Assembly: GCA_938005545.1 (NCBI GenBank)
Contig: CALKXV010000014.1
Coordinates: 62,001-126,000, forward strand
DNA: 64,000 nucleotides
Direction of reading: 5' to 3'
Source: an uncultured Paracoccaceae bacterium
GTDB taxonomy: Bacteria > Pseudomonadota > Alphaproteobacteria > Rhodobacterales > Rhodobacteraceae
In this document: piece after piece, positions 1 to 64,000 of the stretch
Layout: each line of letters starts with the position of its first letter
Numbering within the stretch: position 1 is the stretch's first letter
Translations under genes and position numbers: made by a program
The notes under the pieces: model-generated
The model's input: the letters and a program-made list of their open reading frames with translations, nothing else
Databases searched by the model: none
What the model was told of the DNA's origin: nothing

Positions 1-957
1 TTGGCCATCTCAACCCTTTTGGAAGATGCGGATATCAAGGTCGCTTGGGGCGACGATCCATGTATCCTTCCCAAAGCCAAAAAGAACGCGGTGGAAATTG
101 AGGGCATGCGCGCGGCACACTTGCGCGACGGCGTGGCGGTGATCGAATTTCTGGCATGGTTTGATCGCGCATCCCCAAAGGGCGCGCTGACGGAAATTGC
201 TGCGGCCAAGGCACTGGAAGACTACCGCGCCGCTTCCAATACGCTGATGGATATCTCGTTCGACACGATCTCGGGCGCTGGACCAAACGGCGCAATCATC
301 CATTACCGCGTCACCGAAGACACCGACCGGACCATCGAAGACGGCACATTATTTTTGCTGGATTCAGGGGGCCAATACACCGACGGTACCACCGACATCA
401 CGCGCACGCTGGCGGTTGGAACGCCGTTGGACGAACACCGCGACTGTTACACCCGCGTGCTGCAAGGCATGATCGCCATTTCGATGGCGCGCTTTCCTCG
501 TGGGTTAACGGGGCGCGACATTGACGCATTGGCACGCGCTTCGCTTTGGCGCGCAGGTTTGGACTATGATCATGGCACCGGCCACGGGGTCGGCGCACAT
601 CTTTGCGTCCACGAAGGCCCGCAACGGATTTCGCGTGCGACGGACGTAAAGCTGGAGCCCGGCATGATCCTGTCGAACGAACCCGGCTATTACAAACCGG
701 GCGAATTCGGCATCCGCATTGAAAACCTGATCGTTGTACGCGAGGCCGCCAAGATCGGTGACAAGCGCGATCAGCTGGACTTTGAAACCCTAACCTTCGT
801 GCCATTGGATCGCCGATTGATCGCAACCGATCAACTTGGCCCATGGGAGCGCGATTGGATCGATACCTATCACGCCGAGGTCTGGGACAAGCTGAAGGAC
901 CGTGTCTCGCCAGAGGCCAAGGTGTGGCTTGAGGCCGCAACCAAACCCCTTGTCTGA
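1..957 (+). CDS. pepP: Xaa-Pro aminopeptidase (M24 family), 3' part
   Basis: The reading frame is open to base 1, so the gene starts outside the window; what is seen is the C-terminal pita-bread peptidase domain. Family members remove an N-terminal residue preceding proline in the cytoplasm using two metal ions. The metal-ligand pattern is complete: Asp121 and Asp132 in DSGGQYTDGTTDITRT, the HGTGHGVGAH histidine motif, the Glu of SNEPGYY and the Glu of GIRIEN. The N-terminal creatinase-like domains usual in this family are missing only because of the window edge. Family assignment is firm. Confidence 0.9.
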   Translation: MAISTLLEDADIKVAWGDDPCILPKAKKNAVEIEGMRAAHLRDGVAVIEFLAWFDRASPKGALTEIAAAKALEDYRAASNTLMDISFDTISGAGPNGAIIHYRVTEDTDRTIEDGTLFLLDSGGQYTDGTTDITRTLAVGTPLDEHRDCYTRVLQGMIAISMARFPRGLTGRDIDALARASLWRAGLDYDHGTGHGVGAHLCVHEGPQRISRATDVKLEPGMILSNEPGYYKPGEFGIRIENLIVVREAAKIGDKRDQLDFETLTFVPLDRRLIATDQLGPWERDWIDTYHAEVWDKLKDRVSPEAKVWLEAATKPLV

Positions 958-1011
958 CATCGCTTTGTTACCGTTTTCCTGATAGGAAACGCACCAACGA
1001 AGGAGATTACC

Positions 1012-1356
1012 ATGGCCGATCACATCAAAATTCAACCTGCGGACGGAACTTGGGTGGTGCGCGCTGGCGGGGCCGTCTTGGGCGAAAGCAGCGCCGCACT
1101 TGAGTTGCGCGAAGGCGACTATGGCCCGGTGATCTATTTTCCACGGGGCGATATCGCGATGGATTTTCTGGATCCGTCCGAAAAAGTCAGCACGTGCCCG
1201 CACAAAGGCGACGCCGTTCACTTTTCGATTGTCACGAAAAGCACGGTTTTGACGGATGCTGCATGGTCGTATGAAAGCCCGATTGACGGCGTGGCAGACA
1301 TCACCGGGCACCTTGCGTTCTATCCACGTGACGATGTGACCGTCGAACAGGTCTAG
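1012..1356 (+). CDS. DUF427 domain protein
   Basis: A 114-residue protein of the DUF427 family, a small mostly-beta fold of unknown biochemical role. The family look comes from the central CPHKGDAVHFSI block followed by a conserved aromatic segment (WSYESP) and the closing HLAFYP. A strong ribosome binding site (AAGGAG, seven bases before ATG) fixes the start. It follows the aminopeptidase by 54 bases on the same strand and may be co-transcribed. No signal peptide or membrane segment is visible. Function unknown. Confidence 0.85.
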   Translation: MADHIKIQPADGTWVVRAGGAVLGESSAALELREGDYGPVIYFPRGDIAMDFLDPSEKVSTCPHKGDAVHFSIVTKSTVLTDAAWSYESPIDGVADITGHLAFYPRDDVTVEQV

Positions 1357-1358
1357 GG

Positions 1359-3047
1359 TTAGCTGTGCTCTTCTGCCGCTGTGGCGGCCAAGGCGCGGTT
1401 ATAGGCCCGAAGTGCATCGACGTGGAACAAGGTACCGTGAATTTTAGGTGGCTGGCCTTCATCGCCCACACTTAGAACCGGCAAAAACGGACGTGTCGTG
1501 GTCTCAAAAATCGGCAGGGCGGTTTCCAGTGTGGCATTGGGATTGACCCAGATGCCATCCTCGATTGCGGCCCATAGCGCGTCTTCGGGTGCGGCGCCCG
1601 GATCATCTGGCGGACGCATCACATTGGCCACACGGAACATGGCCAAGAGATAGGCCTGCGGCCCTTTCGACAAATGCACATTTCGCCGTTCAAGTTGGGT
1701 CAGGAAGAAAGATCGATCCACCATGCGCGACGCCACAGCCGTCGACATCGACACCGCAACCATCACGGCCAAGCCGGTTTGCCAGTCGCCTGTCAGTTCG
1801 AAAACGATCAGCGTTGTCGAAATAGGCGCGCCAAGAACCGCCGCCGCGACGGCCCCCATGCCCGCCAATGCATAAAGCGTCGTCGAGCCCGAGACTTCGG
1901 GGAAAATGCCCGTTGCCGCCAATCCGAAAGCAAGACCCAGCAAAGCGCCCACCATCAGAGACGGCGAAAAGATACCACCACCCATGCGTCCGGCGATTGT
2001 CACAGCGACGGCTACACATTTGATCAGGCAAAACACCACCGCTTCGTGCCACAACAACTGGCCGGTCAAAGCCGCCGACGTGGTCTCATATCCAACGCCA
2101 ATGATGTGGGGAAATCCAAGCGCCAGCACGCCAAGCGCCAGCCCCGCAATCGCCGGGCGAATGAAACGCGGAAGCCCAATGCGCCGTCGCATTTCGCTGC
2201 CAAAATCGTCGGCAAGAAACACCGCCCGCATCATCAGAACGGCAACCAAGCCTGACAGCAAACCAAGGATCAGAAACGCCGGAAGTTCGACATAAAACGC
2301 AAGCATACTGTCGCCGGCCAGCACAAACTCGGTCACATCGCCAAAGGTCAGACGCGAAATCACCGTTCCCGCCACACTGGCGATCACAATCGGCGCAAAG
2401 GCGTGCACTGCGAAGTGGCGCAAGATCACTTCAAGGGCAAACAACGCCCCGGCAATGGGCGCGTTGAACGAGGCTGACACCGCCGCCGCAACGGCGCAGC
2501 CCAACAGATCGCGCCCTGTGATACCGTCGGCATTGATCCGGTTTGACACCCAAGACGATATGACCGCCGCCAAGTGCACAACTGGTCCCTCGCGCCCCGT
2601 CGACCCGCCTGTGCTGAGCGTGATCAGTGATGCAGCCGCCGATGCCATGCCTTCGCGGGTTTCCACGCGACCATCGTTCAGTGCCGCCCCTTCGATCACC
2701 TCGGCGACGGATTTGGCGCGATTGTCTGTTGTGAAACGATCAAGGATCAATCCAACCAAAAGCCCGCCCAGAACGGGGATCAGGACGATCCAGAACCAGG
2801 GAAGTGTTTCGGCGAACGACGATACAAACCGCGGATCTTCTGTTCCGTAAAACCTCCGTTGCAACAGTTCAACGCCAAGACGGAACAGAACGGCAGCACC
2901 ACCAGCGACGACACCGATCAGCAAGGCAATGAACCAAAACTGGATGCGTCCCGGCCCGCGTGTCAGGATAACGTGCCAGCCACGCCAAACCCACGCAGCA
3001 AAACGTCTGGGCAATTCTCTGAAACTGAACTGGCGCGGCGCGTGCAT
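1359..3047 (-). CDS. ClC-family chloride channel/antiporter
   Basis: A polytopic membrane protein of about 562 residues. It carries the ClC signature GGSTGREGP in the selectivity-filter region, a later GAVAAAVLGAP segment, and a C-terminal cytoplasmic tail of about 100 residues that may be CBS-like. ClC proteins move chloride, often in exchange for protons. The frame can be extended to a TTG at 3110, but the ATG at 3047 is preceded by AGG and gives a conventional N-terminus, so I prefer it. It is convergent with the DUF427 gene (2 bases apart) and divergent from the YcsF gene. Confidence 0.88.
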   Translation of the reverse strand: MHAPRQFSFRELPRRFAAWVWRGWHVILTRGPGRIQFWFIALLIGVVAGGAAVLFRLGVELLQRRFYGTEDPRFVSSFAETLPWFWIVLIPVLGGLLVGLILDRFTTDNRAKSVAEVIEGAALNDGRVETREGMASAAASLITLSTGGSTGREGPVVHLAAVISSWVSNRINADGITGRDLLGCAVAAAVSASFNAPIAGALFALEVILRHFAVHAFAPIVIASVAGTVISRLTFGDVTEFVLAGDSMLAFYVELPAFLILGLLSGLVAVLMMRAVFLADDFGSEMRRRIGLPRFIRPAIAGLALGVLALGFPHIIGVGYETTSAALTGQLLWHEAVVFCLIKCVAVAVTIAGRMGGGIFSPSLMVGALLGLAFGLAATGIFPEVSGSTTLYALAGMGAVAAAVLGAPISTTLIVFELTGDWQTGLAVMVAVSMSTAVASRMVDRSFFLTQLERRNVHLSKGPQAYLLAMFRVANVMRPPDDPGAAPEDALWAAIEDGIWVNPNATLETALPIFETTTRPFLPVLSVGDEGQPPKIHGTLFHVDALRAYNRALAATAAEEHS

Positions 3048-3226
3048 CAGACCTGCGCAAACCGGGTAAAACACGTGCGATGCCGCACACCACCCGATGG
3101 CGCAAGACAAGGGTTCGCTGTTGTTCCACCTGCGAACCCGTCCTTCCTAGGCCAAGTCTTTCGATCCCGGAAGGGCAAATGGCGAAAATTCTTGCACAAG
3201 GCACGGGCTTGTTATCTCATCGCGAC

Positions 3227-4003
3227 ATGACACTGAACGTAGATTTGAATTCCGACATGGGCGAAGGCTTTGGCCCGTGGAAAATGACCGACGATGACGG
3301 GCTTTTGGGCATTGTCACTTCGGCCAATATTGCGTGTGGCTTTCATGCGGGCGACGCCGACACAATGGCGACGACCATGGAGCTTGCCGCAAAGGCCGGT
3401 GTGGGCATTGGCGCGCATCCGGGGTTTCCCGATCTTCAGGGTTTTGGCCGACGTCAGATGCAGGTGCCCCTGCCGACGCTCGCCAATATGGTGCGCTATC
3501 AGGTCAGCGCGGCTTTGGGCATGGCAAAGGCGGCGGGCGGACAGGTTCGGCACCTGAAGCTTCATGGCGCACTGTCGAACATGGCCTGCAAAGATGCCGA
3601 TATGGCGCGCGCCTGTTACGAAGCGGCGCTGGACGTTGCACCCGACATCATCATCATGGGGTTGGCTGCAACCGAAATGGAGACCGTCTGTCGGGATTTG
3701 GGCTGTAAGTGGGCGGGCGAAATCTTTGCCGACCGCGCTTACAATGCCGATGGAACGCTGGTTGATCGCCGGTTGCCAGGTGCCATGATCCACGACGGCG
3801 ATGAAGCAGCGGCGCGTATGGTCGAAATGGTCAGGGAAAGTGCGATCATCACCGGCGATGGCACGCGGTTAGAAACCCGCATCGATACCATCTGCATTCA
3901 TGGTGATAGCGCCGAGGCGGTGGCGTTCTCTGGCAAGGTGCGGCGCGGTCTGGAAAGCGCAGGCATTACCATCGCCCAATTCAACGGCGCACCGCTTAGC
4001 TGA
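3227..4003 (+). CDS. pxpA: LamB/YcsF family protein, 5-oxoprolinase subunit A
   Basis: A 258-residue LamB/YcsF protein. In bacteria where it has been studied, PxpA works with PxpB and PxpC as an ATP-dependent 5-oxoprolinase returning 5-oxoproline to glutamate. Diagnostic segments are the N-terminal VDLNSDMGEGFG, the metal-site NIACGFHAGD, and HPGFPDLQGFGRR. The ATG at 3227 starts exactly at the conserved N-terminus (MTLNVDLNSDMGEG); the longer frame back to 3080 overlaps the divergent ClC gene. PxpB and PxpC are not adjacent, so the complex would need genes elsewhere. Confidence 0.88.
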   Translation: MTLNVDLNSDMGEGFGPWKMTDDDGLLGIVTSANIACGFHAGDADTMATTMELAAKAGVGIGAHPGFPDLQGFGRRQMQVPLPTLANMVRYQVSAALGMAKAAGGQVRHLKLHGALSNMACKDADMARACYEAALDVAPDIIIMGLAATEMETVCRDLGCKWAGEIFADRAYNADGTLVDRRLPGAMIHDGDEAAARMVEMVRESAIITGDGTRLETRIDTICIHGDSAEAVAFSGKVRRGLESAGITIAQFNGAPLS

Positions 4004-4228
4004 TTAGGCCGTTTGTGAGACGGATCGACCGATTTGCGGCCTGGGCGTGTGACCAAGCGCGGTCACCTCATCCAAAAGCGCAAGGATATTCAACAAAGAT
4101 TTCGGACGGTTGCTCGCGGATCAAGCGCCTGTGACATGGGTAACAGGTTCTGCGCCTCGTTCAGATGGAAAAATCATATAAATTACAAAGATTTATGCGG
4201 GGTTTTTCATGTAACCCCAGCATCGTCC

Positions 4229-4255
4229 AAAAAAAGGCCGCCCCGAAAGGCGGCC
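4229..4255 (-). terminator. Rho-independent terminator of tig
   Basis: GGCCGCC (4236-4242) and GGCGGCC (4249-4255) form a 7-bp stem with a 6-base loop. On the minus strand the stem is followed by seven T (plus-strand A run 4229-4235). It lies 24 bases beyond the tig stop codon. Confidence 0.88.
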
Positions 4256-4278
4256 CTCCTCCAAAACCATTCTGGTTT

Positions 4279-5610
4279 CTATTCGTCGTCCATCGCCTCA
4301 ACCGCTTTTTCAAGCGCGGCTTTGGTGGATTGCTTTTCCGTCACGGTCGCGTTTTCAAAGATGTGGTCGACGACCTTGTCTTCGAACAGCGGCGCTTGGA
4401 TTTGCTGACGCATCTGCGGGTTTTGCTGAACGAATTCAAAGAACTGACGTTCCTGACCCGGATATTGACGCGCCTGGTTCATAACCGCTTGCGTCATCTC
4501 AGCATCCGACACTTCGACTTCGTTCTTCTGACCAAGTTCGGCCAGCAACAGACCAAGACGCACGCGGCGCTCGGCAAGGCTGTTGTGGTCGTCGGTTGGT
4601 TCGACATCAGGATGGTCATGACCTTCGACGTCTGGGTTTTCTTCGTGCCAAAGCTGATGCGCGATCTGCTTGGCTTCCGCTTCGACCAAGGATGGCGGAA
4701 GATCGAACTTAACAATATTGTCCAGCTCGTCGAGAAGCGCACGTTTCATAACAGCGCGGGCGGCCCCTTCGTATTCCGTGCCAATGCGCTCGGACACTTG
4801 GGTTTTCAGAGCAGCAAGGTCTTCAGCGCCAAACTTTGTCGCCAATTCGTCGTTGATCTCAGCAGGTTTTGGTTCCTGCACGCCCTTGACGGTTACCGCG
4901 AAAATCGCTGGTTTACCAGCCAGTTCCTTGTTCCCGTATTCCTCGGGGAAGGTCACTTCCACAGATTTTTCGTCATCGACCTTGACGCCGACCAATTGTT
5001 CTTCAAAGCCCGGAATGAACTGACCCGATCCCAGAACCAGCGGGAAATCTTCTGCCGCGCCGCCCTCAAAGGCCACATCGTCAACTTTGCCCAAAAAGTC
5101 GATCACAACCTGATCGCCGTCCTTGGCTTTTGAGCCTTTCTTGCGATCTTCAAAGTTGTTCGAGCTTTCGGCCAGGTTCTGAAGCGCTTCGTCGATGGAT
5201 TTGTCATCCGCTTCGACGACCATCTTTTCCAATTTGATCTTGGAAAGATCAACTTCGGGAATGTCTGGCAGAGCTTCGTAAGACAGCGCGACTTCGACGT
5301 CGTCGCCCTCTTTCCAGTCCTGATTGGTCATTTCGACCTTGGGCTGCATGGCAGGCCGTTCGCCGCTGTCTTCAAAGTGCTTGTTCATCGCACCATCAAC
5401 AGATTCCTGCATGGCTTCGCCCAAAAGACGTTCCCCGAACTGCTTTTTCAACAGCGCCATCGGAACCTTGCCTTTGCGAAAGCCTTTCATTTCGACTTCG
5501 GGGGCCGCTTCGACAAGCTTTTCGTTGACTTTGTCGTCCAGCTCTGTGGCCGTGACGACCAGCGTATAGCCGCGCTTTAGACCTTCGTTCAACGTTTCGG
5601 TGACCTGCAT
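4279..5610 (-). CDS. tig: Trigger factor, ribosome-associated chaperone and prolyl isomerase
   Basis: A 443-residue protein of normal trigger-factor length. The N-terminal ribosome-binding domain includes the signature GFRKGKVP near residue 43; the central FKBP-type PPIase domain spans roughly 150-240 ([14 protein letters not shown], then [13 protein letters not shown]); the C-terminal domain is helical and acidic at its end. It binds at the ribosomal exit tunnel and shields nascent chains. It is monocistronic, with an intrinsic terminator just after its stop. In many bacteria clpP and clpX follow, but here they do not. Confidence 0.96.
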
Positions 5611-5654
5611 GGGTGTCCTCGCTCAATCGCGGCGGAACGCATCCGCCGGGGCAT

Positions 5655-5685
5655 AAAAATCAGCGCTCCTTCTAGGCAGAAGCGC
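5655..5685 (-). terminator. Terminator-like hairpin upstream of tig
   Basis: On the minus strand GCGCT (5685-5681) pairs with AGCGC (5667-5663), with an inner TCT/AGA pairing and a 3-base bulge. After two bases (TG... then A) a run of five T follows (plus-strand A run 5655-5659). It would end transcripts coming from the tctE side or from a small RNA in this gap, before tig. Confidence 0.5.
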
Positions 5686-5707
5686 ATGGAGGCGCAAGCT
5701 CAAACGA

Positions 5708-5745
5708 AGACGCCCGTTCGCAGATGTGTCTACGAACAGGCGTCT
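5708..5745. repeat. 13-bp inverted repeat in the tig-tctE gap
   Basis: AGACGCCCGTTCG (5708-5720) and CGAACAGGCGTCT (5733-5745) are complementary except for one position, around a 12-base loop. No T-run follows directly on either strand, although on the minus strand the sequence after the stem is mildly T-rich. It may be part of a small RNA or a weak terminator for tctDE. Confidence 0.6.
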
Positions 5746-5823
5746 GGGGTGGCCCAAGCCCGTATCGGACATGACGGGGCTGTGCAAAAGACCTTCCCCA
5801 GGGACAAGATCACCCTAACCTTC

Positions 5824-5849
5824 CAAAGGGGGCGTTGCGTCATTTCAAG
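5824..5849 (-). promoter_or_regulatory. Possible RpoH-type promoter
   Basis: On the minus strand CTTGAAA (5849-5843) is followed after ten bases by CCCCCTTTG (5832-5824). This resembles heat-shock promoters: CTTGAAA with a C-rich -10 in E. coli, and CTTG-N17-CYTATNT in alphaproteobacteria, where it matches five of the seven -10 bases. It points toward tig, but a terminator-like hairpin lies between them. Confidence 0.3.
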
Positions 5850-5888
5850 ACCCTGCGTTCGGTGCTGGTGCCAATCGTTAGGACATGC

Positions 5889-7241
5889 TTAAGAACGGCG
5901 CGCAGGCAGGTATAACCCCACGCTAAGCCCCTGTTCCAAGGGTCTGATGTCTAATCGTCCTGTATGGAGCGTTGCAATCGTGTCGGCGATGGCCAAACCC
6001 AAACCGCTGCCTTCGGATGGTTCAAGCTGAACGAAACGTTCTTTCGCGTCGCCGATATCTTCGGCTGCGATCCCTTGGCCGTCATCGATGACCGTGATCG
6101 TGGTTCCTGACCCCGTATCGTCAACACACACGTCAACCCGCGTCAGTTTTTCGCCCCCATGATGCAAGGCGTTGTCGACAAGGTTTGCCACCGCTTCAAG
6201 CAGCAACGTCAGATCGCCATTTATCGTGATGTCGGGTTCGGCTTGCGCAAAAGACACTGTAATATGTGACGCACGCGCCAGTTCAACCTTTTGCTCCAAC
6301 TGCGCCAGAAAGCCTGCCGCGCTGAATTCAGCGAAGGCGGCCACCTGCCCTTTTGCGCGCTCCAGCGTCAAAAGCTTGTTCGCCAGTTCCGTCGCCTGAC
6401 GCGATGCGACGGCCAAAGCGCTTGTGCGTTCTTTCATGTCGTCAAAGGTTTTCGCCGATTGAATGGCATCGGTCATCGCCGCAATCCCGGCAATGGGGTT
6501 ACGCAACTGATGGGCTGCGTTCGAAATGAACACGTCCTTGGCGTTCATCGCGGTTGACACCTGACCCAAAAGCCCGTTCAGCGTGCGCACAATGCCTTGC
6601 GCCTCGATTGGAACCCTGCGCCGGATCGGGGCCAGTTCGTCGGAACTTCGCTGAGCAATCGCCGTTTCCAGACTGAGCAAAGGACGCAATCCAAGGCGAA
6701 CCCCGAACCACACCACCAAGGCAACGGTCGCCACCAAAAACGCCATCACCAGAAACGTTTGCCGGGTCAGGTCGCGGACGATCGCGTTGAGCAATCCCGT
6801 TTCTTGCCAGACCGTTACGGTAAATGCCCCGGCCAAACCATCAAGTTCCATCACATCGACGAACCGAAGCGCGCGCACCGGTTCGCCCTGGTGAACGCCC
6901 TGAAAAATCTGTTGTCCCGCACCGTCATCGGCGACAGTCACGGGCACGGGTGGCGTTGCGTATCCCGTCACAAAGACCCCATCGGGCGCATATACATGAT
7001 AAAAGACGTTCCCGCCTGATGTGTCCCGCAACAGCGCATTTGTTTCCGGCGACAATGCATCACCGCCCGACACAGCCACATCCCGCGATACCGCCAAAGC
7101 CGCCGACAAAAGCGACAGATCGTACCGTTCCGTTGCGCGAATTTGTGCATCGCGAAAGGCCCACAAACCCAGAATTGCAGTGATCACCAGCAAGGGCAAA
7201 AGGATGATCAACACCAGCCGAAGGCGCAGCGACAGGTTCAT
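5889..7241 (-). CDS. tctE: TctE-like sensor histidine kinase
   Basis: A 450-residue membrane histidine kinase. It has an N-terminal membrane segment (about 10-30), a periplasmic sensor region (about 35-160), a second membrane segment (about 165-185), then the H-box AHQLRNP with phosphoacceptor His244, N-box LVDNALHH, and G-boxes DDGQGI and GSGLGLAI. Its start overlaps the stop of the response regulator (ATGA), so the two are translationally coupled. The adjacent divergent TctC/TctA genes make it the likely sensor of the tricarboxylate taken up by that transporter. The assignment to TctE rests partly on context. Confidence 0.88.
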   Translation of the reverse strand: MNLSLRLRLVLIILLPLLVITAILGLWAFRDAQIRATERYDLSLLSAALAVSRDVAVSGGDALSPETNALLRDTSGGNVFYHVYAPDGVFVTGYATPPVPVTVADDGAGQQIFQGVHQGEPVRALRFVDVMELDGLAGAFTVTVWQETGLLNAIVRDLTRQTFLVMAFLVATVALVVWFGVRLGLRPLLSLETAIAQRSSDELAPIRRRVPIEAQGIVRTLNGLLGQVSTAMNAKDVFISNAAHQLRNPIAGIAAMTDAIQSAKTFDDMKERTSALAVASRQATELANKLLTLERAKGQVAAFAEFSAAGFLAQLEQKVELARASHITVSFAQAEPDITINGDLTLLLEAVANLVDNALHHGGEKLTRVDVCVDDTGSGTTITVIDDGQGIAAEDIGDAKERFVQLEPSEGSGLGLAIADTIATLHTGRLDIRPLEQGLSVGLYLPARRS

Positions 7242-7906
7242 GCGGTCGCCTGTAGCTTGTATCCCAATCCACGTTGCACTTTGATTTCGATCCCGTGGGG
7301 TTTCAATTTGGAACGCAAGCGCGATACGTAAACTTCGACCACCTGATCTTCGACGTCGGCCCCGACACCATAAGCGGCATCCAAAAGTTGCGTCTTCGAC
7401 ACGACGCGGCCTTGGGCAAGCACCATGGCTTCGAACATCGAAAGTTCACGGCGCGGCAGATCAATCGTGCCACCCGGCCCCGAAATGCTGCGCGTCTGTA
7501 GATCGAAAGACAATGCTCCGATCTGAATGGGCTTGACCACCGGCAAGGCGCGACGACGCGCCAAGGCTCGAACGCGGGCCTGCAACTCGTCCATATTGAA
7601 GGGCTTGACCAGATAGTCATCTGCGCCCGCATCCAACCCTTCGATACGGTCATCCGTGGCGGCGCGCGCGGTCAGCAATAACACTGGCCGATCATCTTGC
7701 CGCGCACGCAGGTTTTTCAGCACATCTATCCCGCTCAATCCCGGCAAGTTGATGTCGAGGATGATCAGATCAGCGCCATCATCGCGCAGAAAGGCATCCG
7801 CTTCGGCCCCGTCATGCAACAGATCGACCGCATGGCCTTCGTCGGTCAGAACAAAGCCAATCCCCTTGGCCACACTTTCGTTGTCTTCGACAATCGCGAT
7901 CCGCAT
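7238..7906 (-). CDS. tctD: TctD-like OmpR-family response regulator
   Basis: A 222-residue response regulator: receiver domain with phosphoacceptor Asp51 (LIILDINLPG) and the conserved LVKPF lysine, followed by an OmpR/PhoB winged helix (VEVYVSRLRSKL and RGLGYKL). The open frame extends 25 codons upstream, but MRIAIVEDNE is the normal receiver start, so the ATG at 7906 is chosen. It is the partner of the kinase that follows, and it is divergent from the tctC gene 129 bases away, which it probably activates, as TctD does in known tricarboxylate systems. Confidence 0.9.
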   Translation of the reverse strand: MRIAIVEDNESVAKGIGFVLTDEGHAVDLLHDGAEADAFLRDDGADLIILDINLPGLSGIDVLKNLRARQDDRPVLLLTARAATDDRIEGLDAGADDYLVKPFNMDELQARVRALARRRALPVVKPIQIGALSFDLQTRSISGPGGTIDLPRRELSMFEAMVLAQGRVVSKTQLLDAAYGVGADVEDQVVEVYVSRLRSKLKPHGIEIKVQRGLGYKLQATA

Positions 7907-8035
7907 TTCCAGAAAATCATCCCATGCAAGGTTCGTGCAAGTTTGAACGCGCAAAGTCGCAAGATCAAGGCGGGGTGACATCCGCCTGATTCGAACATCA
8001 GGGCTGAAAAAACGCCCGTTTTCTGGGAGGAAAAC

Positions 8036-9136
8036 ATGTCTCTATCCATATTCACCCGGCGCGCAGCGCTGGCACTTGCGGCATCCGCCGCCATGGCAAC
8101 CGGTGCATCCGCTGGCGGTCACGGGATCAATCTTGAAGGCAAAACCGTCGAATGGATCATTCCATTCTCGGAAACGGGCGGTTCGGCCAAATGGGCCAAC
8201 TTCTATGCGCCTTTGCTGTCCGAAGCCCTGCCCGGCGCACCCACCGTGGTCGTCAAATTCATGCCGGGTGCCGGTTCGACCAAAGGCGCAAACTGGTTCC
8301 AGGAACAACAATACGAAGACGGCACTGTCATCTTTGGTTCGTCGGGTTCGACACAGTTCCCGTATCTTCTGGACGACCCACGGGTAAAATACGAATACAA
8401 CGACTGGAACGTCGTTTTGGCCTCTGGCACTGGCGGCGTTGCCTATCTGCCCCCTGCTTTGGCTGAAAAAGTTGCCGGTGGCGGTGCCAGCGCAATCGCA
8501 GGCGAAGATTTCATCTACGGCAGCCAAGGCGCGACCCGTCTTGATCTTGTGCCATTGCTGGCATGGGAAATGCTGGGTCTGAATGTCGAGCCTGTCTTCG
8601 GCATCAAGGGTCGCGGCGATGGCCGTCTGATGTTTGAACGCGGCGAAGCCAACATCGACTACCAGACCTCGTCGTCTTACCTGAAAGGCGTAACACCCCT
8701 GGTCGAAGCGGGCACCGCATCACCTTGGTTCTCGTTCGGTGCATTGGACGCAGATGGCAACATCACCCGTGATCCAACCTTCCCGGACATGCCGACTTTT
8801 AAAGAAGTCTGTGAAGCAACCGACGGATGCGAAACATCCGGCGAAAAGTGGGATGCTTGGAAAGCCTTCTTTGTTGCAGGCTTCCCTGCGCAAAAGATGG
8901 TCTTCTTGCCCGCAGGTGCTTCAAAAGACGCAATGGTTACATACACCAAAGCGTTTGAAGATATCAAAGCGCGCGGCGACTTCGCCGAGATTTCCGAAGC
9001 CCGCCTTGGCGTCTATCCTCAGATGACCGGTGCCGAAGCAACAACCGCACTTGCCAGCGCCACTCAGGTGCCGGACAGCGCGAAAAGCTTCGTTGTGAAC
9101 TGGCTTAGCGAACGCTATGGCGTCACGCTGAACTAA
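8036..9136 (+). CDS. tctC: TTT-family periplasmic tricarboxylate-binding protein
   Basis: A 366-residue TctC/Bug-type binding protein. It has an N-terminal signal sequence with a twin-arginine-like start (FTRRAALALAAS) and probable cleavage after ASA, giving a mature GGHGINLEG. The conserved VEWIIPFSETGGSAKWANF and PGAGSTKGANWF segments line the carboxylate-binding pocket in this family. The ribosome site GGGAGGA precedes the ATG. It captures the substrate and hands it to the TctA-TctB permease encoded next. The substrate is inferred from the family and neighbours, not proven. Confidence 0.88.
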   Translation: MSLSIFTRRAALALAASAAMATGASAGGHGINLEGKTVEWIIPFSETGGSAKWANFYAPLLSEALPGAPTVVVKFMPGAGSTKGANWFQEQQYEDGTVIFGSSGSTQFPYLLDDPRVKYEYNDWNVVLASGTGGVAYLPPALAEKVAGGGASAIAGEDFIYGSQGATRLDLVPLLAWEMLGLNVEPVFGIKGRGDGRLMFERGEANIDYQTSSSYLKGVTPLVEAGTASPWFSFGALDADGNITRDPTFPDMPTFKEVCEATDGCETSGEKWDAWKAFFVAGFPAQKMVFLPAGASKDAMVTYTKAFEDIKARGDFAEISEARLGVYPQMTGAEATTALASATQVPDSAKSFVVNWLSERYGVTLN

Positions 9137-9146
9137 ACCAAGTCCA

Positions 9147-9177
9147 GGGTTCCCCGCAGGTTGCTGCCGGGGAACCC
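9147..9177 (+). promoter_or_regulatory. Intercistronic stem-loop after tctC
   Basis: GGGTTCCCC (9147-9155) pairs with GGGGAACCC (9169-9177), and inside it GCAG pairs with CTGC around a GTTG loop. This gives about 13 paired bases with one bulged C. No T-run follows, so it is more likely an RNA-stabilising or attenuating hairpin than a full terminator. Confidence 0.7.
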
Positions 9178-9211
9178 AACACGCTGATCCCAAAACCTTC
9201 GAGGGCCGTCC

Positions 9212-11239
9212 ATGGACCTGATCGCCACAGCGTTGCCGGCGTTAAACGACGCCTTTGCAATGATCCTGCAACCCCATGTGATCGGCTACCTGATCCTGGG
9301 CGTCTGCATGGGCCTTGCCATCGGTGTCTTCCCCGGGTTGGGCGGCATCGCGGGCCTGTCGCTTTTGCTGCCTTTCATGTTCGGAATGGAGCCTTTGACC
9401 GGCCTCGCGTTGATGGTAGGCATGGTGGCCGTCGTGCCCACGTCCGACACATTTGCCAGTGTCTTGATGGGGATACCGGGGTCAAGCGCGAGCCAAGCCA
9501 CGGTTCTTGACGGCTTCCCAATGGCGAAAAAAGGCCAGGCGGCCCGCGCATTGTCTGCTGCATTCGCCTCATCCTTATTCGGCGGCCTTGTCGGGGCCGC
9601 CTTCCTGACTATCTTCATTCTGGCTGCACGCCCAATCGTGCTGTTGTTCAAAACACCCGAGCTGTTGATGATCACCATCTTCGGCCTGTCGATGGTCGGC
9701 ATCTTGGCGGGCCGCGTTGCAATCAAGGGCATTGTCGCCGCCTGCTTGGGCCTGCTGGTCGGCACCATTGGTGAAGGCGCCTCGGCGGGCGAATTGCGCA
9801 TGTCGAGCTATGACTGGCCCTATCTGACGGATGGGCTGAAACTGGTCATTGTCGGCCTTGGCATCTTTGCCATCCCCGAAATCGTCGCCTTGCTGCGCCA
9901 GGACAAAGCCATTTCTGACCGCGCGCCCTTGGGTGGCGGCTGGGCCGAGGGTGTGAAGGACTGGTGGGCCAACAAATGGCTGTCCGTCCGCTGTTCGCTG
10001 ATCGGCGTCCTGGTCGGTGTGATCCCCGGCCTTGGGGGCTCGGTCGTCGACTGGATCGCTTACGGGCACACGGTTCAAACGGCAAAGGACAAATCCGAGT
10101 TCGGCAAAGGCGACGTGCGCGGTGTGATTGGCCCCGAAAGTTCGAACAACGCCAAAGAAGGCGGCGGCTTGGTCCCAACCTTGCTGTTCGGTATCCCCGG
10201 TTCTGGATCGATGGCGATCTTTATTTCCGCCATCGCCCTGCTTGGCACGGGTCAGATCGAAGTCGGCCCGTCGATGCTGAAAAACAACCTTGATTTCACC
10301 TATGCCATTGTCTGGCTTCTGGCCCTGGCCAATGTCGTCGGCACACTGATCTGTATCGCGGCGTCTGGCGGCATCGCGAAACTGACATCAATCCGCTTCG
10401 CGCTGCTGGCACCGTTCCTTTTCATGATCATCGCCTTCGCAGCGTTCCAGTCCAACCAAGACATCATGGATCTTGTCGCACTTTTCGCCATCGGTTTCCT
10501 TGGTATCCTGATGCGCCGCTTTGACTGGTCGCGCCCCGCATTCCTGATTGGGTTTGTCCTGTCAGACCCTGCCGAAACCTACGCCAACCAAGCCGTACAG
10601 ATCGCCAATTCCCGGTTCCGCAAAGGATTCGGCGAAGGCTTGGAATATATCTTCAGCCCCATCGTGATTGTCTTGATCATCATAACCGTTATCTCGGTCG
10701 TCGTCGGCCTGCGCCAGGCGAAAAACATTATGGCTGAGGGTGACGTCAAATCCGGCACCAAACGCGCGCCAATGATCTTCCTTTTGGTCGTTTTCGCCTA
10801 TGTCATTGCCGCCTTCTGGAACGCCAGCCTGATCCCTGACCATGCCTCAGCTGATCGCGTTTTCCCGCGCTTTGTGGCGTCAGTCGGGCTTGTGGGATGC
10901 GCGATCCTGATGATCCAGATGATGATGCGCCCCGAAACCCACCCGCTGTTTTCGGACCGCGAAAAGCAAGATGCCGAGGACAACACCTTTGGTCTATGGC
11001 CGACGCTGGCATGGTTTGCAGGCCTGTTGGTCCTGACCTCGCTTGTCGGGTTCATACTTGCGCTTGGCGTCTTCCTGTTTTCCTTCATGATATGGCGTGC
11101 CGGGAAAAGCCCCGTATTTGCAGCGGTTTATACTGCCGCAGGCATTGCATTCATCTGTTCCATGGCCAGCCTGTTGAACCGGGATTTCCCCGCTGGCATG
11201 TTGCAATCGGCGGTCGATCTGCCATGGCCTTTGAAATGA
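9212..11239 (+). CDS. tctA: Fused TctA-TctB tricarboxylate permease
   Basis: A 675-residue inner-membrane protein. Residues 1 to about 500 are TctA, with the duplicated signatures GVFPGLGGIAGL near the N-terminus and GVIPGLGGSVVDW near 270, plus GIPGSSASQATVLDGFP. The last 150 residues or so form a small four-helix module resembling TctB (DUF1468). In most TTT systems TctB is a separate short protein, so this is a gene fusion. It uses the TctC-bound tricarboxylate as substrate and probably sodium or proton coupling. Its stop overlaps the start of the next gene (ATGA). Confidence 0.88.
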   Translation: MDLIATALPALNDAFAMILQPHVIGYLILGVCMGLAIGVFPGLGGIAGLSLLLPFMFGMEPLTGLALMVGMVAVVPTSDTFASVLMGIPGSSASQATVLDGFPMAKKGQAARALSAAFASSLFGGLVGAAFLTIFILAARPIVLLFKTPELLMITIFGLSMVGILAGRVAIKGIVAACLGLLVGTIGEGASAGELRMSSYDWPYLTDGLKLVIVGLGIFAIPEIVALLRQDKAISDRAPLGGGWAEGVKDWWANKWLSVRCSLIGVLVGVIPGLGGSVVDWIAYGHTVQTAKDKSEFGKGDVRGVIGPESSNNAKEGGGLVPTLLFGIPGSGSMAIFISAIALLGTGQIEVGPSMLKNNLDFTYAIVWLLALANVVGTLICIAASGGIAKLTSIRFALLAPFLFMIIAFAAFQSNQDIMDLVALFAIGFLGILMRRFDWSRPAFLIGFVLSDPAETYANQAVQIANSRFRKGFGEGLEYIFSPIVIVLIIITVISVVVGLRQAKNIMAEGDVKSGTKRAPMIFLLVVFAYVIAAFWNASLIPDHASADRVFPRFVASVGLVGCAILMIQMMMRPETHPLFSDREKQDAEDNTFGLWPTLAWFAGLLVLTSLVGFILALGVFLFSFMIWRAGKSPVFAAVYTAAGIAFICSMASLLNRDFPAGMLQSAVDLPWPLK

Positions 11240-12327
11240 CCCAAACAGCGATCCCCTTCCATTTCTTGCGCGGCGGCACCTCGCGCGGTCCTTACTTCAA
11301 TCGCGCCGATCTTCCCGAAGATCTGGACCAATTGGCAGAGGTTCTGATCGCCGCCCTTGGTGCCGGACACCCATTGAACATCGACGGGCTCGGCGGCGGA
11401 AATGCGGTCACGACCAAAGTGGCGATGCTGTCGGTATCAAAGGATGACTGGGCCGACGTGGATTATTTCTTTGCCCAGGTCAGCGTCGAAGATCGTCTGG
11501 TCGACTTCAAACCAACCTGCGGAAATATCCTTGCCGGGGTGGGGCCAGCGGCCATTGAAATGGGTTTGATCCCAGCCACGGGCCAAGAAACTCCCGTCAA
11601 TATCCGCGCGGTCAACACCGGCGCCAAGGTCCGCGCTGTGATCCAGACCAGCCCCGACGGCGTGGTCTATGACGGTGATCGGCAAATTGATGGTCTGCCC
11701 GGAACGGCAGCCCCGGTTGCGCTTCAGTTCATGGATACCGTGGGCGGTGTCACGGGTGCATTCCTTCCAACCGGCAACCTGATCGACACTTTTGACGGCA
11801 TCGATGTCACCTGCATGGACGTTGCCATGCCCATGGTGATCGCGCGCGCCAAAAGTTTCGGCCTGACGGGCTATGAAACGGTCACTGAGTTGAACGAGAA
11901 CAGTGATTTCTTTGCGCGGATGGAAGCGATCCGCATTCAGGCGGGCACGGCAATGGGCATCGAAAACGTCGCTCAATCCGTCACACCAAAGTTTGGTTTT
12001 CTGGCACCTGCGCGCGACGGCGGCTCGGTCGCGGCGCGATATTTCATGCCTTGGAAAACCCATCCGACGATGGCGGTGACCGGCGCGCAATGCCTCGCCG
12101 CCTGTGTTCTGACACCCCGCAGTGTTGCCGAAGGCATGGTCGCGACCCCGAACACATCACCGACGACAATTACGCTGGAACATGCCGTTGGACAAATCGA
12201 CGTGCTGGTCGATTTCGACCTGTCTGACGATGGTATCCAGCTTAATTCAGCCGGATTGGTCCGAACCGCAAGGCTCTTGGCGCGCGGTGAAGTGATGGTG
12301 CCCAAGTCGGTTTGGCCCGGACATTGA
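11236..12327 (+). CDS. PrpF family isomerase, 4-oxalomesaconate tautomerase-like
   Basis: A 363-residue protein of the PrpF/GalD family (diaminopimelate-epimerase fold), which moves double bonds in unsaturated di- and tricarboxylates such as methylaconitate or 4-oxalomesaconate. Typical segments are FLRGGTSRGPYF at the N-terminus, GLGGGNAVTTKVA, and the cysteine-containing CGNILAGVGPAAIE, which carries an active-site cysteine in this fold. The ATG at 11236 overlaps the permease stop by four bases, and a second ATG lies 12 bases upstream. Context fits processing of an imported unsaturated tricarboxylate; the exact substrate is not decidable here. Confidence 0.82.
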   Translation: MTQTAIPFHFLRGGTSRGPYFNRADLPEDLDQLAEVLIAALGAGHPLNIDGLGGGNAVTTKVAMLSVSKDDWADVDYFFAQVSVEDRLVDFKPTCGNILAGVGPAAIEMGLIPATGQETPVNIRAVNTGAKVRAVIQTSPDGVVYDGDRQIDGLPGTAAPVALQFMDTVGGVTGAFLPTGNLIDTFDGIDVTCMDVAMPMVIARAKSFGLTGYETVTELNENSDFFARMEAIRIQAGTAMGIENVAQSVTPKFGFLAPARDGGSVAARYFMPWKTHPTMAVTGAQCLAACVLTPRSVAEGMVATPNTSPTTITLEHAVGQIDVLVDFDLSDDGIQLNSAGLVRTARLLARGEVMVPKSVWPGH

Positions 12328-12341
12328 CTTGCACACTTCCG

Positions 12342-12364
12342 ATTGGTATACAGCGGTATACACA
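12342..12364. promoter_or_regulatory. Probable GntR operator, site 2
   Basis: TTGGTATAC-AGC-GGTATACACA: two GGTATAC units, which also read as an inverted repeat with GTAT (12346-12349) and ATAC (12358-12361) eight bases apart. The site between gntR and tcuA has the same GTAT-N8-ATAC spacing. It lies 12 bases before the ATG at 12377. NanR, another FCD-type GntR protein, binds GGTATA repeats. Confidence 0.6.
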
Positions 12365-12376
12365 TGAGGTGACACG

Positions 12377-12616
12377 ATGAACGAGACATTCGCAAACTGC
12401 ATGACCGCCGCGCGCGCCGAATTGCAACAGGCGCGCACCCTCATTGAAACCGAAATCCACGATTACCCCACGCCGATTTCGGGGTGCGACGCACAGTTCA
12501 ACCATCTGATCGGCGAGCGTCGAAAAATTTGCGATGCGTTAAACACATTGGAGTCCATCGTGTTCGTGCCAACGCCGCGCACCCCGTCCCAGGGTGCAGG
12601 CGTCGAAAGTCGATGA
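12377..12616 (+). CDS. Small unknown protein, coupled to the dehydrogenase
   Basis: A 79-residue soluble protein that I do not recognise. It looks helical in the first two thirds (ELQQARTLIETEIHD and IGERRKICDALNTLES), with two cysteines and no signal or membrane segment. Its stop overlaps the ATG of the following dehydrogenase (ATGA), and it begins 12 bases after a probable GntR operator. This supports a real first gene of a two-gene operon. GAGGTGA precedes the ATG as a ribosome site. It could be an accessory or regulatory peptide; function unknown. Confidence 0.65.
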   Translation: MNETFANCMTAARAELQQARTLIETEIHDYPTPISGCDAQFNHLIGERRKICDALNTLESIVFVPTPRTPSQGAGVESR

Positions 12617-13581
12617 AAGTTCACATCCTGGACGATTGGTTCGACACGCTTCGAACCCTGCCCTGTTACTCAAAGCTCGGGGCCCACGATGTCACTGTCT
12701 GGACCGATCACGAACCCGATCCAAACCGTTTGGCTACCCGTGTAAAAGACGCCGAGGCACTGGTTTTGTTTCGCGAACGCACCGCGATTGGCGCGGCCCT
12801 TCTTGACCAGCTTCCCAAGCTGCAACTTATCAGCCAACGCAGCGTCTATCCCCACGTGGACGTCCCCGCCTGCACGGCAAACAACGTTTTGCTCTGTTCG
12901 AACATGCACAGTGACACGCCGTCATATGCGGCCGCCGAACTGACGCTGGCCCTGATCCTTGCCCGGTTCCGGCAAATCCCCGAGCAATCGGCTTCACTGG
13001 CGAATGGCACTTGGCAAATGGGTGTCGGGCGAACATTGCGTGGGCGCACCCTTGGGCTTTATGGCTATGGACGGATCGCGCAGGCGGTTGCAGGATATGC
13101 CGACGCGATTGGCATGAACATCGTCTGGTGGGCGTCGAAGGATGGCCGCGCGCGCGCGATTGCCGATGGTGCAAAAGTCGCCGAAAACCGAACCGCCTTT
13201 TTCGCCGAAAGCGATGTTGTCAGCCTGCACGTCCGGTTAAAGCCTGACACCCGCGCCATTATCACCGCAGACGATCTGGCAGCCATGCAACCCCGTAGCT
13301 TGCTGGTAAACACCTCACGCTCGGGCCTTATTGCGCCCGGTGTTCTGGAAGCCGAGATCGCCAAGGGCCGTATCCACGCCGCCGTCGATGTCTTTGACGA
13401 AGAACCGATGCGTGACACCGCAAACATTCTGGCAAACCACCCCAATGTTCTGGCCACGCCCCACATTGGCTATGTCACGGAAGACGAATTTGACCTGCAA
13501 TTTTCTGACATCTTTGACCAGATCAACGCCTTTGCAGCAGGGGCGCCGATCCACATGATCAACCCGGCGGTTTGGGGTTAA
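12613..13581 (+). CDS. D-2-hydroxyacid dehydrogenase
   Basis: A 322-residue NAD(P)-dependent 2-hydroxyacid dehydrogenase of the phosphoglycerate-dehydrogenase fold. The Rossmann motif reads GLYGYGRIAQAV, with alanine in place of the last glycine. The catalytic triad is present: Arg in NTSRSGL, Glu in DEEPM and His in TPHIGY. It interconverts a 2-oxo acid and a D-2-hydroxy acid. It is translationally coupled to the preceding small protein and sits in the tricarboxylate island, so a hydroxy- or oxo-tricarboxylate intermediate is plausible. Its 3' end overlaps the convergent AbrB-family gene by 23 bases. Confidence 0.85.
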   Translation: MKVHILDDWFDTLRTLPCYSKLGAHDVTVWTDHEPDPNRLATRVKDAEALVLFRERTAIGAALLDQLPKLQLISQRSVYPHVDVPACTANNVLLCSNMHSDTPSYAAAELTLALILARFRQIPEQSASLANGTWQMGVGRTLRGRTLGLYGYGRIAQAVAGYADAIGMNIVWWASKDGRARAIADGAKVAENRTAFFAESDVVSLHVRLKPDTRAIITADDLAAMQPRSLLVNTSRSGLIAPGVLEAEIAKGRIHAAVDVFDEEPMRDTANILANHPNVLATPHIGYVTEDEFDLQFSDIFDQINAFAAGAPIHMINPAVWG

Positions 13582-14587
13582 ACCACCGCGCGAAAAGCGG
13601 CGCGCCAAGGATCACCACGAATATCCGCAAGACGTGGTGCGCGATCACAAACGCCATGTCAGCACCCACGATCAACGCCAGAATTGTCAGCTCGGCCTGC
13701 CCACCGGGCGCAAAGGCCAGAATGGTTTCCATCGGCGGGGCAAGGTCCAGAACATAGATCGCTTCCGCGAACACCATCGTTAGGGCGATCAGGATCAGGC
13801 AGAACCCAAAGCCCGCCGTCAGGTCGCGTTTGATCTCGTGCAAAGTGACGCCCGCATATTTTGCGCCGACGGTCATGCCGATGAAAAACTGCGCCATCCA
13901 CACAGCTTCAAACGGAAGGCGATGCTGTAAGATGCCCGACAAGGCCATGATCGCGGTCAGGATCAATGGGCCAAGTATCGACGCGCCGAACATCCCAAGC
14001 CACTTTGCGATGCGCCAGCCCGCGATTGCGCAAAACACCATCAGGGCAAGCTGCCCGCCCGGAACCGTCGACGCCGGAACCCCCGGCGGGTTGCTCAAAT
14101 TGGCGTTCCAGATGGCCTGCAACAAGAACGGCAAGGCCACCACGATCACCAGAACACGCGTCGCATGGATCAAAGACAAGGCGCGCACATCGGCGCCCGC
14201 CTCTTCGCCAAAGGCCAGCATATCCTGCAACCCACCGGGCATCGTGGCGTAGTAACTCGTTGCGAAATCAAAGCCCCAGATCCGCTGAAAATACGGCACG
14301 CCCAAAACGCCGATGCAGGCCACCATGACCGGGATCATCAACAACGTCGGCCACATGCCCAGCATGGACGCCACGATCAACGGGGTAAACGTGGCCCCCA
14401 CGGCGACGCCCAAAATGGTGCGCATGGTTTCGTTCACCACCTTGATCCCGCGCAGTGGAACACCTGCGACGGCTGCAATCAGACAGGCGAAAATGGGCCC
14501 CAGCAACCACGGCAGCGGCAAGTTCAAAAAGGTAAAAACCGCAACACCAAGCACTGCCACACTATAGGTGGTCAGCAAGGCGATCAC
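13559..14587 (-). CDS. AbrB-family integral membrane protein
   Basis: A membrane protein of about 342 residues of the AbrB-duplication family (also annotated ammonia monooxygenase-like). It consists of two repeats of hydrophobic helices, each opening with a PxPWLLGP-like or related segment (LPLPWLLGPIFACL; later AKWLGMFGASILGPLI). The frame runs upstream to 14704, but a GTG at 14587 overlaps the gntR stop (GTGA) and starts exactly where homology begins (IALLTTYSVAV). This indicates translational coupling to gntR. Biochemical role unknown; transport or permease-like function in the island is possible. Confidence 0.78.
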   Translation of the reverse strand: MIALLTTYSVAVLGVAVFTFLNLPLPWLLGPIFACLIAAVAGVPLRGIKVVNETMRTILGVAVGATFTPLIVASMLGMWPTLLMIPVMVACIGVLGVPYFQRIWGFDFATSYYATMPGGLQDMLAFGEEAGADVRALSLIHATRVLVIVVALPFLLQAIWNANLSNPPGVPASTVPGGQLALMVFCAIAGWRIAKWLGMFGASILGPLILTAIMALSGILQHRLPFEAVWMAQFFIGMTVGAKYAGVTLHEIKRDLTAGFGFCLILIALTMVFAEAIYVLDLAPPMETILAFAPGGQAELTILALIVGADMAFVIAHHVLRIFVVILGAPLFARWFNPKPPG

Positions 14588-15228
14588 GGTCGGGTCTCCA
14601 ACCGGCGCCGTAGCGAAGTTTGTAAATGCGCCTCGGCAGATGCGCCTGCCCCTTCGGCGTCGCCAGCCCGGATTGCATCCAGAATATCTTGGTGTTGATG
14701 GCACACTGTTTCGATCCGTTCGGCATCAGCCAAAGTTGTTTCTCCCAGTAACATCAATGCGTTATTCAATGCACGCGCCGCATCCAGCAAGAACCGGTTG
14801 CGGGTTGCCTGATAGATACCTCGGTGAAAATCCTGATTGGTAGCTGCGGCTTTCTCGGGCGTTTTCGCTTTGGCCAATGTGTGATTGATCCCTTCCAGCG
14901 CATCGATCTCGGCAGCAACAGCGTGTTTCGCCGCCATCTCGGCAGCTGTGCGTTCCAGAACCACGCGCATCTCATAAAGCTCGACCACTTCGGCATGTGA
15001 CAGGCTTCGGATCACGGCCCCAATGCGCGCGCGGTGTTCTATGATCCCCTCGGCTTCCAGCTTGCGAAAAGCCTCGCGGATAGGGGTGCGCGACAGGGAC
15101 AGGCGGTCTGCCACGTCGGTTTCACGCAAACGGTCGCCGGGGCGAAACACCCCGCTTCGGATCGCCTCGATCAGCTTGACGTAAGCAACTTCGCCTTGAG
15201 ACAGGTCTTGCAATTGAGCCGTGGACAT
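14584..15228 (-). CDS. GntR-family repressor with FCD domain
   Basis: A 214-residue regulator. It has an N-terminal winged helix (about 12-75, with LRETDVADRLSLSRTPIREA as recognition region) and a C-terminal FCD helical domain with metal-binding-type residues, commonly sensing carboxylates. It is divergent from the flavoprotein gene, with a perfect palindrome in the 57-base gap, so self-regulation and control of that gene are likely. A second matching site lies before the small protein/dehydrogenase operon. It is coupled to the AbrB-family gene downstream. Confidence 0.9.
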   Translation of the reverse strand: MSTAQLQDLSQGEVAYVKLIEAIRSGVFRPGDRLRETDVADRLSLSRTPIREAFRKLEAEGIIEHRARIGAVIRSLSHAEVVELYEMRVVLERTAAEMAAKHAVAAEIDALEGINHTLAKAKTPEKAAATNQDFHRGIYQATRNRFLLDAARALNNALMLLGETTLADAERIETVCHQHQDILDAIRAGDAEGAGASAEAHLQTSLRRRLETRP

Positions 15229-15242
15229 TCTACGAAAACCAA

Positions 15243-15264
15243 ATTGTATCCCACTGGATACAAT
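15243..15264. promoter_or_regulatory. GntR operator, site 1 (perfect palindrome)
   Basis: ATTGTATCC (15243-15251), a 4-base spacer, and GGATACAAT (15256-15264) form a perfect 9-bp inverted repeat. It lies in the gap between gntR and the divergent flavoprotein gene, ending 21 bases before the flavoprotein ATG. Half-sites GTAT and ATAC are eight bases apart, as in the site at 12342-12364. Confidence 0.75.
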
Positions 15265-15285
15265 CTTTATCGGAGAGTGCGACCC

Positions 15286-16752
15286 ATGTCAAAATCAATC
15301 GTCATTGTCGGAACCGGGAATGCCGCCATGTGCGCCGCCATCGCCGCTTTGGAACGTGGCGCAGACGTTTTGATGCTGGAAAAAGCCGACGACGCCTTGG
15401 CGGGCGGTAACACCAAATACACAGCTGGCGCGATGCGCTTTGTTTATAACGGCGCGGATGATCTGACGCCGCTTTTGCGCGATCCAAGCGATCCGCGCTT
15501 GGCGATCACAGACTTCGGAAGCTATAGGGCCGAAAAATTCGGTGCTGATCTATTGGGGTTCAACGATGGCCGTCCCCTGTCGGCGGAACAGGAAACACTG
15601 ATCGGCCAATCCACCGAAACACTGACATGGCTGGGCAGTCACGACGTAAAATTCGAACCGATCTATGCCCGTCAAAGTTTCGAAAAAAATGGCCGCCATG
15701 TGTTTTGGGGCGGGCTGACATTGGCCGCCGTCAACGAAGGCGTCGGCTTATTCGACATGGAGCTGGCCGCAGTGAAGCGTTTGGGCGGTAAAGTGCGATA
15801 CAACAGTGCCGTGACCGGATTGCTGATGGACGGCGACCGAGTTGTCGGCGTGCGCGTCGGTTCGGAAGAAATCAAAGCCGACGCGGTTATTTTGGCCTCA
15901 GGCGGATTTGAGGCCAGCACCGAAAAGCGCGTTGCCTATATCGGCCCCGAATGGGAAGCCGCCAAAGTGCGCGGCACGCCGCACAACACAGGCGACGGAT
16001 TGCAGATGGCCCTGGACGCAGGCGCTGCAAGCTATGGTTTGTTCAAAGGATGTCACGCCACCCCAATGGATTTGCACATGGCGGATTTCGGCGGGCTGCA
16101 CCTGCCAGCGGGTGAGCGTAAGAAGTTCCGCAAAATCTCGTATTTTCTGGGTGTTATGCTCAATTCTGAAGGCAATCGCTTCGCCGATGAAGGCCAGAAC
16201 TTTCGCAATTACACCTATGCGCAGTTCGGTGGCGCCATCTTGAAGCAGCCCGGTCAATTCGCGTGGCAGGTCTTCGACGCCAAGGTGTTTGATCTGTTGT
16301 ATGACGAATACCGCTTCGAAGAAGCACACTTCGTCGAGGCCGAAACGCTTGCGGAATTGATCCCCCTTTTGGAAGGCGTCGACGCGTCAGGTGCGGCGAA
16401 AACTCTGGCCGACTACAACGCCGCTGTTGATGCAACTACGCCTTTCGATCCGACGTCGCTTGATGGAAAAGGGACAAAAGGCCTGGCATTGCCGAAATCG
16501 AATTGGGCGCAAACGTTGGACCAAGGCCCATTCCGCGCCTATCCCGTAACGGGTGGCATCACATTCACCTATGGCGGGGTTCAGGTGTCAGACCAAGGGG
16601 CGGTTCTGCGATCAGACGGAACCACAATCGACGGGCTGTTTGCAGCGGGCGAAATGGTGGGCGGTGTGTTCTTCGCAGGTTATCCGGGTGGCTCTGGCCT
16701 GACCTCCGGTGCGGTGTTCGGACGAAAAGCGGGATACGGTGCAACACATTAA
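15286..16752 (+). CDS. tcuA: TcuA-like FAD-dependent tricarballylate dehydrogenase
   Basis: A 488-residue flavoprotein of the fumarate reductase/succinate dehydrogenase superfamily. The FAD-binding VIVGTGNAAMCAAIAALERG is at the N-terminus, followed by AGGNTKYTAGAMRF; the C-terminal FAD segment includes GLFAAGEMVGG and GYPGGSGLTSG. The closest family I recognise is TcuA, which oxidises tricarballylate to cis-aconitate. That fits a tricarboxylate uptake system and a PrpF-type isomerase nearby. GGAG precedes the ATG. No TcuB-like electron-transfer partner is adjacent, so its electron acceptor is unknown. Substrate assignment is tentative. Confidence 0.75.
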   Translation: MSKSIVIVGTGNAAMCAAIAALERGADVLMLEKADDALAGGNTKYTAGAMRFVYNGADDLTPLLRDPSDPRLAITDFGSYRAEKFGADLLGFNDGRPLSAEQETLIGQSTETLTWLGSHDVKFEPIYARQSFEKNGRHVFWGGLTLAAVNEGVGLFDMELAAVKRLGGKVRYNSAVTGLLMDGDRVVGVRVGSEEIKADAVILASGGFEASTEKRVAYIGPEWEAAKVRGTPHNTGDGLQMALDAGAASYGLFKGCHATPMDLHMADFGGLHLPAGERKKFRKISYFLGVMLNSEGNRFADEGQNFRNYTYAQFGGAILKQPGQFAWQVFDAKVFDLLYDEYRFEEAHFVEAETLAELIPLLEGVDASGAAKTLADYNAAVDATTPFDPTSLDGKGTKGLALPKSNWAQTLDQGPFRAYPVTGGITFTYGGVQVSDQGAVLRSDGTTIDGLFAAGEMVGGVFFAGYPGGSGLTSGAVFGRKAGYGATH

Positions 16753-16762
16753 GCCGCGCCAC

Positions 16763-17722
16763 CTAGAGCACATCGCCCGGTGTCTTGCCCAGAAAGAACG
16801 CATCCAGATTATCAAGCGCGCGAAACCCCATCGCATCGCGGGTCGTGACCGTCGCACTGCCGATATGTGGCAAAGTGAAAACGTTCTGATAGGCCGCAAA
16901 TGCGGGGTTTCCCAGTGGCTCTGTTACAAAGCAATCCAGCCCTGCACCGGCCAGTTTACCGCTATCCAATGCAGCCATAAGCGCGGTTTCGTCCACCAGC
17001 GCACCCCGCGCGGTGTTCACCATGACAGCGCCGTCGGGCATCTGGGAAAACCGCTCAGCGTTCATCAATCCGGTCGTCTCTGGTGTCGCCGGACAGTGAA
17101 GTGACAAAAAGTCAGACACCGCCAGAACACTCTCTATCGTGTCGTGATAGGTTGCACCCAGTTCCTGCTCGGGCGAGAGGCGGCTGCGGTTGAAATAGTG
17201 AATACTCATCCCAAACCCGCGCGCCTTTTCGGCAAAGGCACGTCCAACGCGGCCCATCCCGATGATACCAAGTCGTGCACCCGACACTTGCTTGCCGACC
17301 ATAAAACTGGGCGACCACGTGTTCCATTGCCCCGAACGCACCATCCTATCGCCTTCCACCGCACGTCGCGCAGCACCCAGCATCAACAACATCGCAATTT
17401 CCGCCGTGGCATCCGACAAAACATCAGGCGTGTTGGTCACTGTAATGCCCCGCGCCTTTAACGCCGGCAGGTCACAGTGATCGACCCCAACCGAATGGTT
17501 CGCAATGATCTTCAACCTTGGATCAAGCCGTGCCGCCACATCCGCCGAATAGTGCTCGGAATGGCAGGGAATTACGGCATCTGCTTTCGCACTCATCTCA
17601 ATCAGATCGTCGGCGCCGGACAGCCCATCTTCCCAATTGATGATGCAGTCGTAACTCGCCTGCGCGCGCTCAAGCGTTGCGTCGGATAAGCGACGCGGGA
17701 TCCAAACCGTTGGTCCCGGCAT
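16763..17722 (-). CDS. D-2-hydroxyacid dehydrogenase (glyoxylate/hydroxypyruvate type)
   Basis: A 319-residue dehydrogenase with the Rossmann motif GIIGMGRVGRAFA, Arg in NTARGALVDE, Glu in VTEPLGNP and His in LPHIGSATVTTRDAM. These features resemble D-glycerate/hydroxypyruvate reductases. The ATG at 17722 shares its A with the stop of the upstream small membrane protein (TGATG). It is the last gene of the TRAP-amidase operon, so it probably acts on the hydroxy or oxo acid released from the imported compound. It is a different paralogue from the one at 12613-13581. Confidence 0.85.
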   Translation of the reverse strand: MPGPTVWIPRRLSDATLERAQASYDCIINWEDGLSGADDLIEMSAKADAVIPCHSEHYSADVAARLDPRLKIIANHSVGVDHCDLPALKARGITVTNTPDVLSDATAEIAMLLMLGAARRAVEGDRMVRSGQWNTWSPSFMVGKQVSGARLGIIGMGRVGRAFAEKARGFGMSIHYFNRSRLSPEQELGATYHDTIESVLAVSDFLSLHCPATPETTGLMNAERFSQMPDGAVMVNTARGALVDETALMAALDSGKLAGAGLDCFVTEPLGNPAFAAYQNVFTLPHIGSATVTTRDAMGFRALDNLDAFFLGKTPGDVL

Positions 17723-17919
17723 CAGTCGTCTTTCCGGATCGCGTCTTCCCAAAAGTCATAAAGTGCCAAAGCGATGACGACGATGACGATGACCATAAAG
17801 GGCAAGCCACCTTTAAATCCGGCGAAACCCGTCGAAATCGAATGAGACAACCCGATGACAAATGTCATCATCAGGGCCGTTCCGATCAGCGCGACTATAA
17901 ACTTTGTTCTTCGAGACAT
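17722..17919 (-). CDS. Small membrane protein of the TRAP-amidase operon
   Basis: A 65-residue protein with two hydrophobic segments (about 7-25 and 40-57) and a charged tail (YDFWEDAIRKDD). I do not recognise a family. It is supported as a gene by its position: 14 bases after the amidase stop, with its own stop overlapping the start of the dehydrogenase. It may be an accessory subunit of the transporter or an envelope protein. Function unknown. Confidence 0.65.
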   Translation of the reverse strand: MSRRTKFIVALIGTALMMTFVIGLSHSISTGFAGFKGGLPFMVIVIVVIALALYDFWEDAIRKDD

Positions 17920-17933
17920 GATAGTGGCCTTTT

Positions 17934-19271
17934 TCAGACGTCGGCGGCAAGCGTAGTTTGCATCCAGTTGGCAGTGCGAAGCAACCGGTCATCTTCTTCG
18001 ATGGATCCGTAAAGTTGCACCCCGATGGGCAGATCATTTTCGCCGACCAGAAGGGGAAGGGTTAATGCGGGCAAGCCACACAAACTGGCGATGCGACAAA
18101 AGATCGGATCGCCCGTCCCACCACTGGCCAGCAACGGCGCTTCGCCGCTGGCCGCTGGGGACAGAACCGCATCGAAATCGACAAAGTGTTTGGCAAAAAA
18201 CGCATCGGCCGAAGCTTTGACGGCCAAGGCGTCTTCGTATTGGACTTTGGTGATTTCTTTTCCGCGGGCAATTATCGGCCTTAAGGTATCGCTCAACGCC
18301 TCCCAATGGGTGTCGATCATCTCGCTCAGGTGCTGGCAGAATTCGTATTCGTGGATGGTGATATGGATTTCGATCAGATCGGTAAGCGTGGCGGATACCG
18401 GAAGTCGTGTGACCCGCTGACCCAAGGCTTCTATCACAGCGTCCAATCCTTCGCGTGCGTCCGCATCCAGCAAGTCGTTGAAGGAAAAATCAAACCATGA
18501 AATGTCAGGCTCAACCGGGGCGTCGGCCTGGGCACCTGCAAATTGCTCAGGCCTTGGTCGCGCGAAGCTGGCCGGATCGCGCGGATCATAGCTGCCCAAA
18601 ACATCACACAACAGGGCCGCATCGGTTAGCGTACGTGCAAAGACCCCCAGATGATCAAGCGTTTCCGAGGTTTGCAAAACACCGGTGCGGGAAATGACAC
18701 CGCGGGTCGGCTTCACCCCATAGGTTCCACAATAAGACGCAGGCCGAATGACCGACCCGCCAGTCTGTGAACCAACAGCTAAGGGCACATGCAATGCCGC
18801 AACAGCAGCAGCCGATCCGCTGGACGATCCACCCGGTGTACGCGTGGGATCACATGGGTTCAAAGTGTCTGTCGGATGTGCGAAGGCCAATTCGGTCGTC
18901 CGGGTTTTGCCCATTATCACGGCACCGGCTTCGCGCAAAAGATTGACAATCGTGGCGTCCGTTTCTGGCCGATGGCCAGCAAAAACTGCCGTGCCGCGTT
19001 CCGTTGGCATAAAACGCGTATCGACGATGTCTTTCAACCCGACGGGCACCCCATGCAATGGCCCCGTTGCCCGGCCCGCTTTGCGGATACGGTCCATTTC
19101 CTTGGCTTGGACCAATGCCATGTCAGGATCCAAAAACGCCCAGGCGTTCAGGGGATCATCGCCGATCTGGTCCAAACACGCCTGCACCAAATCAACCGAC
19201 GCCAGCCGACCGGCACGGATAAGTTCCGCCCCTTGCAACGCCGTCAGAAGATGCAGATCCTTCGCCGCCAT
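17934..19271 (-). CDS. Amidase (amidase-signature family)
   Basis: A 445-residue amidase. The Ser-cisSer-Lys triad is visible: Lys80 in VGLKDIVDT, serines in PGGSSSGSAAA near 149, and nucleophile Ser173 in SQTGGSVIRP. It hydrolyses a carboxamide to acid and ammonia in the cytoplasm. It is not GatA by context: no gatB or gatC is nearby, and it sits in a TRAP-transporter operon. Its start overlaps the DctM stop (TGATG). The imported substrate is therefore probably an amide or contains one; identity unknown. Confidence 0.87.
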   Translation of the reverse strand: MAAKDLHLLTALQGAELIRAGRLASVDLVQACLDQIGDDPLNAWAFLDPDMALVQAKEMDRIRKAGRATGPLHGVPVGLKDIVDTRFMPTERGTAVFAGHRPETDATIVNLLREAGAVIMGKTRTTELAFAHPTDTLNPCDPTRTPGGSSSGSAAAVAALHVPLAVGSQTGGSVIRPASYCGTYGVKPTRGVISRTGVLQTSETLDHLGVFARTLTDAALLCDVLGSYDPRDPASFARPRPEQFAGAQADAPVEPDISWFDFSFNDLLDADAREGLDAVIEALGQRVTRLPVSATLTDLIEIHITIHEYEFCQHLSEMIDTHWEALSDTLRPIIARGKEITKVQYEDALAVKASADAFFAKHFVDFDAVLSPAASGEAPLLASGGTGDPIFCRIASLCGLPALTLPLLVGENDLPIGVQLYGSIEEDDRLLRTANWMQTTLAADV

Positions 19272-20635
19272 CAGGGGATGTACTCACCGAAAAGGTAATC
19301 CGGGAACCAAAGCGCGATGCCGGGGAATTGGTACATCAAGACCATGGTCAGGATAACGATGCCAAGGTAAGGCATCAAACCCCTGAAAATCTCCATCAGT
19401 TCGATCTGCTTCTTCAGGACACCCTTCAGGTAATAGGCTGACATCGCCATTGGCGGGGTCAGGAAAGAGGTTTGCAGGTTAAGGGCGACAAGCATCGCGA
19501 AAAAATATGGATTCACCCCGAAGGTATCCAACATTGGCAAAAAGATCGGCACGAAGATGATCAGAATTTCTGACCATTCAAGCGGCCACCCCAAAAGGAA
19601 GATGATGAGTTGCGCCAGAACCAAGAATTGCCATGGCTGAAGGTTCATCGCCAAGAACCAATGTTCAATGATGTCATGGCCACCAAGCACCGAGAACACG
19701 CTGGCGAACGTCCAGGAACCGACAAACAGCCAGCACACCATCGCGGTCGCTTTCGCTGTCAGGAAAACGCTTTCCTTCACCTTGGTCCATGTCAGGGAGC
19801 GATAGAGGATGGCCAGAACCAATCCACCCATTGCCCCCATGGCCGCGGCCTCGGCGGGTGTCGCCAATCCGCCCAATATTGATCCCAGCACCAGCATGAT
19901 CAAAACGGTGAGCGGCACGAAAGATATCAGCAGATCCAAATAGATCTTTTTGGGCGGTGGTATGTCGTCAAGGTTTGGTTTTGGCGCAATCGACGGGTTC
20001 AAGGTCACGCGGATCATCACATAAACAATGTAAAGGCCCGCCAATAAAAGCCCCGGGAAAACGGCGGCGGCATACAAACGCAAAGGCGACAGTTCCGCAA
20101 TCGCGGCATAGACGATCAACATGATCGACGGAGGGATCAGGATACCCAATGTACCGCCCGCACAGATCACACCCGCAGCAAAGGACTTGTCATAGTTCGC
20201 ATTGGCCATGGCCGGATAGGCCAAAAGACCCATCAGCGTCACCACCGCCCCGACGATACCCGAAGCCGTCGAAAACACAGCACAGGTCAACAGGGCCGCA
20301 ATTGCCAAAGACCCCGGAAGGTTACGTGCTGCCATGTAAAGCGAAAAGAACAACCGGTCGACGATATTGGCCCGTTCAACCACATAGCCCATGAACAGGA
20401 ACAAAGGGATGGCGACCAATGTGTCGTTTTCCATCACCGAATAGGTGTTCTGGTTCAACAAGTAGAAAATGTTGTTGTCGAAAATGTCGCCAAAGCTTTC
20501 CGGCGCCGTTTTGAAATAGGCGTAATATCCAAAGCCAACGCCCATAGCGAGCAGCGTGAAGGCAATCGGAAAACCTAGAAGCACCAGCAAAACGAAGAGG
20601 CTGAGCATCATGATTGCGACTTGAGGGTCCGTCAT
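19271..20635 (-). CDS. dctM: TRAP transporter large permease (DctM)
   Basis: A 454-residue polytopic membrane protein of the DctM family. Characteristic parts are the N-terminal VLLVLLGFPIAFTLL, the loop VPLFLFMGYVVERANIVDRLF, and GTLGILIPPSIMLIVYA in the middle. With DctQ it forms the sodium-driven TRAP membrane complex for organic acids. It is followed directly by the amidase with overlapping codons. A 37-base gap separates it from DctQ upstream. Confidence 0.93.
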   Translation of the reverse strand: MTDPQVAIMMLSLFVLLVLLGFPIAFTLLAMGVGFGYYAYFKTAPESFGDIFDNNIFYLLNQNTYSVMENDTLVAIPLFLFMGYVVERANIVDRLFFSLYMAARNLPGSLAIAALLTCAVFSTASGIVGAVVTLMGLLAYPAMANANYDKSFAAGVICAGGTLGILIPPSIMLIVYAAIAELSPLRLYAAAVFPGLLLAGLYIVYVMIRVTLNPSIAPKPNLDDIPPPKKIYLDLLISFVPLTVLIMLVLGSILGGLATPAEAAAMGAMGGLVLAILYRSLTWTKVKESVFLTAKATAMVCWLFVGSWTFASVFSVLGGHDIIEHWFLAMNLQPWQFLVLAQLIIFLLGWPLEWSEILIIFVPIFLPMLDTFGVNPYFFAMLVALNLQTSFLTPPMAMSAYYLKGVLKKQIELMEIFRGLMPYLGIVILTMVLMYQFPGIALWFPDYLFGEYIP

Positions 20636-20672
20636 CTTATTGATCTTTCTGAATTCTTAAGCGCGCTTCGGA

Positions 20673-21254
20673 TCAGAGTTTTGCGTCGTCCACATCCATA
20701 TGCATCAACATATCTTCGGTTTCGCGCACGTCATCCAAGCGCTCGAGCCATTCACCGGATTTCATTGCCATCCAACAGCGCGCCATTTCGGCTAGGCCCT
20801 GCAACATCAGCAGAACGCCTGCGAGTGGGATCAGTGTTTTGAAGAAATAAATCTGGATGCGGGCCGGGCTGTTCCAGCTGACTTCCTGATACCGCCAGCT
20901 GTCGGCTGCGATCTCCCAACCGTACCAGAACAGGGCCAACATACCGGGGAAGAAAAACAGGATATAAAGAACGAAATCCACACGGGCCTGCCAGCGTACC
21001 GAAAACAAGCGGTACAAGACATCGCCACGGACATGTGCGTCTTGGGCCAAGGCATAAGGCCCCGCCATCAAGAACAGCGCACCATACATCTGTACCATCA
21101 TGTCAAATGCCCAAACTGTCGGGGCGTTCAAAACATAGCGGACAAACACTTCGTAGCACACGCTTAGTGTCAGGATCAGAATGCACCACCCGAAGGCACG
21201 TCCAACCCATTGGCTGAGACCTTCAATGGTATGAATGAAATTGACCACGCTCAC
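20673..21254 (-). CDS. dctQ: TRAP transporter small permease (DctQ)
   Basis: A 193-residue protein with four predicted membrane helices and the DctQ-type first half (GWCILILTLSVCYEVFVRYV, then NAPTVWAFDMMVQMYGALFLM). It ends in a charged cytoplasmic tail. It pairs with DctM. It lies 77 bases after the binding-protein gene, with a strong stem-loop in between. Confidence 0.9.
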   Translation of the reverse strand: MSVVNFIHTIEGLSQWVGRAFGWCILILTLSVCYEVFVRYVLNAPTVWAFDMMVQMYGALFLMAGPYALAQDAHVRGDVLYRLFSVRWQARVDFVLYILFFFPGMLALFWYGWEIAADSWRYQEVSWNSPARIQIYFFKTLIPLAGVLLMLQGLAEMARCWMAMKSGEWLERLDDVRETEDMLMHMDVDDAKL

Positions 21255-21278
21255 TTCTCCCGGCGCAAAGTCACGGAG

Positions 21279-21305
21279 CCGAAGGCCGCATGTCGCGGCC
21301 CTCGG
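21279..21305 (-). promoter_or_regulatory. Intercistronic stem-loop between dctP and dctQ
   Basis: On the plus strand CCGAAGGCCGC (21279-21289) and GCGGCCCTCGG (21295-21305) pair over 11 positions around a 5-base loop; the single mismatch becomes a G-U pair in the minus-strand RNA. No T-run follows. Confidence 0.7.
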
Positions 21306-21331
21306 TCCAAAAGTTCACATACGTCCGGCGA

Positions 21332-22432
21332 TCAACCGAAGTAGTGCTTATATGCCAGCTTGTAATCTGGCTGGTTCAAGTTCAGGTAGTTCATCACGTT
21401 TTTGGCGTAAGCCTTCTGGCTATCAACCACTTTCGCAAAGAACGCGTCCTCACCTGAAATCCGGTCAACAACGATGTCCCAAGCTTTCAGCTGCTCGGCC
21501 ATTACGCTGTCTGGTGTCCGATAAACGTTTACACCCTGTTCGTCGCGCAGCGTGGTCAGGTCATCGGCATAACGTTTGGTGTTGTTCCAGTAGAAGTTCG
21601 AGTTCTCGGATTCAGACGCATACTTCAGAATCGCCTGCAATTCGGGGGAAAGACTGTCGTATGTGTCTTTGTTGAACGTGCACTCGAAAAACTCCTGCGA
21701 CTGATGGAACGACGCCAAGTGGTAATGTTTGGACACATCCTGCATACCAAAGTCGCGGTCCGAGGTCGGGTTGTTGAACTCGGCTGCGTCAATCAGGCCC
21801 GACTTCATCGCAGGCTGAATTTCACCGCCTGGAAGCTGAACAACAGACATGCCCATTTCCAAAAGAACATCAGCAGCCAGACCGACGGTCCGATACTTCA
21901 GGCCGTTCATTTGGCTGGCGTCTTTGATCTCTTCCTTGAACCAACCCAAAGGCTGCGCTGGCATCGGTGAGTTAAAGAACGACACAAGGTTCAGACGCAG
22001 CGACGCCATCAGCTCATCAAACAGTTCCTGACCGCCGCCATAGTGGATCCAACCGAGAACTTCCTGGCTCGACCAGCCAAAACAAGGACCAGTCCCGAAC
22101 AACGAAGCTGTCTTCGATTTCGAATACCAATACGCAGGCACATAGTGCGCCGCATCGATCACGCCGCGGTGGACCGCGTCTTGCATCTGACTGGTTTTCA
22201 CAACCGAGTTCACAGGCAACAGATCAATCGTCAGCGCACCGCCCGACATTTCGTTGACACGGTTCACATAGGATTGTGCGTTCTCAAGAAAGATACCGCC
22301 GCCCCAGCCTGCTTGCATCTTCAAATTGATGCCGTGGCCGTCTGCGATCGCAGGTGTCGCAAGAGTTGCGGCCCCTGCCCCAGCAAGGGCTGTACCGCGC
22401 AGAAATTTTCTGCGGTTTAATGTGTTGGTCAT
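21332..22432 (-). CDS. dctP: TRAP transporter substrate-binding protein
   Basis: A 366-residue DctP/TakP-like binding protein. It has a twin-arginine signal (LNRRKFLRGTAL) with a probable cleavage after AIA, so export is likely by Tat. The segment YRTVGLAADVL contains the arginine that usually binds the substrate carboxylate, and QLPGGEIQPAMKSGLIDAAE is typical of the family. The ATG at 22432 has GGGAGGA just upstream; the apparent earlier TTG start would overlap that ribosome site. It is the first gene of the operon. TakP relatives bind 2-oxo acids, but the ligand here is not known. Confidence 0.9.
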   Translation of the reverse strand: MTNTLNRRKFLRGTALAGAGAATLATPAIADGHGINLKMQAGWGGGIFLENAQSYVNRVNEMSGGALTIDLLPVNSVVKTSQMQDAVHRGVIDAAHYVPAYWYSKSKTASLFGTGPCFGWSSQEVLGWIHYGGGQELFDELMASLRLNLVSFFNSPMPAQPLGWFKEEIKDASQMNGLKYRTVGLAADVLLEMGMSVVQLPGGEIQPAMKSGLIDAAEFNNPTSDRDFGMQDVSKHYHLASFHQSQEFFECTFNKDTYDSLSPELQAILKYASESENSNFYWNNTKRYADDLTTLRDEQGVNVYRTPDSVMAEQLKAWDIVVDRISGEDAFFAKVVDSQKAYAKNVMNYLNLNQPDYKLAYKHYFG

Positions 22433-22444
22433 GTTTCCTCCCAA

Positions 22445-22817
22445 AAAGTCGACCTAAGTCACAGGAAATGGCGCTATAGACGCATTTCTTTATGCTCTAC
22501 GCAGTGGATTTTGCGCAAAAACGCCTTGCACTCCTTGTCCTGACCCAAAGGCTAGCGCCTTACCTCCTGCATTGTCGAGCTTAAATTGGCCAAGTAATCT
22601 TCCCAATTTCGTCAACAACATCTGTTGGCCGGAAAGACATACGTCGACAAGTGTAAGGGTGCCCCAACTGTCGGGGCTTTCGATGGTTCCCCATTTCGGA
22701 CTTAACTCCGAATAATTCAGCCTATGTCTCCATGCTGAGATCCGGTGTCTGAATGTGACAGACGCAACTCTTTTGGCTATCCAAGGTTACTTGTCCGCTG
22801 ATGGCACCACTGAAAAT
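22445..22817. other. Gene-free promoter region of the TRAP operon
   Basis: About 370 bases between the dctP start and the end of the convergent-side EamA gene. I see no supportable coding region. It should hold the TRAP operon promoter. It contains a palindrome at 22583-22609 and a weak GCCCC/GGGGC hairpin near 22660-22676. Confidence 0.7.
22583..22609. promoter_or_regulatory. Candidate operator for the TRAP operon
   Basis: AAATTGG (22583-22589) and CCAATTT (22603-22609) form a perfect 7-bp inverted repeat with a 13-base spacer, about 150 bases upstream of the dctP start. TTGGCCAA (22586-22593) is itself a palindrome overlapping the left arm. No regulator gene is adjacent, so the binding protein is unknown. 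Confidence 0.3.
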
Positions 22818-23687
22818 TCAGACCCGTCTAATTTCGCTGCGCACACTTAGGGTGACCCAGAGCGAGGCGGCGATGACCAGGATTGCACCGGGCGTAAAAC
22901 TTGGTCCGGGCACCTCTTTGAACACGAAATAGCCAACACCAACCGACAGTATAAGGCTGACATAACTGAGAACGGACAGATATCCCGCTGTCCCGTGGAA
23001 ATGCGCGCGCAGGAAACAGAATTGCGCGGCCTGTGCGAAACAGCCGACGCAAATCAAGGCCCCCAAATGACCAAGTGGAACCGGTTCCCAAGCCATGACT
23101 GCAAATGGTGCGCTGAAGACCGACAGCCCGATGGTGTAAAATGTCATCATCACAATCGGCGGCGCTGCGCGCAGGGCTCTTGTCGTGACGACGACGGCTG
23201 AGGCTGCAATGACGACGACAACCATTGCCGCCACGCCCCAGCTCCACGGCATTGTGCCTGGATTCACCGCAATCACGACCCCGACCAGCGCAACACTGGC
23301 GGCGATCCAGCCGCGCATCCCGATCACTTCGCGCAAAAGAACGGCCACCATAATCATCGTGATGATTGGTCGGGTAAAACTGACGGCGGTGAACACTGCC
23401 AATGGCAATCGCGCAATGGCAAAAAAGCTGGCCGTCAAGGTGATGGCCGCAAGAAAGACACGCAGCAGGTGGAGCGGAAGTTGCGGCAAGTGGCAGAATT
23501 CTCCGCGGCGCGCCCAGATCAACGGCGAGATAACCATCAACCCGACAAATGCACGAAAAAATACAATCTGCGATGCCGGGTAATCGGCCCCCAACCATTT
23601 GACCAGCGACAAAGACCAAATGTTCAACGACAAATCCGCCAAAAGCCACGCGCCGCCCTTCAGGTTGTCACGTGGTTCATCGCTCAT
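22818..23687 (-). CDS. EamA/DMT-family transporter
   Basis: A 289-residue protein with about ten hydrophobic helices in two EamA repeats (first AFVGLMVISPLIW through VGVVIAVNPG, second GVAAMVVVVIAAS through ILVIAASLWVTL). Family members export amino acids, nucleotides or other metabolites. Its ATG overlaps the stop of the PIG-L gene upstream (ATGA), so it belongs to that operon. It might expel or take up a product of the pathway. Substrate unknown. Confidence 0.85.
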   Translation of the reverse strand: MSDEPRDNLKGGAWLLADLSLNIWSLSLVKWLGADYPASQIVFFRAFVGLMVISPLIWARRGEFCHLPQLPLHLLRVFLAAITLTASFFAIARLPLAVFTAVSFTRPIITMIMVAVLLREVIGMRGWIAASVALVGVVIAVNPGTMPWSWGVAAMVVVVIAASAVVVTTRALRAAPPIVMMTFYTIGLSVFSAPFAVMAWEPVPLGHLGALICVGCFAQAAQFCFLRAHFHGTAGYLSVLSYVSLILSVGVGYFVFKEVPGPSFTPGAILVIAASLWVTLSVRSEIRRV

Positions 23688-26047
23688 GCCCGTTTGGCGA
23701 TAAGATTGGCCATAAGCCGAAATGCACCGGGTACAAGGTTCTCCATTTGGTGGTGCAAGATCAGCGACGTGTGAATGTGCCGTCCTTGTCCCACATCCGC
23801 TACCAAAAGCGCGCCCCTATGTGGGTCTTCGTTCGGGTCGGCCATTTCGATCAGCGGCGTATAGGCGTCGTCCCAGCTTTTGGCAAAGTACAGCCCGCGT
23901 TCTTTCACCCAATTGGCCCAATCACCGGGGCCGATTTCGTTCGGCGTGGACAGCAAGGGATGATCCGTCAGATGCCGCACCTCTGCCGTCTCATCCGTCA
24001 CGCGCCATCTGAGCGAGGGCTGACCGATTTCTAACCTGTGCAGCGGTGTTTGGTCCGGGTCCCAATTGTCCCATGGCCGATGGTAAAGCGTGACAAGAGT
24101 GCCGCCCGCCGCAGCCCATTTGTGAAGACGCGGCATCGCTTCAGACAACCCATCCCGGAACCGCATCGCAAGAATACCAATGACAATCGTGTCAAAACGC
24201 GTCAGCTCTTTGTCGCGCCTCAGGTCAGCGTCCGAAACATCGGTCACATCCGCGCCAAGCACAGACAACCAATGGTTCACGCGATCATTTCCGGCACCGA
24301 TATAGCCGACTTTTACATCGGGCAGTCTGGCATCCAAAGCCAACACCCGAAGGATGGCAGGCCGGGACAACGCCGTGGGCGCAGTGTGAGAATGTTCAAT
24401 GCGTTCCACGTCGAAGGCGGCACGTCCGTCGACGTGGACGGGTATCTCATGCAGCCCCGGTGTCAGAGCGTCCGGCACCGTAAAACCGACACCACCCGCA
24501 GAATCACGCGCCGCCCACCCTTTTGGCAATTCCAAAGATATTGCCGCCCCGCTTGGGTACACACCGTCGATACGCCCTGCAAAAGATCGCGCATCCGTTG
24601 CCAGATTGATCAGCGCAGCACTCGGGGTGATCCGGGCCATGTTGGCGGGAAGAATAACCGGTGAACGTTCCATCGGCAGTCGGACACTGGCCCGGTCGCC
24701 CAGATAAGTCATCTTTACAACAAGGGCCGGCGTATCGGCGATCATCGGATCATAGGTGACGCGATAAGGGTGGGTTGGCGCGGCCGTGTCATCAATCACA
24801 AGCCGGTCATTTTCGATCGACCACCCTTCAGGCAGATCATATGTGACCTCGACACTTTCCGCCTGCCCCATTGCAAGCTCTTGCACCAATTCTGTTGATT
24901 GACCGGGCGCAAGAAACTCTGCACCAACCCGACTTCGCACATCAACGCCCAAAGCCAAACGGATCACTTGGCTTAGCTGAACTTCTTTTGCCTCCAATCG
25001 GTGACGCGCTTCATCCACCACGTCTTTGGGAAGGTTCGATTGGGCGTCACGCACGGCTTTCAGCGCCTGAATTGCGAATGAAGCGACTTCGTCGAACGCG
25101 GGGAAAGCTTTAACGCACCCGTCAATTGCCGTCTGCGCGTCGGTCAACGCATCGGCAATGGGTTCTGCGCCCGGCAGTCCGGCAAGATCACCAAGGTGCA
25201 CCGCCAAACCCGAAGTCAGTTCCGTATCAGGCCCCGCAACATGGGTGTCGACCAGATGGAGCGGCCAATCGCGCCACTGACCGCTTGGCACCCAACGTCC
25301 CATGCCTTGGGTTCGGTGAAAGGCACGGGATTGTTGCCCGATCCGGTCCCACGACCAGCCGCTGATCGGATCAATGCCTGACCCTTTTACCGTCAATGTC
25401 GCAGGCGGCGGTGGCAGATCATCGTCATAGGCCTGCCCGGCACCTGACCATGCAGGCAAGTACATCTTTTTCACCTGCCAGGGCTTCAGGTTCGACGGAA
25501 AGCCCCGGTCCGCAGCCGCGTCCATCACATCTTTTGTCGCTTGCGTAATCGCCCGGTGGTGACCGTGTTGCCCCGGCACATCCAGAAACGTCGGGCAAAT
25601 GATATCCGGTCTTTCCGTGCGGACGATTTCGACAAACCGCGCCAAAGTACGTTCCCGCCCCCAACGACCAAACGTTTCATCCCCGCTTTTCGAAAACCCG
25701 AAATCAGTGATCGTGTCGCTTGGGGTTTCTGAATGCCAATACATTCGCATCTGTAGAATATCGCAGGCGCGCTCCATTTCACGGGTGCGAAGCGCGCCTA
25801 ATCCGGCTCCGGCCTCGGTGCCAACATCGTTCTGCCCGCCTTCACCACGGGTCGAACAGGCGTATGAGGTATTGATACCATCTCGAAACGTCAAAGCTGC
25901 CAACATTCCCGATATCTCATCATCGGGATGGGCACCGGTTTGCATAAATCGCACGACGGACGTTAACGGCCTTAACGCCCACCATAACTCGGTGATCCGG
26001 GGCCGCGCGCGGTCCGCTTCAATTCGGGTTTGATCAGCCGATGGCAT
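23684..26047 (-). CDS. Large PIG-L (LmbE) family deacetylase
   Basis: A 787-residue protein with three parts. Residues about 30-280 are a PIG-L/LmbE zinc deacetylase: AHPDDE at 39-44 (zinc ligands plus the general base) and QHGHHRA with the third zinc histidine. Residues about 350-580 contain one or two beta-sandwich, NEW3-like segments. Residues about 590-787 look like a class I glutamine-amidotransferase-like fold without an obvious catalytic Cys. Family members remove N-acetyl groups from amino sugars. There is no signal peptide. Both ends overlap neighbours: its ATG overlaps the ROK stop (TGATG) and its stop overlaps the EamA start. Substrate unknown. Confidence 0.85.
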   Translation of the reverse strand: MPSADQTRIEADRARPRITELWWALRPLTSVVRFMQTGAHPDDEISGMLAALTFRDGINTSYACSTRGEGGQNDVGTEAGAGLGALRTREMERACDILQMRMYWHSETPSDTITDFGFSKSGDETFGRWGRERTLARFVEIVRTERPDIICPTFLDVPGQHGHHRAITQATKDVMDAAADRGFPSNLKPWQVKKMYLPAWSGAGQAYDDDLPPPPATLTVKGSGIDPISGWSWDRIGQQSRAFHRTQGMGRWVPSGQWRDWPLHLVDTHVAGPDTELTSGLAVHLGDLAGLPGAEPIADALTDAQTAIDGCVKAFPAFDEVASFAIQALKAVRDAQSNLPKDVVDEARHRLEAKEVQLSQVIRLALGVDVRSRVGAEFLAPGQSTELVQELAMGQAESVEVTYDLPEGWSIENDRLVIDDTAAPTHPYRVTYDPMIADTPALVVKMTYLGDRASVRLPMERSPVILPANMARITPSAALINLATDARSFAGRIDGVYPSGAAISLELPKGWAARDSAGGVGFTVPDALTPGLHEIPVHVDGRAAFDVERIEHSHTAPTALSRPAILRVLALDARLPDVKVGYIGAGNDRVNHWLSVLGADVTDVSDADLRRDKELTRFDTIVIGILAMRFRDGLSEAMPRLHKWAAAGGTLVTLYHRPWDNWDPDQTPLHRLEIGQPSLRWRVTDETAEVRHLTDHPLLSTPNEIGPGDWANWVKERGLYFAKSWDDAYTPLIEMADPNEDPHRGALLVADVGQGRHIHTSLILHHQMENLVPGAFRLMANLIAKRA

Positions 26048-27231
26048 CAAAGCTCCTGCGGTTGGGGCGTGATTTTCGGTGTGAAGGCGTGGTTCAAAAC
26101 CAGGGCAGCAGCGCCGAGCGTTGCCGTCATCCGCCCCGACGCACCGCGCGTCAAACGGGGTACGCTGCGCATTCTGCGGTTCGAAACAGATCGTTCGGTC
26201 AGGCGCACGGTTTGCACCAGATGATCCAGAATATTGTCCGGCATCGCCCCGCCAAGAATGATCGTCTGTGGATCGAACAGATTTTCCAGGATCGAGATTG
26301 CCGCCGACAACGGCTCAACGGTGCGATCAAGCCATGCGTGCAACGTCGGCTCGCCCGTTCGGTAAAGCTTGGCCAAAGCATCGACGTCCTGTTTTTCCAA
26401 ACCAGCGCTCTGCAAAGCCTCGCCCAATGACCGGCGGCTGACCACATCTTCGAGCATCACAAGCTTGCCGCCCGCAGGAACTTGCAGCGTTCCGATCTCT
26501 CCGGCATTCCCAAATGCCCCTGCCATCAACCGACCGTCTTGAACCACACCAAGCCCCAGACCGCTGCCGAAATAAAGGAAAGCATAGGTGTCCAGCCCCT
26601 GCGCCGCGCCTGAGACCCGCTCGGCAATCGCGGCTGCGTTGGCGTCGTTTTCGACAAGCAACGGGCGACCCAACATATCCGACAACCAGACCTCGGGCGG
26701 CGTATCGTCCCAGATCGGCAGCTCGGATGCACCACTTTGGATACCCGTGCAGCCGAATGGCCCCGGCATAACAACACCAAGGCCCAGCACGCGATCCACG
26801 TCACATCCGGAACGATCCAACAAGGCCGCATGCATGTCCCGCACAGCCTTGACCACGCCGTCGCGATCCTTGGTCACCACCTGTTTGCGGCGTTCGGCCA
26901 CGGGTTCGCCGCAGAAATTCAACAGCCCGCCAAAAACGGCATCCGGCCTGATCTCGATCCCGGCGGCAAAACCGCCGACCGCGTTCAACGAATATTGCAC
27001 CACCGGAACCCCGCGAGAAACAGCGCGGTGACCTTGCTGAACGATCAACCCGTCATCCATCAAATCTGCAATGATGTTCGACACCGCTTGCGTCGATAAC
27101 CCCGAAGCCCGCGCGATATCGGCGCGACCAATTCTTGCAGCACGCCGAATGCACCCCAGAACCACTTGTCGATTGTGGCCGCGCGAACGACCGGCATTCG
27201 CTCCTACAACTTTGTCGGTCACGGCAATCAT
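26047..27231 (-). CDS. ROK-family transcriptional repressor
   Basis: A 394-residue ROK repressor. An N-terminal winged helix (about 18-80, with ADIARASGLSTQAVSNIIADL as recognition region) precedes a sugar-kinase-like ROK domain containing GVVMPGPFG, LVENDANAAAIAE and GNAGEIGTL. The CxCGxxGCxE zinc motif expected after GEIG is absent, as is its histidine. It is divergent from the ABC transporter operon, with two palindromes in the shared gap. It most likely represses both directions and is released by a sugar-like ligand. Confidence 0.88.
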   Translation of the reverse strand: MIAVTDKVVGANAGRSRGHNRQVVLGCIRRAARIGRADIARASGLSTQAVSNIIADLMDDGLIVQQGHRAVSRGVPVVQYSLNAVGGFAAGIEIRPDAVFGGLLNFCGEPVAERRKQVVTKDRDGVVKAVRDMHAALLDRSGCDVDRVLGLGVVMPGPFGCTGIQSGASELPIWDDTPPEVWLSDMLGRPLLVENDANAAAIAERVSGAAQGLDTYAFLYFGSGLGLGVVQDGRLMAGAFGNAGEIGTLQVPAGGKLVMLEDVVSRRSLGEALQSAGLEKQDVDALAKLYRTGEPTLHAWLDRTVEPLSAAISILENLFDPQTIILGGAMPDNILDHLVQTVRLTERSVSNRRMRSVPRLTRGASGRMTATLGAAALVLNHAFTPKITPQPQEL

Positions 27232-27245
27232 AGCCCCCGACTAGC

Positions 27246-27276
27246 TCAAGTTACTTGATAGCTCAAGATAGTTGAG
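27246..27276. promoter_or_regulatory. Probable ROK repressor operator (two palindromes)
   Basis: Two inverted repeats lie side by side: TCAAG-TTA-CTTGA (27246-27258) and CTCAA-GATAG-TTGAG (27262-27276). The segment TAGCTCAAG also occurs twice (27242-27250 and 27259-27267). The AT-rich cluster sits 15 bases from the ROK start and about 80 bases before the ABC binding-protein gene. Confidence 0.6.
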
Positions 27277-27355
27277 TTAGTTCTTTAGGCATATGCGATC
27301 CCGCCCAGCGACCTCGTACAAACGCTGACCGGAATGAACAGCAGGGAGACATTCA

Positions 27356-28615
27356 ATGAATACCGTTAAGTATAAAGCACTTGCACTTGGTATGGCCACC
27401 AGCGTCGCCACACTTTTGGGCAGCGCCGCCAATGCCGTCGAGATTGAGTACTGGCAATATTACTTCGATGCTCGCGTGACCGCCATGGAACAATTGATCG
27501 AGAATTTCGAAACGGCCAACCCAGACATCACCGTTAAAATGTCCCACTTCCCCTATGCCGACTACCGCACGAAAGTGGCGGCCGCCATTCCGGCCGGCGA
27601 AGGCCCGGACGTTGTGCAGTTGTTCTATGGCTGGCTGAATGACTATGTCGAAGCCGAACTGATCCAACCCTTGCCCGCCGACGCCTTTCCAGCTGAGACC
27701 ATCGATGCCGAATTCTTCCCGATGGTACAGGCGATGAAATCCGGCGATCAATACTGGGCGCTTCCGACAGCGGTTCGTTCACTGGCGCTTTTCTACAACG
27801 AACGTCTGCTTGAAGAAGCCGGTGTCGAACCACCCAATACGATCGAAGAAATGATGGCTGCCGCCGCTGCCATGACCAAGCGCGATGGCGCGGGCAATAT
27901 TACCCAAGTGGGAATGACCGCCGGTATGACCGCGCAGGATCACCATTGGTGGCGCGAAGGTCTGATACGTCAGATGGGCGGCGAGCCCTACACCAATGAC
28001 TATACGTCGGTGAATTACAATTCCGAGGCCGGTCTGAAAGCTCTTGAAATGTATGTCGGCATGGCAACCGGCGACGATGCCATCACGGCATTTGGTTTCA
28101 TGGATGAACCACAGGCCGCCTTCAAGGCGGGCCGCGCCGGTATGCATATCGACGGGTCGTTCCGCATCGGTTCGCTCAACAAACAGCGCGGTCTTGAATG
28201 GGGCGTGACCGAGCTTCCGGCGACGACGGATGGCACGCGCTCAAACTATTCGTCCTATTGGGTGAATGCGATCACCACAAAAGCCGAAGGCGAGAAATAC
28301 GACGCCGCTGCAAAGTTTATGGCCTATGTCACATCTGACGAAGCCATGCAGGTGTGGCTGGACGTGGTCGGCGAATTGCCTGCTAAACCGTCCGTTGGTC
28401 TGACCGAAGCCAACGCCAATGATGAGACCTACGGCCCCTTCATCCGCGGCCTCGCCTATGCGAACACCACCAAGTTCGCAGACGAGTCTGCACAGCGTCA
28501 GCTGATGGTGGAAATGGTCGAAAGGATCACACTTGAGGGGATGTCCCCGGCTGACAGTCTGGCGAAAGCTGCCGAGGCTGAGCAGAAAATCCTCGACGAA
28601 TACTACACCAAATAA
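27356..28615 (+). CDS. ABC transporter sugar-binding protein
   Basis: A 419-residue family-1 extracellular binding protein. It has a Sec signal peptide (about 1-27, cleavage near ANA) and the type B architecture with FETANPDITVKMSHFPYADY and GPDVVQLFYGWLNDY. Aromatic and acidic residues are as in sugar binders of the MalE/UgpB group. The ribosome site CAGGGAG precedes the ATG. It is the first gene of an ABC operon that continues with two permeases, a lyase, an ATPase and a kinase. Confidence 0.9.
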   Translation: MNTVKYKALALGMATSVATLLGSAANAVEIEYWQYYFDARVTAMEQLIENFETANPDITVKMSHFPYADYRTKVAAAIPAGEGPDVVQLFYGWLNDYVEAELIQPLPADAFPAETIDAEFFPMVQAMKSGDQYWALPTAVRSLALFYNERLLEEAGVEPPNTIEEMMAAAAAMTKRDGAGNITQVGMTAGMTAQDHHWWREGLIRQMGGEPYTNDYTSVNYNSEAGLKALEMYVGMATGDDAITAFGFMDEPQAAFKAGRAGMHIDGSFRIGSLNKQRGLEWGVTELPATTDGTRSNYSSYWVNAITTKAEGEKYDAAAKFMAYVTSDEAMQVWLDVVGELPAKPSVGLTEANANDETYGPFIRGLAYANTTKFADESAQRQLMVEMVERITLEGMSPADSLAKAAEAEQKILDEYYTK

Positions 28616-28627
28616 ACGATTGACTGG

Positions 28628-28647
28628 CCCCGGCGGATACGCCGGGG
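28628..28647 (+). promoter_or_regulatory. Intercistronic stem-loop after the ABC binding-protein gene
   Basis: CCCCGGCG (28628-28635) and CGCCGGGG (28640-28647) form a perfect 8-bp stem with a GATA tetraloop in the 54-base gap before the first permease. No T-run follows. Confidence 0.75.
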
Positions 28648-28669
28648 TCTCACCGTCCGAAGGATGGGC

Positions 28670-29563
28670 ATGAACGTCTACCGAAATCTTACAATCAAAC
28701 AAAAACAGATCGTCTGGGCCTGGAGCTTCCTGGCCATTCCGGTTTTGTTTTATACTGTGATCCGGTTCTACCCGACCGGAAATGCCATCCTGATCAGTTT
28801 TCAGGATTGGAACCTTCTGGGCAAACGCACTTGGACGGGTCTCGACAATTACGAAAAACTATTCGCCGATCCGGCTTTCTGGAAAGTGTTCAAAAACACT
28901 TTTGTTTATCTGCTGATCGGCACACCGCTCAGTCTGATTGTGTCCTTCTTCATTGCTTATAACCTTGACAAAACCCGTTTCATGCACGGGTTTCTCAGGA
29001 TGCTTTACTTTCTGCCATTCATGACCAGCGCGGTCGCCATGGCATGGGTTTGGCGGTGGTTCTATCAACCGGTGCCAATCGGTTTGTTCAACAATTTTCT
29101 ATCGACATTCGGCATCCCGCAAATAAACTTCTTGAATTCAACAACCAACGCGCTGCCCTCGATCCTTGCCCCTGCCATTTGGGCGGGATTGGGATTTCAG
29201 ATCATCATCTTTATGGCGGGTTTGCGCGCCATTCCACAAAGCTATTATGAAGCGGCCCGGATTGACGGCGTGTCAACATGGACGGTGCTTTGGGAAATCA
29301 CGATACCGCTTTTGAAGCCGACAATCGTATTCATCGTGGTCTTTTCGTCTATCGGGTTTCTGCGCATCTTCGATCACGTCTTCAACATGACAACCGGCAA
29401 CCCCGGCGGGCCGCTAAATTCCACCAAGCCCCTTGTGCTGATGATCTATGAAACCGCGTTCAGCTCTTTCGATATGGGCTATGCCGCCGCGCAGACTGTT
29501 ATCTTATTCCTTGTTCTGCTGGTAGTCAGCCTGCTCCAGCTTCGCATTTTGAGAGACCGCTGA
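28670..29563 (+). CDS. ABC sugar transporter permease (MalF/UgpA-like)
   Basis: A 297-residue permease with six predicted helices and the EAA loop EAARIDGVSTWTVLWEITIP. The ATG at 28670 is preceded by AAGGA at a good distance; another ATG two codons earlier overlaps that site. It is adjacent to and overlaps the second permease (TGATG). Confidence 0.9.
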   Translation: MNVYRNLTIKQKQIVWAWSFLAIPVLFYTVIRFYPTGNAILISFQDWNLLGKRTWTGLDNYEKLFADPAFWKVFKNTFVYLLIGTPLSLIVSFFIAYNLDKTRFMHGFLRMLYFLPFMTSAVAMAWVWRWFYQPVPIGLFNNFLSTFGIPQINFLNSTTNALPSILAPAIWAGLGFQIIIFMAGLRAIPQSYYEAARIDGVSTWTVLWEITIPLLKPTIVFIVVFSSIGFLRIFDHVFNMTTGNPGGPLNSTKPLVLMIYETAFSSFDMGYAAAQTVILFLVLLVVSLLQLRILRDR

Positions 29564-30441
29564 TGGCCATTGCCGAGGAAATTCGTCCAACCACTGACGC
29601 GCTGTTGAAAACCACAGCGCCAAAGCGACCGGCCAATATGGGTCAGATTATCCGCTGGGGGCTTTTGTTTCTTGGCGGCATCCTGATGATCATGCCGATT
29701 GTCTATATGATCTCGACGTCGCTCAAATGGCCCCATGAAATCTATAATCTCAAACTGATCCCCGACGAACCGACTATTGAAAACTATACGTTTGTTCTGC
29801 AAGACGGACGCTTTTTCTGGTGGTTTTTGAATTCCATCGTCATCGCCGTGATCACAACGCTTTGTAATGTTCTTTTTGACAGTCTTGTTGGCTACACTTT
29901 GTGTAAATTCCGTTTTCCCGGTCGCTACATCATCTTCATTGCGATCCTTTCTACCCTGATGATCCCGACGGAAATGCTGGTGATCCCATGGTATTTGATG
30001 AGCCAGCAATTCGGATGGCTCGACACCTATTGGGGCATCATGTTTCCGGGCCTTATGACGGCTTTTGGCACTTTTCTGATGAAGCAATTTTTTGAAACCG
30101 TTCCCAATGATTTCATCGAAGCCGCCCGCATTGACGGGCTGAACGAATTGCAGATCTGGTGGACGGTCGCCATGCCGCTGGTGAAACCTGCGCTGGCCGC
30201 ATTGGCGATCTTCGTGTTTTTGGGCAATTGGACCGCTTTCATTTGGCCGTTGATCGTTACCAATTCCGTTGAAATGTATACCCTGCCCGTCGGTCTTTCT
30301 TCTTTCGGGGATGAAGCGGATGTTGCGTGGGAACTGATCATGACGGGGGCTGCGATCTCAACCATCCCGACGCTTATCGTCTTTTTGATCTTCCAGCGGT
30401 TCATCATCCGCGGCGTCGTAATGGCGGGGCTAAAAGGATGA
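29563..30441 (+). CDS. ABC sugar transporter permease (MalG/UgpE-like)
   Basis: A 292-residue permease. After a cytoplasmic N-terminus of about 30 residues come six helices and the EAA loop EAARIDGLNELQIWWTVAMP. Its stop overlaps the start of the lyase gene (ATGA), so transporter and enzyme are made together. Confidence 0.9.
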   Translation: MAIAEEIRPTTDALLKTTAPKRPANMGQIIRWGLLFLGGILMIMPIVYMISTSLKWPHEIYNLKLIPDEPTIENYTFVLQDGRFFWWFLNSIVIAVITTLCNVLFDSLVGYTLCKFRFPGRYIIFIAILSTLMIPTEMLVIPWYLMSQQFGWLDTYWGIMFPGLMTAFGTFLMKQFFETVPNDFIEAARIDGLNELQIWWTVAMPLVKPALAALAIFVFLGNWTAFIWPLIVTNSVEMYTLPVGLSSFGDEADVAWELIMTGAAISTIPTLIVFLIFQRFIIRGVVMAGLKG

Positions 30442-31922
30442 TCGACAGGTCAGTATTCCCCGATCCAACCTACCGCGATACGGTTCTGGCGCCATTGTTT
30501 GAGGGCGTCAAAACTCACTATGCATCGGGCATGGACCAGATCAATCGCGCCCATCTGGTGATGCTTCGGGAAACCGGCATTCTGGGCAAAAACGACACTG
30601 CCCGGATCGCCGACGCATTGACCGACATCACTGCAAGCACAGACCTTGGCGCGCTCACATATACCGGCGAGCACGAGGATTACTTCTTTTGGGTCGAGGC
30701 TCAGCTACGCGATCGCCTCGGCGATCTTGGCGGCGCACTTCACACCGCACGCTCGCGCAATGACATGGATCACACCCTGTTCAAAATGGCGCTTCGCACC
30801 CGCGCCAGTCATTTGATGCATCAGGTTCTGACGCTTGCAACAGCCCTCACCGACAAAGCCGAGGCCGAGGCCCAAACGCTCATCGTCGCTTACACCCACG
30901 GTCAACCTGCCCAACCCTCAACCTTCGGTCACTACCTCGCAGCCGCCATCGAAACACTTCTGCGCGACGCCAAACGCCTTGAGGCAGCCATGCGCGACCT
31001 CGATCAGTGTCCCATGGGTGCGGCTGCGATCACGACCTCGGGGTTTCCAATTGACCGCGAACGTATGGCCGAGCTTCTGGGTTTCGAAGGCGCTTTGCTC
31101 AACTCTTATGGCTGCATCGCGTCGGTTGACTATATCACCGGTCTCTACTCTGCGATAAAACTGGTCTTCCTCCACCTCGGACGGCTCATCCAAGACCTGG
31201 CGTTCTGGTCGGCGTTCGAAGTCGGCCAGCTTTATGTCCCGAATGCGCTTGTGCAGGTTTCTTCGATCATGCCGCAAAAACGGAACCCGGTTCCCATCGA
31301 ACATCTGCGCCACCTGTCCTCTGTTACGGTCGGGCGCTGCGATATGATGGTGAACACGATGCACAATACGCCGTTCACCGACATGAATGACAGCGAGGGC
31401 GAAGTGCAACAGGCAGGCTATGCCGCCTTTGACAGCGGTGGCCGCGTGCTTGACCTTTTGGCAACAATGCTGCCAGCCTGTTCGATCAATGCCGAACGGG
31501 TCCGCAAAACCAGCGATGCCGCCTGCATCACAATCACCGAACTCGCAGACACATTGGTCCGTGATGAAAGTGTGACTTTTCGTGCCGCCCACGAGGTCGC
31601 CTCAAAAACCGCCCGCGCCGTTATCGCGAAAGACTGCCCCTTGGGTGCAGGTTTCGCAGATTTCGCCGAAGCCTTCAAAGACGAAACAGGCCGCGACACG
31701 ACACTCTCAGAAGCGGACTTCGCCCATGCCACCTCCCCCGAAACTTTTATCGCCCGACGGGACCGCACAGGTGGTCCTGCACTGAACGCGCTTACCAATG
31801 CGTTGGAAAAATACCGAGGCACCACAGACGAAATTCAGGCACAGTCCAAGGCCCGGCTTTCGCGCATTTCGACAGCCGATGCCGCCCGCAATGCGGCCTT
31901 CCAAAACCTGACGGAGACCTGA
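30438..31922 (+). CDS. Argininosuccinate-lyase-like enzyme of the ABC operon
   Basis: A 494-residue member of the aspartase/fumarase superfamily, closest to argininosuccinate lyase. It has HTARSRND near 102-109, AYTHGQPAQP with the proton-relay histidine, FPIDRERMAELLGF, and the flexible loop SSIMPQKRNP near 275 with the catalytic serine. Enzymes of this fold cleave a C-N bond and release fumarate. Its place between permease and ATPase genes argues for a catabolic substrate rather than arginine biosynthesis; EDDS lyase is a known catabolic relative. The ATG overlaps the permease stop. Confidence 0.82.
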   Translation: MIDRSVFPDPTYRDTVLAPLFEGVKTHYASGMDQINRAHLVMLRETGILGKNDTARIADALTDITASTDLGALTYTGEHEDYFFWVEAQLRDRLGDLGGALHTARSRNDMDHTLFKMALRTRASHLMHQVLTLATALTDKAEAEAQTLIVAYTHGQPAQPSTFGHYLAAAIETLLRDAKRLEAAMRDLDQCPMGAAAITTSGFPIDRERMAELLGFEGALLNSYGCIASVDYITGLYSAIKLVFLHLGRLIQDLAFWSAFEVGQLYVPNALVQVSSIMPQKRNPVPIEHLRHLSSVTVGRCDMMVNTMHNTPFTDMNDSEGEVQQAGYAAFDSGGRVLDLLATMLPACSINAERVRKTSDAACITITELADTLVRDESVTFRAAHEVASKTARAVIAKDCPLGAGFADFAEAFKDETGRDTTLSEADFAHATSPETFIARRDRTGGPALNALTNALEKYRGTTDEIQAQSKARLSRISTADAARNAAFQNLTET

Positions 31923-31925
31923 TCC

Positions 31926-32984
31926 ATGGCCGACCTCGCGCTTCGCGATCTGGTGAAAACCTATGACAAAACCGAGGTGCTGCACGGCATCAATCTAGAC
32001 GTCCATGACGGCGAATTCGTCGTCTTCGTTGGCCCCTCGGGCTGCGGGAAATCCACGACTTTGCGCCTGATCGCGGGTCTGGAAGAGGTTTCCTCGGGCA
32101 CCATCGAAATCGGCGGCACGGTCGTGAATAATATGGAACCCAAACATCGCGACATTGCGATGGTCTTTCAGAACTATGCGATCTACCCCCATATGACAGT
32201 GCGCAAAAACATCGGCTTTGGCCTGCGCAGCTCCTCTGCCCCAAAAATCCAGAAAGAAGCCCGCATAGACGAGGTCGCGCAACTTCTTGGAATGACTGAT
32301 CTTCTTAACCGCAAACCCGACCAACTGTCCGGCGGCCAGCGACAGCGCGTTGCCATCGGACGGGCCATGGTGCGCGATCCAGCGGTGTTTTTGTTCGACG
32401 AACCGCTTTCTAACCTTGATGCCCAATTGCGTACGCAAATGCGGTTAGAGATCAAGAAACTGCACCAGCGCGTCGGCTCTACAATCATTTTCGTCACCCA
32501 CGATCAGGTCGAAGCGATGACCATGGCAGACCGGATTGTCATTATGAAAGACGGATATATCCAGCAGGTCGGCACCCCCTCCGAGGTGTATCACACACCG
32601 GCCAATACCTTCGTTGCGCAATTCATCGGAGCACCGGCCATGAATATGATCCCGGGCGAGATCACGAATAATGGCTCTATCCAACTTGAAACAGGCGGGT
32701 TGATCGACGCCGGGCTGGCCGCCCGTTCGGGGCAGAAAATTACGCTGGGTGTTCGCCCGGAAGACCTAAGCGAACATGCCCCTGCATCGTTTCTTGAAGG
32801 CAGCATCGCGGTGCGCGAACCATTGGGCCACGAAACGCTGATCTATGTGAATACCAGCGTCGGCGAGTTCGTGGCAAAGGCAGACGGGCGCCACCCCCCC
32901 GATGTCGGCGCAACAGTACGCTTGGGCGCCTTACAGGAGAACCTGCACATTTTCGACGCCGAAACCGGAAGCACGCTGGCTTGA
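31926..32984 (+). CDS. ABC transporter ATPase (UgpC/MsmK type)
   Basis: A 352-residue ATPase with Walker A GPSGCGKST at 36-44, Q-loop near AMVFQNYAIYP, signature LSGGQRQRVAIGRA, Walker B VFLFDEPLSNLD, H-loop FVTHDQVEAM, and a C-terminal TOBE regulatory region from about 240. It energises the two permeases encoded upstream. Three bases separate it from the lyase stop. Confidence 0.93.
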   Translation: MADLALRDLVKTYDKTEVLHGINLDVHDGEFVVFVGPSGCGKSTTLRLIAGLEEVSSGTIEIGGTVVNNMEPKHRDIAMVFQNYAIYPHMTVRKNIGFGLRSSSAPKIQKEARIDEVAQLLGMTDLLNRKPDQLSGGQRQRVAIGRAMVRDPAVFLFDEPLSNLDAQLRTQMRLEIKKLHQRVGSTIIFVTHDQVEAMTMADRIVIMKDGYIQQVGTPSEVYHTPANTFVAQFIGAPAMNMIPGEITNNGSIQLETGGLIDAGLAARSGQKITLGVRPEDLSEHAPASFLEGSIAVREPLGHETLIYVNTSVGEFVAKADGRHPPDVGATVRLGALQENLHIFDAETGSTLA

Positions 32985-32986
32985 GC

Positions 32987-33868
32987 ATGTCGGGCGATCA
33001 CCCAAACATCCTTTGTGTCGGACGTCTGTATTGCGACGTGATCTTCACCGATCTGCCTCGCATGCCCACAGCCGGAACCGAAGTGTTCGCCGGGGGGCTC
33101 GGGATTCATGCAGGTGGCGGGGCCGCAATCACAGCCGGACACTTGGCCGCATTGGGCCACCAAACCGCTCTGGCCGCATGTTATCCGGGGGCCGACTTTG
33201 GCAATATTGTCCGGCGCGAACTTCAGGACCTGAAGATCAATCTTGACCTATGCCGCGACCAGGATCCGCGATTTGACCCTCAGCTGACCAGCGCTTTTGT
33301 TCAGAACGGCGAACGCGCCTTTGTCACACATCGCGCCGGTCCCGCCTTCCCGCAATTCACCGCGCAAGACATCGATCATTTCCGGCCTGCCCACATCCAT
33401 ATCGGCGAAGCCACCACGCTTGTAGACAATCCAAACCTCATCGAAATAGCCAGAACACTGGGCGCAACGCTTTCATTGGATTGTAGTTGGGATGACAATC
33501 TGGATGCCGATAAGATCACCCGCCTTCTGCCAGAGATCGACGTGTTTCTTCCAAACGACTCTGAGGTTCAATTGTTGCAAAAACTGGGCGTACCCGCGCA
33601 ACTATCGAAGATTACCGTTATTAAACAAGGCTGTAATGGTGCGTCCGCACTTTTCAATGGTTCCCAAATTCATGCCCCCGCAGTTTCTACACAAGTTGTC
33701 GACACAACCGGTGCAGGCGATGCGTTTAACGCCGCTTTTCTGGGTGCTTGGCTTAAAAACAAGCCTATCGAGCATTGTCTTGAACTCGGGAATGCAAAAG
33801 GGGCCAATTCCACGACTTTCCGGGGCGGATTGGGCGGACTTTCAAACAACGTGGTTTCAACGGACTAA
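32987..33868 (+). CDS. PfkB-family carbohydrate kinase
   Basis: A 293-residue ribokinase-like enzyme. It has the N-terminal substrate glycines (FAGGLGIHAGGGAAITAGHL) and the C-terminal PfkB signature DTTGAGDAFNAAFLGAWL with the catalytic Asp. It transfers phosphate from ATP to a sugar or similar hydroxyl compound. The ATG at 32987 is preferred; a TTG at 32981 overlapping the ATPase stop (TTGA) is an alternative. As the last gene of the operon it probably phosphorylates the sugar part of the imported compound. Confidence 0.87.
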   Translation: MSGDHPNILCVGRLYCDVIFTDLPRMPTAGTEVFAGGLGIHAGGGAAITAGHLAALGHQTALAACYPGADFGNIVRRELQDLKINLDLCRDQDPRFDPQLTSAFVQNGERAFVTHRAGPAFPQFTAQDIDHFRPAHIHIGEATTLVDNPNLIEIARTLGATLSLDCSWDDNLDADKITRLLPEIDVFLPNDSEVQLLQKLGVPAQLSKITVIKQGCNGASALFNGSQIHAPAVSTQVVDTTGAGDAFNAAFLGAWLKNKPIEHCLELGNAKGANSTTFRGGLGGLSNNVVSTD

Positions 33869-34286
33869 GTGACCATATTTCGACTGCTCTGAAGATTAGC
33901 AGCTGTGTTTGGCGACATCAGGCAGGACGTGGTGCGAAAAAACTGTGCCGCAAGCACAGCGTGGACCTCCAAGTCTTCCCGTTTCTCGGCAGTCAATTCT
34001 TCCGTCATCAAATACCCTCAGGTTATGCCGCAAACTCAAGCGCCGTTGCCGCATCTGCTCGATCACAGCGCGATGCGTTAACGTACGCGGCGATACCGAC
34101 ACCCGCACCGACGTTATACCGACGCGATACCGACGTCTTACCGACGTGCAAAACCCTTCAAAACAACGCCGTTAACCAATATGAAGCGATCCCCCTGTGC
34201 GCACCTGCACCGAAATTGCACAACACCCCCTCGCCCTTCGCTCACAACCAATCTATAAGCACTTTCAAGATATCGGAGATCGCCAA
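33869..34286. other. Intergenic region before rpiA
   Basis: About 420 bases without a convincing gene. Short frames exist on both strands, including a 47-codon ATG frame on the minus strand (34008-33865), but none has a good start context or a recognisable product. It includes the 11-bp repeat array at 34091-34146 and must contain the rpiA promoter. Confidence 0.6.
34091..34146. repeat. Five tandem repeats of about 11 bp
   Basis: Units are CGATACCGACA, CCCGCACCGACG, TTATACCGACG, CGATACCGACG and TCTTACCGACG. The core is TACCGACG, repeated at nearly one turn of the helix. The array lies about 140 bases upstream of the rpiA start. Confidence 0.75.
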
Positions 34287-35075
34287 ATGACCGGACAGCT
34301 GCCCCCCATCGACATCGCCAAACATGCCGCCGCCAAAGCGGCCAGCGCCCTTGTCGAAACCGGTATGAAAGTGGGCCTTGGCACCGGCTCAACAGCCGCC
34401 TTTTTGGTCAAATGCATCGGCGAACGGATCGCCAGCGAAGGTCTTGATATCACTGGCGTTGCCACCTCGACCGCGACGGCGAAACTTGCCACGGACGTGG
34501 GCATCAAGATCACCACTTTGGACGAAGCGCGCTGGCTGGATCTGACCATTGACGGGGCCGATGAATACGACGCAGACTTCAACCTGATCAAAGGTGGCGG
34601 TGGCGCGCTGTTGCAGGAAAAGATCGTGGCAACAGCTTCGGACCGGATGGTCGTGATCGCCGATGCCACCAAAAAGGTCGACACTTTGGGTGCCTTCCCC
34701 CTGCCCGTTGAAGTTCTGGGGTTCGGCATGAAGACCACCCAAATGCTGCTGGAAGAAATGTTGGAAGGTCTTGATGTTATGGGCAATCGCGCCGTTCCAC
34801 GCATGAAGGGTGAAGCCTTGTTCGTGACGGACGAAGGCAACCACATCCTTGATTTGCACGTTGGTCGGATCGGAAATGCGCGCCAGTTGGCCTTGGTTCT
34901 GAACCAAGTGCCCGGCGTTGTGGAAAATGGGTTGTTCATCGACATTTGCGATCTGATCATCACCGGCCACGGTGACGGATCGGTCGAGACACGCGACATC
35001 AATTCCGGCGACCAGACGAAATCGGGGCCCGAATTGGCCGAACATGACAACGTATTTGCGGATATTTCAGAATGA
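34287..35075 (+). CDS. rpiA: Ribose-5-phosphate isomerase A
   Basis: A 262-residue RpiA interconverting ribose 5-phosphate and ribulose 5-phosphate in the pentose phosphate pathway. Signatures are GLGTGSTA near 30-37, DGADEYD and KGGGGALLQEKI, with normal length. The frame extends to 34197, but the ATG at 34287 has GGAGA upstream and gives the usual N-terminus. Its stop overlaps the gor start (ATGA). Confidence 0.95.
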   Translation: MTGQLPPIDIAKHAAAKAASALVETGMKVGLGTGSTAAFLVKCIGERIASEGLDITGVATSTATAKLATDVGIKITTLDEARWLDLTIDGADEYDADFNLIKGGGGALLQEKIVATASDRMVVIADATKKVDTLGAFPLPVEVLGFGMKTTQMLLEEMLEGLDVMGNRAVPRMKGEALFVTDEGNHILDLHVGRIGNARQLALVLNQVPGVVENGLFIDICDLIITGHGDGSVETRDINSGDQTKSGPELAEHDNVFADISE

Positions 35076-36427
35076 GCTTTGATGTCGATCTTTTCGTAAT
35101 TGGAGGCGGTTCGGGCGGTGTTCGCGCAGCCCGAACTTCGGCGCAAACAGGGGCACGGGTTGCCTTGGCCGAGGACAGCCGCATGGGCGGCACCTGCGTT
35201 ATTCGGGGCTGTGTGCCGAAGAAACTGATGGTTTTTGCGTCCGAGTTTACCGAGACCTTTGCAATGGCGCGCGAATACGGTTGGACGGCGGACACCGGCG
35301 CTTTTGACTGGCTCGCCTTCCGTACCAAGCTCCACGCTGAACTCGCCCGGCTTGAAGGCGTCTATCACAAAATTCTGTCGTCCAATAACGTCACCATCCA
35401 CGAACAACGCGCCACGGTGTCTGGTGCGAACGAGGTCACGCTTGCCGACGGCACCAAGATCACGGCCGGGCATATCCTGTTGGCGACAGGTGGACGCCCG
35501 AGCCGACCCGACATTCCCAACGCCGAACTTGCCATGGTGTCTGACGACATCTTCGACATGGATGCATTGCCAAAGTCCATCCTGATCGTTGGTGGCGGTT
35601 TTATTGCCTGCGAATTTGCCTGCATCATGAATGGCCTTGGGGTCGAGGTCACACAATTTTACCGCGGCACCCAAATCCTTCGGGGCTTTGATGACGAAGC
35701 TCGTGGTCTGGTTGCCGACATGATGCGCGAACAAGGCGTCAACCTGATGACTGACACCAATGTCGCCGAAATGGCCCCTGCGGATGGCGGCATGAGCGTG
35801 ACAAACACGCACGGCAAAACCCAAAACTTCGAACGCGTGCTTTTTGCCACGGGCCGTGCGCCCAACAGCAAAGGGATCGGTCTTGAAGAGGTCGGCATCA
35901 AACTGGCGAAAAACGGTGCGGTCGAAGTTGATGAGTTCAGCCAAACTGCTGTTCCGTCGATCTATGCCATCGGTGATTTGACAGATCGGATCAACCTGAC
36001 ACCCGTTGCGATCCGCGAAGGCATGGCCTTTACCGAAACCGTGTTCAAGAACAACCCAACAGCCCCCGACCACGATTTGGTTGCCTATGCGGTATTCACA
36101 CAACCCGAATTGGGCACTGTCGGTCTGTCGGAAGAAGACGCCGCCGCCCAAGAACCGATCGAAGTTTACGCCACATCTTTCAAACCGATGAAAAGCGGCT
36201 TTGCTGGGCGTTCCTCTAAGGTTTTGATGAAACTTATCGTTTCGAAGGCCACACGCAAAGTTCTGGGCTGTCATGTCGTTTCGGATGGGGCGGGCGAATT
36301 GATCCAGATGGTGGGCATTGCCGTGAAAGCAGGCCTGACCAAAGAAGAATTTGACCGCACCTGCGCGGTGCACCCGACAATGTCGGAAGAATTGGTTACT
36401 ATGCACAACCCGACGCGAACGGCTTGA
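35072..36427 (+). CDS. gor: Glutathione-disulfide reductase
   Basis: A 451-residue FAD- and NADPH-dependent disulfide reductase. The FAD motif is VIGGGSGGVRAAR, the redox-active disulfide is Cys42/Cys47 in GGTCVIRGCVPKKL, the NADP-binding segment is ILIVGGGFIACEFA, and the C-terminal HPTMSEE carries the catalytic histidine. It keeps glutathione reduced in the cytoplasm. It is coupled to rpiA, whose pathway supplies NADPH precursors. Confidence 0.94.
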   Translation: MSFDVDLFVIGGGSGGVRAARTSAQTGARVALAEDSRMGGTCVIRGCVPKKLMVFASEFTETFAMAREYGWTADTGAFDWLAFRTKLHAELARLEGVYHKILSSNNVTIHEQRATVSGANEVTLADGTKITAGHILLATGGRPSRPDIPNAELAMVSDDIFDMDALPKSILIVGGGFIACEFACIMNGLGVEVTQFYRGTQILRGFDDEARGLVADMMREQGVNLMTDTNVAEMAPADGGMSVTNTHGKTQNFERVLFATGRAPNSKGIGLEEVGIKLAKNGAVEVDEFSQTAVPSIYAIGDLTDRINLTPVAIREGMAFTETVFKNNPTAPDHDLVAYAVFTQPELGTVGLSEEDAAAQEPIEVYATSFKPMKSGFAGRSSKVLMKLIVSKATRKVLGCHVVSDGAGELIQMVGIAVKAGLTKEEFDRTCAVHPTMSEELVTMHNPTRTA

Positions 36428-36490
36428 AAAACAGCTCAAGAACCTACAGTTAGACCAACAAGTATATGAAACGATCCATAAGGACCCGAA

Positions 36491-37633
36491 ATGGCCAATA
36501 ACAATGGTGGACCCTGGGGCGGTGGCAACAAGGGAGGCGGCAACGGAGACGACCGCAAACCCGGACGACGCCCCGGCCAAGATGGACCACAAATCCCCGA
36601 GATCGACGACATCATGAAAAAAGGCCAGGAGCAGCTTAAAGTGCTCATGGGCGGACGCGGTGGCGGTTCAAACGGATCGGGCGGCGGTGGCGGCGAAGGC
36701 CCCAAGATCACTAGGGGCACATTGGGCATTGGCCTTGTTGCAGCATTGGTGCTTTGGCTGTTTTCATCGGTTTATACAGTACGGCCTGAAGAACAATCGG
36801 TTGAATTGTTCTTGGGCGAATTTTCCAATATTGGAAACCCCGGTCTGAACTTTGCACCCTGGCCCATCGTAACCTATGAAGTGATCCCGGTCACGACCGA
36901 ACAAAACGAAGAAATCGGCACAGGGCGGTCAGGAACATCAGGCGGAGACGGGCTGATGTTGACCACAGATGAAAACATCGTCGACATTGATTTCCAGGTG
37001 GTCTGGAATATTTCAGACGCTGCCGACTATCTGTTCAACCTGCGTGATGGCCCTGAAACGGTGCGTGCGGTGTCTGAATCAGCGATGCGTGAGATCGTCG
37101 CAGGATCCGAGCTCGCCCCCCTCTTGAACCGGGATCGTGTTCTCGTGGCACAGCGTGCCCGCGAGCTGATCCAAACAACGCTGGACAGCTATGCGTCCGG
37201 CATCAACATCGTTCGTGTGAACTTGAACAAGGCCGACCCGCCGCGCGAAGTGATTGACGCGTTCCGCGACGTACAAGCCGCCGAACAGGAACGCGACCGT
37301 CTGGAACGCCAAGCGGATGCCTATTCCAACCGTGTTCAAGCGGGTGCGCGTGGTGACTCGGCTCAGGTTCTGGAACAAGCGGAATCCTATCGTGCTCAGG
37401 CCGTCAACGAAGCCCAAGGTGAAGCCAGCCGCTTTACCGCTGTTTTGGGCGAATACCAACTGGCGCCCGAAGTCACCCGCCGCCGTCTTTACATTGAGAC
37501 GCTGGAAAAAGTTCTGGGCGACATCGACAAAATCATTCTGGACGAAGGTGCCGGCGGCGCGGGTCAAGGCGTTGTGCCCTACCTGCCTCTGAACGAACTT
37601 GGCCGACGCGCGACCCCTCAGGGAGGCAATTGA
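36491..37633 (+). CDS. hflK: HflK, SPFH subunit of the FtsH-modulating complex
   Basis: A 380-residue protein. A glycine-rich cytoplasmic N-terminus (to about 75) is followed by one membrane helix (about 79-95) and the periplasmic SPFH/band 7 domain (YTVRPEEQSVELFLGEF and on). HflK and HflC form a membrane complex that limits FtsH protease access. AAGGA precedes the ATG. hflC follows one base after the stop. Confidence 0.93.
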   Translation: MANNNGGPWGGGNKGGGNGDDRKPGRRPGQDGPQIPEIDDIMKKGQEQLKVLMGGRGGGSNGSGGGGGEGPKITRGTLGIGLVAALVLWLFSSVYTVRPEEQSVELFLGEFSNIGNPGLNFAPWPIVTYEVIPVTTEQNEEIGTGRSGTSGGDGLMLTTDENIVDIDFQVVWNISDAADYLFNLRDGPETVRAVSESAMREIVAGSELAPLLNRDRVLVAQRARELIQTTLDSYASGINIVRVNLNKADPPREVIDAFRDVQAAEQERDRLERQADAYSNRVQAGARGDSAQVLEQAESYRAQAVNEAQGEASRFTAVLGEYQLAPEVTRRRLYIETLEKVLGDIDKIILDEGAGGAGQGVVPYLPLNELGRRATPQGGN

Positions 37634-37634
37634 T

Positions 37635-38540
37635 ATGTTTAAGAACGGACCTTTCTTTATCGTCGCAGCCGTCGTTGTCTTAGTCGGGCTGTTGTCATCA
37701 ATCTTCATCGTCGACGAACGGGAAAAAGTTCTGGTCCTTCAGTTCGGCCAGATCAAACAGGTCAAGATCGAACCGGGGCTGGGCTTTAAAATCCCGTTCA
37801 TTCAGGAAGTCGTGCGTTACGACGGGCGTATCCTGTCGCTGGACACTCCGACGATCGAGATCACGCCATCAGATGATCGTCGTCTGGTCGTTGATGCATT
37901 TGCCCGCTACAGGATTGGCAACACGGAAGAAAAGATCATCCAATTCCGGCAAGCCGTTGGTGCAGGCGGTGTGCGTTTGGCCGAAACCCGTCTGGCCTCG
38001 ATCCTGGAAAACGAAATCCGGGGTGCTTTGGGTGCGGCAGGTGTGACATCAAACACCATTTTGTCTTCGGAACGGGGCGCTTTGATGAACGGCATCCGGG
38101 TTACGGCTGATCGCGAAGCGGCTTCGCTTGGACTTGACGTGGTCGACGTGCGCCTGAAGCAAACCAACCTGCCCGAGCAGAACTTGGCGGCCACATTTGA
38201 TCGGATGCGCGCGGAACGTGAACGCGAAGCGACAGATGAAAGGGCGCGTGGTGCAGAAGCCGCTCAGAAGGTTCAGGCGCTTGCCGACCGGTCCGTGATT
38301 GAAATGGTTTCAGAAGCCAACAAAGAAGCCGAAATCATTCGCGGTGAAGCCGACGCCGAAAGGAACAACATTTTCGCCGAAGCTTACGGAGCAGACCAAG
38401 AATTCTTCCGCTTCTATCGGTCTTTGCGCGCTTATGAGAATTCGCTGAAAGGCAGCAACTCGACGCTGGTGATCACGCCTGACAGCGAATTCTTCGAATT
38501 CCTTGATGGTGCGGGCATTTCTGCTCCGGCCAGCAATTAA
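37635..38540 (+). CDS. hflC: HflC, partner of HflK
   Basis: A 301-residue SPFH protein with an N-terminal membrane helix (FFIVAAVVVLVGLLSSIFIV) and VDEREKVLVLQFGQIK at the start of the band 7 domain. The longer frame from 37599 overlaps hflK; the ATG at 37635 with upstream GGGAGG is the start. Confidence 0.93.
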   Translation: MFKNGPFFIVAAVVVLVGLLSSIFIVDEREKVLVLQFGQIKQVKIEPGLGFKIPFIQEVVRYDGRILSLDTPTIEITPSDDRRLVVDAFARYRIGNTEEKIIQFRQAVGAGGVRLAETRLASILENEIRGALGAAGVTSNTILSSERGALMNGIRVTADREAASLGLDVVDVRLKQTNLPEQNLAATFDRMRAEREREATDERARGAEAAQKVQALADRSVIEMVSEANKEAEIIRGEADAERNNIFAEAYGADQEFFRFYRSLRAYENSLKGSNSTLVITPDSEFFEFLDGAGISAPASN

Positions 38541-38545
38541 GAAAC

Positions 38546-38581
38546 CCCGAGGCCGTGGAACTCATTCTTCTCGGCCTCGGG
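38546..38581 (+). promoter_or_regulatory. 10-bp inverted repeat holding the DUF2065 start codon
   Basis: CCCGAGGCCG (38546-38555) and CGGCCTCGGG (38572-38581) are perfectly complementary, with a 16-base loop. The G of the GTG start codon is the last base of the left arm, and the only ribosome-site-like sequence (GAGG) lies inside the stem. In RNA this would hide the start region. Confidence 0.65.
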
Positions 38582-38740
38582 CTCGTCCTCGTCTTTGAGG
38601 GCCTGATCCTTGCGCTTCTGCCAAACAGGCTGGAAGAGCTGATCCAGATGATTTCAGAAATGCCATTGGAGACGCGGCGCACAGCCGGTCTGGTCGCTGT
38701 GGCTATCGGCGTATTGCTGATCTGGCTGGTTCAAGGATAA
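38555..38740 (+). CDS. DUF2065 small membrane protein
   Basis: A 61-residue protein with two hydrophobic helices (about 2-22 and 42-59) joined by the conserved PNRLEELIQMISEMP. It is of the DUF2065 (YjeT) family that commonly follows hflC. The start is GTG; no in-frame ATG is available. In many relatives a DegP-type protease gene comes next, but here it is missing. Function unknown, presumably linked to HflKC. Confidence 0.85.
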   Translation: MELILLGLGLVLVFEGLILALLPNRLEELIQMISEMPLETRRTAGLVAVAIGVLLIWLVQG

Positions 38741-38760
38741 CGCCCCCTACAACGCCCCGG

Positions 38761-39012
38761 TTAATCCTGCGGCGCTGAGGAAATCCCCGCCTTTTCAACG
38801 GTCTCGCCCCGCTCAAACTTGTCCAAAATCTTGTGGCCACGCAATTCCGCCTTGCGCAATCGCATCGCTGTCGTGAACGCCTCTTGCAAGGTCGGCGAAG
38901 ACGCACCGATCTCCTCCGCAATCCGTCGCTCGACCATATCGTCATGCATGTCTTTCATCATGCCCGTCACGCGTTTGGCCAAACCATCCGCGACTTCTTC
39001 CAATACCGACAT
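38761..39012 (-). CDS. Conserved small hypothetical protein
   Basis: An 83-residue soluble, charged, largely helical protein (LEEVADGLAKRVTGMMKDM and then EAFTTAMRLRKAELRGHKIL). I do not recognise the family. GAGGCG upstream of the ATG at 39012 supports this start over the longer frame from 39042. It is convergent with the DUF2065 gene and divergent from sdaA. Possibly a small DNA- or protein-binding factor; unknown. Confidence 0.6.
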   Translation of the reverse strand: MSVLEEVADGLAKRVTGMMKDMHDDMVERRIAEEIGASSPTLQEAFTTAMRLRKAELRGHKILDKFERGETVEKAGISSAPQD

Positions 39013-39149
39013 TTTCGCCTCGTTTCGTCTTGATTTTCCCACGGGTTAAAATCCAAAAACGGCCAAAAATAGACGAAGGGACGGCTTTCCCCTTCAAATC
39101 GTCGCGAAAACCCTGTCCACCTGTTCAAAACCCCGTCACACAAGTCCTC

Positions 39150-40523
39150 ATGTTCCTTAGCGTCTTTGACATGTTCAAACTGGGCATCGGCCCGTCTTCG
39201 TCTCACACCATGGGCCCAATGGTGGCCGCGGCGCGGTTTCTGGACGATCTGCGCGGTTCTGCGTTCAAGCCTGCGGGTCTGCGTGCGTCGCTCCATGGCT
39301 CGCTTGCCTTCACCGGTGTGGGGCACGCTACCGACCGCGCCGTCATCCTTGGGTTAGCCGGGTTCGAACCGGCAACTTACGACGCTGACAGGGCTGAAGC
39401 CGTTCTTTTGGATATCGCGGCGGGAAAAACCGTGGCACCCGCTGGATTGCCGCGCCTTAAGTTCGATCCAACAACCGATTTGATGTTCGACTATGACACG
39501 GTGCTTTCCGCCCATGCCAATGGTTTGCGACTGATGGCGACCGACGCGCAAGGCGATGTCATCCGCCAAGAAACCTATTTTTCAATCGGCGGCGGTTTTG
39601 TCCTGACAGAAGCAGAGCTGGCTTCGGGCAAAGACACCGACGACGGCGCGCCCGTGCCTTTTCCGTTCAAGACGGCGGCCGAGATGCTGGATATGGCCAA
39701 AACCTCAGGCAAGTCCATCGCCGAGATGAAACGTGCCAATGAGCTGAGCCGGATCGATGCCAAAACGCTCGACGCGGGGATCGCGCGCATTTGGGACGTC
39801 ATGAAAGCCTGTATGGATCGCGGTTTGGCCACCGAAGGCACCCTGCCCGGTGGCCTCAACGTTCAGCGCCGTGCGGCGGGTATCCACAGGGCCCTGTTGT
39901 CGGAACGCGGCATGAACCTGACGGCGCCACATGTGATCAATGACTGGATCAGCATCTATGCAATGGCCGTGAACGAAGAAAACGCCGCCGGTGGCCAAGT
40001 CGTCACGGCCCCCACGAACGGCGCTGCCGGCGTTGTGCCTGCGACCTTGCGCTATTGGCTCGACCATGTGCCCGGTGCGGCGCCCTCGGGTGTAACCGAC
40101 TATCTTCTGACGGCTGCCGCAATCGGCGGATTGGTGAAGTTCAACGCGTCAATTTCGGGGGCCGAATGTGGTTGCCAGGCCGAGGTTGGCTCCGCCTCGG
40201 CCATGGCCGCCGCTGGCCTTGCCGCCGTCATGAAAGGCACGCCTGAACAGATTGAAAATGCGGCCGAAATCGCGTTGGAGCACCACCTTGGCATGACATG
40301 CGATCCAGTCCGTGGGTTGGTTCAGGTGCCTTGCATCGAACGCAACGGCCTTGGCGCCATCAAGGCGGTGTCCGCCGCATCCCTCGCCTTACGAGGCAAT
40401 GGCCAACATCTGGTGCCGCTCGACAGCGCCATCGAAACCATGCGTCAAACCGGCGAAGACATGAGCGCGAAGTACAAAGAAACCGCGCTTGGCGGGCTTG
40501 CCGTCAACGTTCCAAACTGCTGA
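39150..40523 (+). CDS. sdaA: L-serine ammonia-lyase (iron-sulfur type)
   Basis: A 457-residue single-chain L-serine dehydratase making pyruvate and ammonia. The beta domain begins [18 protein letters not shown] and the alpha domain holds the cysteines that bind the oxygen-sensitive 4Fe-4S cluster ([27 protein letters not shown]). The N-terminus chosen ([10 protein letters not shown] at 39150) is the family standard; the open frame runs 40 codons further upstream. Confidence 0.94.
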
Positions 40524-40540
40524 TCCTGCGAATAAATCGC

Positions 40541-40996
40541 CTAAAACGCCTCGGGTTTTGCTTCGCGCGCCATATGATCAAGCACCGCATTCACGAACTT
40601 CGGTTCACGCCCGTCGGGGAAAAACGCCTTGGCCACATCGACAAACTCGGTGATCACAACCTTGGGGGGCGTGTCGCTTTCCACAAGTTCGGCACCAGCG
40701 GCCCGGAATAAGGCGCGCAACGTCGGGTCAATCCGGTGGATCGGCCAGTTTTCTGCCAACCCACGGTCGGTCATCTGATCGACCTTGGCCTGCCAGTTCA
40801 CCGCATCGTCCACAAGTTTGCGAAACAGATCCACGTCGCCTTCTGCCAGCGCATCGCCGTCTACGTCTGCGCCAAATCGGTGGTCTTCGAATTCACGCTG
40901 AACGCCGGGTGCGTCCTGACCGCTGACTTCCATCTGAAACAGGGCCTGCACAGCATAAAGCCGTGCCGCACTGCGCATCTGTTTCTTTGACGTCAT
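40541..40996 (-). CDS. nusB: Transcription antitermination factor NusB
   Basis: A 151-residue all-helical RNA-binding protein acting with NusE at rRNA operons. The N-terminus KKQMRSAARLYAVQALFQ and the late segment PPKVVITEFVDVAKAFF are typical. Its ATG overlaps the ribH stop (ATGA), the classic ribH-nusB pairing. Confidence 0.94.
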   Translation of the reverse strand: MTSKKQMRSAARLYAVQALFQMEVSGQDAPGVQREFEDHRFGADVDGDALAEGDVDLFRKLVDDAVNWQAKVDQMTDRGLAENWPIHRIDPTLRALFRAAGAELVESDTPPKVVITEFVDVAKAFFPDGREPKFVNAVLDHMAREAKPEAF

Positions 40997-41505
40997 AGAG
41001 TGCTCGCGTCCTTTGCAAAGCCGACGCCCAAGTCTTTGGGCGCATATTTCCGGGTCAACGCGATCAGGTGAAGCGCTGCTGCCGCAGCACCCCCGCCTTT
41101 GTTCTGGGCTTCGGGGTCTGCACGCACAGCGGCCTGCTCATAATTTTCGACCGTCAGAATGCCATTGCCGATACAGGCGCCGTCCAGCCCCAAAAGCTGC
41201 AAAGCGCGGCTGCTGTCGTTGCAAACCGTGTCGTAATGCGTCGTCTCACCCCGGATGACACAGCCCAAAGCCACGAAACCATCGAAGTCTGCCAGATCGA
41301 AGGCAATCCGAATGGCCGTCGGCACTTCCAAAGCGCCCGGCACTTCGATCAGGTCAACCTCTGCTCCTGCGTGGGATAATTCGGCGCGCGCGCCCGCCAC
41401 CATGTCGTCAGCGATATCTTTGTAGTAAGGTGCCACAACAATCAGCACCTTTACCGGCGCATCAAACTTGGGGCGTTCCAAGACGTAATGCGATTGGCCC
41501 GCCAT
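40993..41505 (-). CDS. ribH: 6,7-dimethyl-8-ribityllumazine synthase
   Basis: A 170-residue lumazine synthase joining 3,4-dihydroxy-2-butanone 4-phosphate to the ribitylaminouracil. Active-site segments are VPGALEVPTAI and GCVIRGETTHYD. A longer N-terminus than usual (about 15 residues) precedes the core. It overlaps ribBA by one base and nusB by four. Confidence 0.94.
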   Translation of the reverse strand: MAGQSHYVLERPKFDAPVKVLIVVAPYYKDIADDMVAGARAELSHAGAEVDLIEVPGALEVPTAIRIAFDLADFDGFVALGCVIRGETTHYDTVCNDSSRALQLLGLDGACIGNGILTVENYEQAAVRADPEAQNKGGGAAAAALHLIALTRKYAPKDLGVGFAKDASTL

Positions 41506-42629
41506 CAGCCCAGCTCCGACACTTTGCGCGTGCCAATAATTTCGAGCCCGTAAGCTTCCAACCCAACAACCTTTGGCTGAGGTGAATTGGTCAGCAAAAC
41601 CAAACTCGACAACCCAAGCGACGACAGGATTTGCGCGCCCAAACCATATTGGCGCAGCGTCTGCGGCGAGACCTCGTCCCCGCCTGCCAATTTCATCGTT
41701 GTATCACGCAGCAACACCAGAACACCGCGCCCTTCTTCGGCAATCACCTGCATGGCGTCGCCAAACTCGTTGCGCCGCCCCATTGGGCCCAACCCAACCA
41801 CGTCCAGCATCGGGTCCATGGCATGCATACGAACCAGGCAAGGCTCATCCGTTGAAATGTCGCCTTTGACCAAAACGATATGATCGTCGCCGTGGGCCGT
41901 GTCGGTATAAACCCGCATTTCCCAATCGCCGCCAAATTCCGAGGTCACTGTTTTGCTACTGGTGACAGCCACCAGATTGTCGTTGCGTCGCCGGTACGCG
42001 ATCAGATCGCTGATGGTGCCGATTTTCAGGCCATGCAATTGCGCAAAGGCAACCAGATCAGGCAGGCGGCTCATCGAACCGTCTTCGTTCATAATCTCGC
42101 AAATCACGCCAGCCGCGTTCAGCCCGGCCAATCGCGACACATCGACGGCCGCTTCGGTGTGACCCGCACGAACCAGCACGCCGCCGTCTTTCGCACGAAG
42201 CGGAAAGACATGGCCGGGCGTCGCGATATCGGCTTCGGTTTTCGCGTGATCGATGGCCACAGCCACGGTTCGTGCCCTGTCATGGGCCGAAATGCCCGTG
42301 GTCACGCCGTCACGCGCCTCGATGGACACGGTGAACGCGGTTTCGTGGCGCGACGAATTCTGCGAGGCCATCAAGGGCAGTCCAAGCGCGTCGCACCGAT
42401 CCCCCGTCAACGACAGGCAAATCAATCCCCGACCGTGCTTGGCCATGAAGTTGATCGCTTCTGGTGTGGCCATTTGCGCCGGGATCACCAAATCGCCTTC
42501 GTTTTCGCGATCTTCATGATCCACAAGGATAAACATGCGCCCGTTTCGCGCATCTTCGATGATCTCTTCGATGGACGAAATGGCGTCGCGCCAGTTGTCC
42601 TCAATTGGTCCGGGAGTTTCGAAAGACAT
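41505..42629 (-). CDS. ribBA: RibBA: DHBP synthase with degenerate GTP cyclohydrolase II domain
   Basis: A 374-residue two-domain protein. The N-terminal RibB domain (about 20-225) is intact, with DHEDRENEGDLV, the RAGHTEAAVD segment and catalytic acidic residues; it makes 3,4-dihydroxy-2-butanone 4-phosphate. The C-terminal RibA-like domain (about 230-374) lacks the zinc-binding cysteines: where active enzymes have a CxxxxxxxxCxC pattern, this one reads MGRRNEFGDAMQVI. It is therefore probably not a working GTP cyclohydrolase II, and a separate RibA is expected elsewhere. The ATG at 42629 is chosen over an upstream TTG. Confidence 0.9.
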   Translation of the reverse strand: MSFETPGPIEDNWRDAISSIEEIIEDARNGRMFILVDHEDRENEGDLVIPAQMATPEAINFMAKHGRGLICLSLTGDRCDALGLPLMASQNSSRHETAFTVSIEARDGVTTGISAHDRARTVAVAIDHAKTEADIATPGHVFPLRAKDGGVLVRAGHTEAAVDVSRLAGLNAAGVICEIMNEDGSMSRLPDLVAFAQLHGLKIGTISDLIAYRRRNDNLVAVTSSKTVTSEFGGDWEMRVYTDTAHGDDHIVLVKGDISTDEPCLVRMHAMDPMLDVVGLGPMGRRNEFGDAMQVIAEEGRGVLVLLRDTTMKLAGGDEVSPQTLRQYGLGAQILSSLGLSSLVLLTNSPQPKVVGLEAYGLEIIGTRKVSELG

Positions 42630-42726
42630 AGAAGTCACGCCGTGCAGCAAAGGTTTAGGGGGCCATAACTTACAGCAGACGCCTTGACCAGAGGCAACGG
42701 CGCGTCACGCCCATCCCTTGGGCAGT

Positions 42727-43320
42727 TCAACCGTACTCGGCCAGACGGGCCACATAACGTGCCAAAGTGTCGATTTCGAGGTTGATCCGGTCCCCGACCT
42801 TGGCCTGCCCCCAGGTCGTAACCTCTTTGGTATGCGGAATGATATTGATCCCGAATGTCGCGCCGTCGACTTCGTTCACCGTAAGCGAGGTGCCGTTCAG
42901 CGCAACCGAGCCTTTGGGCGCAATAAAGCGTGCCAATTCGCCAGGTGCCTCGAAGGTCAGGCGGGTGCTGTCGCCCTCGTCCACCATGTCCGTCAATGTT
43001 GCGACACCATCAACATGGCCCGACACAATATGCCCGCCGATCTCGTCGCCGACTTTCAAAGCGCGTTCCAAATTCACGATCCGGCCCTCTGTCCATTGGT
43101 CTAAGTTGGACTTCGAAAGCGTTTCGGCACTGGCTTGCACGGAAAACCAGCCCGGATCTGCGCCAAGTTCGACCACGGTCAGACACACACCATCACAGGC
43201 AATCGACGCGCCAATATCAATGCCAGCTACATCATAGGACGTGGCGATCTTGACCCAAAGGTCGCCCATTTGCCGAAGCTCTTGGATCTTGCCCATATCG
43301 GTCACGATGCCAGTGAACAT
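42727..43320 (-). CDS. ribE: Riboflavin synthase alpha chain
   Basis: A 197-residue enzyme of two lumazine-binding repeats. The first starts MFTGIVTDMGKI and the second near IGGHIVSGHVDGVATL; the GVCLTV and GTSLTVNEVDG segments mark equivalent positions. It makes riboflavin by dismutation of two lumazine molecules. The standard N-terminus fixes the start at 43320; the frame extends 34 codons further upstream. It leads the ribE-ribBA-ribH-nusB run and is divergent from kpsS. No FMN-riboswitch core was seen upstream. Confidence 0.93.
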   Translation of the reverse strand: MFTGIVTDMGKIQELRQMGDLWVKIATSYDVAGIDIGASIACDGVCLTVVELGADPGWFSVQASAETLSKSNLDQWTEGRIVNLERALKVGDEIGGHIVSGHVDGVATLTDMVDEGDSTRLTFEAPGELARFIAPKGSVALNGTSLTVNEVDGATFGINIIPHTKEVTTWGQAKVGDRINLEIDTLARYVARLAEYG

Positions 43321-43450
43321 GTCTCGCCCTTTCGTGGTTCCTCCCCCCGAGGTAGACGCCTTCGCCGTCTCGTGCAAGCCGGGCGGGGCCGCGCAAGGTG
43401 CACGCCAAGATACCCGTGACACAAGATCAGCGGCAGGTTAGAAAACCACG

Positions 43451-44749
43451 ATGCAGATCGGGGCGCATGATCATTCAAAGCGATGTTTCCTGTTTCTTCA
43501 GGGGCCACACGGGCCGTTTTTCTCGCGTTTGGGTAAAATTCTGCACAGCACCGGCGCGCGGGTTCTGCGCATCGGCTTTAATCCCGGTGACGAAGTATTT
43601 TGGCAGGCCCCCGGATATGTGCCGTTCAAAAGTGCCTCTGACGCCTTTGGTGCCACGCTTGAAACTCTGATCACCGAACAGGGTGTGACGGATGTGGTGT
43701 GCTATGGGTCCAGCCGCCCGGTGCACAAAACCGCACTTCGAATGGCCAAGTCCAAGGGGCTAACGGCGCATGTCTTTGAAGAAGGCTATCTGCGCCCCTA
43801 TTGGGTCACCTACGAAAGGGACGGCGCAAATGCCGCCTCGCCCGTCACCAAACTGTCGATAGACACAATGGCGCAGGCCTTGCAACATGGCGCACCCGCC
43901 GTCACCGAAGCCCCCGACCGCTGGGGCGATATGCGGGCGCATATGTTTTGGGGTGCGACCTATCACGCTTGCCTTTTGGTCGGCGCACGCCGCTATCCGG
44001 GCTTTAAGTCCCATCGGCAACCGGGGATTCAAGGCGAATTCTGGCTCCATTTGCGCAAACTGGCCGAAACGCCTATTCGGGCGCTTCAACGCAGTATCGC
44101 CACCGCGCGCATCCGATTTGGCGGTTTTCCGTACCATCTGGCGTTGTTGCAACTGGCCCATGATGCGAACTTTCTGGAACATGGCCCATTTCCCGATCAA
44201 GCCGCCTTTCTCGACACGTTATTCAGGGGTTTTTCCACAGGAGCTCCCCCGCATCACCATCTGGTAGTCAAAGCCCATCCCTTGGAAGACGGCCGCGAAC
44301 CTTTGCGGCCCCTGATCCGCAAACTGACCAAAAAACACCGCCTTGAAGGGCGTATTCACTTCGTTTCGGGTGGAAAACTGGCCCGGTTGTTAGATGCCGC
44401 GCGGTCTGCATTGACGGTGAATTCAACATCCGCCGAACAGGTGTTGTGGCGTGCCCTGCCCCTGAAAGCGTTTGGCGAAGCCGTTTATAACCGCCCGGAA
44501 TTTGTTTCCAATCAAACGCTTACAGACTTTTTTACCGCACCCCAGCAACCTGATCGCGACGCCTATTTGACCTATCGTAAATTCCTGTTGGCCACGTCCC
44601 AGATTCCGGGCGGTTTTTATGGCGCATTTTCGCGTCGCAAGCTTCTGCGACAGGTGCCAGACCTGATGCTTGCCGAAAAAAGCGCCTATGAACGCATGCT
44701 TGCCCGGAAAAATGAGGCCAGTCGGCAACACCTTGCAATTGTGGATTAA
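43451..44749 (+). CDS. kpsS: KpsS-like capsular Kdo-linker glycosyltransferase
   Basis: A 432-residue KpsS-family protein. In group 2 capsules KpsS puts the first beta-Kdo on lyso-phosphatidylglycerol, which anchors the capsule. Family features seen are FLFLQGPHGPFFSRLG at the N-terminus, FEEGYLRPYWVT, and the acceptor/nucleotide region LVVKAHPLEDGREP followed by TVNSTSAEQVLWRALPLKAFG. Cytoplasmic, at the inner membrane. It is followed by an exporter lipoprotein and KpsC. Confidence 0.86.
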   Translation: MQIGAHDHSKRCFLFLQGPHGPFFSRLGKILHSTGARVLRIGFNPGDEVFWQAPGYVPFKSASDAFGATLETLITEQGVTDVVCYGSSRPVHKTALRMAKSKGLTAHVFEEGYLRPYWVTYERDGANAASPVTKLSIDTMAQALQHGAPAVTEAPDRWGDMRAHMFWGATYHACLLVGARRYPGFKSHRQPGIQGEFWLHLRKLAETPIRALQRSIATARIRFGGFPYHLALLQLAHDANFLEHGPFPDQAAFLDTLFRGFSTGAPPHHHLVVKAHPLEDGREPLRPLIRKLTKKHRLEGRIHFVSGGKLARLLDAARSALTVNSTSAEQVLWRALPLKAFGEAVYNRPEFVSNQTLTDFFTAPQQPDRDAYLTYRKFLLATSQIPGGFYGAFSRRKLLRQVPDLMLAEKSAYERMLARKNEASRQHLAIVD

Positions 44750-44773
44750 CGAATTCAGCCAAAGCTAGAAAAG

Positions 44774-44782
44774 TTATCCACA
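44774..44782 (+). promoter_or_regulatory. DnaA-box match upstream of the exporter gene
   Basis: TTATCCACA is an exact match to the consensus DnaA box, in the gap between kpsS and the exporter gene. It is a single copy; such a match is expected about once by chance in a window of this size. Confidence 0.25.
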
Positions 44783-44849
44783 ATTCGGTTACTCTCACCC
44801 CAAAGAGCCGCAAAGGCCTATAAAATAATAAGGTCGAGGAGACCGAGCA

Positions 44850-45980
44850 GTGACAATATTTACGAAATCCCGCGTAAGGTGGGTCGCGTTATGCGTTTCA
44901 TCGTCTATCCTGGCGTCATGTGGCCTTCCAAGATCGGGCCCAACACGAAACGAAATCTTCGACAGCTCCGTTCAGCAACAGGGAAACGCATACATCGTTT
45001 CTGTTGATGACCGGGTGACCGAGGTTACAGAATTCCGCCCCGCCCTTGGGTTCTCAAGCCAATTGGTCCACGCCAAAGTCGTGGGGTCCGATACAGTTCG
45101 CCCCGGTGACACCCTTGGTCTGACGATCTGGGAAAACGTCGACGACGGTCTTTTGGCCCAACAGGGTCAGAATTCCGCCGTGCTTGAAGAAATTCAGGTC
45201 GACGGATCGGGGTTCATCTTTGTGCCTTATGCAGGCCGGATCAAGGCTTCGGGCAATTCACCTGAATCGATCCGCCGGATTATCACCGAAAAGCTGGAAG
45301 CTCAGACGCCAGACCCTCAGGTTCTGGTTCAGCGGATGGCCGGTGACGGAGCAACCGTTTCGCTGATCGGTGGTGTTGGCGCACAAGGCGTTTACCCAAT
45401 CGAACGCCCGACCCGCACGTTGACAGCTATGCTGGCACGCGCAGGCGGGATCACCCTGCCCCCTGAAATCACTCAGATCACTTTGATCCGTGGCAATCAG
45501 GCCGGAACCGTTTGGTTGGAAGACCTCTACGAAAACCCCCGTCTCGACATTGCGCTTCGTGCAAGCGACCGGGTTCTGGTGGAACAGGACGAACGTTTCT
45601 ACACCACGCTTGGTGCAACGGGCGGACAGGTTAAAGTGCCGTTCGAAACACAAACCGTGTCGGCTATTGAAGCGCTTGCAACTGTGGGCGGCATCAATAC
45701 CAACCTCGGTGATCCGACCGGCGTGTTTATTTTCCGCGACGAACCCGAGCAGATTGCAAACCGGGTATTGGGACGCTCTGACCTGACCGGTGAACAGCGT
45801 TTCGTCTATGTGCTTGATTTGACGTCGCCCAACGGCATCTTTCATGCACGGGACTTCGACATCCGCGATCAGGACACGATTTATGTGACCGAAGCGCCTT
45901 ATTCGCAGTTCAACAAGGTTCTTCAGGCTGTTCTTGCTCCCGTCGGATCGGCCGCGTCGCTGAACCAGCTGGCCGAGTGA
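44850..45980 (+). CDS. Wza/KpsD-like polysaccharide export lipoprotein
   Basis: A 376-residue outer-membrane polysaccharide export protein. A lipoprotein signal ends in LASC with Cys24 as the lipidation site. The Poly_export domain (about 70-160, VRPGDTLGLTIWENV) is followed by two SLBB-like repeats (GVGAQGVYPIERPTRTLTAM and later VPFETQTVSAIEALATVGG). It forms the exit channel for capsule. The start is GTG with GAGGAGA seven bases upstream. Its stop overlaps the kpsC start (GTGA). Confidence 0.88.
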   Translation: MTIFTKSRVRWVALCVSSSILASCGLPRSGPTRNEIFDSSVQQQGNAYIVSVDDRVTEVTEFRPALGFSSQLVHAKVVGSDTVRPGDTLGLTIWENVDDGLLAQQGQNSAVLEEIQVDGSGFIFVPYAGRIKASGNSPESIRRIITEKLEAQTPDPQVLVQRMAGDGATVSLIGGVGAQGVYPIERPTRTLTAMLARAGGITLPPEITQITLIRGNQAGTVWLEDLYENPRLDIALRASDRVLVEQDERFYTTLGATGGQVKVPFETQTVSAIEALATVGGINTNLGDPTGVFIFRDEPEQIANRVLGRSDLTGEQRFVYVLDLTSPNGIFHARDFDIRDQDTIYVTEAPYSQFNKVLQAVLAPVGSAASLNQLAE

Positions 45981-47944
45981 CAGACGACGATACGAACGCC
46001 AATCGGCTATGCGTTTACTCAGGCGGCTTTCTTAGCGAAGGCCGCCTGAAACGTATTTTAGAGCTGTCTGGTTGGGAAGTTTCGGTTGGGATACCGGGCG
46101 AAAACGACTGGGTCGGCATCTGGGGGCGAACCCCAACTGCGTGGCGCGGTGAAGCGGTCGCGGGCTGGACAGAAGCACCGGTTCTGACGGTCGAAGACGC
46201 GCTTTTGCGTTCTGTCCATCCGAACCGCACACGTCCCTCGCCGCCTGTGGGTCTGTTCCTTGATAGAACCGGCGTTCATTTTGATGGCTCTGAATCTTCG
46301 GACCTCGAAACCTTGTTGGCCACCCATCCTTTGGATGACACCGCCCTTTTGAACCGCGCGCGTGCCGCTATGGGGCAGCTGGCACATTGGCACCTGGGCA
46401 AATATTCAGCCACTGATCCAGACATCGCGCCCCCCGACCCCGGTTATGTGGTGGTGATCGACCAAACCGAAGGCGACGCCGCGCTGATGGGTGCCGGTCG
46501 CGACGCCTTTCTTGAAATGCTGACGTTCGCGCGTGAGGAAAACCCGGCCTCAACCGTTTATATCAAGACCCACCCTGAAACGACGGGCGGTGGTCGGCGG
46601 GGGCATTTCCGGGACGAAGATTACACCGATCGCGTCCGCCCGATGACCGAACCCATCAGCCCTTGGCGCTTGTTCGAAGGGGCCGTCGGTGTCTATTCCC
46701 ATTCGTCGACCCTTGGGTTCGAAGCGATCTTTACCGGCCACAACCCGCGCATCTTTGGCCAGCCCTTCTATGCCGGTTGGGGTCTGACCCGCAACGAAAA
46801 CCCCGTCGCCCGTCGGACACGTAAGCTGACCCGTGCCCAACTGTTTGCCGTGGCGATGATCCTGTACCCAAAGTGGTACGATCCGATCCGTGATCGGCTT
46901 TGCGAGATCGAGGACATCATTGCTGCTTTGGCCGCCGAAGCGCGCGCTTGGCGCGAGGATCGTTTGGGGTATCTGGCAGTGGGCATGGCCCCTTGGAAGC
47001 GCCCTCATCTTGGGCGCGCTTTTGGCCGCGAAGAAAAGCTGAAACACGCCCGTCGCATTCGTCAGGTGGGTGCGCGAAAGCCTGTGGTCTGGGGAATGGC
47101 AGACGCCCCAGACAGCACGCTTCGGATGGAAGACGGCTTTCTCCGATCCCGTGGGTTGGGCGCAGAATTAACGCCGCCCTTGTCTTTGGTTCTGGACCAG
47201 CCGTCGCTGTATTTTGATCCATCGGTTGAAGGCCGTTTGGACCGTTTGATCGCAGATTCCAACACATTGCCCATTGGCGAAATCCAACGTGCGGATCGTT
47301 TGATGGCCAAGATATCGGCAAATTGCTTGACCAAATACAACATTGGTGCCGATTTACCCGAAATTTCCAGCGATGCACCAAAAATCCTGATCGTGGGACA
47401 AGTTGAAGACGATGCATCGGTCATACACGGCTGTCACGACGTGCGAACCAACCGCGACTTGCTTCAGCGGGCCCGCTCCGAAAACCCGGACGCCTGCCTG
47501 TTGTGGAAGCCCCATCCTGACGTCGAAGCAGGGCGTCGCAAAGGTGACGTGCCCGATGCCCATGACATCGCCGATCACGTCCTGACAAACGTTAGCGCCG
47601 TGGCCGCTATGGACGCCGCCGATCAGGTCTGGACGATGACGTCGACCCTTGGGTTCGAGGCACTCCTGCGCGGCCTTCCTGTCACCTGCCTGGGCATGCC
47701 CTTTTATGCCGGGCACGGGCTGACGACCGATCTGGCACCACGCCCTTCGCACCGAAACGACGCCACACTTGCCGGGTTGGTTCATGCGTGCCTGATCGGA
47801 TATCCGCGCTATTTCCACCCCGGTGACGGCAAACCGATTTCACCCGAAGCCGCCGTTCAACTATTGATCAATGGTGTTGAATTTCCGCGTACCAACCGCG
47901 CATTGATCTGGCTGCATCGGCTGATCGCGCCGTTTCGCGGCTAA
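45977..47944 (+). CDS. kpsC: KpsC-like dual Kdo transferase
   Basis: A 655-residue protein with two related modules, about 10-330 and 340-650. Each has a GFLSEGRLKR/DGFLRSRGLG-like motif, an FLDRTGVHFD/VLDQPSLYFD strand, a KTHPE/KPHPD motif and a TLGFEAxxxG element followed by PFYAG. This duplicated architecture is that of KpsC, which extends the poly-Kdo linker with two alternating transferase activities. The start is GTG, overlapping the export gene. It is convergent with ribD, with 4 bases of overlap. Confidence 0.88.
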   Translation: MTDDDTNANRLCVYSGGFLSEGRLKRILELSGWEVSVGIPGENDWVGIWGRTPTAWRGEAVAGWTEAPVLTVEDALLRSVHPNRTRPSPPVGLFLDRTGVHFDGSESSDLETLLATHPLDDTALLNRARAAMGQLAHWHLGKYSATDPDIAPPDPGYVVVIDQTEGDAALMGAGRDAFLEMLTFAREENPASTVYIKTHPETTGGGRRGHFRDEDYTDRVRPMTEPISPWRLFEGAVGVYSHSSTLGFEAIFTGHNPRIFGQPFYAGWGLTRNENPVARRTRKLTRAQLFAVAMILYPKWYDPIRDRLCEIEDIIAALAAEARAWREDRLGYLAVGMAPWKRPHLGRAFGREEKLKHARRIRQVGARKPVVWGMADAPDSTLRMEDGFLRSRGLGAELTPPLSLVLDQPSLYFDPSVEGRLDRLIADSNTLPIGEIQRADRLMAKISANCLTKYNIGADLPEISSDAPKILIVGQVEDDASVIHGCHDVRTNRDLLQRARSENPDACLLWKPHPDVEAGRRKGDVPDAHDIADHVLTNVSAVAAMDAADQVWTMTSTLGFEALLRGLPVTCLGMPFYAGHGLTTDLAPRPSHRNDATLAGLVHACLIGYPRYFHPGDGKPISPEAAVQLLINGVEFPRTNRALIWLHRLIAPFRG

Positions 47945-49059
47945 CCCTGCGAGCTTCGCCAGCGGTGCATCACATCCGCACCGACGGCACGTGTTTCAAC
48001 CAGATCAAAGCGGGATGCACTTTCAAGTCGGTCGATCCCAAGTTCCCCAATGCTGGGTGTACCATCCGCGCCCAAAAACACCCCCGCCGAGAAGACAACC
48101 AAGTCATCCACCAGACCCGCCTTCAGCAAAGACGCCGCAAAAACCCCACCACCCTCACAGAACACACGCGTCAATCCTCGCGTGCCCAGCACAGACAACA
48201 GATCGCTTGGGTCCAATTGTTCGCCCACGACCGGCACTTCGATCAGTTCGGCTCCGGCATTTGTCCACTGCGTCTGCACGTCTGTCGTCACATCACCTGC
48301 ACCATGCATCAGCCAGACCGGCCCCTCGCCCACGGTCTCGGCCAATCGGTTGGGCCACGGCAAATTCAAACGCCGACTGGCCACCACCCGCACCGGCTGT
48401 GTGACTTTGCCCATGTCGCGCACCGTCAGCGTTGGATTATCGCTTCGCGCTGTTCCGCTCCCGACAAGAACCGCGTCGTGCGCCATGCGCATTCCGTGCA
48501 CCATGCGCCGCGCATTTGGCCCGGTGATCCACTGGCTTTCGCCCGTGGCCGTCGCAATCCGCCCATCCAAAGTGGCCGCCAGTTTCAGCGTCACCATCGG
48601 GCGACCTTGTTCAATGTGGCACAGAAATCCGCGCAATTGTTCCCGCGCCTGATCCGCCAAACAACCGATATCAACGCTGATCCCGGCTACGCTCAAAGCT
48701 TGGAAACCTGCCCCGGCCACCTGTGGGTTCGGATCGCCCATCGATGCGACAACCCGAGCAACGCCCGCCTTGATCAAAGCTTCTGCGCAGGGCGGTGTGG
48801 TGCCCTGATGCGAACAGGGCTCAAGCGTGACGTAAACCGTCGCGCCCTTCGCAGCATCGCCGGCTTGCGCAAGCGCGACCACTTCGGCATGGCGATAGGT
48901 CTCTCGGCGATCTGTCACACCGCGCCCAATGACGCGACCATCCTTGACGATTACGCAGCCAACCGACGGCCAAGGCCACACATTCCCAAGCCCACGCCCG
49001 CCAAGCACAAGAGCATGTGCCATGTGGCGCGCGTCTTCATGGAGGTCGGCTTGGCTCAC
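47941..49059 (-). CDS. ribD: Bifunctional riboflavin deaminase/reductase RibD
   Basis: A 372-residue two-domain enzyme. The deaminase half has the zinc site HAEVVAL (His57) and [12 protein letters not shown]; the reductase half (from about 150) has [12 protein letters not shown] and the late [14 protein letters not shown]. It carries out steps two and three of riboflavin synthesis. Its ATG overlaps the nrdR stop (ATGA). Confidence 0.94.
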
Positions 49060-49520
49060 TCGTCCTTTTGAACGGGCCTCAGCTCGCTCACGAATTTGTC
49101 GAAGTCGTCAGCCGCCTGAAAGTTCTTGTAAACGCTGGCAAATCGCACATAGCCAACCGTGTCGATCCGGGCGAGGCTTTCCATGGTGATTTCACCGATG
49201 GTCGTCGACTGAACATCGGTTTCGCCCATGCTTTCCAAGCGCCGCACGATCCCCGAAATCATCTGATCGATCCGCTCGGGTTCGATCGGGCGTTTCTGCA
49301 TCGCAATCCGGATCGAGCGTTCCAACTTGTCGCGATCAAATTCCTCGCGTTTGCCGTTGGACTTGATCACGACCAAATCGCGCAGCTGAACGCGTTCATA
49401 TGTGGTGAAGCGACCGCCGCAGGCCGGACAGAACCGACGTCGCCGAATGGCAACGTGATCCTCGGCCGGGCGCGAGTCTTTCACCTGAGTGTCAATATTT
49501 CCGCAAAACGGGCAGCGCAT
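49056..49520 (-). CDS. nrdR: Transcriptional repressor NrdR
   Basis: A 154-residue zinc-ribbon/ATP-cone repressor of ribonucleotide reductase genes. Zinc ligands are Cys3, Cys6, Cys31 and Cys34; the ATP-cone follows ([20 protein letters not shown]). Length is normal. It is first of the nrdR-ribD pair. Confidence 0.96.
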
Positions 49521-49744
49521 CCGCCTCTTCTCCTGCCTTGGTCTGGGGGTTCGTCAAAGCGCCCCCACTGTTGTTATAGGGGCACCGCTTGATTTTGGGT
49601 AGACCCGAATTTCAACTACCAAATCTGCAAGGCGCAGAAAACAAAAAGGGGGTGATGTGGGCTTTTCTTTAAACTCTGTGGCGTCTTGGTTGCGCTTGGT
49701 ACGTTTCACATCCCCAAATCCGCCGCGCATTCCGTTCGATCTGG

Positions 49745-50293
49745 TCAACCACCCTCTTGGCGAACAAGGGCAAGGTATCTTGTTCCGGCGGCATTCAGCA
49801 CCACGTCGCTTTGCACCTTGAAACCGCGCGACGTGAATTCCGAAATGGGATCACCACCCGACGAGCCTGAAAAAATCCCAAGGCCCGCGCCGAACACAAC
49901 CGGTTCGACAGTCAGATGCACCCGATTGATGGCGTTATGAGCCAAGAACCAATCGTGCACCCGCGTTCCACCAAGGATCAGACCATCGCCCAATGGATGC
50001 ACACTGCCAACCAGATCAGCCAATTCGTCGGGCCGGGTTTGACCCGGGTTCAACCAAAGCTGTGTCGGGCGTTGCCAGCCGCTTTTCGTCGTCGAAAAGA
50101 TGATGCGTCGCCGCAAGGGCCGGTCGGCCGCCTCATGGGTGTGACGCCCCATGATCGCCCAATCCGCGGATTCGACATCGCGAAAGAACAACGCTTGTTC
50201 TTCGGCACTCGCCCAAGCCTGCGGCGGCTCGTCGGTGTTCCGCGAGATGAAGCCATCCGCGCTGGTGGCAACAGTTAAGGTAAATTTGGTCAC
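49745..50293 (-). CDS. RibD C-terminal/dihydrofolate-reductase-like protein
   Basis: A stand-alone protein of about 182 residues of the RibD C-terminal reductase family, with FTLTVATSADGFIS at the N-terminus, IMGRHTHE, and the nucleotide-binding GLILGGTRVHDWFL. It likely reduces a pterin- or pyrimidine-like compound with NADPH. The start is uncertain: GTG at 50293 gives the family N-terminus, while a TTG at 50311 adds six residues. Specific substrate unknown. Confidence 0.75.
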   Translation of the reverse strand: MTKFTLTVATSADGFISRNTDEPPQAWASAEEQALFFRDVESADWAIMGRHTHEAADRPLRRRIIFSTTKSGWQRPTQLWLNPGQTRPDELADLVGSVHPLGDGLILGGTRVHDWFLAHNAINRVHLTVEPVVFGAGLGIFSGSSGGDPISEFTSRGFKVQSDVVLNAAGTRYLALVRQEGG

Positions 50294-50324
50294 GGGCGCT
50301 ATCAAGGCCAAGCGCGCGGCTGCG

Positions 50325-50855
50325 TCAACCCTCGACCAAGGTTTTCAGGTTCGAAAGACCCACCTCATAATCGGTGCCAACCCATGTATCCATCATCAGC
50401 CCCATCCAACGCGCGACAGGGTTGCCGCCAAGATCGGTCTGAAAGCCCCAAGTCACCGTGGTTTTGCCGCCCGTTTCCACCATTTGGAAGTCAGCCGTTG
50501 CGGTGCCCATCTCGCCAAAATCCATGGCGGTCGACACCAGCTTATCCGCCTCAGACGCTGTGATCGACTGGCTGCCAGTTCCAACTTGCGGATGCTCAGA
50601 CGCCCAGTCGAGCTTTGCACCCACACCTTCGTCGGGCCCGGAATAGGCCAGTTGAACTTCTGGGTCTTTACCCAACCAAGGTGACCACTCTGCGCCTGCT
50701 TTCAAGCTGTTCAGATAGGGAAAGACGTCTGACGCCGGCGCATTGATCTCAACCGAACGCGCCACGGAAACATCCTTTGGAAGCAGAAACGCGCCACCAA
50801 TGAAGATGACGCCTAAAACGACAACAATGCCAAGTATCCATTTGATAATACGCAT
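50325..50855 (-). CDS. SRPBCC family membrane-anchored protein
   Basis: A 176-residue protein with an N-terminal membrane helix (IIKWILGIVVVLGVIFIGGAF) and an SRPBCC (polyketide cyclase-like) lipid-binding fold (RSVEINAPASDVFPYLNSL, ending WMGLMMDTWVGTDYEVGLSNLK). The long frame from 51026 overlaps the small gene upstream; the ATG at 50855 has AAGGAA before it. Function unknown. Confidence 0.78.
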   Translation of the reverse strand: MRIIKWILGIVVVLGVIFIGGAFLLPKDVSVARSVEINAPASDVFPYLNSLKAGAEWSPWLGKDPEVQLAYSGPDEGVGAKLDWASEHPQVGTGSQSITASEADKLVSTAMDFGEMGTATADFQMVETGGKTTVTWGFQTDLGGNPVARWMGLMMDTWVGTDYEVGLSNLKTLVEG

Positions 50856-50896
50856 GGAAATTCCTTTCAATTGCAAGGAACACGATCTTTGATTGT

Positions 50897-51061
50897 TCAG
50901 TATCCGAGCACGGCACCGCGCAGAAACGGCAAAGACACCGCAGCGACGATGCCGACCACAGCGCCGATTGCCATGCGTGGCATCACGCCACCGAAATTCG
51001 GCGCGAAAACGCTGAGAAGGCCACAAACAACGGCGTAAAAAACTAAAGAAACGGGTTCCAT
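50897..51061 (-). CDS. Small two-helix membrane protein
   Basis: A 54-residue frame from ATG 51061 with two hydrophobic segments (LVFYAVVCGLLSVFA and AIGAVVGIVAAVSLPFL) linked by PNFGGVMPRM. It sits just upstream of the SRPBCC gene on the same strand, 41 bases apart. The even hydrophobic pattern and proper codon positions suggest a real short gene. No ribosome site stands out. Function unknown. Confidence 0.5.
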   Translation of the reverse strand: MEPVSLVFYAVVCGLLSVFAPNFGGVMPRMAIGAVVGIVAAVSLPFLRGAVLGY

Positions 51062-51093
51062 GAGGTCAAGTTTAACAGAACAACTCGCGCAGG

Positions 51094-51366
51094 TCAGTCA
51101 AAAAGCCGATCGCCCTGTTCGTCGATCATTTGCTTGGCTTTCCGGGTTGACGTATCGACGGCCGATGCCAAGTCGTCCAGCATGTCGGCGCGGATCAACG
51201 TATGGCTTTTCAATTCTCCGTCGATTTCCTTTTCAAGCCGAGCACCCACCCGAAATCGACCGCCCTCGTTCTTTGGCGCAGGCGTGATCGCGAAGCCTTT
51301 ATAATCTTCGGGCTTGGCTTCGGGTTTCGGCGCACCGCCGCCAAAAAGCTTGGAAAGGATGGACAT
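51094..51366 (-). CDS. HlyU domain protein
   Basis: A 90-residue protein with the HlyU domain: N-terminal SILSKLFGG, then YKGFAITPAPKNEGGRFRVG and LIRADMLDDLASAVDTS. Despite the name of the vibrio regulator, alphaproteobacterial members are short and of unknown role. GGAGCC lies before the ATG. Confidence 0.82.
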   Translation of the reverse strand: MSILSKLFGGGAPKPEAKPEDYKGFAITPAPKNEGGRFRVGARLEKEIDGELKSHTLIRADMLDDLASAVDTSTRKAKQMIDEQGDRLFD

Positions 51367-51460
51367 GGGGGCTCCCTTTTTGTTGGCGGCATTTTGCAGC
51401 TCAGCCCCTGCTATGGCAAGTCTACGTTAATGCGCTTTGATCAAGCAGATGACGGACGCC

Positions 51461-51793
51461 CTATTTTCGCTGAGACAAATAATGGGTCACACAATCCTGC
51501 ACGTGACGGAACCGGTCGCCGCCCAGATGCTTTCCGCCGTACCAGCGCGTCACGATGATCATGTGGTTTCTTAGTTCGGCGCGTTCCAGCATGCGCAATA
51601 TAATCATGCCTGCGCCCGCTTCGCCGTCGTCATTTTTTAAGGGTGCAGACTCTAAAAGTGCGGCCCATGTGTTGTGGGTCGCTTTGGAAAATTTCTTGTT
51701 TTTCTTAAGCGCTTTCAGAACGGCCGTGGCGTCATCTTTCGAGGCAACGGGTGCTCCCGACACGGCATACCTTGAGCCGCGATCGGAAAGCAC
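51461..51793 (-). CDS. IMPACT/YigZ family protein
   Basis: A 110-residue protein of the UPF0029/IMPACT N-terminal family, shown by RYAVSGAPVASKDDA, FSKATHNTWAA, DDGEAGAGMIILRMLER and VTRWYGGKHLGGDRF. The lead codon is GTG; no ATG exists in the 40 bases to the rpoD stop, so either this GTG or a rare upstream start is used. It probably forms the tail of the dnaG-rpoD run. Role not established. Confidence 0.78.
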   Translation of the reverse strand: MLSDRGSRYAVSGAPVASKDDATAVLKALKKNKKFSKATHNTWAALLESAPLKNDDGEAGAGMIILRMLERAELRNHMIIVTRWYGGKHLGGDRFRHVQDCVTHYLSQRK

Positions 51794-51833
51794 ATTCTCA
51801 AAGACTTGAAGCTCGCCCTTGCCTTGAGAGAGT

Positions 51834-53834
51834 TTACTGATCCAAGAAGCTCCGCAATTTCCGCGACCGGCTCGGATGCTTCAGCTTGCGCAAGGCCTTC
51901 GCTTCGATCTGGCGGATACGTTCGCGCGTCACGCTGAACTGTTGACCCACCTCTTCCAGCGTGTGGTCGGTGTTCATACCGATGCCGAAACGCATGCGCA
52001 AAACCCGTTCTTCGCGGGGCGTTAGCGAGGCCAGGACGCGGGTTGTGGTTTCTTTCAGGTTTTCCTGAATGGCGGAATCCAGTGGCAGAACTGCGTTCTT
52101 GTCTTCGATGAAATCGCCAAGCTGCGAATCTTCTTCGTCGCCAATCGGGGTTTCCAGCGAAATTGGTTCCTTGGCGATCTTCATCACCTTGCGAACCTTG
52201 TCCAATGGCATCTGAAGCTTTTCGGCCAATTCCTCGGGCGTGGGTTCGCGACCGATTTCGTGGAGCATCTGACGCCCCGTCCGCACCAGCTTGTTGATCG
52301 TTTCGATCATATGGACCGGAATACGAATCGTGCGCGCCTGATCGGCAATGGAACGGGTGATCGCCTGACGGATCCACCAGGTGGCATAGGTCGAGAATTT
52401 GTACCCGCGACGGTATTCGAACTTGTCGACGGCCTTCATCAGGCCGATGTTACCTTCTTGAATAAGATCAAGGAATTGCAGCCCGCGGTTCGTGTATTTT
52501 TTGGCGATCGAGATCACCAAACGCAGGTTCGCTTCGACCATTTCTTTCTTGGCTTGGCGGGCTTCTTTTTCGCCTTTTTGAACCTGTTGAACGATGCGGC
52601 GGAACTCGGGGATGTCGACGCCGACGTATTGGCCAACCTGAGCCATGTCGCCGCGCAGTTCTTCGATCTTGTCGGTCGAGCGTTCCATCAGCGATTGCCA
52701 ACCACGCCCGGCCTTTTCCCGCATCCGGTCGAGCCAGTTCGGGTCAAGCTCATAACCACGGTATGCTTCGATGAATTCACGGCGGTTGATGCGGGCTTGG
52801 TCCGCAAGCTTTACCATGCTGGAATCAATCGACATGATCCGGCGGTTGATGCCGTAAAGCTGATCGATCAAGGCTTCGATACGGTTGTTGTGCAGGTGAA
52901 GTTCATTCACCATTTCAACGATCACCGAGCGCAGCTTTTGGTATTTCTTTTCGGCCGCAGCCGAGAAACTGTCGTCTTCGTTCAACGTGGCTGACATGCG
53001 ATTGTCCTGCATGTCTGACAGCTTGGAATAATCCTTCGCGATCCGGTCCAGAATTTCCAGCACGCGCGGCTTTAGCGCCGCTTCCATCGCAGCAAGCGAC
53101 ATGTTGGCTGCATCATCTTCGTCTTCGTCGTCATCATCGGGTTGGATCGGATTGCCGTCGGCGTCCAGTTCAGGTTGACCGTCGTCTTCTTTCTTGGCGA
53201 CTTCCACATTCGTCGTATCGACGACCGGCGTGTCTTCGTCGCCCTCCTCGCCCATGGTCCGCCCAAACGTCGTTTCCAGATCGATGACGTCACGCAGAAG
53301 AATATCTTCGCTTAGCAATTCGTCGCGCCAGATGGTGATCGCCTGGAACGTCAGCGGGCTTTCGCACAAGCCGGCAATCATCGTGTTCCGGCCAGCCTCG
53401 ATCCGTTTGGCGATGGCGATTTCGCCTTCGCGCGACAACAGTTCGACCGAACCCATTTCGCGCAAATACATCCGCACAGGGTCGTCGGTACGATCCAGCT
53501 TTTCGGTATCGGACGTAGATACGGCAACTTCGCGCGACGCATTTGCCTCAACAACATCGGTCGAGCCTTCGGGCTTGTCCGCTTCGTCGTCGGCGTCTTC
53601 TTCGTCTTCGATGATGTTGATGCCCATTTCAGACAGGGCAGACATCACGTCTTCGATCTTCTCCGAAGCTGCCTCGTCTGGGGGCAACACACGGTTCAAC
53701 TCATCGTAAGTGATGTAACCCTTGGAACGGGCATCGGCCATCATCTTTTTGACAGCAGCTTGGCTCATATCCAGGACGGCTTCGCCCTCCTGATCATCGC
53801 CCTTACGATCTTCGTTGGTATCCTTGGCAGCCAT
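51834..53834 (-). CDS. rpoD: Primary sigma factor RpoD
   Basis: A 666-residue sigma-70 factor. Region 1.1 lies at about 15-90, there is an acidic non-conserved insert (about 170-260, [12 protein letters not shown]), core region 2 carries the -10-binding [17 protein letters not shown], region 3 follows, and region 4.2 helix-turn-helix ends [17 protein letters not shown]. It directs RNA polymerase to housekeeping promoters. The upstream 110-base gap carries a cluster of GANTC sites. Confidence 0.96.
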
Positions 53835-53855
53835 GCGCCACTCCCGGCAAAAATG

Positions 53856-53900
53856 GTGATTCGCAGTTTCGACGAATCATCTAGTGCGAATCACAGAATC
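53856..53900. promoter_or_regulatory. Cluster of four GANTC methylation sites before rpoD
   Basis: GANTC sites at 53858-53862, 53874-53878, 53888-53892 and 53896-53900, four in 43 bases. The region also holds a perfect 10-bp inverted repeat, GTGATTCGCA (53856-53865) and TGCGAATCAC (53885-53894). It begins 22 bases upstream of the rpoD start, in its likely promoter. GANTC is the CcrM target in alphaproteobacteria. Confidence 0.6.
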
Positions 53901-53944
53901 TCAACCCATAGCCTTAATTTTTTAAGCCTTATGAGAGGTAAACG

Positions 53945-55894
53945 CTACGCCTCTCCCTGACCTTTTGCGTAGTTGATTCGCCCGATTAACGCGTCGAATT
54001 CGCTTTTTTCGTCTCGTCTTAGGCGCGCTCCGTTCGCGCCCAAGTCGTATTCCATCGTATCTTCGTTGCCACCGGGCTCTGAGTCCGACAAGGCTTCTGC
54101 CACTTGGGCCAGCCGCCATGTCAGCCCTTCATCGGCCAATCCTTCGATATCGCGCATCGCATCTTCGATTTCGCGCCGCGCGCCACGTCGGGCCGATAGC
54201 TTGGCCAGTTCTTCCGCCACAGACATTGAGGCAACACTTGGGTCTGCATTGCCGCGCACCGCCGGTGAAATACGCACATGGCGCGGTTGGAACAATTTTT
54301 CAAGGGCAGAAACCCCGCAAATCGCTTCAATCTCGCTTTGAATCGCGCCTTCCGTCTCGATCAATGCGCGGCGAACCGCGTCGTGTTCCGGGTTCGACGT
54401 TTCCAGGCGCTCCAATTCCGCGATGAACTGGCCGACCACGCCCGGGTGACGCACCAATGCCGCCAAAATGACCGCCTCTTTCAACTGTTCTTCGAAGGGT
54501 GCACCGGCGGCGGCCAAGGCGCTGGCGCGGGTTTCTGACATGGGTTGTGCAGGTGGGTCAAACCTTTGACCACGCGGGCGAAACGGTGATTTTCCACGGC
54601 GTTCAGCGGGGCGGCCATCAAAAAGCGTCCGGCGCAAACGGTTCACTTCGTCGCCATAGTGGCGTCTTAGAGACGGATCGCGCACTTTACGGATCGCTTC
54701 ACGTAAGGATTGATCCAAGGCCGCCTTGCGTTCCGGGCTGTCGAAATTCTTGCCTTCGGTCTCACGACGCCACAAAAGCTGCACCAAGGGAACCGAGGCT
54801 TCGATCTGGCGCTGCATTGCACCGGCACCTTGCGCGCGGATCAGATCATCAGGGTCCATACCTTCGGGCATCAGACAAAAGCGGAGCGATTTGCCAGCCT
54901 CCAGCAATGGTAAAGCCAGATTGATCACGCGCAAGGCGGCGCGAAACCCCGCCGTATCACCATCCAGCGCAATGATCGGTTCGTCGTGAAGGCGCCACAA
55001 AAGTTGGAGCTGTGTATCGGTGATTGCGGTGCCCAGGGGCGCGACCGTTGCCCCGAACCCAGCTTCGGCCAGCGCGATCACGTCCATATATCCTTCGGCC
55101 ACGATCAAAGGCACCTTGCCGCTTGCCTCGCGGGCGGGGCCAACGTTGTAAAGGCTCCGGCCCTTGTCGAACAGTTCGGTTTCGGGCGAATTCAGGTACT
55201 TGGCGTTGTCACTGTCATCCATGGCGCGACCGCCAAAGGCGATGGCGCGACCACGCGCGTCGCGGATCGGAAACATGATACGGTCGCGAAAGGTGTCATA
55301 GGGCCGTTTACCCTTGGAGGAGGCTTTGGCGAGCCCGGCGGCAAGGATCAGATCTTCGGCGACATTTTTGCCGACTAGGTGATCCCACAGGTTTTGCCAG
55401 CCCTGCGGCGCAAAGCCAATGTCCCATCGGGCCAGCGCAGCGTCGGACAAGCCCCGCTCGCTCAGATAATCCCGTGCGGGGCCAGCGCCTGCGGTTTTCA
55501 ATTGCAGGCGGAAGAACTGCACCGCCTGCTCCATGACATCGACCAATTGGGTGCGTCTGTCGGCCTTTTCCTGTGCTTTTGGGTCGCGGGCGGGCATCTG
55601 CATGCCCGCTTCGCGGGCCAGAATTTCGACGGCTTCCATGAAAGACACATTTTCGGTGGCCCGCACAAAGCTGAACAGATCGCCCTTTTCATGGCAACCA
55701 AAGCAATAATAGAAGCCTTTGCGGTCATCCACATGGAACGAGGCCGATTTTTCCTGATGAAACGGACAGGACGCCCACATGTCGCCTTTGCCCTGATTGG
55801 ATTTGCGCGCATCCCACGTGACCTTTCGGCCCACGACCTGACTAAGCGAGGCGCGGGATTTCAGTTCATCCAGAAAACCAGGGGGCAGACTCAT
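53945..55894 (-). CDS. dnaG: DNA primase
   Basis: A 649-residue primase. The CHC2 zinc finger uses Cys43, His46, Cys64 and Cys67; the TOPRIM core includes VAEGYMDVIAL and ALDGDTAG; the C-terminal DnaB-interacting domain covers about the last 150 residues. The start MSLPPGFLDELKSRASL at 55894 is preferred to a GTG six codons earlier. It precedes rpoD as in the usual dnaG-rpoD order. Confidence 0.95.
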   Translation of the reverse strand: MSLPPGFLDELKSRASLSQVVGRKVTWDARKSNQGKGDMWASCPFHQEKSASFHVDDRKGFYYCFGCHEKGDLFSFVRATENVSFMEAVEILAREAGMQMPARDPKAQEKADRRTQLVDVMEQAVQFFRLQLKTAGAGPARDYLSERGLSDAALARWDIGFAPQGWQNLWDHLVGKNVAEDLILAAGLAKASSKGKRPYDTFRDRIMFPIRDARGRAIAFGGRAMDDSDNAKYLNSPETELFDKGRSLYNVGPAREASGKVPLIVAEGYMDVIALAEAGFGATVAPLGTAITDTQLQLLWRLHDEPIIALDGDTAGFRAALRVINLALPLLEAGKSLRFCLMPEGMDPDDLIRAQGAGAMQRQIEASVPLVQLLWRRETEGKNFDSPERKAALDQSLREAIRKVRDPSLRRHYGDEVNRLRRTLFDGRPAERRGKSPFRPRGQRFDPPAQPMSETRASALAAAGAPFEEQLKEAVILAALVRHPGVVGQFIAELERLETSNPEHDAVRRALIETEGAIQSEIEAICGVSALEKLFQPRHVRISPAVRGNADPSVASMSVAEELAKLSARRGARREIEDAMRDIEGLADEGLTWRLAQVAEALSDSEPGGNEDTMEYDLGANGARLRRDEKSEFDALIGRINYAKGQGEA

Positions 55895-56029
55895 AGGGGC
55901 AATTATCTGCACTGGAGGCGCGGATGTCCATGGGGGTTGAATGCGCCACGCCTGTGGTCAGAGGGCCAATTCCCCCCGCCATATTCCCCCCAAGACGATG
56001 CACGCGCCAATAGACGCTTTGTGCGATCC

Positions 56030-56058
56030 CCTTCCTTTACAGGTCCTTCCTTTACAGG
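56030..56058. repeat. 15-bp tandem duplication across the gdh stop codon
   Basis: CCTTCCTTTACAGG occurs at 56030-56043 and again at 56045-56058, a unit of 15 bases. The copy near the gene includes the TAA stop (56054-56052); the second copy repeats the stop in frame 15 bases later. Confidence 0.75.
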
Positions 56059-57488
56059 CCTTTCGCGCGATAGCTGTCCGCGACCCGGCTGATCGACACG
56101 ATATAGGCTGCCGTGCGTAGGTCCGAGACATCATCGCGTCCGTGCCAGACTTCGCGCATCGCCTGATAGGCGCTTCGCATCGTGTCATCGAGGCCAGAAC
56201 GCACCAATTCAAGTTCGCCTGCACCGCGCAGATACTTGTCTTTGAAGTCGCCAGTCATGCTCCAGGCATCGCCGAGGTTATCGCTCAACCGTTGTAGTTC
56301 GTCGACGATCAGCAAATGGCGCGCTTCTTCCTGACGGCGTTGCATGCGGCCAAAGCGGATGTGGCTCAGGTTCTTGACCCACTCAAAGTACGACACGGTC
56401 ACACCGCCTGCGTTTGCGTACATGTCCGGAATGATCACCGTGCCCTTGTTGCGCAGAATCTCATCCGCGCCAGCCGTGACGGGGCCGTTCGCCGCTTCGA
56501 TAATCAAGGGCGCCGTCACACGGGCGGCATTGCCAAGGTTGATCACCCCTTCCAAAGCCGCGGGCACCAGAATATCGCAGTCCTTTTCCAAAACGGATGC
56601 GCCGTCTTCGATGAAGGTCGCGTCCGGGAACCCTTTGACGCCGCCGTGATTGGCGATCCACTTGTGGACAGCTTCGACGTCGATCCCGTCGTCGCTGACC
56701 AACGCGCCGTCGCGTTCAATGATGCCGGTGACGATCGAACCGTCTTCTTCCCGCAAGAACTTTGCCGCGTGATATCCCACGTTTCCAAGGCCCTGCACCA
56801 CAACGCGCTTACCGTCCAGTGTGCCTGACAACCCGGCTGCCGCGATGTCTTCGGGGTGGCGAAAGAATTCCTGAAGCGCATATTGTACGCCTCGCCCCGT
56901 TGCTTCGACCCGGCCCTGAATACCGCCCGCATGGGGTGGTTTGCCCGTGACACAAGCTTTGGCGTTGATATCTGTCGTGTTCATCCGTGCGTATTGGTCG
57001 GCAATCCAGGCCATTTCGCGTTCGCCCGTGCCCATATCGGGTGCGGGCACGTTTTGGGCCGGGTCAATCAGATGGCGCTTGGCCAACTCATAGGCGAAAC
57101 GGCGTGTGATCCGTTCAAGCTCGTCTTCGTCATATTGGCGCGGATCAATGCACAATCCGCCCTTGGAGCCGCCAAAAGGCGTTTCAACCAGGGCACATTT
57201 GTACGTCATCAGGGCCGCGAGTGCCTCAACTTCGTCTTGATTGACCCCAAGCGAGTACCGAATGCCGCCTTTCACCGGTTCCATATGCTCGGAATGTACC
57301 GAGCGGTAACCGGTGAACGTGTGTATGCTTCCTCGAAGTTTTACACCGAAACGGACCATATAGGTCGAGTTGCAGACACGAATTTTGTCCTCCAACCCCG
57401 GCGGAAGTTCCATCAACGCAACCGCGCGATTGAACATCATGTCTACGCTTTCGCGAAATGTGGGTTCTGTAATGACACCAGCGTCCAT
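56052..57488 (-). CDS. gdhA: Glutamate dehydrogenase (Glu/Leu/Phe/Val family)
   Basis: A 478-residue amino-acid dehydrogenase. The catalytic region PVKGGIRYSLGVNQDEVEAL and the PFGGSKGGL lysine motif lie in the N-terminal half; the dinucleotide fold VVVQGLGNVGYHAAKFL lies near 230. Length and pattern match the glutamate dehydrogenases of alphaproteobacteria rather than leucine dehydrogenase. Coenzyme preference is not decidable from what I see. It interconverts glutamate and 2-oxoglutarate plus ammonia. Confidence 0.9.
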   Translation of the reverse strand: MDAGVITEPTFRESVDMMFNRAVALMELPPGLEDKIRVCNSTYMVRFGVKLRGSIHTFTGYRSVHSEHMEPVKGGIRYSLGVNQDEVEALAALMTYKCALVETPFGGSKGGLCIDPRQYDEDELERITRRFAYELAKRHLIDPAQNVPAPDMGTGEREMAWIADQYARMNTTDINAKACVTGKPPHAGGIQGRVEATGRGVQYALQEFFRHPEDIAAAGLSGTLDGKRVVVQGLGNVGYHAAKFLREEDGSIVTGIIERDGALVSDDGIDVEAVHKWIANHGGVKGFPDATFIEDGASVLEKDCDILVPAALEGVINLGNAARVTAPLIIEAANGPVTAGADEILRNKGTVIIPDMYANAGGVTVSYFEWVKNLSHIRFGRMQRRQEEARHLLIVDELQRLSDNLGDAWSMTGDFKDKYLRGAGELELVRSGLDDTMRSAYQAMREVWHGRDDVSDLRTAAYIVSISRVADSYRAKGL

Positions 57489-57777
57489 CAGGTTTCTCCT
57501 TTAGATCGCGCCCTTGTCTTATGTTCTGCTTAACAGCTGCCTAACACCAAAGCACCAATAACCTGCCGGTCGCACAAAACAACGGCTTTTCCGGCGATTG
57601 ATTTGGCATTCGATCTAATCAGTTCTTTGTCGCCGGATTGGTGACCAACTAGTAGTGAAACACCGCGAATTGTGGCGCTTGCTGCCCCAGAAGCGCCATA
57701 TTTCAGAACTATCAGTAAATAAGATTTTATTGGGTCTCCGCCCTGTTCTCGAGGCCCCTGGTAACCGGTGAGATACA

Positions 57778-59487
57778 ATGCTGACAATGCGTTTAAAAAG
57801 CCAAACACTGCCGTTCCGCTCGGACGAAAAAGGTTCGCTGACGGTCTTCAGTCTGTTTATTTTTCTGCTTATTCTGATGATGTCTGGCATGGCCGTCGAC
57901 ATGATCCGTCATGAACGGACGCGCGTCGACCTTCAAAACACCATCGACACAGCCGTTGTCGCAGCATCCAGCCTGACGCAAGCCGCACAAACACCAACGG
58001 ACGTTGAAGCCTTGGTAAAGGACCACGTTGCTAAGGCAGGGTTCGATCCGTCGATTGTCACGGTAAATTCCGAATTGGAGCGTCCAGAAGGATCGGAAAC
58101 CATCATCAGCCGGTTTGTAACGGCCGAGGCTGATTTTGAAATCAATACCGTCTTTATGGGGCTAATGGGAATTGACGAGCTTGAAGGCGGAGCGGCGTCG
58201 GGTGCCAGCGAAGGCCAGCAGCTTATCGAAATCTCCTTGGTTCTGGACAATTCCGGGTCCATGAGAGGCGATAAACTTGCCGAACTAAAATCTGCGTCCA
58301 AAGAATTCGTTTCGACGATTCTGAATAACAATTCGCCAGACCGGACGGTAATTTCCATCGTGCCATATGCCGGTCAGGTTCACATGAGCGCTGATCTAAA
58401 GGCGCGCTTGGGTTTGAACACCACGACGGTGGACTTAAACACTGATGCTTTGGCAGTTGCGAATCCGCCGAGCCACCCCGGAGCGATCAACGCGTTTGTT
58501 GAAGGCGATCTCGCCTCGAACTGCGCCCGTTTCCGCGACGATGATTTTGCGACGCGCAGCGTTGCCGATGGTTTGGAAGTCGAACTTCTTGCGAACTTTG
58601 CATTCAGAAACGCCGGTGATTTATCTAATGCACCCAACGCGAATAATCGGTGGTGTGACGACAGAACGCTGGACATGCTTTTGTTTCAAAACAGTGAAAC
58701 CGCCCTGCACGAACATATCGAACTCATGCAAGCCGGCGGCTGGACCGCAGTTGATTATGGAATGAATTGGGGCTTGGGCCTTCTTGATCCATCCTTCCAG
58801 GACATTGTGCAAAGCATGGTCGACGACAACGTTGTGCCGGCCAGCGTCGCGGGGGCACCGGTGCCATTCGGAACACCAAACGTCCTGAAATACGTGGTTT
58901 TGATGACCGATGGTATCAACACGCGTCAGCTAGACCTGAAGGATGAATTCAAGTCCGGCCCAACCCGTATCTGGTACTCTGATACTGAGGCAGGCGGCCC
59001 CGATTTCAACTTCACTGGATTCTATGTTGAAATGCCGGATGCCCCGGCCAGCCAGCGTTGGTTTGTTCCGGGTGACCCTTCGACCAATAGCGATAATCAA
59101 TCCGTGGCTAATCTGCCCGCAGACGCTGTGCAGTGGGATCATCACCAGTTGTTTGATCGCTTCAACCCGATCGATGTAGCTGAATACTTTTTCGAAAACT
59201 CAGACCCAGCAGCCTTTGACTCCTACTCCAACGCGGTCAATCAGGACTTGGGACATGAAAAGGCCGACACCGATCTGGCTTCGATTTGCACCGTTGCACG
59301 CGGCGCGCCCGGAACGGAAGATGTCAAAATCTTTACGATTGCTCTGGAAGCGCCTGACGCGGCAGACGCGTTACTTGCAGAATGTTCCGGCCAAGATTCG
59401 AACCACTTTAACGTCGTGGGAGAAGAACTAAGCGAAGCGTTCAACTCAATTGCGACACAGATTACCCAATTGAGGCTGACGCAATGA
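57778..59487 (+). CDS. TadG-like pilus protein with von Willebrand A domain
   Basis: A 569-residue Tad (Flp) pilus-associated protein. The N-terminus DEKGSLTVFSLFIFLLILMM is the TadG/TadE-type single membrane segment; the rest is outside the inner membrane. A VWA domain begins near 150 with the metal-site DNSGSM at 157-162 and extends, with a long insertion, to the C-terminus (later MTDGINTRQ and VKIFTIALEAPD). It probably participates in adhesion or pilus anchoring. GGTGAGA precedes the ATG. The rest of the tad cluster is not in the window. Confidence 0.8.
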   Translation: MLTMRLKSQTLPFRSDEKGSLTVFSLFIFLLILMMSGMAVDMIRHERTRVDLQNTIDTAVVAASSLTQAAQTPTDVEALVKDHVAKAGFDPSIVTVNSELERPEGSETIISRFVTAEADFEINTVFMGLMGIDELEGGAASGASEGQQLIEISLVLDNSGSMRGDKLAELKSASKEFVSTILNNNSPDRTVISIVPYAGQVHMSADLKARLGLNTTTVDLNTDALAVANPPSHPGAINAFVEGDLASNCARFRDDDFATRSVADGLEVELLANFAFRNAGDLSNAPNANNRWCDDRTLDMLLFQNSETALHEHIELMQAGGWTAVDYGMNWGLGLLDPSFQDIVQSMVDDNVVPASVAGAPVPFGTPNVLKYVVLMTDGINTRQLDLKDEFKSGPTRIWYSDTEAGGPDFNFTGFYVEMPDAPASQRWFVPGDPSTNSDNQSVANLPADAVQWDHHQLFDRFNPIDVAEYFFENSDPAAFDSYSNAVNQDLGHEKADTDLASICTVARGAPGTEDVKIFTIALEAPDAADALLAECSGQDSNHFNVVGEELSEAFNSIATQITQLRLTQ

Positions 59488-59512
59488 TCGGCGTCCTTCG
59501 GAGTAGTGTATA

Positions 59513-60100
59513 ATGACCAGTCTTGTTAAAAAGTTCCGCCTGTTCCGTCGTAAGGAAGATGGTACCGCGACAATTGAATTCGTGTTTCTGTTTCCGGTAT
59601 TCATCGCCATTTTCCTGATGGGTTTCGAATCTGGTTACTTTATGGTGCGCAACGTTCTGCTTGAACGCGCAGTTGATATCGCGATCCGCGACGTACGCCT
59701 TGGTAATGGCCGGGTTCCTGAATTTGACGATCTGAAAACGAACATCTGCAACAACACCCGCGTCGTTCATGATTGCGAAGATTCGATCCAGATCGAAATG
59801 CAAACCGTTGCGCTTGTTCCCGGCAGCATTGATCCACTTCGCACACCTGCAAAGTGCGTCGACACATTGTCGACCGAAGATCAATCCCAATTCACCACCT
59901 TTGACCTTGGTGAGCAGAACACCATGATGATTGTACGTGTCTGTGCGTTGGCCAAACCCTTCTTTCCAACAACACAACTTGGCGCTGGCCTTGGAGTGGA
60001 CGCCAGTGGCAACCATGCGATGGTTGTGACCTCGGCCTTCGTGAATGAACCCGGCACGCGCGAAACCGCTGAATCGGCCGAAGAAGAGGAAGCCACCTGA
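59513..60100 (+). CDS. TadE-like pseudopilin protein 1
   Basis: A 195-residue protein starting with a basic stretch and EDGTATIEFVFLFPVFIAIFLM, the TadE signature with the Glu after the processing region. Four cysteines in the extracellular part (around 80-130) may form disulfides; the end is very acidic (ESAEEEEAT). It lies 25 bases after the TadG gene and overlaps the next gene (TGATG). Confidence 0.8.
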   Translation: MTSLVKKFRLFRRKEDGTATIEFVFLFPVFIAIFLMGFESGYFMVRNVLLERAVDIAIRDVRLGNGRVPEFDDLKTNICNNTRVVHDCEDSIQIEMQTVALVPGSIDPLRTPAKCVDTLSTEDQSQFTTFDLGEQNTMMIVRVCALAKPFFPTTQLGAGLGVDASGNHAMVVTSAFVNEPGTRETAESAEEEEAT

Positions 60101-60651
60101 TGCGTTTTCCTTTCACAACAAAATTTTCACGTCGTGAAGATGCGTCTGTTTCAGTTGAAGCAGTTCTGATCCTGCCGATCTTGATTTGGGCGGTCACCGC
60201 AACGCTCGTCATGTGGGATGCTTTCAAGACGTTGAATGTCACGCAAAAAGCCACCTACACGATTGCAGACATGATCTCGCGCGAGACCGAAAACATCTCC
60301 GACAACTACCTGACGTCGGTCTTTGAAATTTACGGATTTCTTGCGGCAAGCGCGGGCGAAAATGCCTTGCGTGTTTCTGTGGTCACCTTGGTCGAAGACG
60401 AAGACACCAACGTTCAGACCCTTGAATTGCTTTGTTCGCGTGGTTTGGGTGGGATCCTCGATTACACGAATGTCAGCCAGATCGAAAACCGCATTCCAAC
60501 CATGGTTCCCGGCGACCAGATGATCGTCGTGGAAACCGAACATGAGTGGTCTCCTGCTTTTGCCGTCGGCCTGGCATCCTACCGGTTCCGCGAAGTCGCA
60601 TTGGCCAGACCGCGCTTTGCACCGCAAGTGATCATCGAAAGCTGCATTTAA
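60100..60651 (+). CDS. TadE-like pseudopilin protein 2
   Basis: A 183-residue paralogue of the preceding protein. The N-terminal EDASVSVEAVLILPILIWAV carries the same conserved Glu and hydrophobic helix, followed by a mixed extracellular domain. With TadG and the first TadE it forms a three-gene unit ended by an intrinsic terminator 40 bases downstream. Presumably a minor pilin of the Tad pilus. Confidence 0.78.
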   Translation: MRFPFTTKFSRREDASVSVEAVLILPILIWAVTATLVMWDAFKTLNVTQKATYTIADMISRETENISDNYLTSVFEIYGFLAASAGENALRVSVVTLVEDEDTNVQTLELLCSRGLGGILDYTNVSQIENRIPTMVPGDQMIVVETEHEWSPAFAVGLASYRFREVALARPRFAPQVIIESCI

Positions 60652-60686
60652 AATGCCATAGACGGTCAACCAACCTACAGATTGCG

Positions 60687-60717
60687 AAAAACCCCACCCA
60701 CAAAGGTGGGGTTTTTT
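60687..60717. terminator. Intrinsic terminator after the pilus genes
   Basis: CCCCACC (60692-60698) and GGTGGGG (60705-60711) form a 7-bp stem with a 6-base loop, followed by six T on the plus strand and preceded by five A, so it can act in both directions. It lies about 40 bases after the second TadE gene. Confidence 0.9.
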
Positions 60718-60819
60718 GTTTTGGGCGCCGCGCATCCACCATCGGGTTTCGGTTGTCCTTGGAAGCTTCTGGTTTTATCCATACGGCCAACAGTCCAGTA
60801 CCCGTCAGGAGCAACGCCC

Positions 60820-61338
60820 ATGCCTACACCCAAACCCGTCCCCGGCAGTCTTCTTGCCCCTATGAGCTTTCCCAAACTCGGCGGCGGCACGATCACCGTT
60901 GGTGGGCCGACCGAAAACTGGACATTGTTCATCGTCTATCGCGGCAAACACTGCCCGCGGTGCAAGAATTATCTGAATAAACTCAGCGCCATGGCCGACG
61001 ACTGGACCGCAGCAGGTTTCGACATCGCGGTTGTGTCGGGCGATCCGGAAGAAAAAGCCCAAGCGGATCAAGATGAATTCGGCTGGAATTTCGATCTAGC
61101 CTATGGGCTTACCGAAGATCAGATGACCACGCTGGGGCTTTATGTGACAGAACCGTTGTCCGCCGCTGAAACCGATCGCCGCTTTGCAGAACCCGGCATC
61201 TTTGTCCTGCGCCCCGATGGCAGCCAACTGTTGATCGCGATCTCAAACGGCCCGTCCGCACGCCCTGAATTGGCGGAACTTCTGGATGGTATGATCTTCA
61301 CCAAAACCAACGACCGCCCGCCCCGCGGAACGGTCTGA
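60820..61338 (+). CDS. Peroxiredoxin-like thioredoxin-fold protein
   Basis: A 172-residue thioredoxin-fold protein of the AhpC/TSA-like group. The active-site pair is CPRC in FIVYRGKHCPRCKNYL near 47-50; IAVVSGDPEEKAQAD and GIFVLRPDGSQLL complete the fold. It has no signal peptide, so it acts in the cytoplasm, as a thiol peroxidase or disulfide reductase. The ATG at 60820 has CAGGAG upstream; the longer frame runs through the terminator and is not used. Confidence 0.82.
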   Translation: MPTPKPVPGSLLAPMSFPKLGGGTITVGGPTENWTLFIVYRGKHCPRCKNYLNKLSAMADDWTAAGFDIAVVSGDPEEKAQADQDEFGWNFDLAYGLTEDQMTTLGLYVTEPLSAAETDRRFAEPGIFVLRPDGSQLLIAISNGPSARPELAELLDGMIFTKTNDRPPRGTV

Positions 61339-61348
61339 GACGCGACGC

Positions 61349-62053
61349 TCAATACTGGGGATGGTCTTCCGAAGTGCCATCCCTGATCCAGGCCTCCAAC
61401 TCCCCGATATTGGGCAAGACGACTTCGGCATAAGGGGCCAGATCGTCGTAACTGGCCATGCCCGTCAAGACACCGACCGGGATCACACCCGCCGCCTTCG
61501 CGGCCAACAGGTCGTGCAGACTGTCGCCCACCATCAAACAGCGCTCAGGCGCTGCCCCCAATGCGCTGACGCCCGCCAAAACGACATCCGCTTCAGGCTT
61601 TGCGCCATAGCCACTGTCTGATCCCGCGACGAACCCAAAAAGATCTGCGATACCCGCCTGATCCAGATGCCGCCGTGCAACCGCTTCGGCGTCGTTGGTC
61701 ACAATTCCCAGCTCGAATGACATCGCTAACTCCCCGAGACAGGCGGGCAGATCGACCACCGGAACCATGGCGGCATCGGCACTGATCAGTCGCACAATCT
61801 CACGAAGTTCGCCCGAAGGAACCTCGACCACACTGGTAAGCGCTGAAATCAGATCGTCCATGGTGCCCGCGATTGCAATGCTGTCGGGGCGAAAGGTCAT
61901 CGCGCGCAAATCAAAGCCCATTGCTTCGGCTGCGTCTTCACGGGTGTCACCGGGCGCAACAGCGTCGAGCAGTTCCACCGTCGCGTCGCTCCAAGACGCC
62001 TCAAAGTCGAACAAGGTGCCGTCCTTGTCGAACAGGATCGCATTGATCTCCAT
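61349..62053 (-). CDS. HAD-family phosphatase, phosphoglycolate-phosphatase-like
   Basis: A 234-residue haloacid dehalogenase. Motif I is FDKDGTLFDF (nucleophile and acid Asp), motif II is GIVTND, motif III with Lys is YGAKPEADV and motif IV is MVGDSLHDLLAAKAAG. A helical cap lies between motifs I and II. Phosphoglycolate phosphatase is the nearest assignment, but specificity cannot be read reliably. GGAGAG precedes the ATG at 62053. It is divergent from the MarR gene. Confidence 0.85.
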   Translation of the reverse strand: MEINAILFDKDGTLFDFEASWSDATVELLDAVAPGDTREDAAEAMGFDLRAMTFRPDSIAIAGTMDDLISALTSVVEVPSGELREIVRLISADAAMVPVVDLPACLGELAMSFELGIVTNDAEAVARRHLDQAGIADLFGFVAGSDSGYGAKPEADVVLAGVSALGAAPERCLMVGDSLHDLLAAKAAGVIPVGVLTGMASYDDLAPYAEVVLPNIGELEAWIRDGTSEDHPQY

Positions 62054-62097
62054 CGTCTCTCCTGATTGAGTTAGCCGACTTGGCCCGGACCCGTACA

Positions 62098-62544
62098 ATG
62101 AAATCATATCGCCTGCACGCATCCCTTGGTTACAATCTCTCGCTCGCCTCGCGACTGCAAGAGAGACGTTTGGATGACAGCCTTAAATCCTTGGATTTGA
62201 CGCGAACCACATGGTGCGTTCTTCTGGCGGTTGGCAATGAAAACCTATCGCAACCCTCTGATATTGCGCGCTTTGTCGGAATTGACCGAACGGCAACATC
62301 GCGGGCTTTGCGGCAAATGGAAGCCGCCGAACTTGTGGTACGTCACGCGGGCACCGACGACAAACGCACCACGCGCGTTTCCCTTACTGATGCGGGCCGA
62401 AGCAAGATCAAAGACGGAACGCCGTTTGCGCAAACAAACAACGACGTCATGCGCGCCAAACTGACCGATGCCGAATTTGACCAGCTTCGCCGCCTTCTCG
62501 GGAAGGTGATCGAAGGTGAGGATACGGCCCTTTCCGTTCTCTAG
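62098..62544 (+). CDS. MarR-family regulator
   Basis: A 148-residue winged-helix regulator. The helix-turn-helix lies at about 55-80 (QPSDIARFVGIDRTATSRAL), followed by the wing DDKRTTRVSLTDAG. The ATG at 62098 is preferred over a TTG six codons earlier. It may regulate the adjacent HAD gene or a neighbour outside. Ligand unknown. Confidence 0.86.
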   Translation: MKSYRLHASLGYNLSLASRLQERRLDDSLKSLDLTRTTWCVLLAVGNENLSQPSDIARFVGIDRTATSRALRQMEAAELVVRHAGTDDKRTTRVSLTDAGRSKIKDGTPFAQTNNDVMRAKLTDAEFDQLRRLLGKVIEGEDTALSVL

Positions 62545-62658
62545 ATCGTCGTTATCTATTTAGCACCACCGAACTTGTGGGCCAGTGATCTTACGAAAAT
62601 CACCCCGGTTTTCGGACACCACATTGGCTGACGAAATAGGAACAATAAGAGGACCGAG

Positions 62659-62802
62659 ATGAAACATCCTATGATCACCCCGACCCTCAAATTCACGCCT
62701 TCAGAGCTTTGGCAAGTAAGCCCCTTGTTCACAGACCAAGTGGGCCAGGGATCTTTGCGCGCGACGGCAATGGGGTGCAAGCACCAGTCGGGTGACGCCT
62801 GA
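62659..62802 (+). CDS. Possible 47-residue protein
   Basis: An ATG frame preceded by AGAGGA at a proper distance and ending in TGA, giving a 47-residue product that begins MKHPMITPTLKFTPSELW. I recognise no family. It could be the remains of a longer gene or a chance frame. It lies between the MarR gene and a hairpin that would terminate plus-strand transcription. Confidence 0.3.
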   Translation: MKHPMITPTLKFTPSELWQVSPLFTDQVGQGSLRATAMGCKHQSGDA

Positions 62803-62989
62803 CTTTTTGAATTCCGACCCCCGGCGCAAACTTTTGCCACATGTTGATCGCAACACTTCGGGAAAGCGCACTCGGCTATTCGATCCAAGCCGATAGGTGC
62901 GCCTGGCCGCCCGTTCACCCCTTGCGGGCGGCCACCTTTTCAACGTTGTTTTTGATCGCAAGCGTGGCGACAATGCGTCGGTACAAACC
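62803..62989. other. Non-coding remainder of the MarR-carnitine gap
   Basis: The gap between the MarR stop (62544) and the carnitine gene stop (62990) is 445 bases. Apart from the possible small gene at 62659-62802 and the hairpin at 62904-62934 I see nothing in it. Confidence 0.6.
62904..62940 (+). terminator. Terminator-like hairpin
   Basis: TGGCCGCCCG (62904-62913) and CGGGCGGCCA (62925-62934) form a perfect 10-bp stem with an 11-base loop, followed by CC and four T on the plus strand. It would end plus-strand transcripts from the MarR side before the convergent carnitine gene. Confidence 0.6.
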
Positions 62990-64000
62990 TTACCGATGCG
63001 CCGCCGCCAAAGCCTCGACAGCGGCCTGAACGTTCGTATTTGGGTTACACGAGCTGCGGGTTTCCAGACTGACGTGGATCAGGAACTGTTCGCACGTAGC
63101 CAGAACCTCTCCATCTGATGCGCGCTTCATCTCATGGGCCAGTTTCAGCTTTTTGCCTTCACCGATCAGTACACGTGTTTCAACGCGTATGGCTTCGCCG
63201 GCGTGGGTTTCGACCAGATATTTGATCGACGTTTCAACCGTGAAGTAACTCAGACCACCCGCGATGTAATCCGGGCCCGCACCGATATGCACCATGACCC
63301 CATCAGCGGCATCGGAGAACACCTGACCATAGCGGCTTTCGTTCATGTGCCCGTTGTAATCCGTCCAATCCGACGGGACCACGCGGGCCACCGTCACCAT
63401 CGGCACGGAGGCGTCCATGGGTTGCGGCAAAGTCGCGTCGTGATCCGCCAAGACTTGCCCCGCCCCGCTGCCTTCGCCCTTCAAGGCGCGCAGGATCGCC
63501 ACAAGGTTCCGGTCGCGCAGAGCTTCCAGTTCCCGGATCGACAGCGCACCCGATTGCGCATCCGATTGGTCGCCGATTTTCTTGGCCAGTTCCGGCGTCA
63601 GTTCCGGCACATCCATCAGCTTGGTCCAGGGCCAGGCCAGTGCGGGCCCGAATTGTTCGACGAAATGGGTCATGCCGCCCTCGCCACCTGCCACGCGGTA
63701 TGTTTCGAACAACCCCATCTGGGCCCATCTCAGACCGAACCCCAACCGGATCGCTTCGTCGATTTCTTCTGTGGTTGCGATGTCATCCTTGATCAACCAC
63801 AAAGCCTCGCGCCAGACCGCCTCCAAAAACCGATCGGCCAGATGCGCATCAATCTCGGCACGAACCACCAAAGGGCGCATCCCGACCGAGATCAACATAT
63901 CTTTCACGCGGTCCGCCGCGCCCGCATCGCCGCCCACCGACACCAGTTCGACAAGTGGCAAGAGGTAAACCGGGTTGAACGGATGGGCGACCATCAAACG
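62990..64000 (-). CDS. lcdH: Carnitine 3-dehydrogenase/betainyl-CoA thioesterase fusion, 3' part
   Basis: The frame is open past the right edge, so the N-terminal dinucleotide-binding domain is missing. Visible are the end of the 3-hydroxyacyl-CoA-dehydrogenase-type fold (MVAHPFNPVYLLPLVELV and the helical DRFLEAVWREALWL domain) and, from about residue 195 of this fragment, a hotdog thioesterase domain (PSDWTDYNGHMNESRYGQVF). This two-domain order matches the alphaproteobacterial L-carnitine dehydrogenase fused to betainyl-CoA thioesterase, which turns carnitine toward glycine betaine. The C-terminal tail is short and polar. Confidence 0.82.
   Translation of the reverse strand, partial: RLMVAHPFNPVYLLPLVELVSVGGDAGAADRVKDMLISVGMRPLVVRAEIDAHLADRFLEAVWREALWLIKDDIATTEEIDEAIRLGFGLRWAQMGLFETYRVAGGEGGMTHFVEQFGPALAWPWTKLMDVPELTPELAKKIGDQSDAQSGALSIRELEALRDRNLVAILRALKGEGSGAGQVLADHDATLPQPMDASVPMVTVARVVPSDWTDYNGHMNESRYGQVFSDAADGVMVHIGAGPDYIAGGLSYFTVETSIKYLVETHAGEAIRVETRVLIGEGKKLKLAHEMKRASDGEVLATCEQFLIHVSLETRSSCNPNTNVQAAVEALAAAHR

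Follow-up and report, generated by a model that had tools for sequence, protein, structure and literature searches.

A conserved divergent bacterial gene cluster that may degrade an acylated glucosamine carrying a C4-dicarboxylate group

Here we report a gene cluster from an uncultured Paracoccaceae bacterium which, in our guarded judgement, probably serves the breakdown of an acylated glucosamine carrying a C4-dicarboxylate group. The cluster lies in a 64,000-nucleotide stretch of contig CALKXV010000014.1 (assembly GCA_938005545.1), referred to as the window. An ORF check recovered nine open reading frames in two divergent operons, where an earlier note on this DNA had placed them (Table 1), with a common gap at 27232-27355. 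The note had described overlaps throughout the minus strand and between nearly all of the plus-strand genes. Overlaps occur on the minus strand, where EamA and PIG-L share 4 bases and PIG-L and ROK share 1 base with an ATG start or 4 with a TTG start, and at three plus-strand junctions (permease 1/permease 2, 1 base; permease 2/lyase, 4 bases; ATPase/PfkB, 4 bases provided PfkB starts at TTG). The binding protein and permease 1 are 48 bases apart, and the lyase and ATPase 3 apart.

Table 1. Features of the cluster, with positions in the window
Feature	Position	Strand	Basis
EamA/DMT-family transporter	22818..23687	-	PF00892 60.7 bits
Large PIG-L amide hydrolase	23684..26050	-	PF02585
ROK-family repressor with winged helix	26047..27231	-	PF00480 + PF13412
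Palindromic operator candidate CTCAA-N5-TTGAG	27262..27276	.	Shared divergent gap
Sugar-type (CUT1) ABC binding protein	27356..28615	+	PF13416, PF01547
ABC permease 1	28664..29563	+	PF00528
ABC permease 2	29563..30441	+	PF00528
ASL/fumarase-superfamily lyase, ArgH paralogue	30438..31922	+	PF00206, PF14698
UgpC/MalK-type ABC ATPase	31926..32984	+	NF008653 484.2 bits, cut-off 432
PfkB sugar kinase, proposed glucosamine kinase	32981..33868	+	PF00294

Pfam placed EamA, PIG-L, ROK with winged helix, SBP_bac_8 and two BPD_transp_1 domains in the expected genes, Lyase_1 and ASL_C2 in the lyase, ABC_tran with MalK OB and TOBE domains in the ATPase, and PfkB in the last gene, which bears out the sugar kinase read there earlier (PF00294). 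The best match of the binding protein among solved structures was the acarbose/maltose-binding GacH. Judging by these families, the CUT1 importer would bring the conjugate into the cell. The PIG-L enzyme, by its family and fold, would hydrolyse an amide on the glucosamine nitrogen, and the lyase, by its motifs, would free the C4 acid as fumarate through beta-elimination at an O- or N-linked succinyl carbon; these two steps may run in either order. Gene neighbours suggest that the PfkB kinase (in some relatives a ROK kinase) would then make glucosamine-6-phosphate (GlcN-6-P), which NagB-II or NagB would deaminate to fructose-6-phosphate, the NagB-II of the window genome lying at another locus. 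The EamA/DMT-family protein is a possible exporter of a product. In agreement with the earlier note, whose author knew of no such pathway, open-access full texts held none combining these enzymes (PIG-L and argininosuccinate lyase with PfkB, or with an ABC transporter and the ROK family), and PIG-L with Roseobacter returned nothing in open-access full texts.

Leaving out EamA, the remaining eight genes share identical order and strands in 61 of 80 related loci, and the gene set is therefore not a product of chance. Separation of these neighbours in relatives, named beforehand as evidence against the earlier note, did not occur, and the same shared order supports its view of a conserved unit for uptake and catabolism. 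The loci were collected through the lyase and are not a random sample, the lyase being present in each by selection; presence counts rest on tblastn, since ORF calling missed some genes in the relatives (none was called in L124). EamA was found in 43 of the 80 loci. PfkB was absent from 16, some of these at contig ends, and ROK and PfkB were both absent from 11, among them the short contigs L015 and L083. Beside the lyase, L117 and L138 carry an MBL-fold hydrolase and no PIG-L, and L128 and L133 likewise have no PIG-L. Bosea and Shinella plasmids carry the binding protein, both permeases, lyase and ATPase adjoining a different regulator-like gene, with neither PIG-L nor kinase annotated beside them. 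In Deinococcus, four plasmids combine ROK and a lyase of about 31-36% identity with importer genes, a small PIG-L and a PfkB kinase; another three records of the genus hold lyase, binding protein and permeases only. A lyase tree built by a quick method did not separate grouping of the Deinococcus lyases with the alphaproteobacterial clade from grouping with ArgH. Matches in Haladaptatus and Geminicoccaceae had other gene neighbours and fell on long branches outside the clade. Within the family of the window organism, the lyase was found in 30 of 197 other genomes sampled (E at most 1e-100).

Extra genes at the operon ends were scattered among loci, as judged by eye. A VOC gene lies between permease 2 and the lyase in 13 of 97 loci; the VOC protein of L026, the only one searched, gave weak matches to a dioxygenase-related protein and FosA. 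Comparison with PHROGs yielded nothing useful.

The lyase keeps the fumarate-side motifs SRND, YTH and SSxMPQK, and has FTDMNDSE where the genome's own ArgH has the loop YSKDMQED, which we take to be the arginine side of ArgH; the loop reads PF[TAG]D[MI][NT]D in the window clade and in three aligned Deinococcus rows. The window genome encodes six Lyase_1 proteins, one of which (L002) has standard ArgH motifs and lies elsewhere, so the cluster lyase is not the sole argininosuccinate lyase of the genome, a possibility the earlier note had raised against itself. We consider it very improbable that the sugar operon contains a second argininosuccinate lyase for arginine or nitrogen supply. The lyase's score of 304.6 bits passes the TIGR00838 argH equivalog cut-off of 279.5, and public annotation names it argH; against this stand the altered loop and the annotated alphaproteobacterial loci examined, which, with PLSDB gene tables being incomplete, list no arginine-biosynthesis gene beside it. 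A plain second ArgH was rejected on the standard ArgH elsewhere and the altered loop, despite the passed cut-off. Even with a different compound, the label 'argininosuccinate lyase' is probably a misnomer for this common protein.

Members of the ASL family mostly break C-N bonds, which favours a different account, in which an EDDS-lyase-like C-N lyase would split an N-(1,2-dicarboxyethyl) amino sugar or similar aminopolycarboxylate conjugate into fumarate and the free amino sugar, with no part for bacillithiol. The structural model of the lyase (pLDDT 87.8) had EDDS lyase as its top match (Z 36.7, rmsd 3.3, 462 aligned residues), followed by argininosuccinate lyases at Z 34.5 and below, and kinase and deaminase would fit since glucosamine would still be produced. 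The Z gap is small, however, and the overall fold does not separate the two enzymes; identity to EDDS lyase in the structural alignment is 26-27%, and the window clade reads YTHGQP at the position of YTQRKE in EDDS lyase. Nor would this account give a clear job to the PIG-L amide hydrolase or to the thiol dioxygenase of some relatives, and we consider it unlikely. We know of no PIG-L, kinase or sugar importer linked to EDDS lyase. The enzyme (from Chelativorans sp. BNC1) belongs to the ASL superfamily, as does the window lyase, and is described as joining amines and fumarate into N-substituted aspartates (PMC12363623), which runs opposite to the cleavage that we propose.

The PIG-L enzyme is 788 aa long with a TTG start or 787 aa with an ATG start, and consists of an N-terminal PIG-L domain, a helical stretch followed by a mostly beta-strand middle, and a C-terminal ThuA/GATase1-like domain (model pLDDT 90.9). 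MshB is nearest in structure to residues 30-285 (Z 22.1), with diacetylchitobiose deacetylases (Z about 18-18.7) and BshB (Z 18.4) further down, and residues of about 577-788 resemble STM3548 (Z 17.4), the GATase1-like 3rht (Z 16.1) and the ThuA-like 1t0b (Z 15.7). The metal motif HPDDE and the second histidine motif GQHGHH are invariant in 43 sequences. The earlier deacetylase reading is supported, by family and fold, as far as a GlcNAc-type amide hydrolase, the substrate being presumed. The enzyme has its PIG-L domain in common with MshB, Mca and BshB of mycothiol and bacillithiol metabolism, from which its length, long middle part and ThuA-like domain set it apart, and against the NCBIfam models it scores far under cut-off (Mca 29 of 277 bits, MshB 25.7 of 224, BshB2 23.8 of 195). 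The best-scoring models for the small PIG-L of D. ficus were MshB (160.6 bits), Mca (123.9), BshB2 (83.9) and BshB1, with the three scores given all below cut-off.

Diacetylchitobiose deacetylases, which its PIG-L fold resembles, were the only PDB sequence matches of the window enzyme, and this, together with the sugar-type importer and the NagB-type genes of relatives, would suit a more usual route for an N-acetylated GlcNAc oligosaccharide or glycoside, in which PIG-L would deacetylate, kinase and deaminase would complete the breakdown, and the lyase would act on a side group or in an unrelated step. We think this quite improbable: the permeases, the lyase and the ATPase remain grouped also in loci where PIG-L or kinase is not adjacent, which makes the lyase step look central, and the window genome has an NagB-II-like gene and NagA at a separate locus already, so that N-acetyl amino sugars as such, among the candidates of the earlier note, suit the cluster less.

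For the favoured acylated glucosamine, the sugar part is read chiefly from gene neighbours. Of 97 loci, 21 have a GlcN-6-P deaminase (NagB-II or classical NagB) near the cluster, 18 of them in operon position, and many of the 21 are close relatives (L118 and L137 are nearly identical); none was found nearby in the other 76 or in the window. All 21 matches lay no more than 3 kb from the cluster edges, in 486 kb of flanking sequence, with none in the 407 kb farther out. SIS proteins beside the lyase in L024, L127, L128 and L133, and one at another locus of the window's own genome (L149), scored best against NagB-II, all five under its cut-off of 430; PDB matches of the L024 protein include the GlcN-6-P deaminase 8eol. 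In L118, L122, L124 and L137 a NagB-type GlcN-6-P deaminase gave the best score, that of L137 (Loktanella) exceeding the nagB cut-off TIGR00502. A ROK kinase occupies the PfkB slot in 6 of the 97 loci. The window PfkB best matches ribose-1-phosphate kinase, IolC and YdjH, and the best models for the ROK kinases are glucokinase and fructokinase, all below cut-off; neither kinase type by itself points to glucosamine. Because of the deaminases in relatives' operons and the ROK kinase replacing PfkB, glucosamine is the most likely sugar part and fairly well supported by gene neighbours, and phosphorylation of the sugar, as proposed earlier, fits the same genes. The Nag system of N-acetylglucosamine catabolism with NagB-II likewise pairs a kinase with a GlcN-6-P deaminase, but the window unit has a fumarate-type lyase in addition, and its deacylation step would precede phosphorylation rather than follow it. 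An Amadori/fructoselysine pathway was rejected, as the four lyase-linked SIS proteins scored 195-316 bits as NagB-II; as fructoselysine-6-phosphate deglycase, scores were 26.9 and 28.3 bits where listed.

Bacillithiol is described as the alpha-glycoside of Cys-GlcN with L-malate (PMC10950700), its Cys-GlcN amide as needing dedicated hydrolases (PMC6336425), and N-methyl-bacillithiol as occurring in marine Polaribacter MED152 (PMC6282198). Since this scaffold unites an acylated glucosamine, a C4 dicarboxylate and a thiol, the best-fitting compounds would be bacillithiol, its N-methyl form, an S-conjugate or the core GlcN-malate, and our hypothesis is that the unit degrades bacillithiol or a near relative. 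A thiol-dioxygenase gene directly follows the kinase in 3 of 97 loci (L023, L030 and L032), its name resting on PDB sequence matches of the L030 protein, the best of which acts on mercaptosuccinate; the others are 56% identical to it, and those of L023 and L030 had no Pfam or NCBIfam match. Released cysteine might be oxidised by this dioxygenase or exported. BshC is absent from the window genome, where PF10079 had no match; 3 of the 14 control genomes were positive. Mycothiol was rejected because its glucosamine is described as linked to inositol and not to a C4 acid (PMC6336425), which would leave the lyase with no substrate. Detoxification of bacillithiol S-conjugates (Bca/BshB2, then mercapturate export) also cleaves the Cys/GlcN amide, but it serves producers and, as far as the account in PMC10950700 goes, involves no further GlcN-malate breakdown and no lyase, importer or kinase. 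Among the matches listed in the open-access literature, none reported bacillithiol breakdown or its use as food. GlcNAc-asparagine was set aside on chemical grounds, since its amide-linked asparagine would offer an enzyme of this type no suitable leaving group.

The shared gap holds the operator candidate CTCAAGATAGTTGAG at 27262-27276. Its half-site TAACTCAA recurs in 65 of 78 gaps between ROK and binding-protein genes, that of the window included, and in 20 shuffled sets no 8-mer occurred in more than 6 gaps. The window ROK protein has a helix-turn-helix and a ROK domain without the DxGGT kinase motif, which was present in 1 of 67 ROK orthologues checked, and the repressor would leave the candidate operator once the inducer arrives. 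As a probe for more regulon members the operator brought no gain, its single further exact match in the genome lying within a predicted coding sequence.

More tentatively, the cluster could represent the first route by which bacillithiol-type thiols are broken down, made up of importer, Cys-GlcN amidase (PIG-L), a new GlcN-malate fumarate-lyase, glucosamine kinase and GlcN-6-P deaminase, and feeding non-producers such as roseobacters from the thiol pool that other bacteria supply. The gene set occurs in marine and soil bacteria. If the proposal is true, sulfur, nitrogen and carbon would flow between bacteria through the cluster, and a textbook enzyme superfamily would gain a new reaction.

The nine genes reported in the earlier note were borne out, each as an open reading frame in its place with domain or family matches that agree. 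GTDB genomes were searched with the lyase, yielding 80 loci at 62-83% identity, mostly from the Rhodobacterales and Hyphomicrobiales, plus two from the Granulosicoccaceae. Roseibium and Tateyamaria are among the carriers that can be cultured. The gene neighbours are conserved in these relatives, as the proposal of one catabolic system had supposed: eight genes occur together in 61 of the 80 loci, with identical order and strands in all 61, and the full set including EamA in 40. Permease 2, the lyase and the ATPase were each present in 80/80 loci, the ABC binding protein (SBP) and permease 1 in 77 each, PIG-L in 76 (the remaining four being truncated by contig ends, judging from positions), ROK in 66, PfkB in 64 and EamA in 43. 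Within the family of the window's organism the lyase was detected (E ≤1e-100) in 31 of 198 sampled genomes, its own counted; a phylum sample of 398 genomes gave six matches above 60% identity, the window's own included, and the remaining reported matches lay at 33-38%. Amidase-like and TRAP-transporter-like genes, named by eye, adjoin the cluster and are placed outside the unit because they have at best weak, distant matches in the 80 loci. TctC/TctA-like tripartite tricarboxylate transporter genes and a PrpF-like protein were also recognized by eye elsewhere in the window.

Features of the cluster, its surroundings and related loci (L-numbers listed here denote loci of relatives)
Feature	Location	Strand	Remark
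Minus operon		-	ROK repressor, PIG-L, EamA (gene order)
Plus operon		+	SBP, permease 1, permease 2, lyase, ATPase, PfkB (gene order)
Divergent intergenic gap	27232-27355		palindrome CTCAAGATAGTTGAG
Lyase start	30438	+	ATG
Amidase-like and TRAP-transporter-like genes	17934-22444	-	
TctC/TctA-like genes, PrpF-like protein	8036-11239 and 10897-12327	+	
VOC-family gene (example)	L026:8613-9059		
MBL-fold hydrolase in cluster	L117:11638-12507		
MBL-fold hydrolase in cluster	L138:7178-8026		like AidB lactonase
Deaminase gene in operon position	L011, L014, L023, L024, L027, L032, L035, L038, L040		
Deaminase gene in operon position	L044, L052, L118, L122, L124, L127, L128, L133, L137		

The half-site TAACTCAA was found in 65 of 78 ROK-SBP gaps, the window's gap among them; in 20 shuffled sets, no 8-mer occurred in more than six gaps. 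A whole-genome search with the strict pattern CTCAA-N5-TTGAG returned a single further site, within predicted coding sequence. Because the half-site is kept in the gaps and the strict pattern is nearly unique in the genome, a single repressor with a single target region is likely.

The lyase is not the sole argininosuccinate lyase (ASL, ArgH) of the genome, which encodes six Lyase_1 proteins, including one with standard ArgH motifs (L002); judged from its sequence, the window lyase is not the genome's ArgH. Motif alignment showed that it retains SRND, YTH and SSIMPQKRNP and has PFTDMNDSE at the position of AYSKDMQED in L002. The PF-D-D pattern is common to the clade of similar lyases from related loci, with an altered form in three aligned Deinococcus proteins, and the residues invariant across 31 lyase sequences include S106, R107, N108, D109, H154, S275, S276, K281 and N283. 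The score of 304.6 bits against the NCBI argH model, above its cut-off of 279.5, speaks against a non-ArgH reading. The PRK06705 family model (NF005218) gave 314 bits. The AlphaFold model (pLDDT 87.8) was nearest to EDDS lyase (Z 36.7), followed by ASLs (Z ≤34.5). Since EDDS lyase and ASL, both known neighbours, handle fumarate, it is by analogy the likely product of the window lyase; fumarate is also named as an EDDS lyase reactant in a published abstract.

The PIG-L domain model was nearest to MshB (Z 22.1), followed by LnmX (20.0), GalB and diacetylchitobiose deacetylase (18.7) and BshB (18.4), rows at most 1 Z apart being treated as tied, and the protein is ThuA/GATase1-like from about residue 577 onward in the structure model. 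The PDB profile search reached diacetylchitobiose deacetylases alone (best E 5.3e-6). Plasmids of four Deinococcus species (D. ficus, D. wulumuqiensis, D. deserti and D. actinosclerus) carry contiguous genes for ROK, lyase, SBP, permeases, a small PIG-L and a PfkB-type kinase. In three of the four, the gene for a large protein separates lyase from SBP; in D. ficus this protein combines a PIG-L domain with a NEW3 domain, and its N terminus is signal-like. Three more Deinococcus records show lyase, SBP and permeases only. The small PIG-L of D. ficus scored 160.6 bits for MshB, 123.9 for Mca, 83.9 for BshB2 and 74.9 for BshB1, all below cut-off.

Optional genes were scanned over 97 loci (the 80, 12 divergent and 5 plasmid loci). 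Of these, 21 have a gene for a GlcN-6-P deaminase, which is NagB-II-like in 17 and classical NagB in 4; by position, 18 loci have the gene in one of the two operons, and L018, L046 and L057 have it about 1.2-2 kb off. Every one of the 21 falls in the 486 kb of flanking sequence at most 3 kb from a cluster edge, and the 407 kb beyond has none. For the four lyase-linked SIS proteins scanned (L024, L127, L128, L133) the top NCBIfam model was NagB-II, each below cut-off. The PfkB slot is taken by a ROK protein in six loci (L118, L119, L121, L122, L133, L137), for which no helix-turn-helix partner annotation was found; the DxGGT kinase motif is present in those checked (L118, L119, L121, L122), and the L118 protein has the ROK domain alone by Pfam. 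The ROK protein in the L117 slot carries both helix-turn-helix and DxGGT. Because two unrelated kinase families share the slot and two unrelated deaminases share a specificity, these sequences point to glucosamine as the sugar. The kinases by themselves do not indicate glucosamine, their top model matches being other sugars, and many deaminase or ROK-slot loci are closely related, L118 and L137 being nearly identical.

Several observations were counted against a glucosamine conjugate. A deaminase near the cluster is absent in 76/97 loci and in the window; ROK and PfkB are both absent in 11/80 loci, including L015 and L083, whose contigs are short; PIG-L is absent beside the lyase in L128 and L133. 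L117 and L138 likewise have no PIG-L there and carry an MBL-fold hydrolase, which may be a PIG-L substitute or a sign of another substrate. Bosea and Shinella plasmids (L145, L146) hold a compact SBP-permease-permease-lyase-ATPase operon with no PIG-L, kinase or ROK annotated nearby; the adjoining 'substrate-binding domain-containing protein' gene is regulator-like, perhaps LacI-type. The lyase tree did not place the Deinococcus lyases, and all loci were collected via the lyase. Because of this counter-evidence and lyase-based sampling, we lean modestly towards a glucosamine conjugate in general and regard bacillithiol as a tentative, rather doubtful substrate.

In the proposed pathway, the conjugate would be imported and its amide at the glucosamine nitrogen hydrolysed. 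Fumarase eliminates water; by analogy, the lyase would eliminate the glycosidic oxygen, and the C4 acid would be lost as fumarate. Phosphorylation and then deamination would give fructose-6-P. The main rival is a lyase substrate with a C-N bond instead of the glycosidic C-O. For the glucosamine conjugate, bacillithiol is to our knowledge the sole nameable natural compound uniting acylated glucosamine, a C4 acid and a thiol. Two papers describe it as the L-malate alpha-glycoside of cysteinyl-glucosamine (PMC10950700), whose amide requires a dedicated hydrolase (PMC6336425). No bacillithiol breakdown pathway appeared among the open-access matches listed, including excerpts of PMC10950700, PMC6282198 and PMC6336425. 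The earlier note knew of no pathway combining these enzymes; in open-access full texts, PIG-L was not found with argininosuccinate lyase and PfkB, with argininosuccinate lyase, ABC transporter and ROK family, or with Roseobacter.

A small-protein gene lies directly 3' of PfkB in 3/97 loci (L023, L030, L032), followed by NagB-II in L023 and L032. The best PDB match of the L030 protein was mercaptosuccinate dioxygenase (E 1.7e-8), then 3-mercaptopropionate dioxygenase and cysteine dioxygenase; the gene thus hints at a thiol in the substrate, and mercaptosuccinate, a C4 dicarboxylate thiol, may be the relevant one. Separately, a VOC-family gene lies between permease 2 and the lyase in 13/97 loci; the L026 protein had weak matches only, to a dioxygenase-related protein and FosA.

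The window's genome has no match to BshC or classical NagB. An amino-sugar locus on another contig (L149, contig C65) carries NagA and NagB-II, and its neighbours, named by eye, are a GntR-type regulator, a MurQ-like SIS protein and a further sugar ABC importer. The NagB-II-like gene there (44% to that of L024) adjoins NagA, which scored above cut-off; the genome therefore seems to have a separate GlcNAc route, and GlcN-6-P could be used by this organism.
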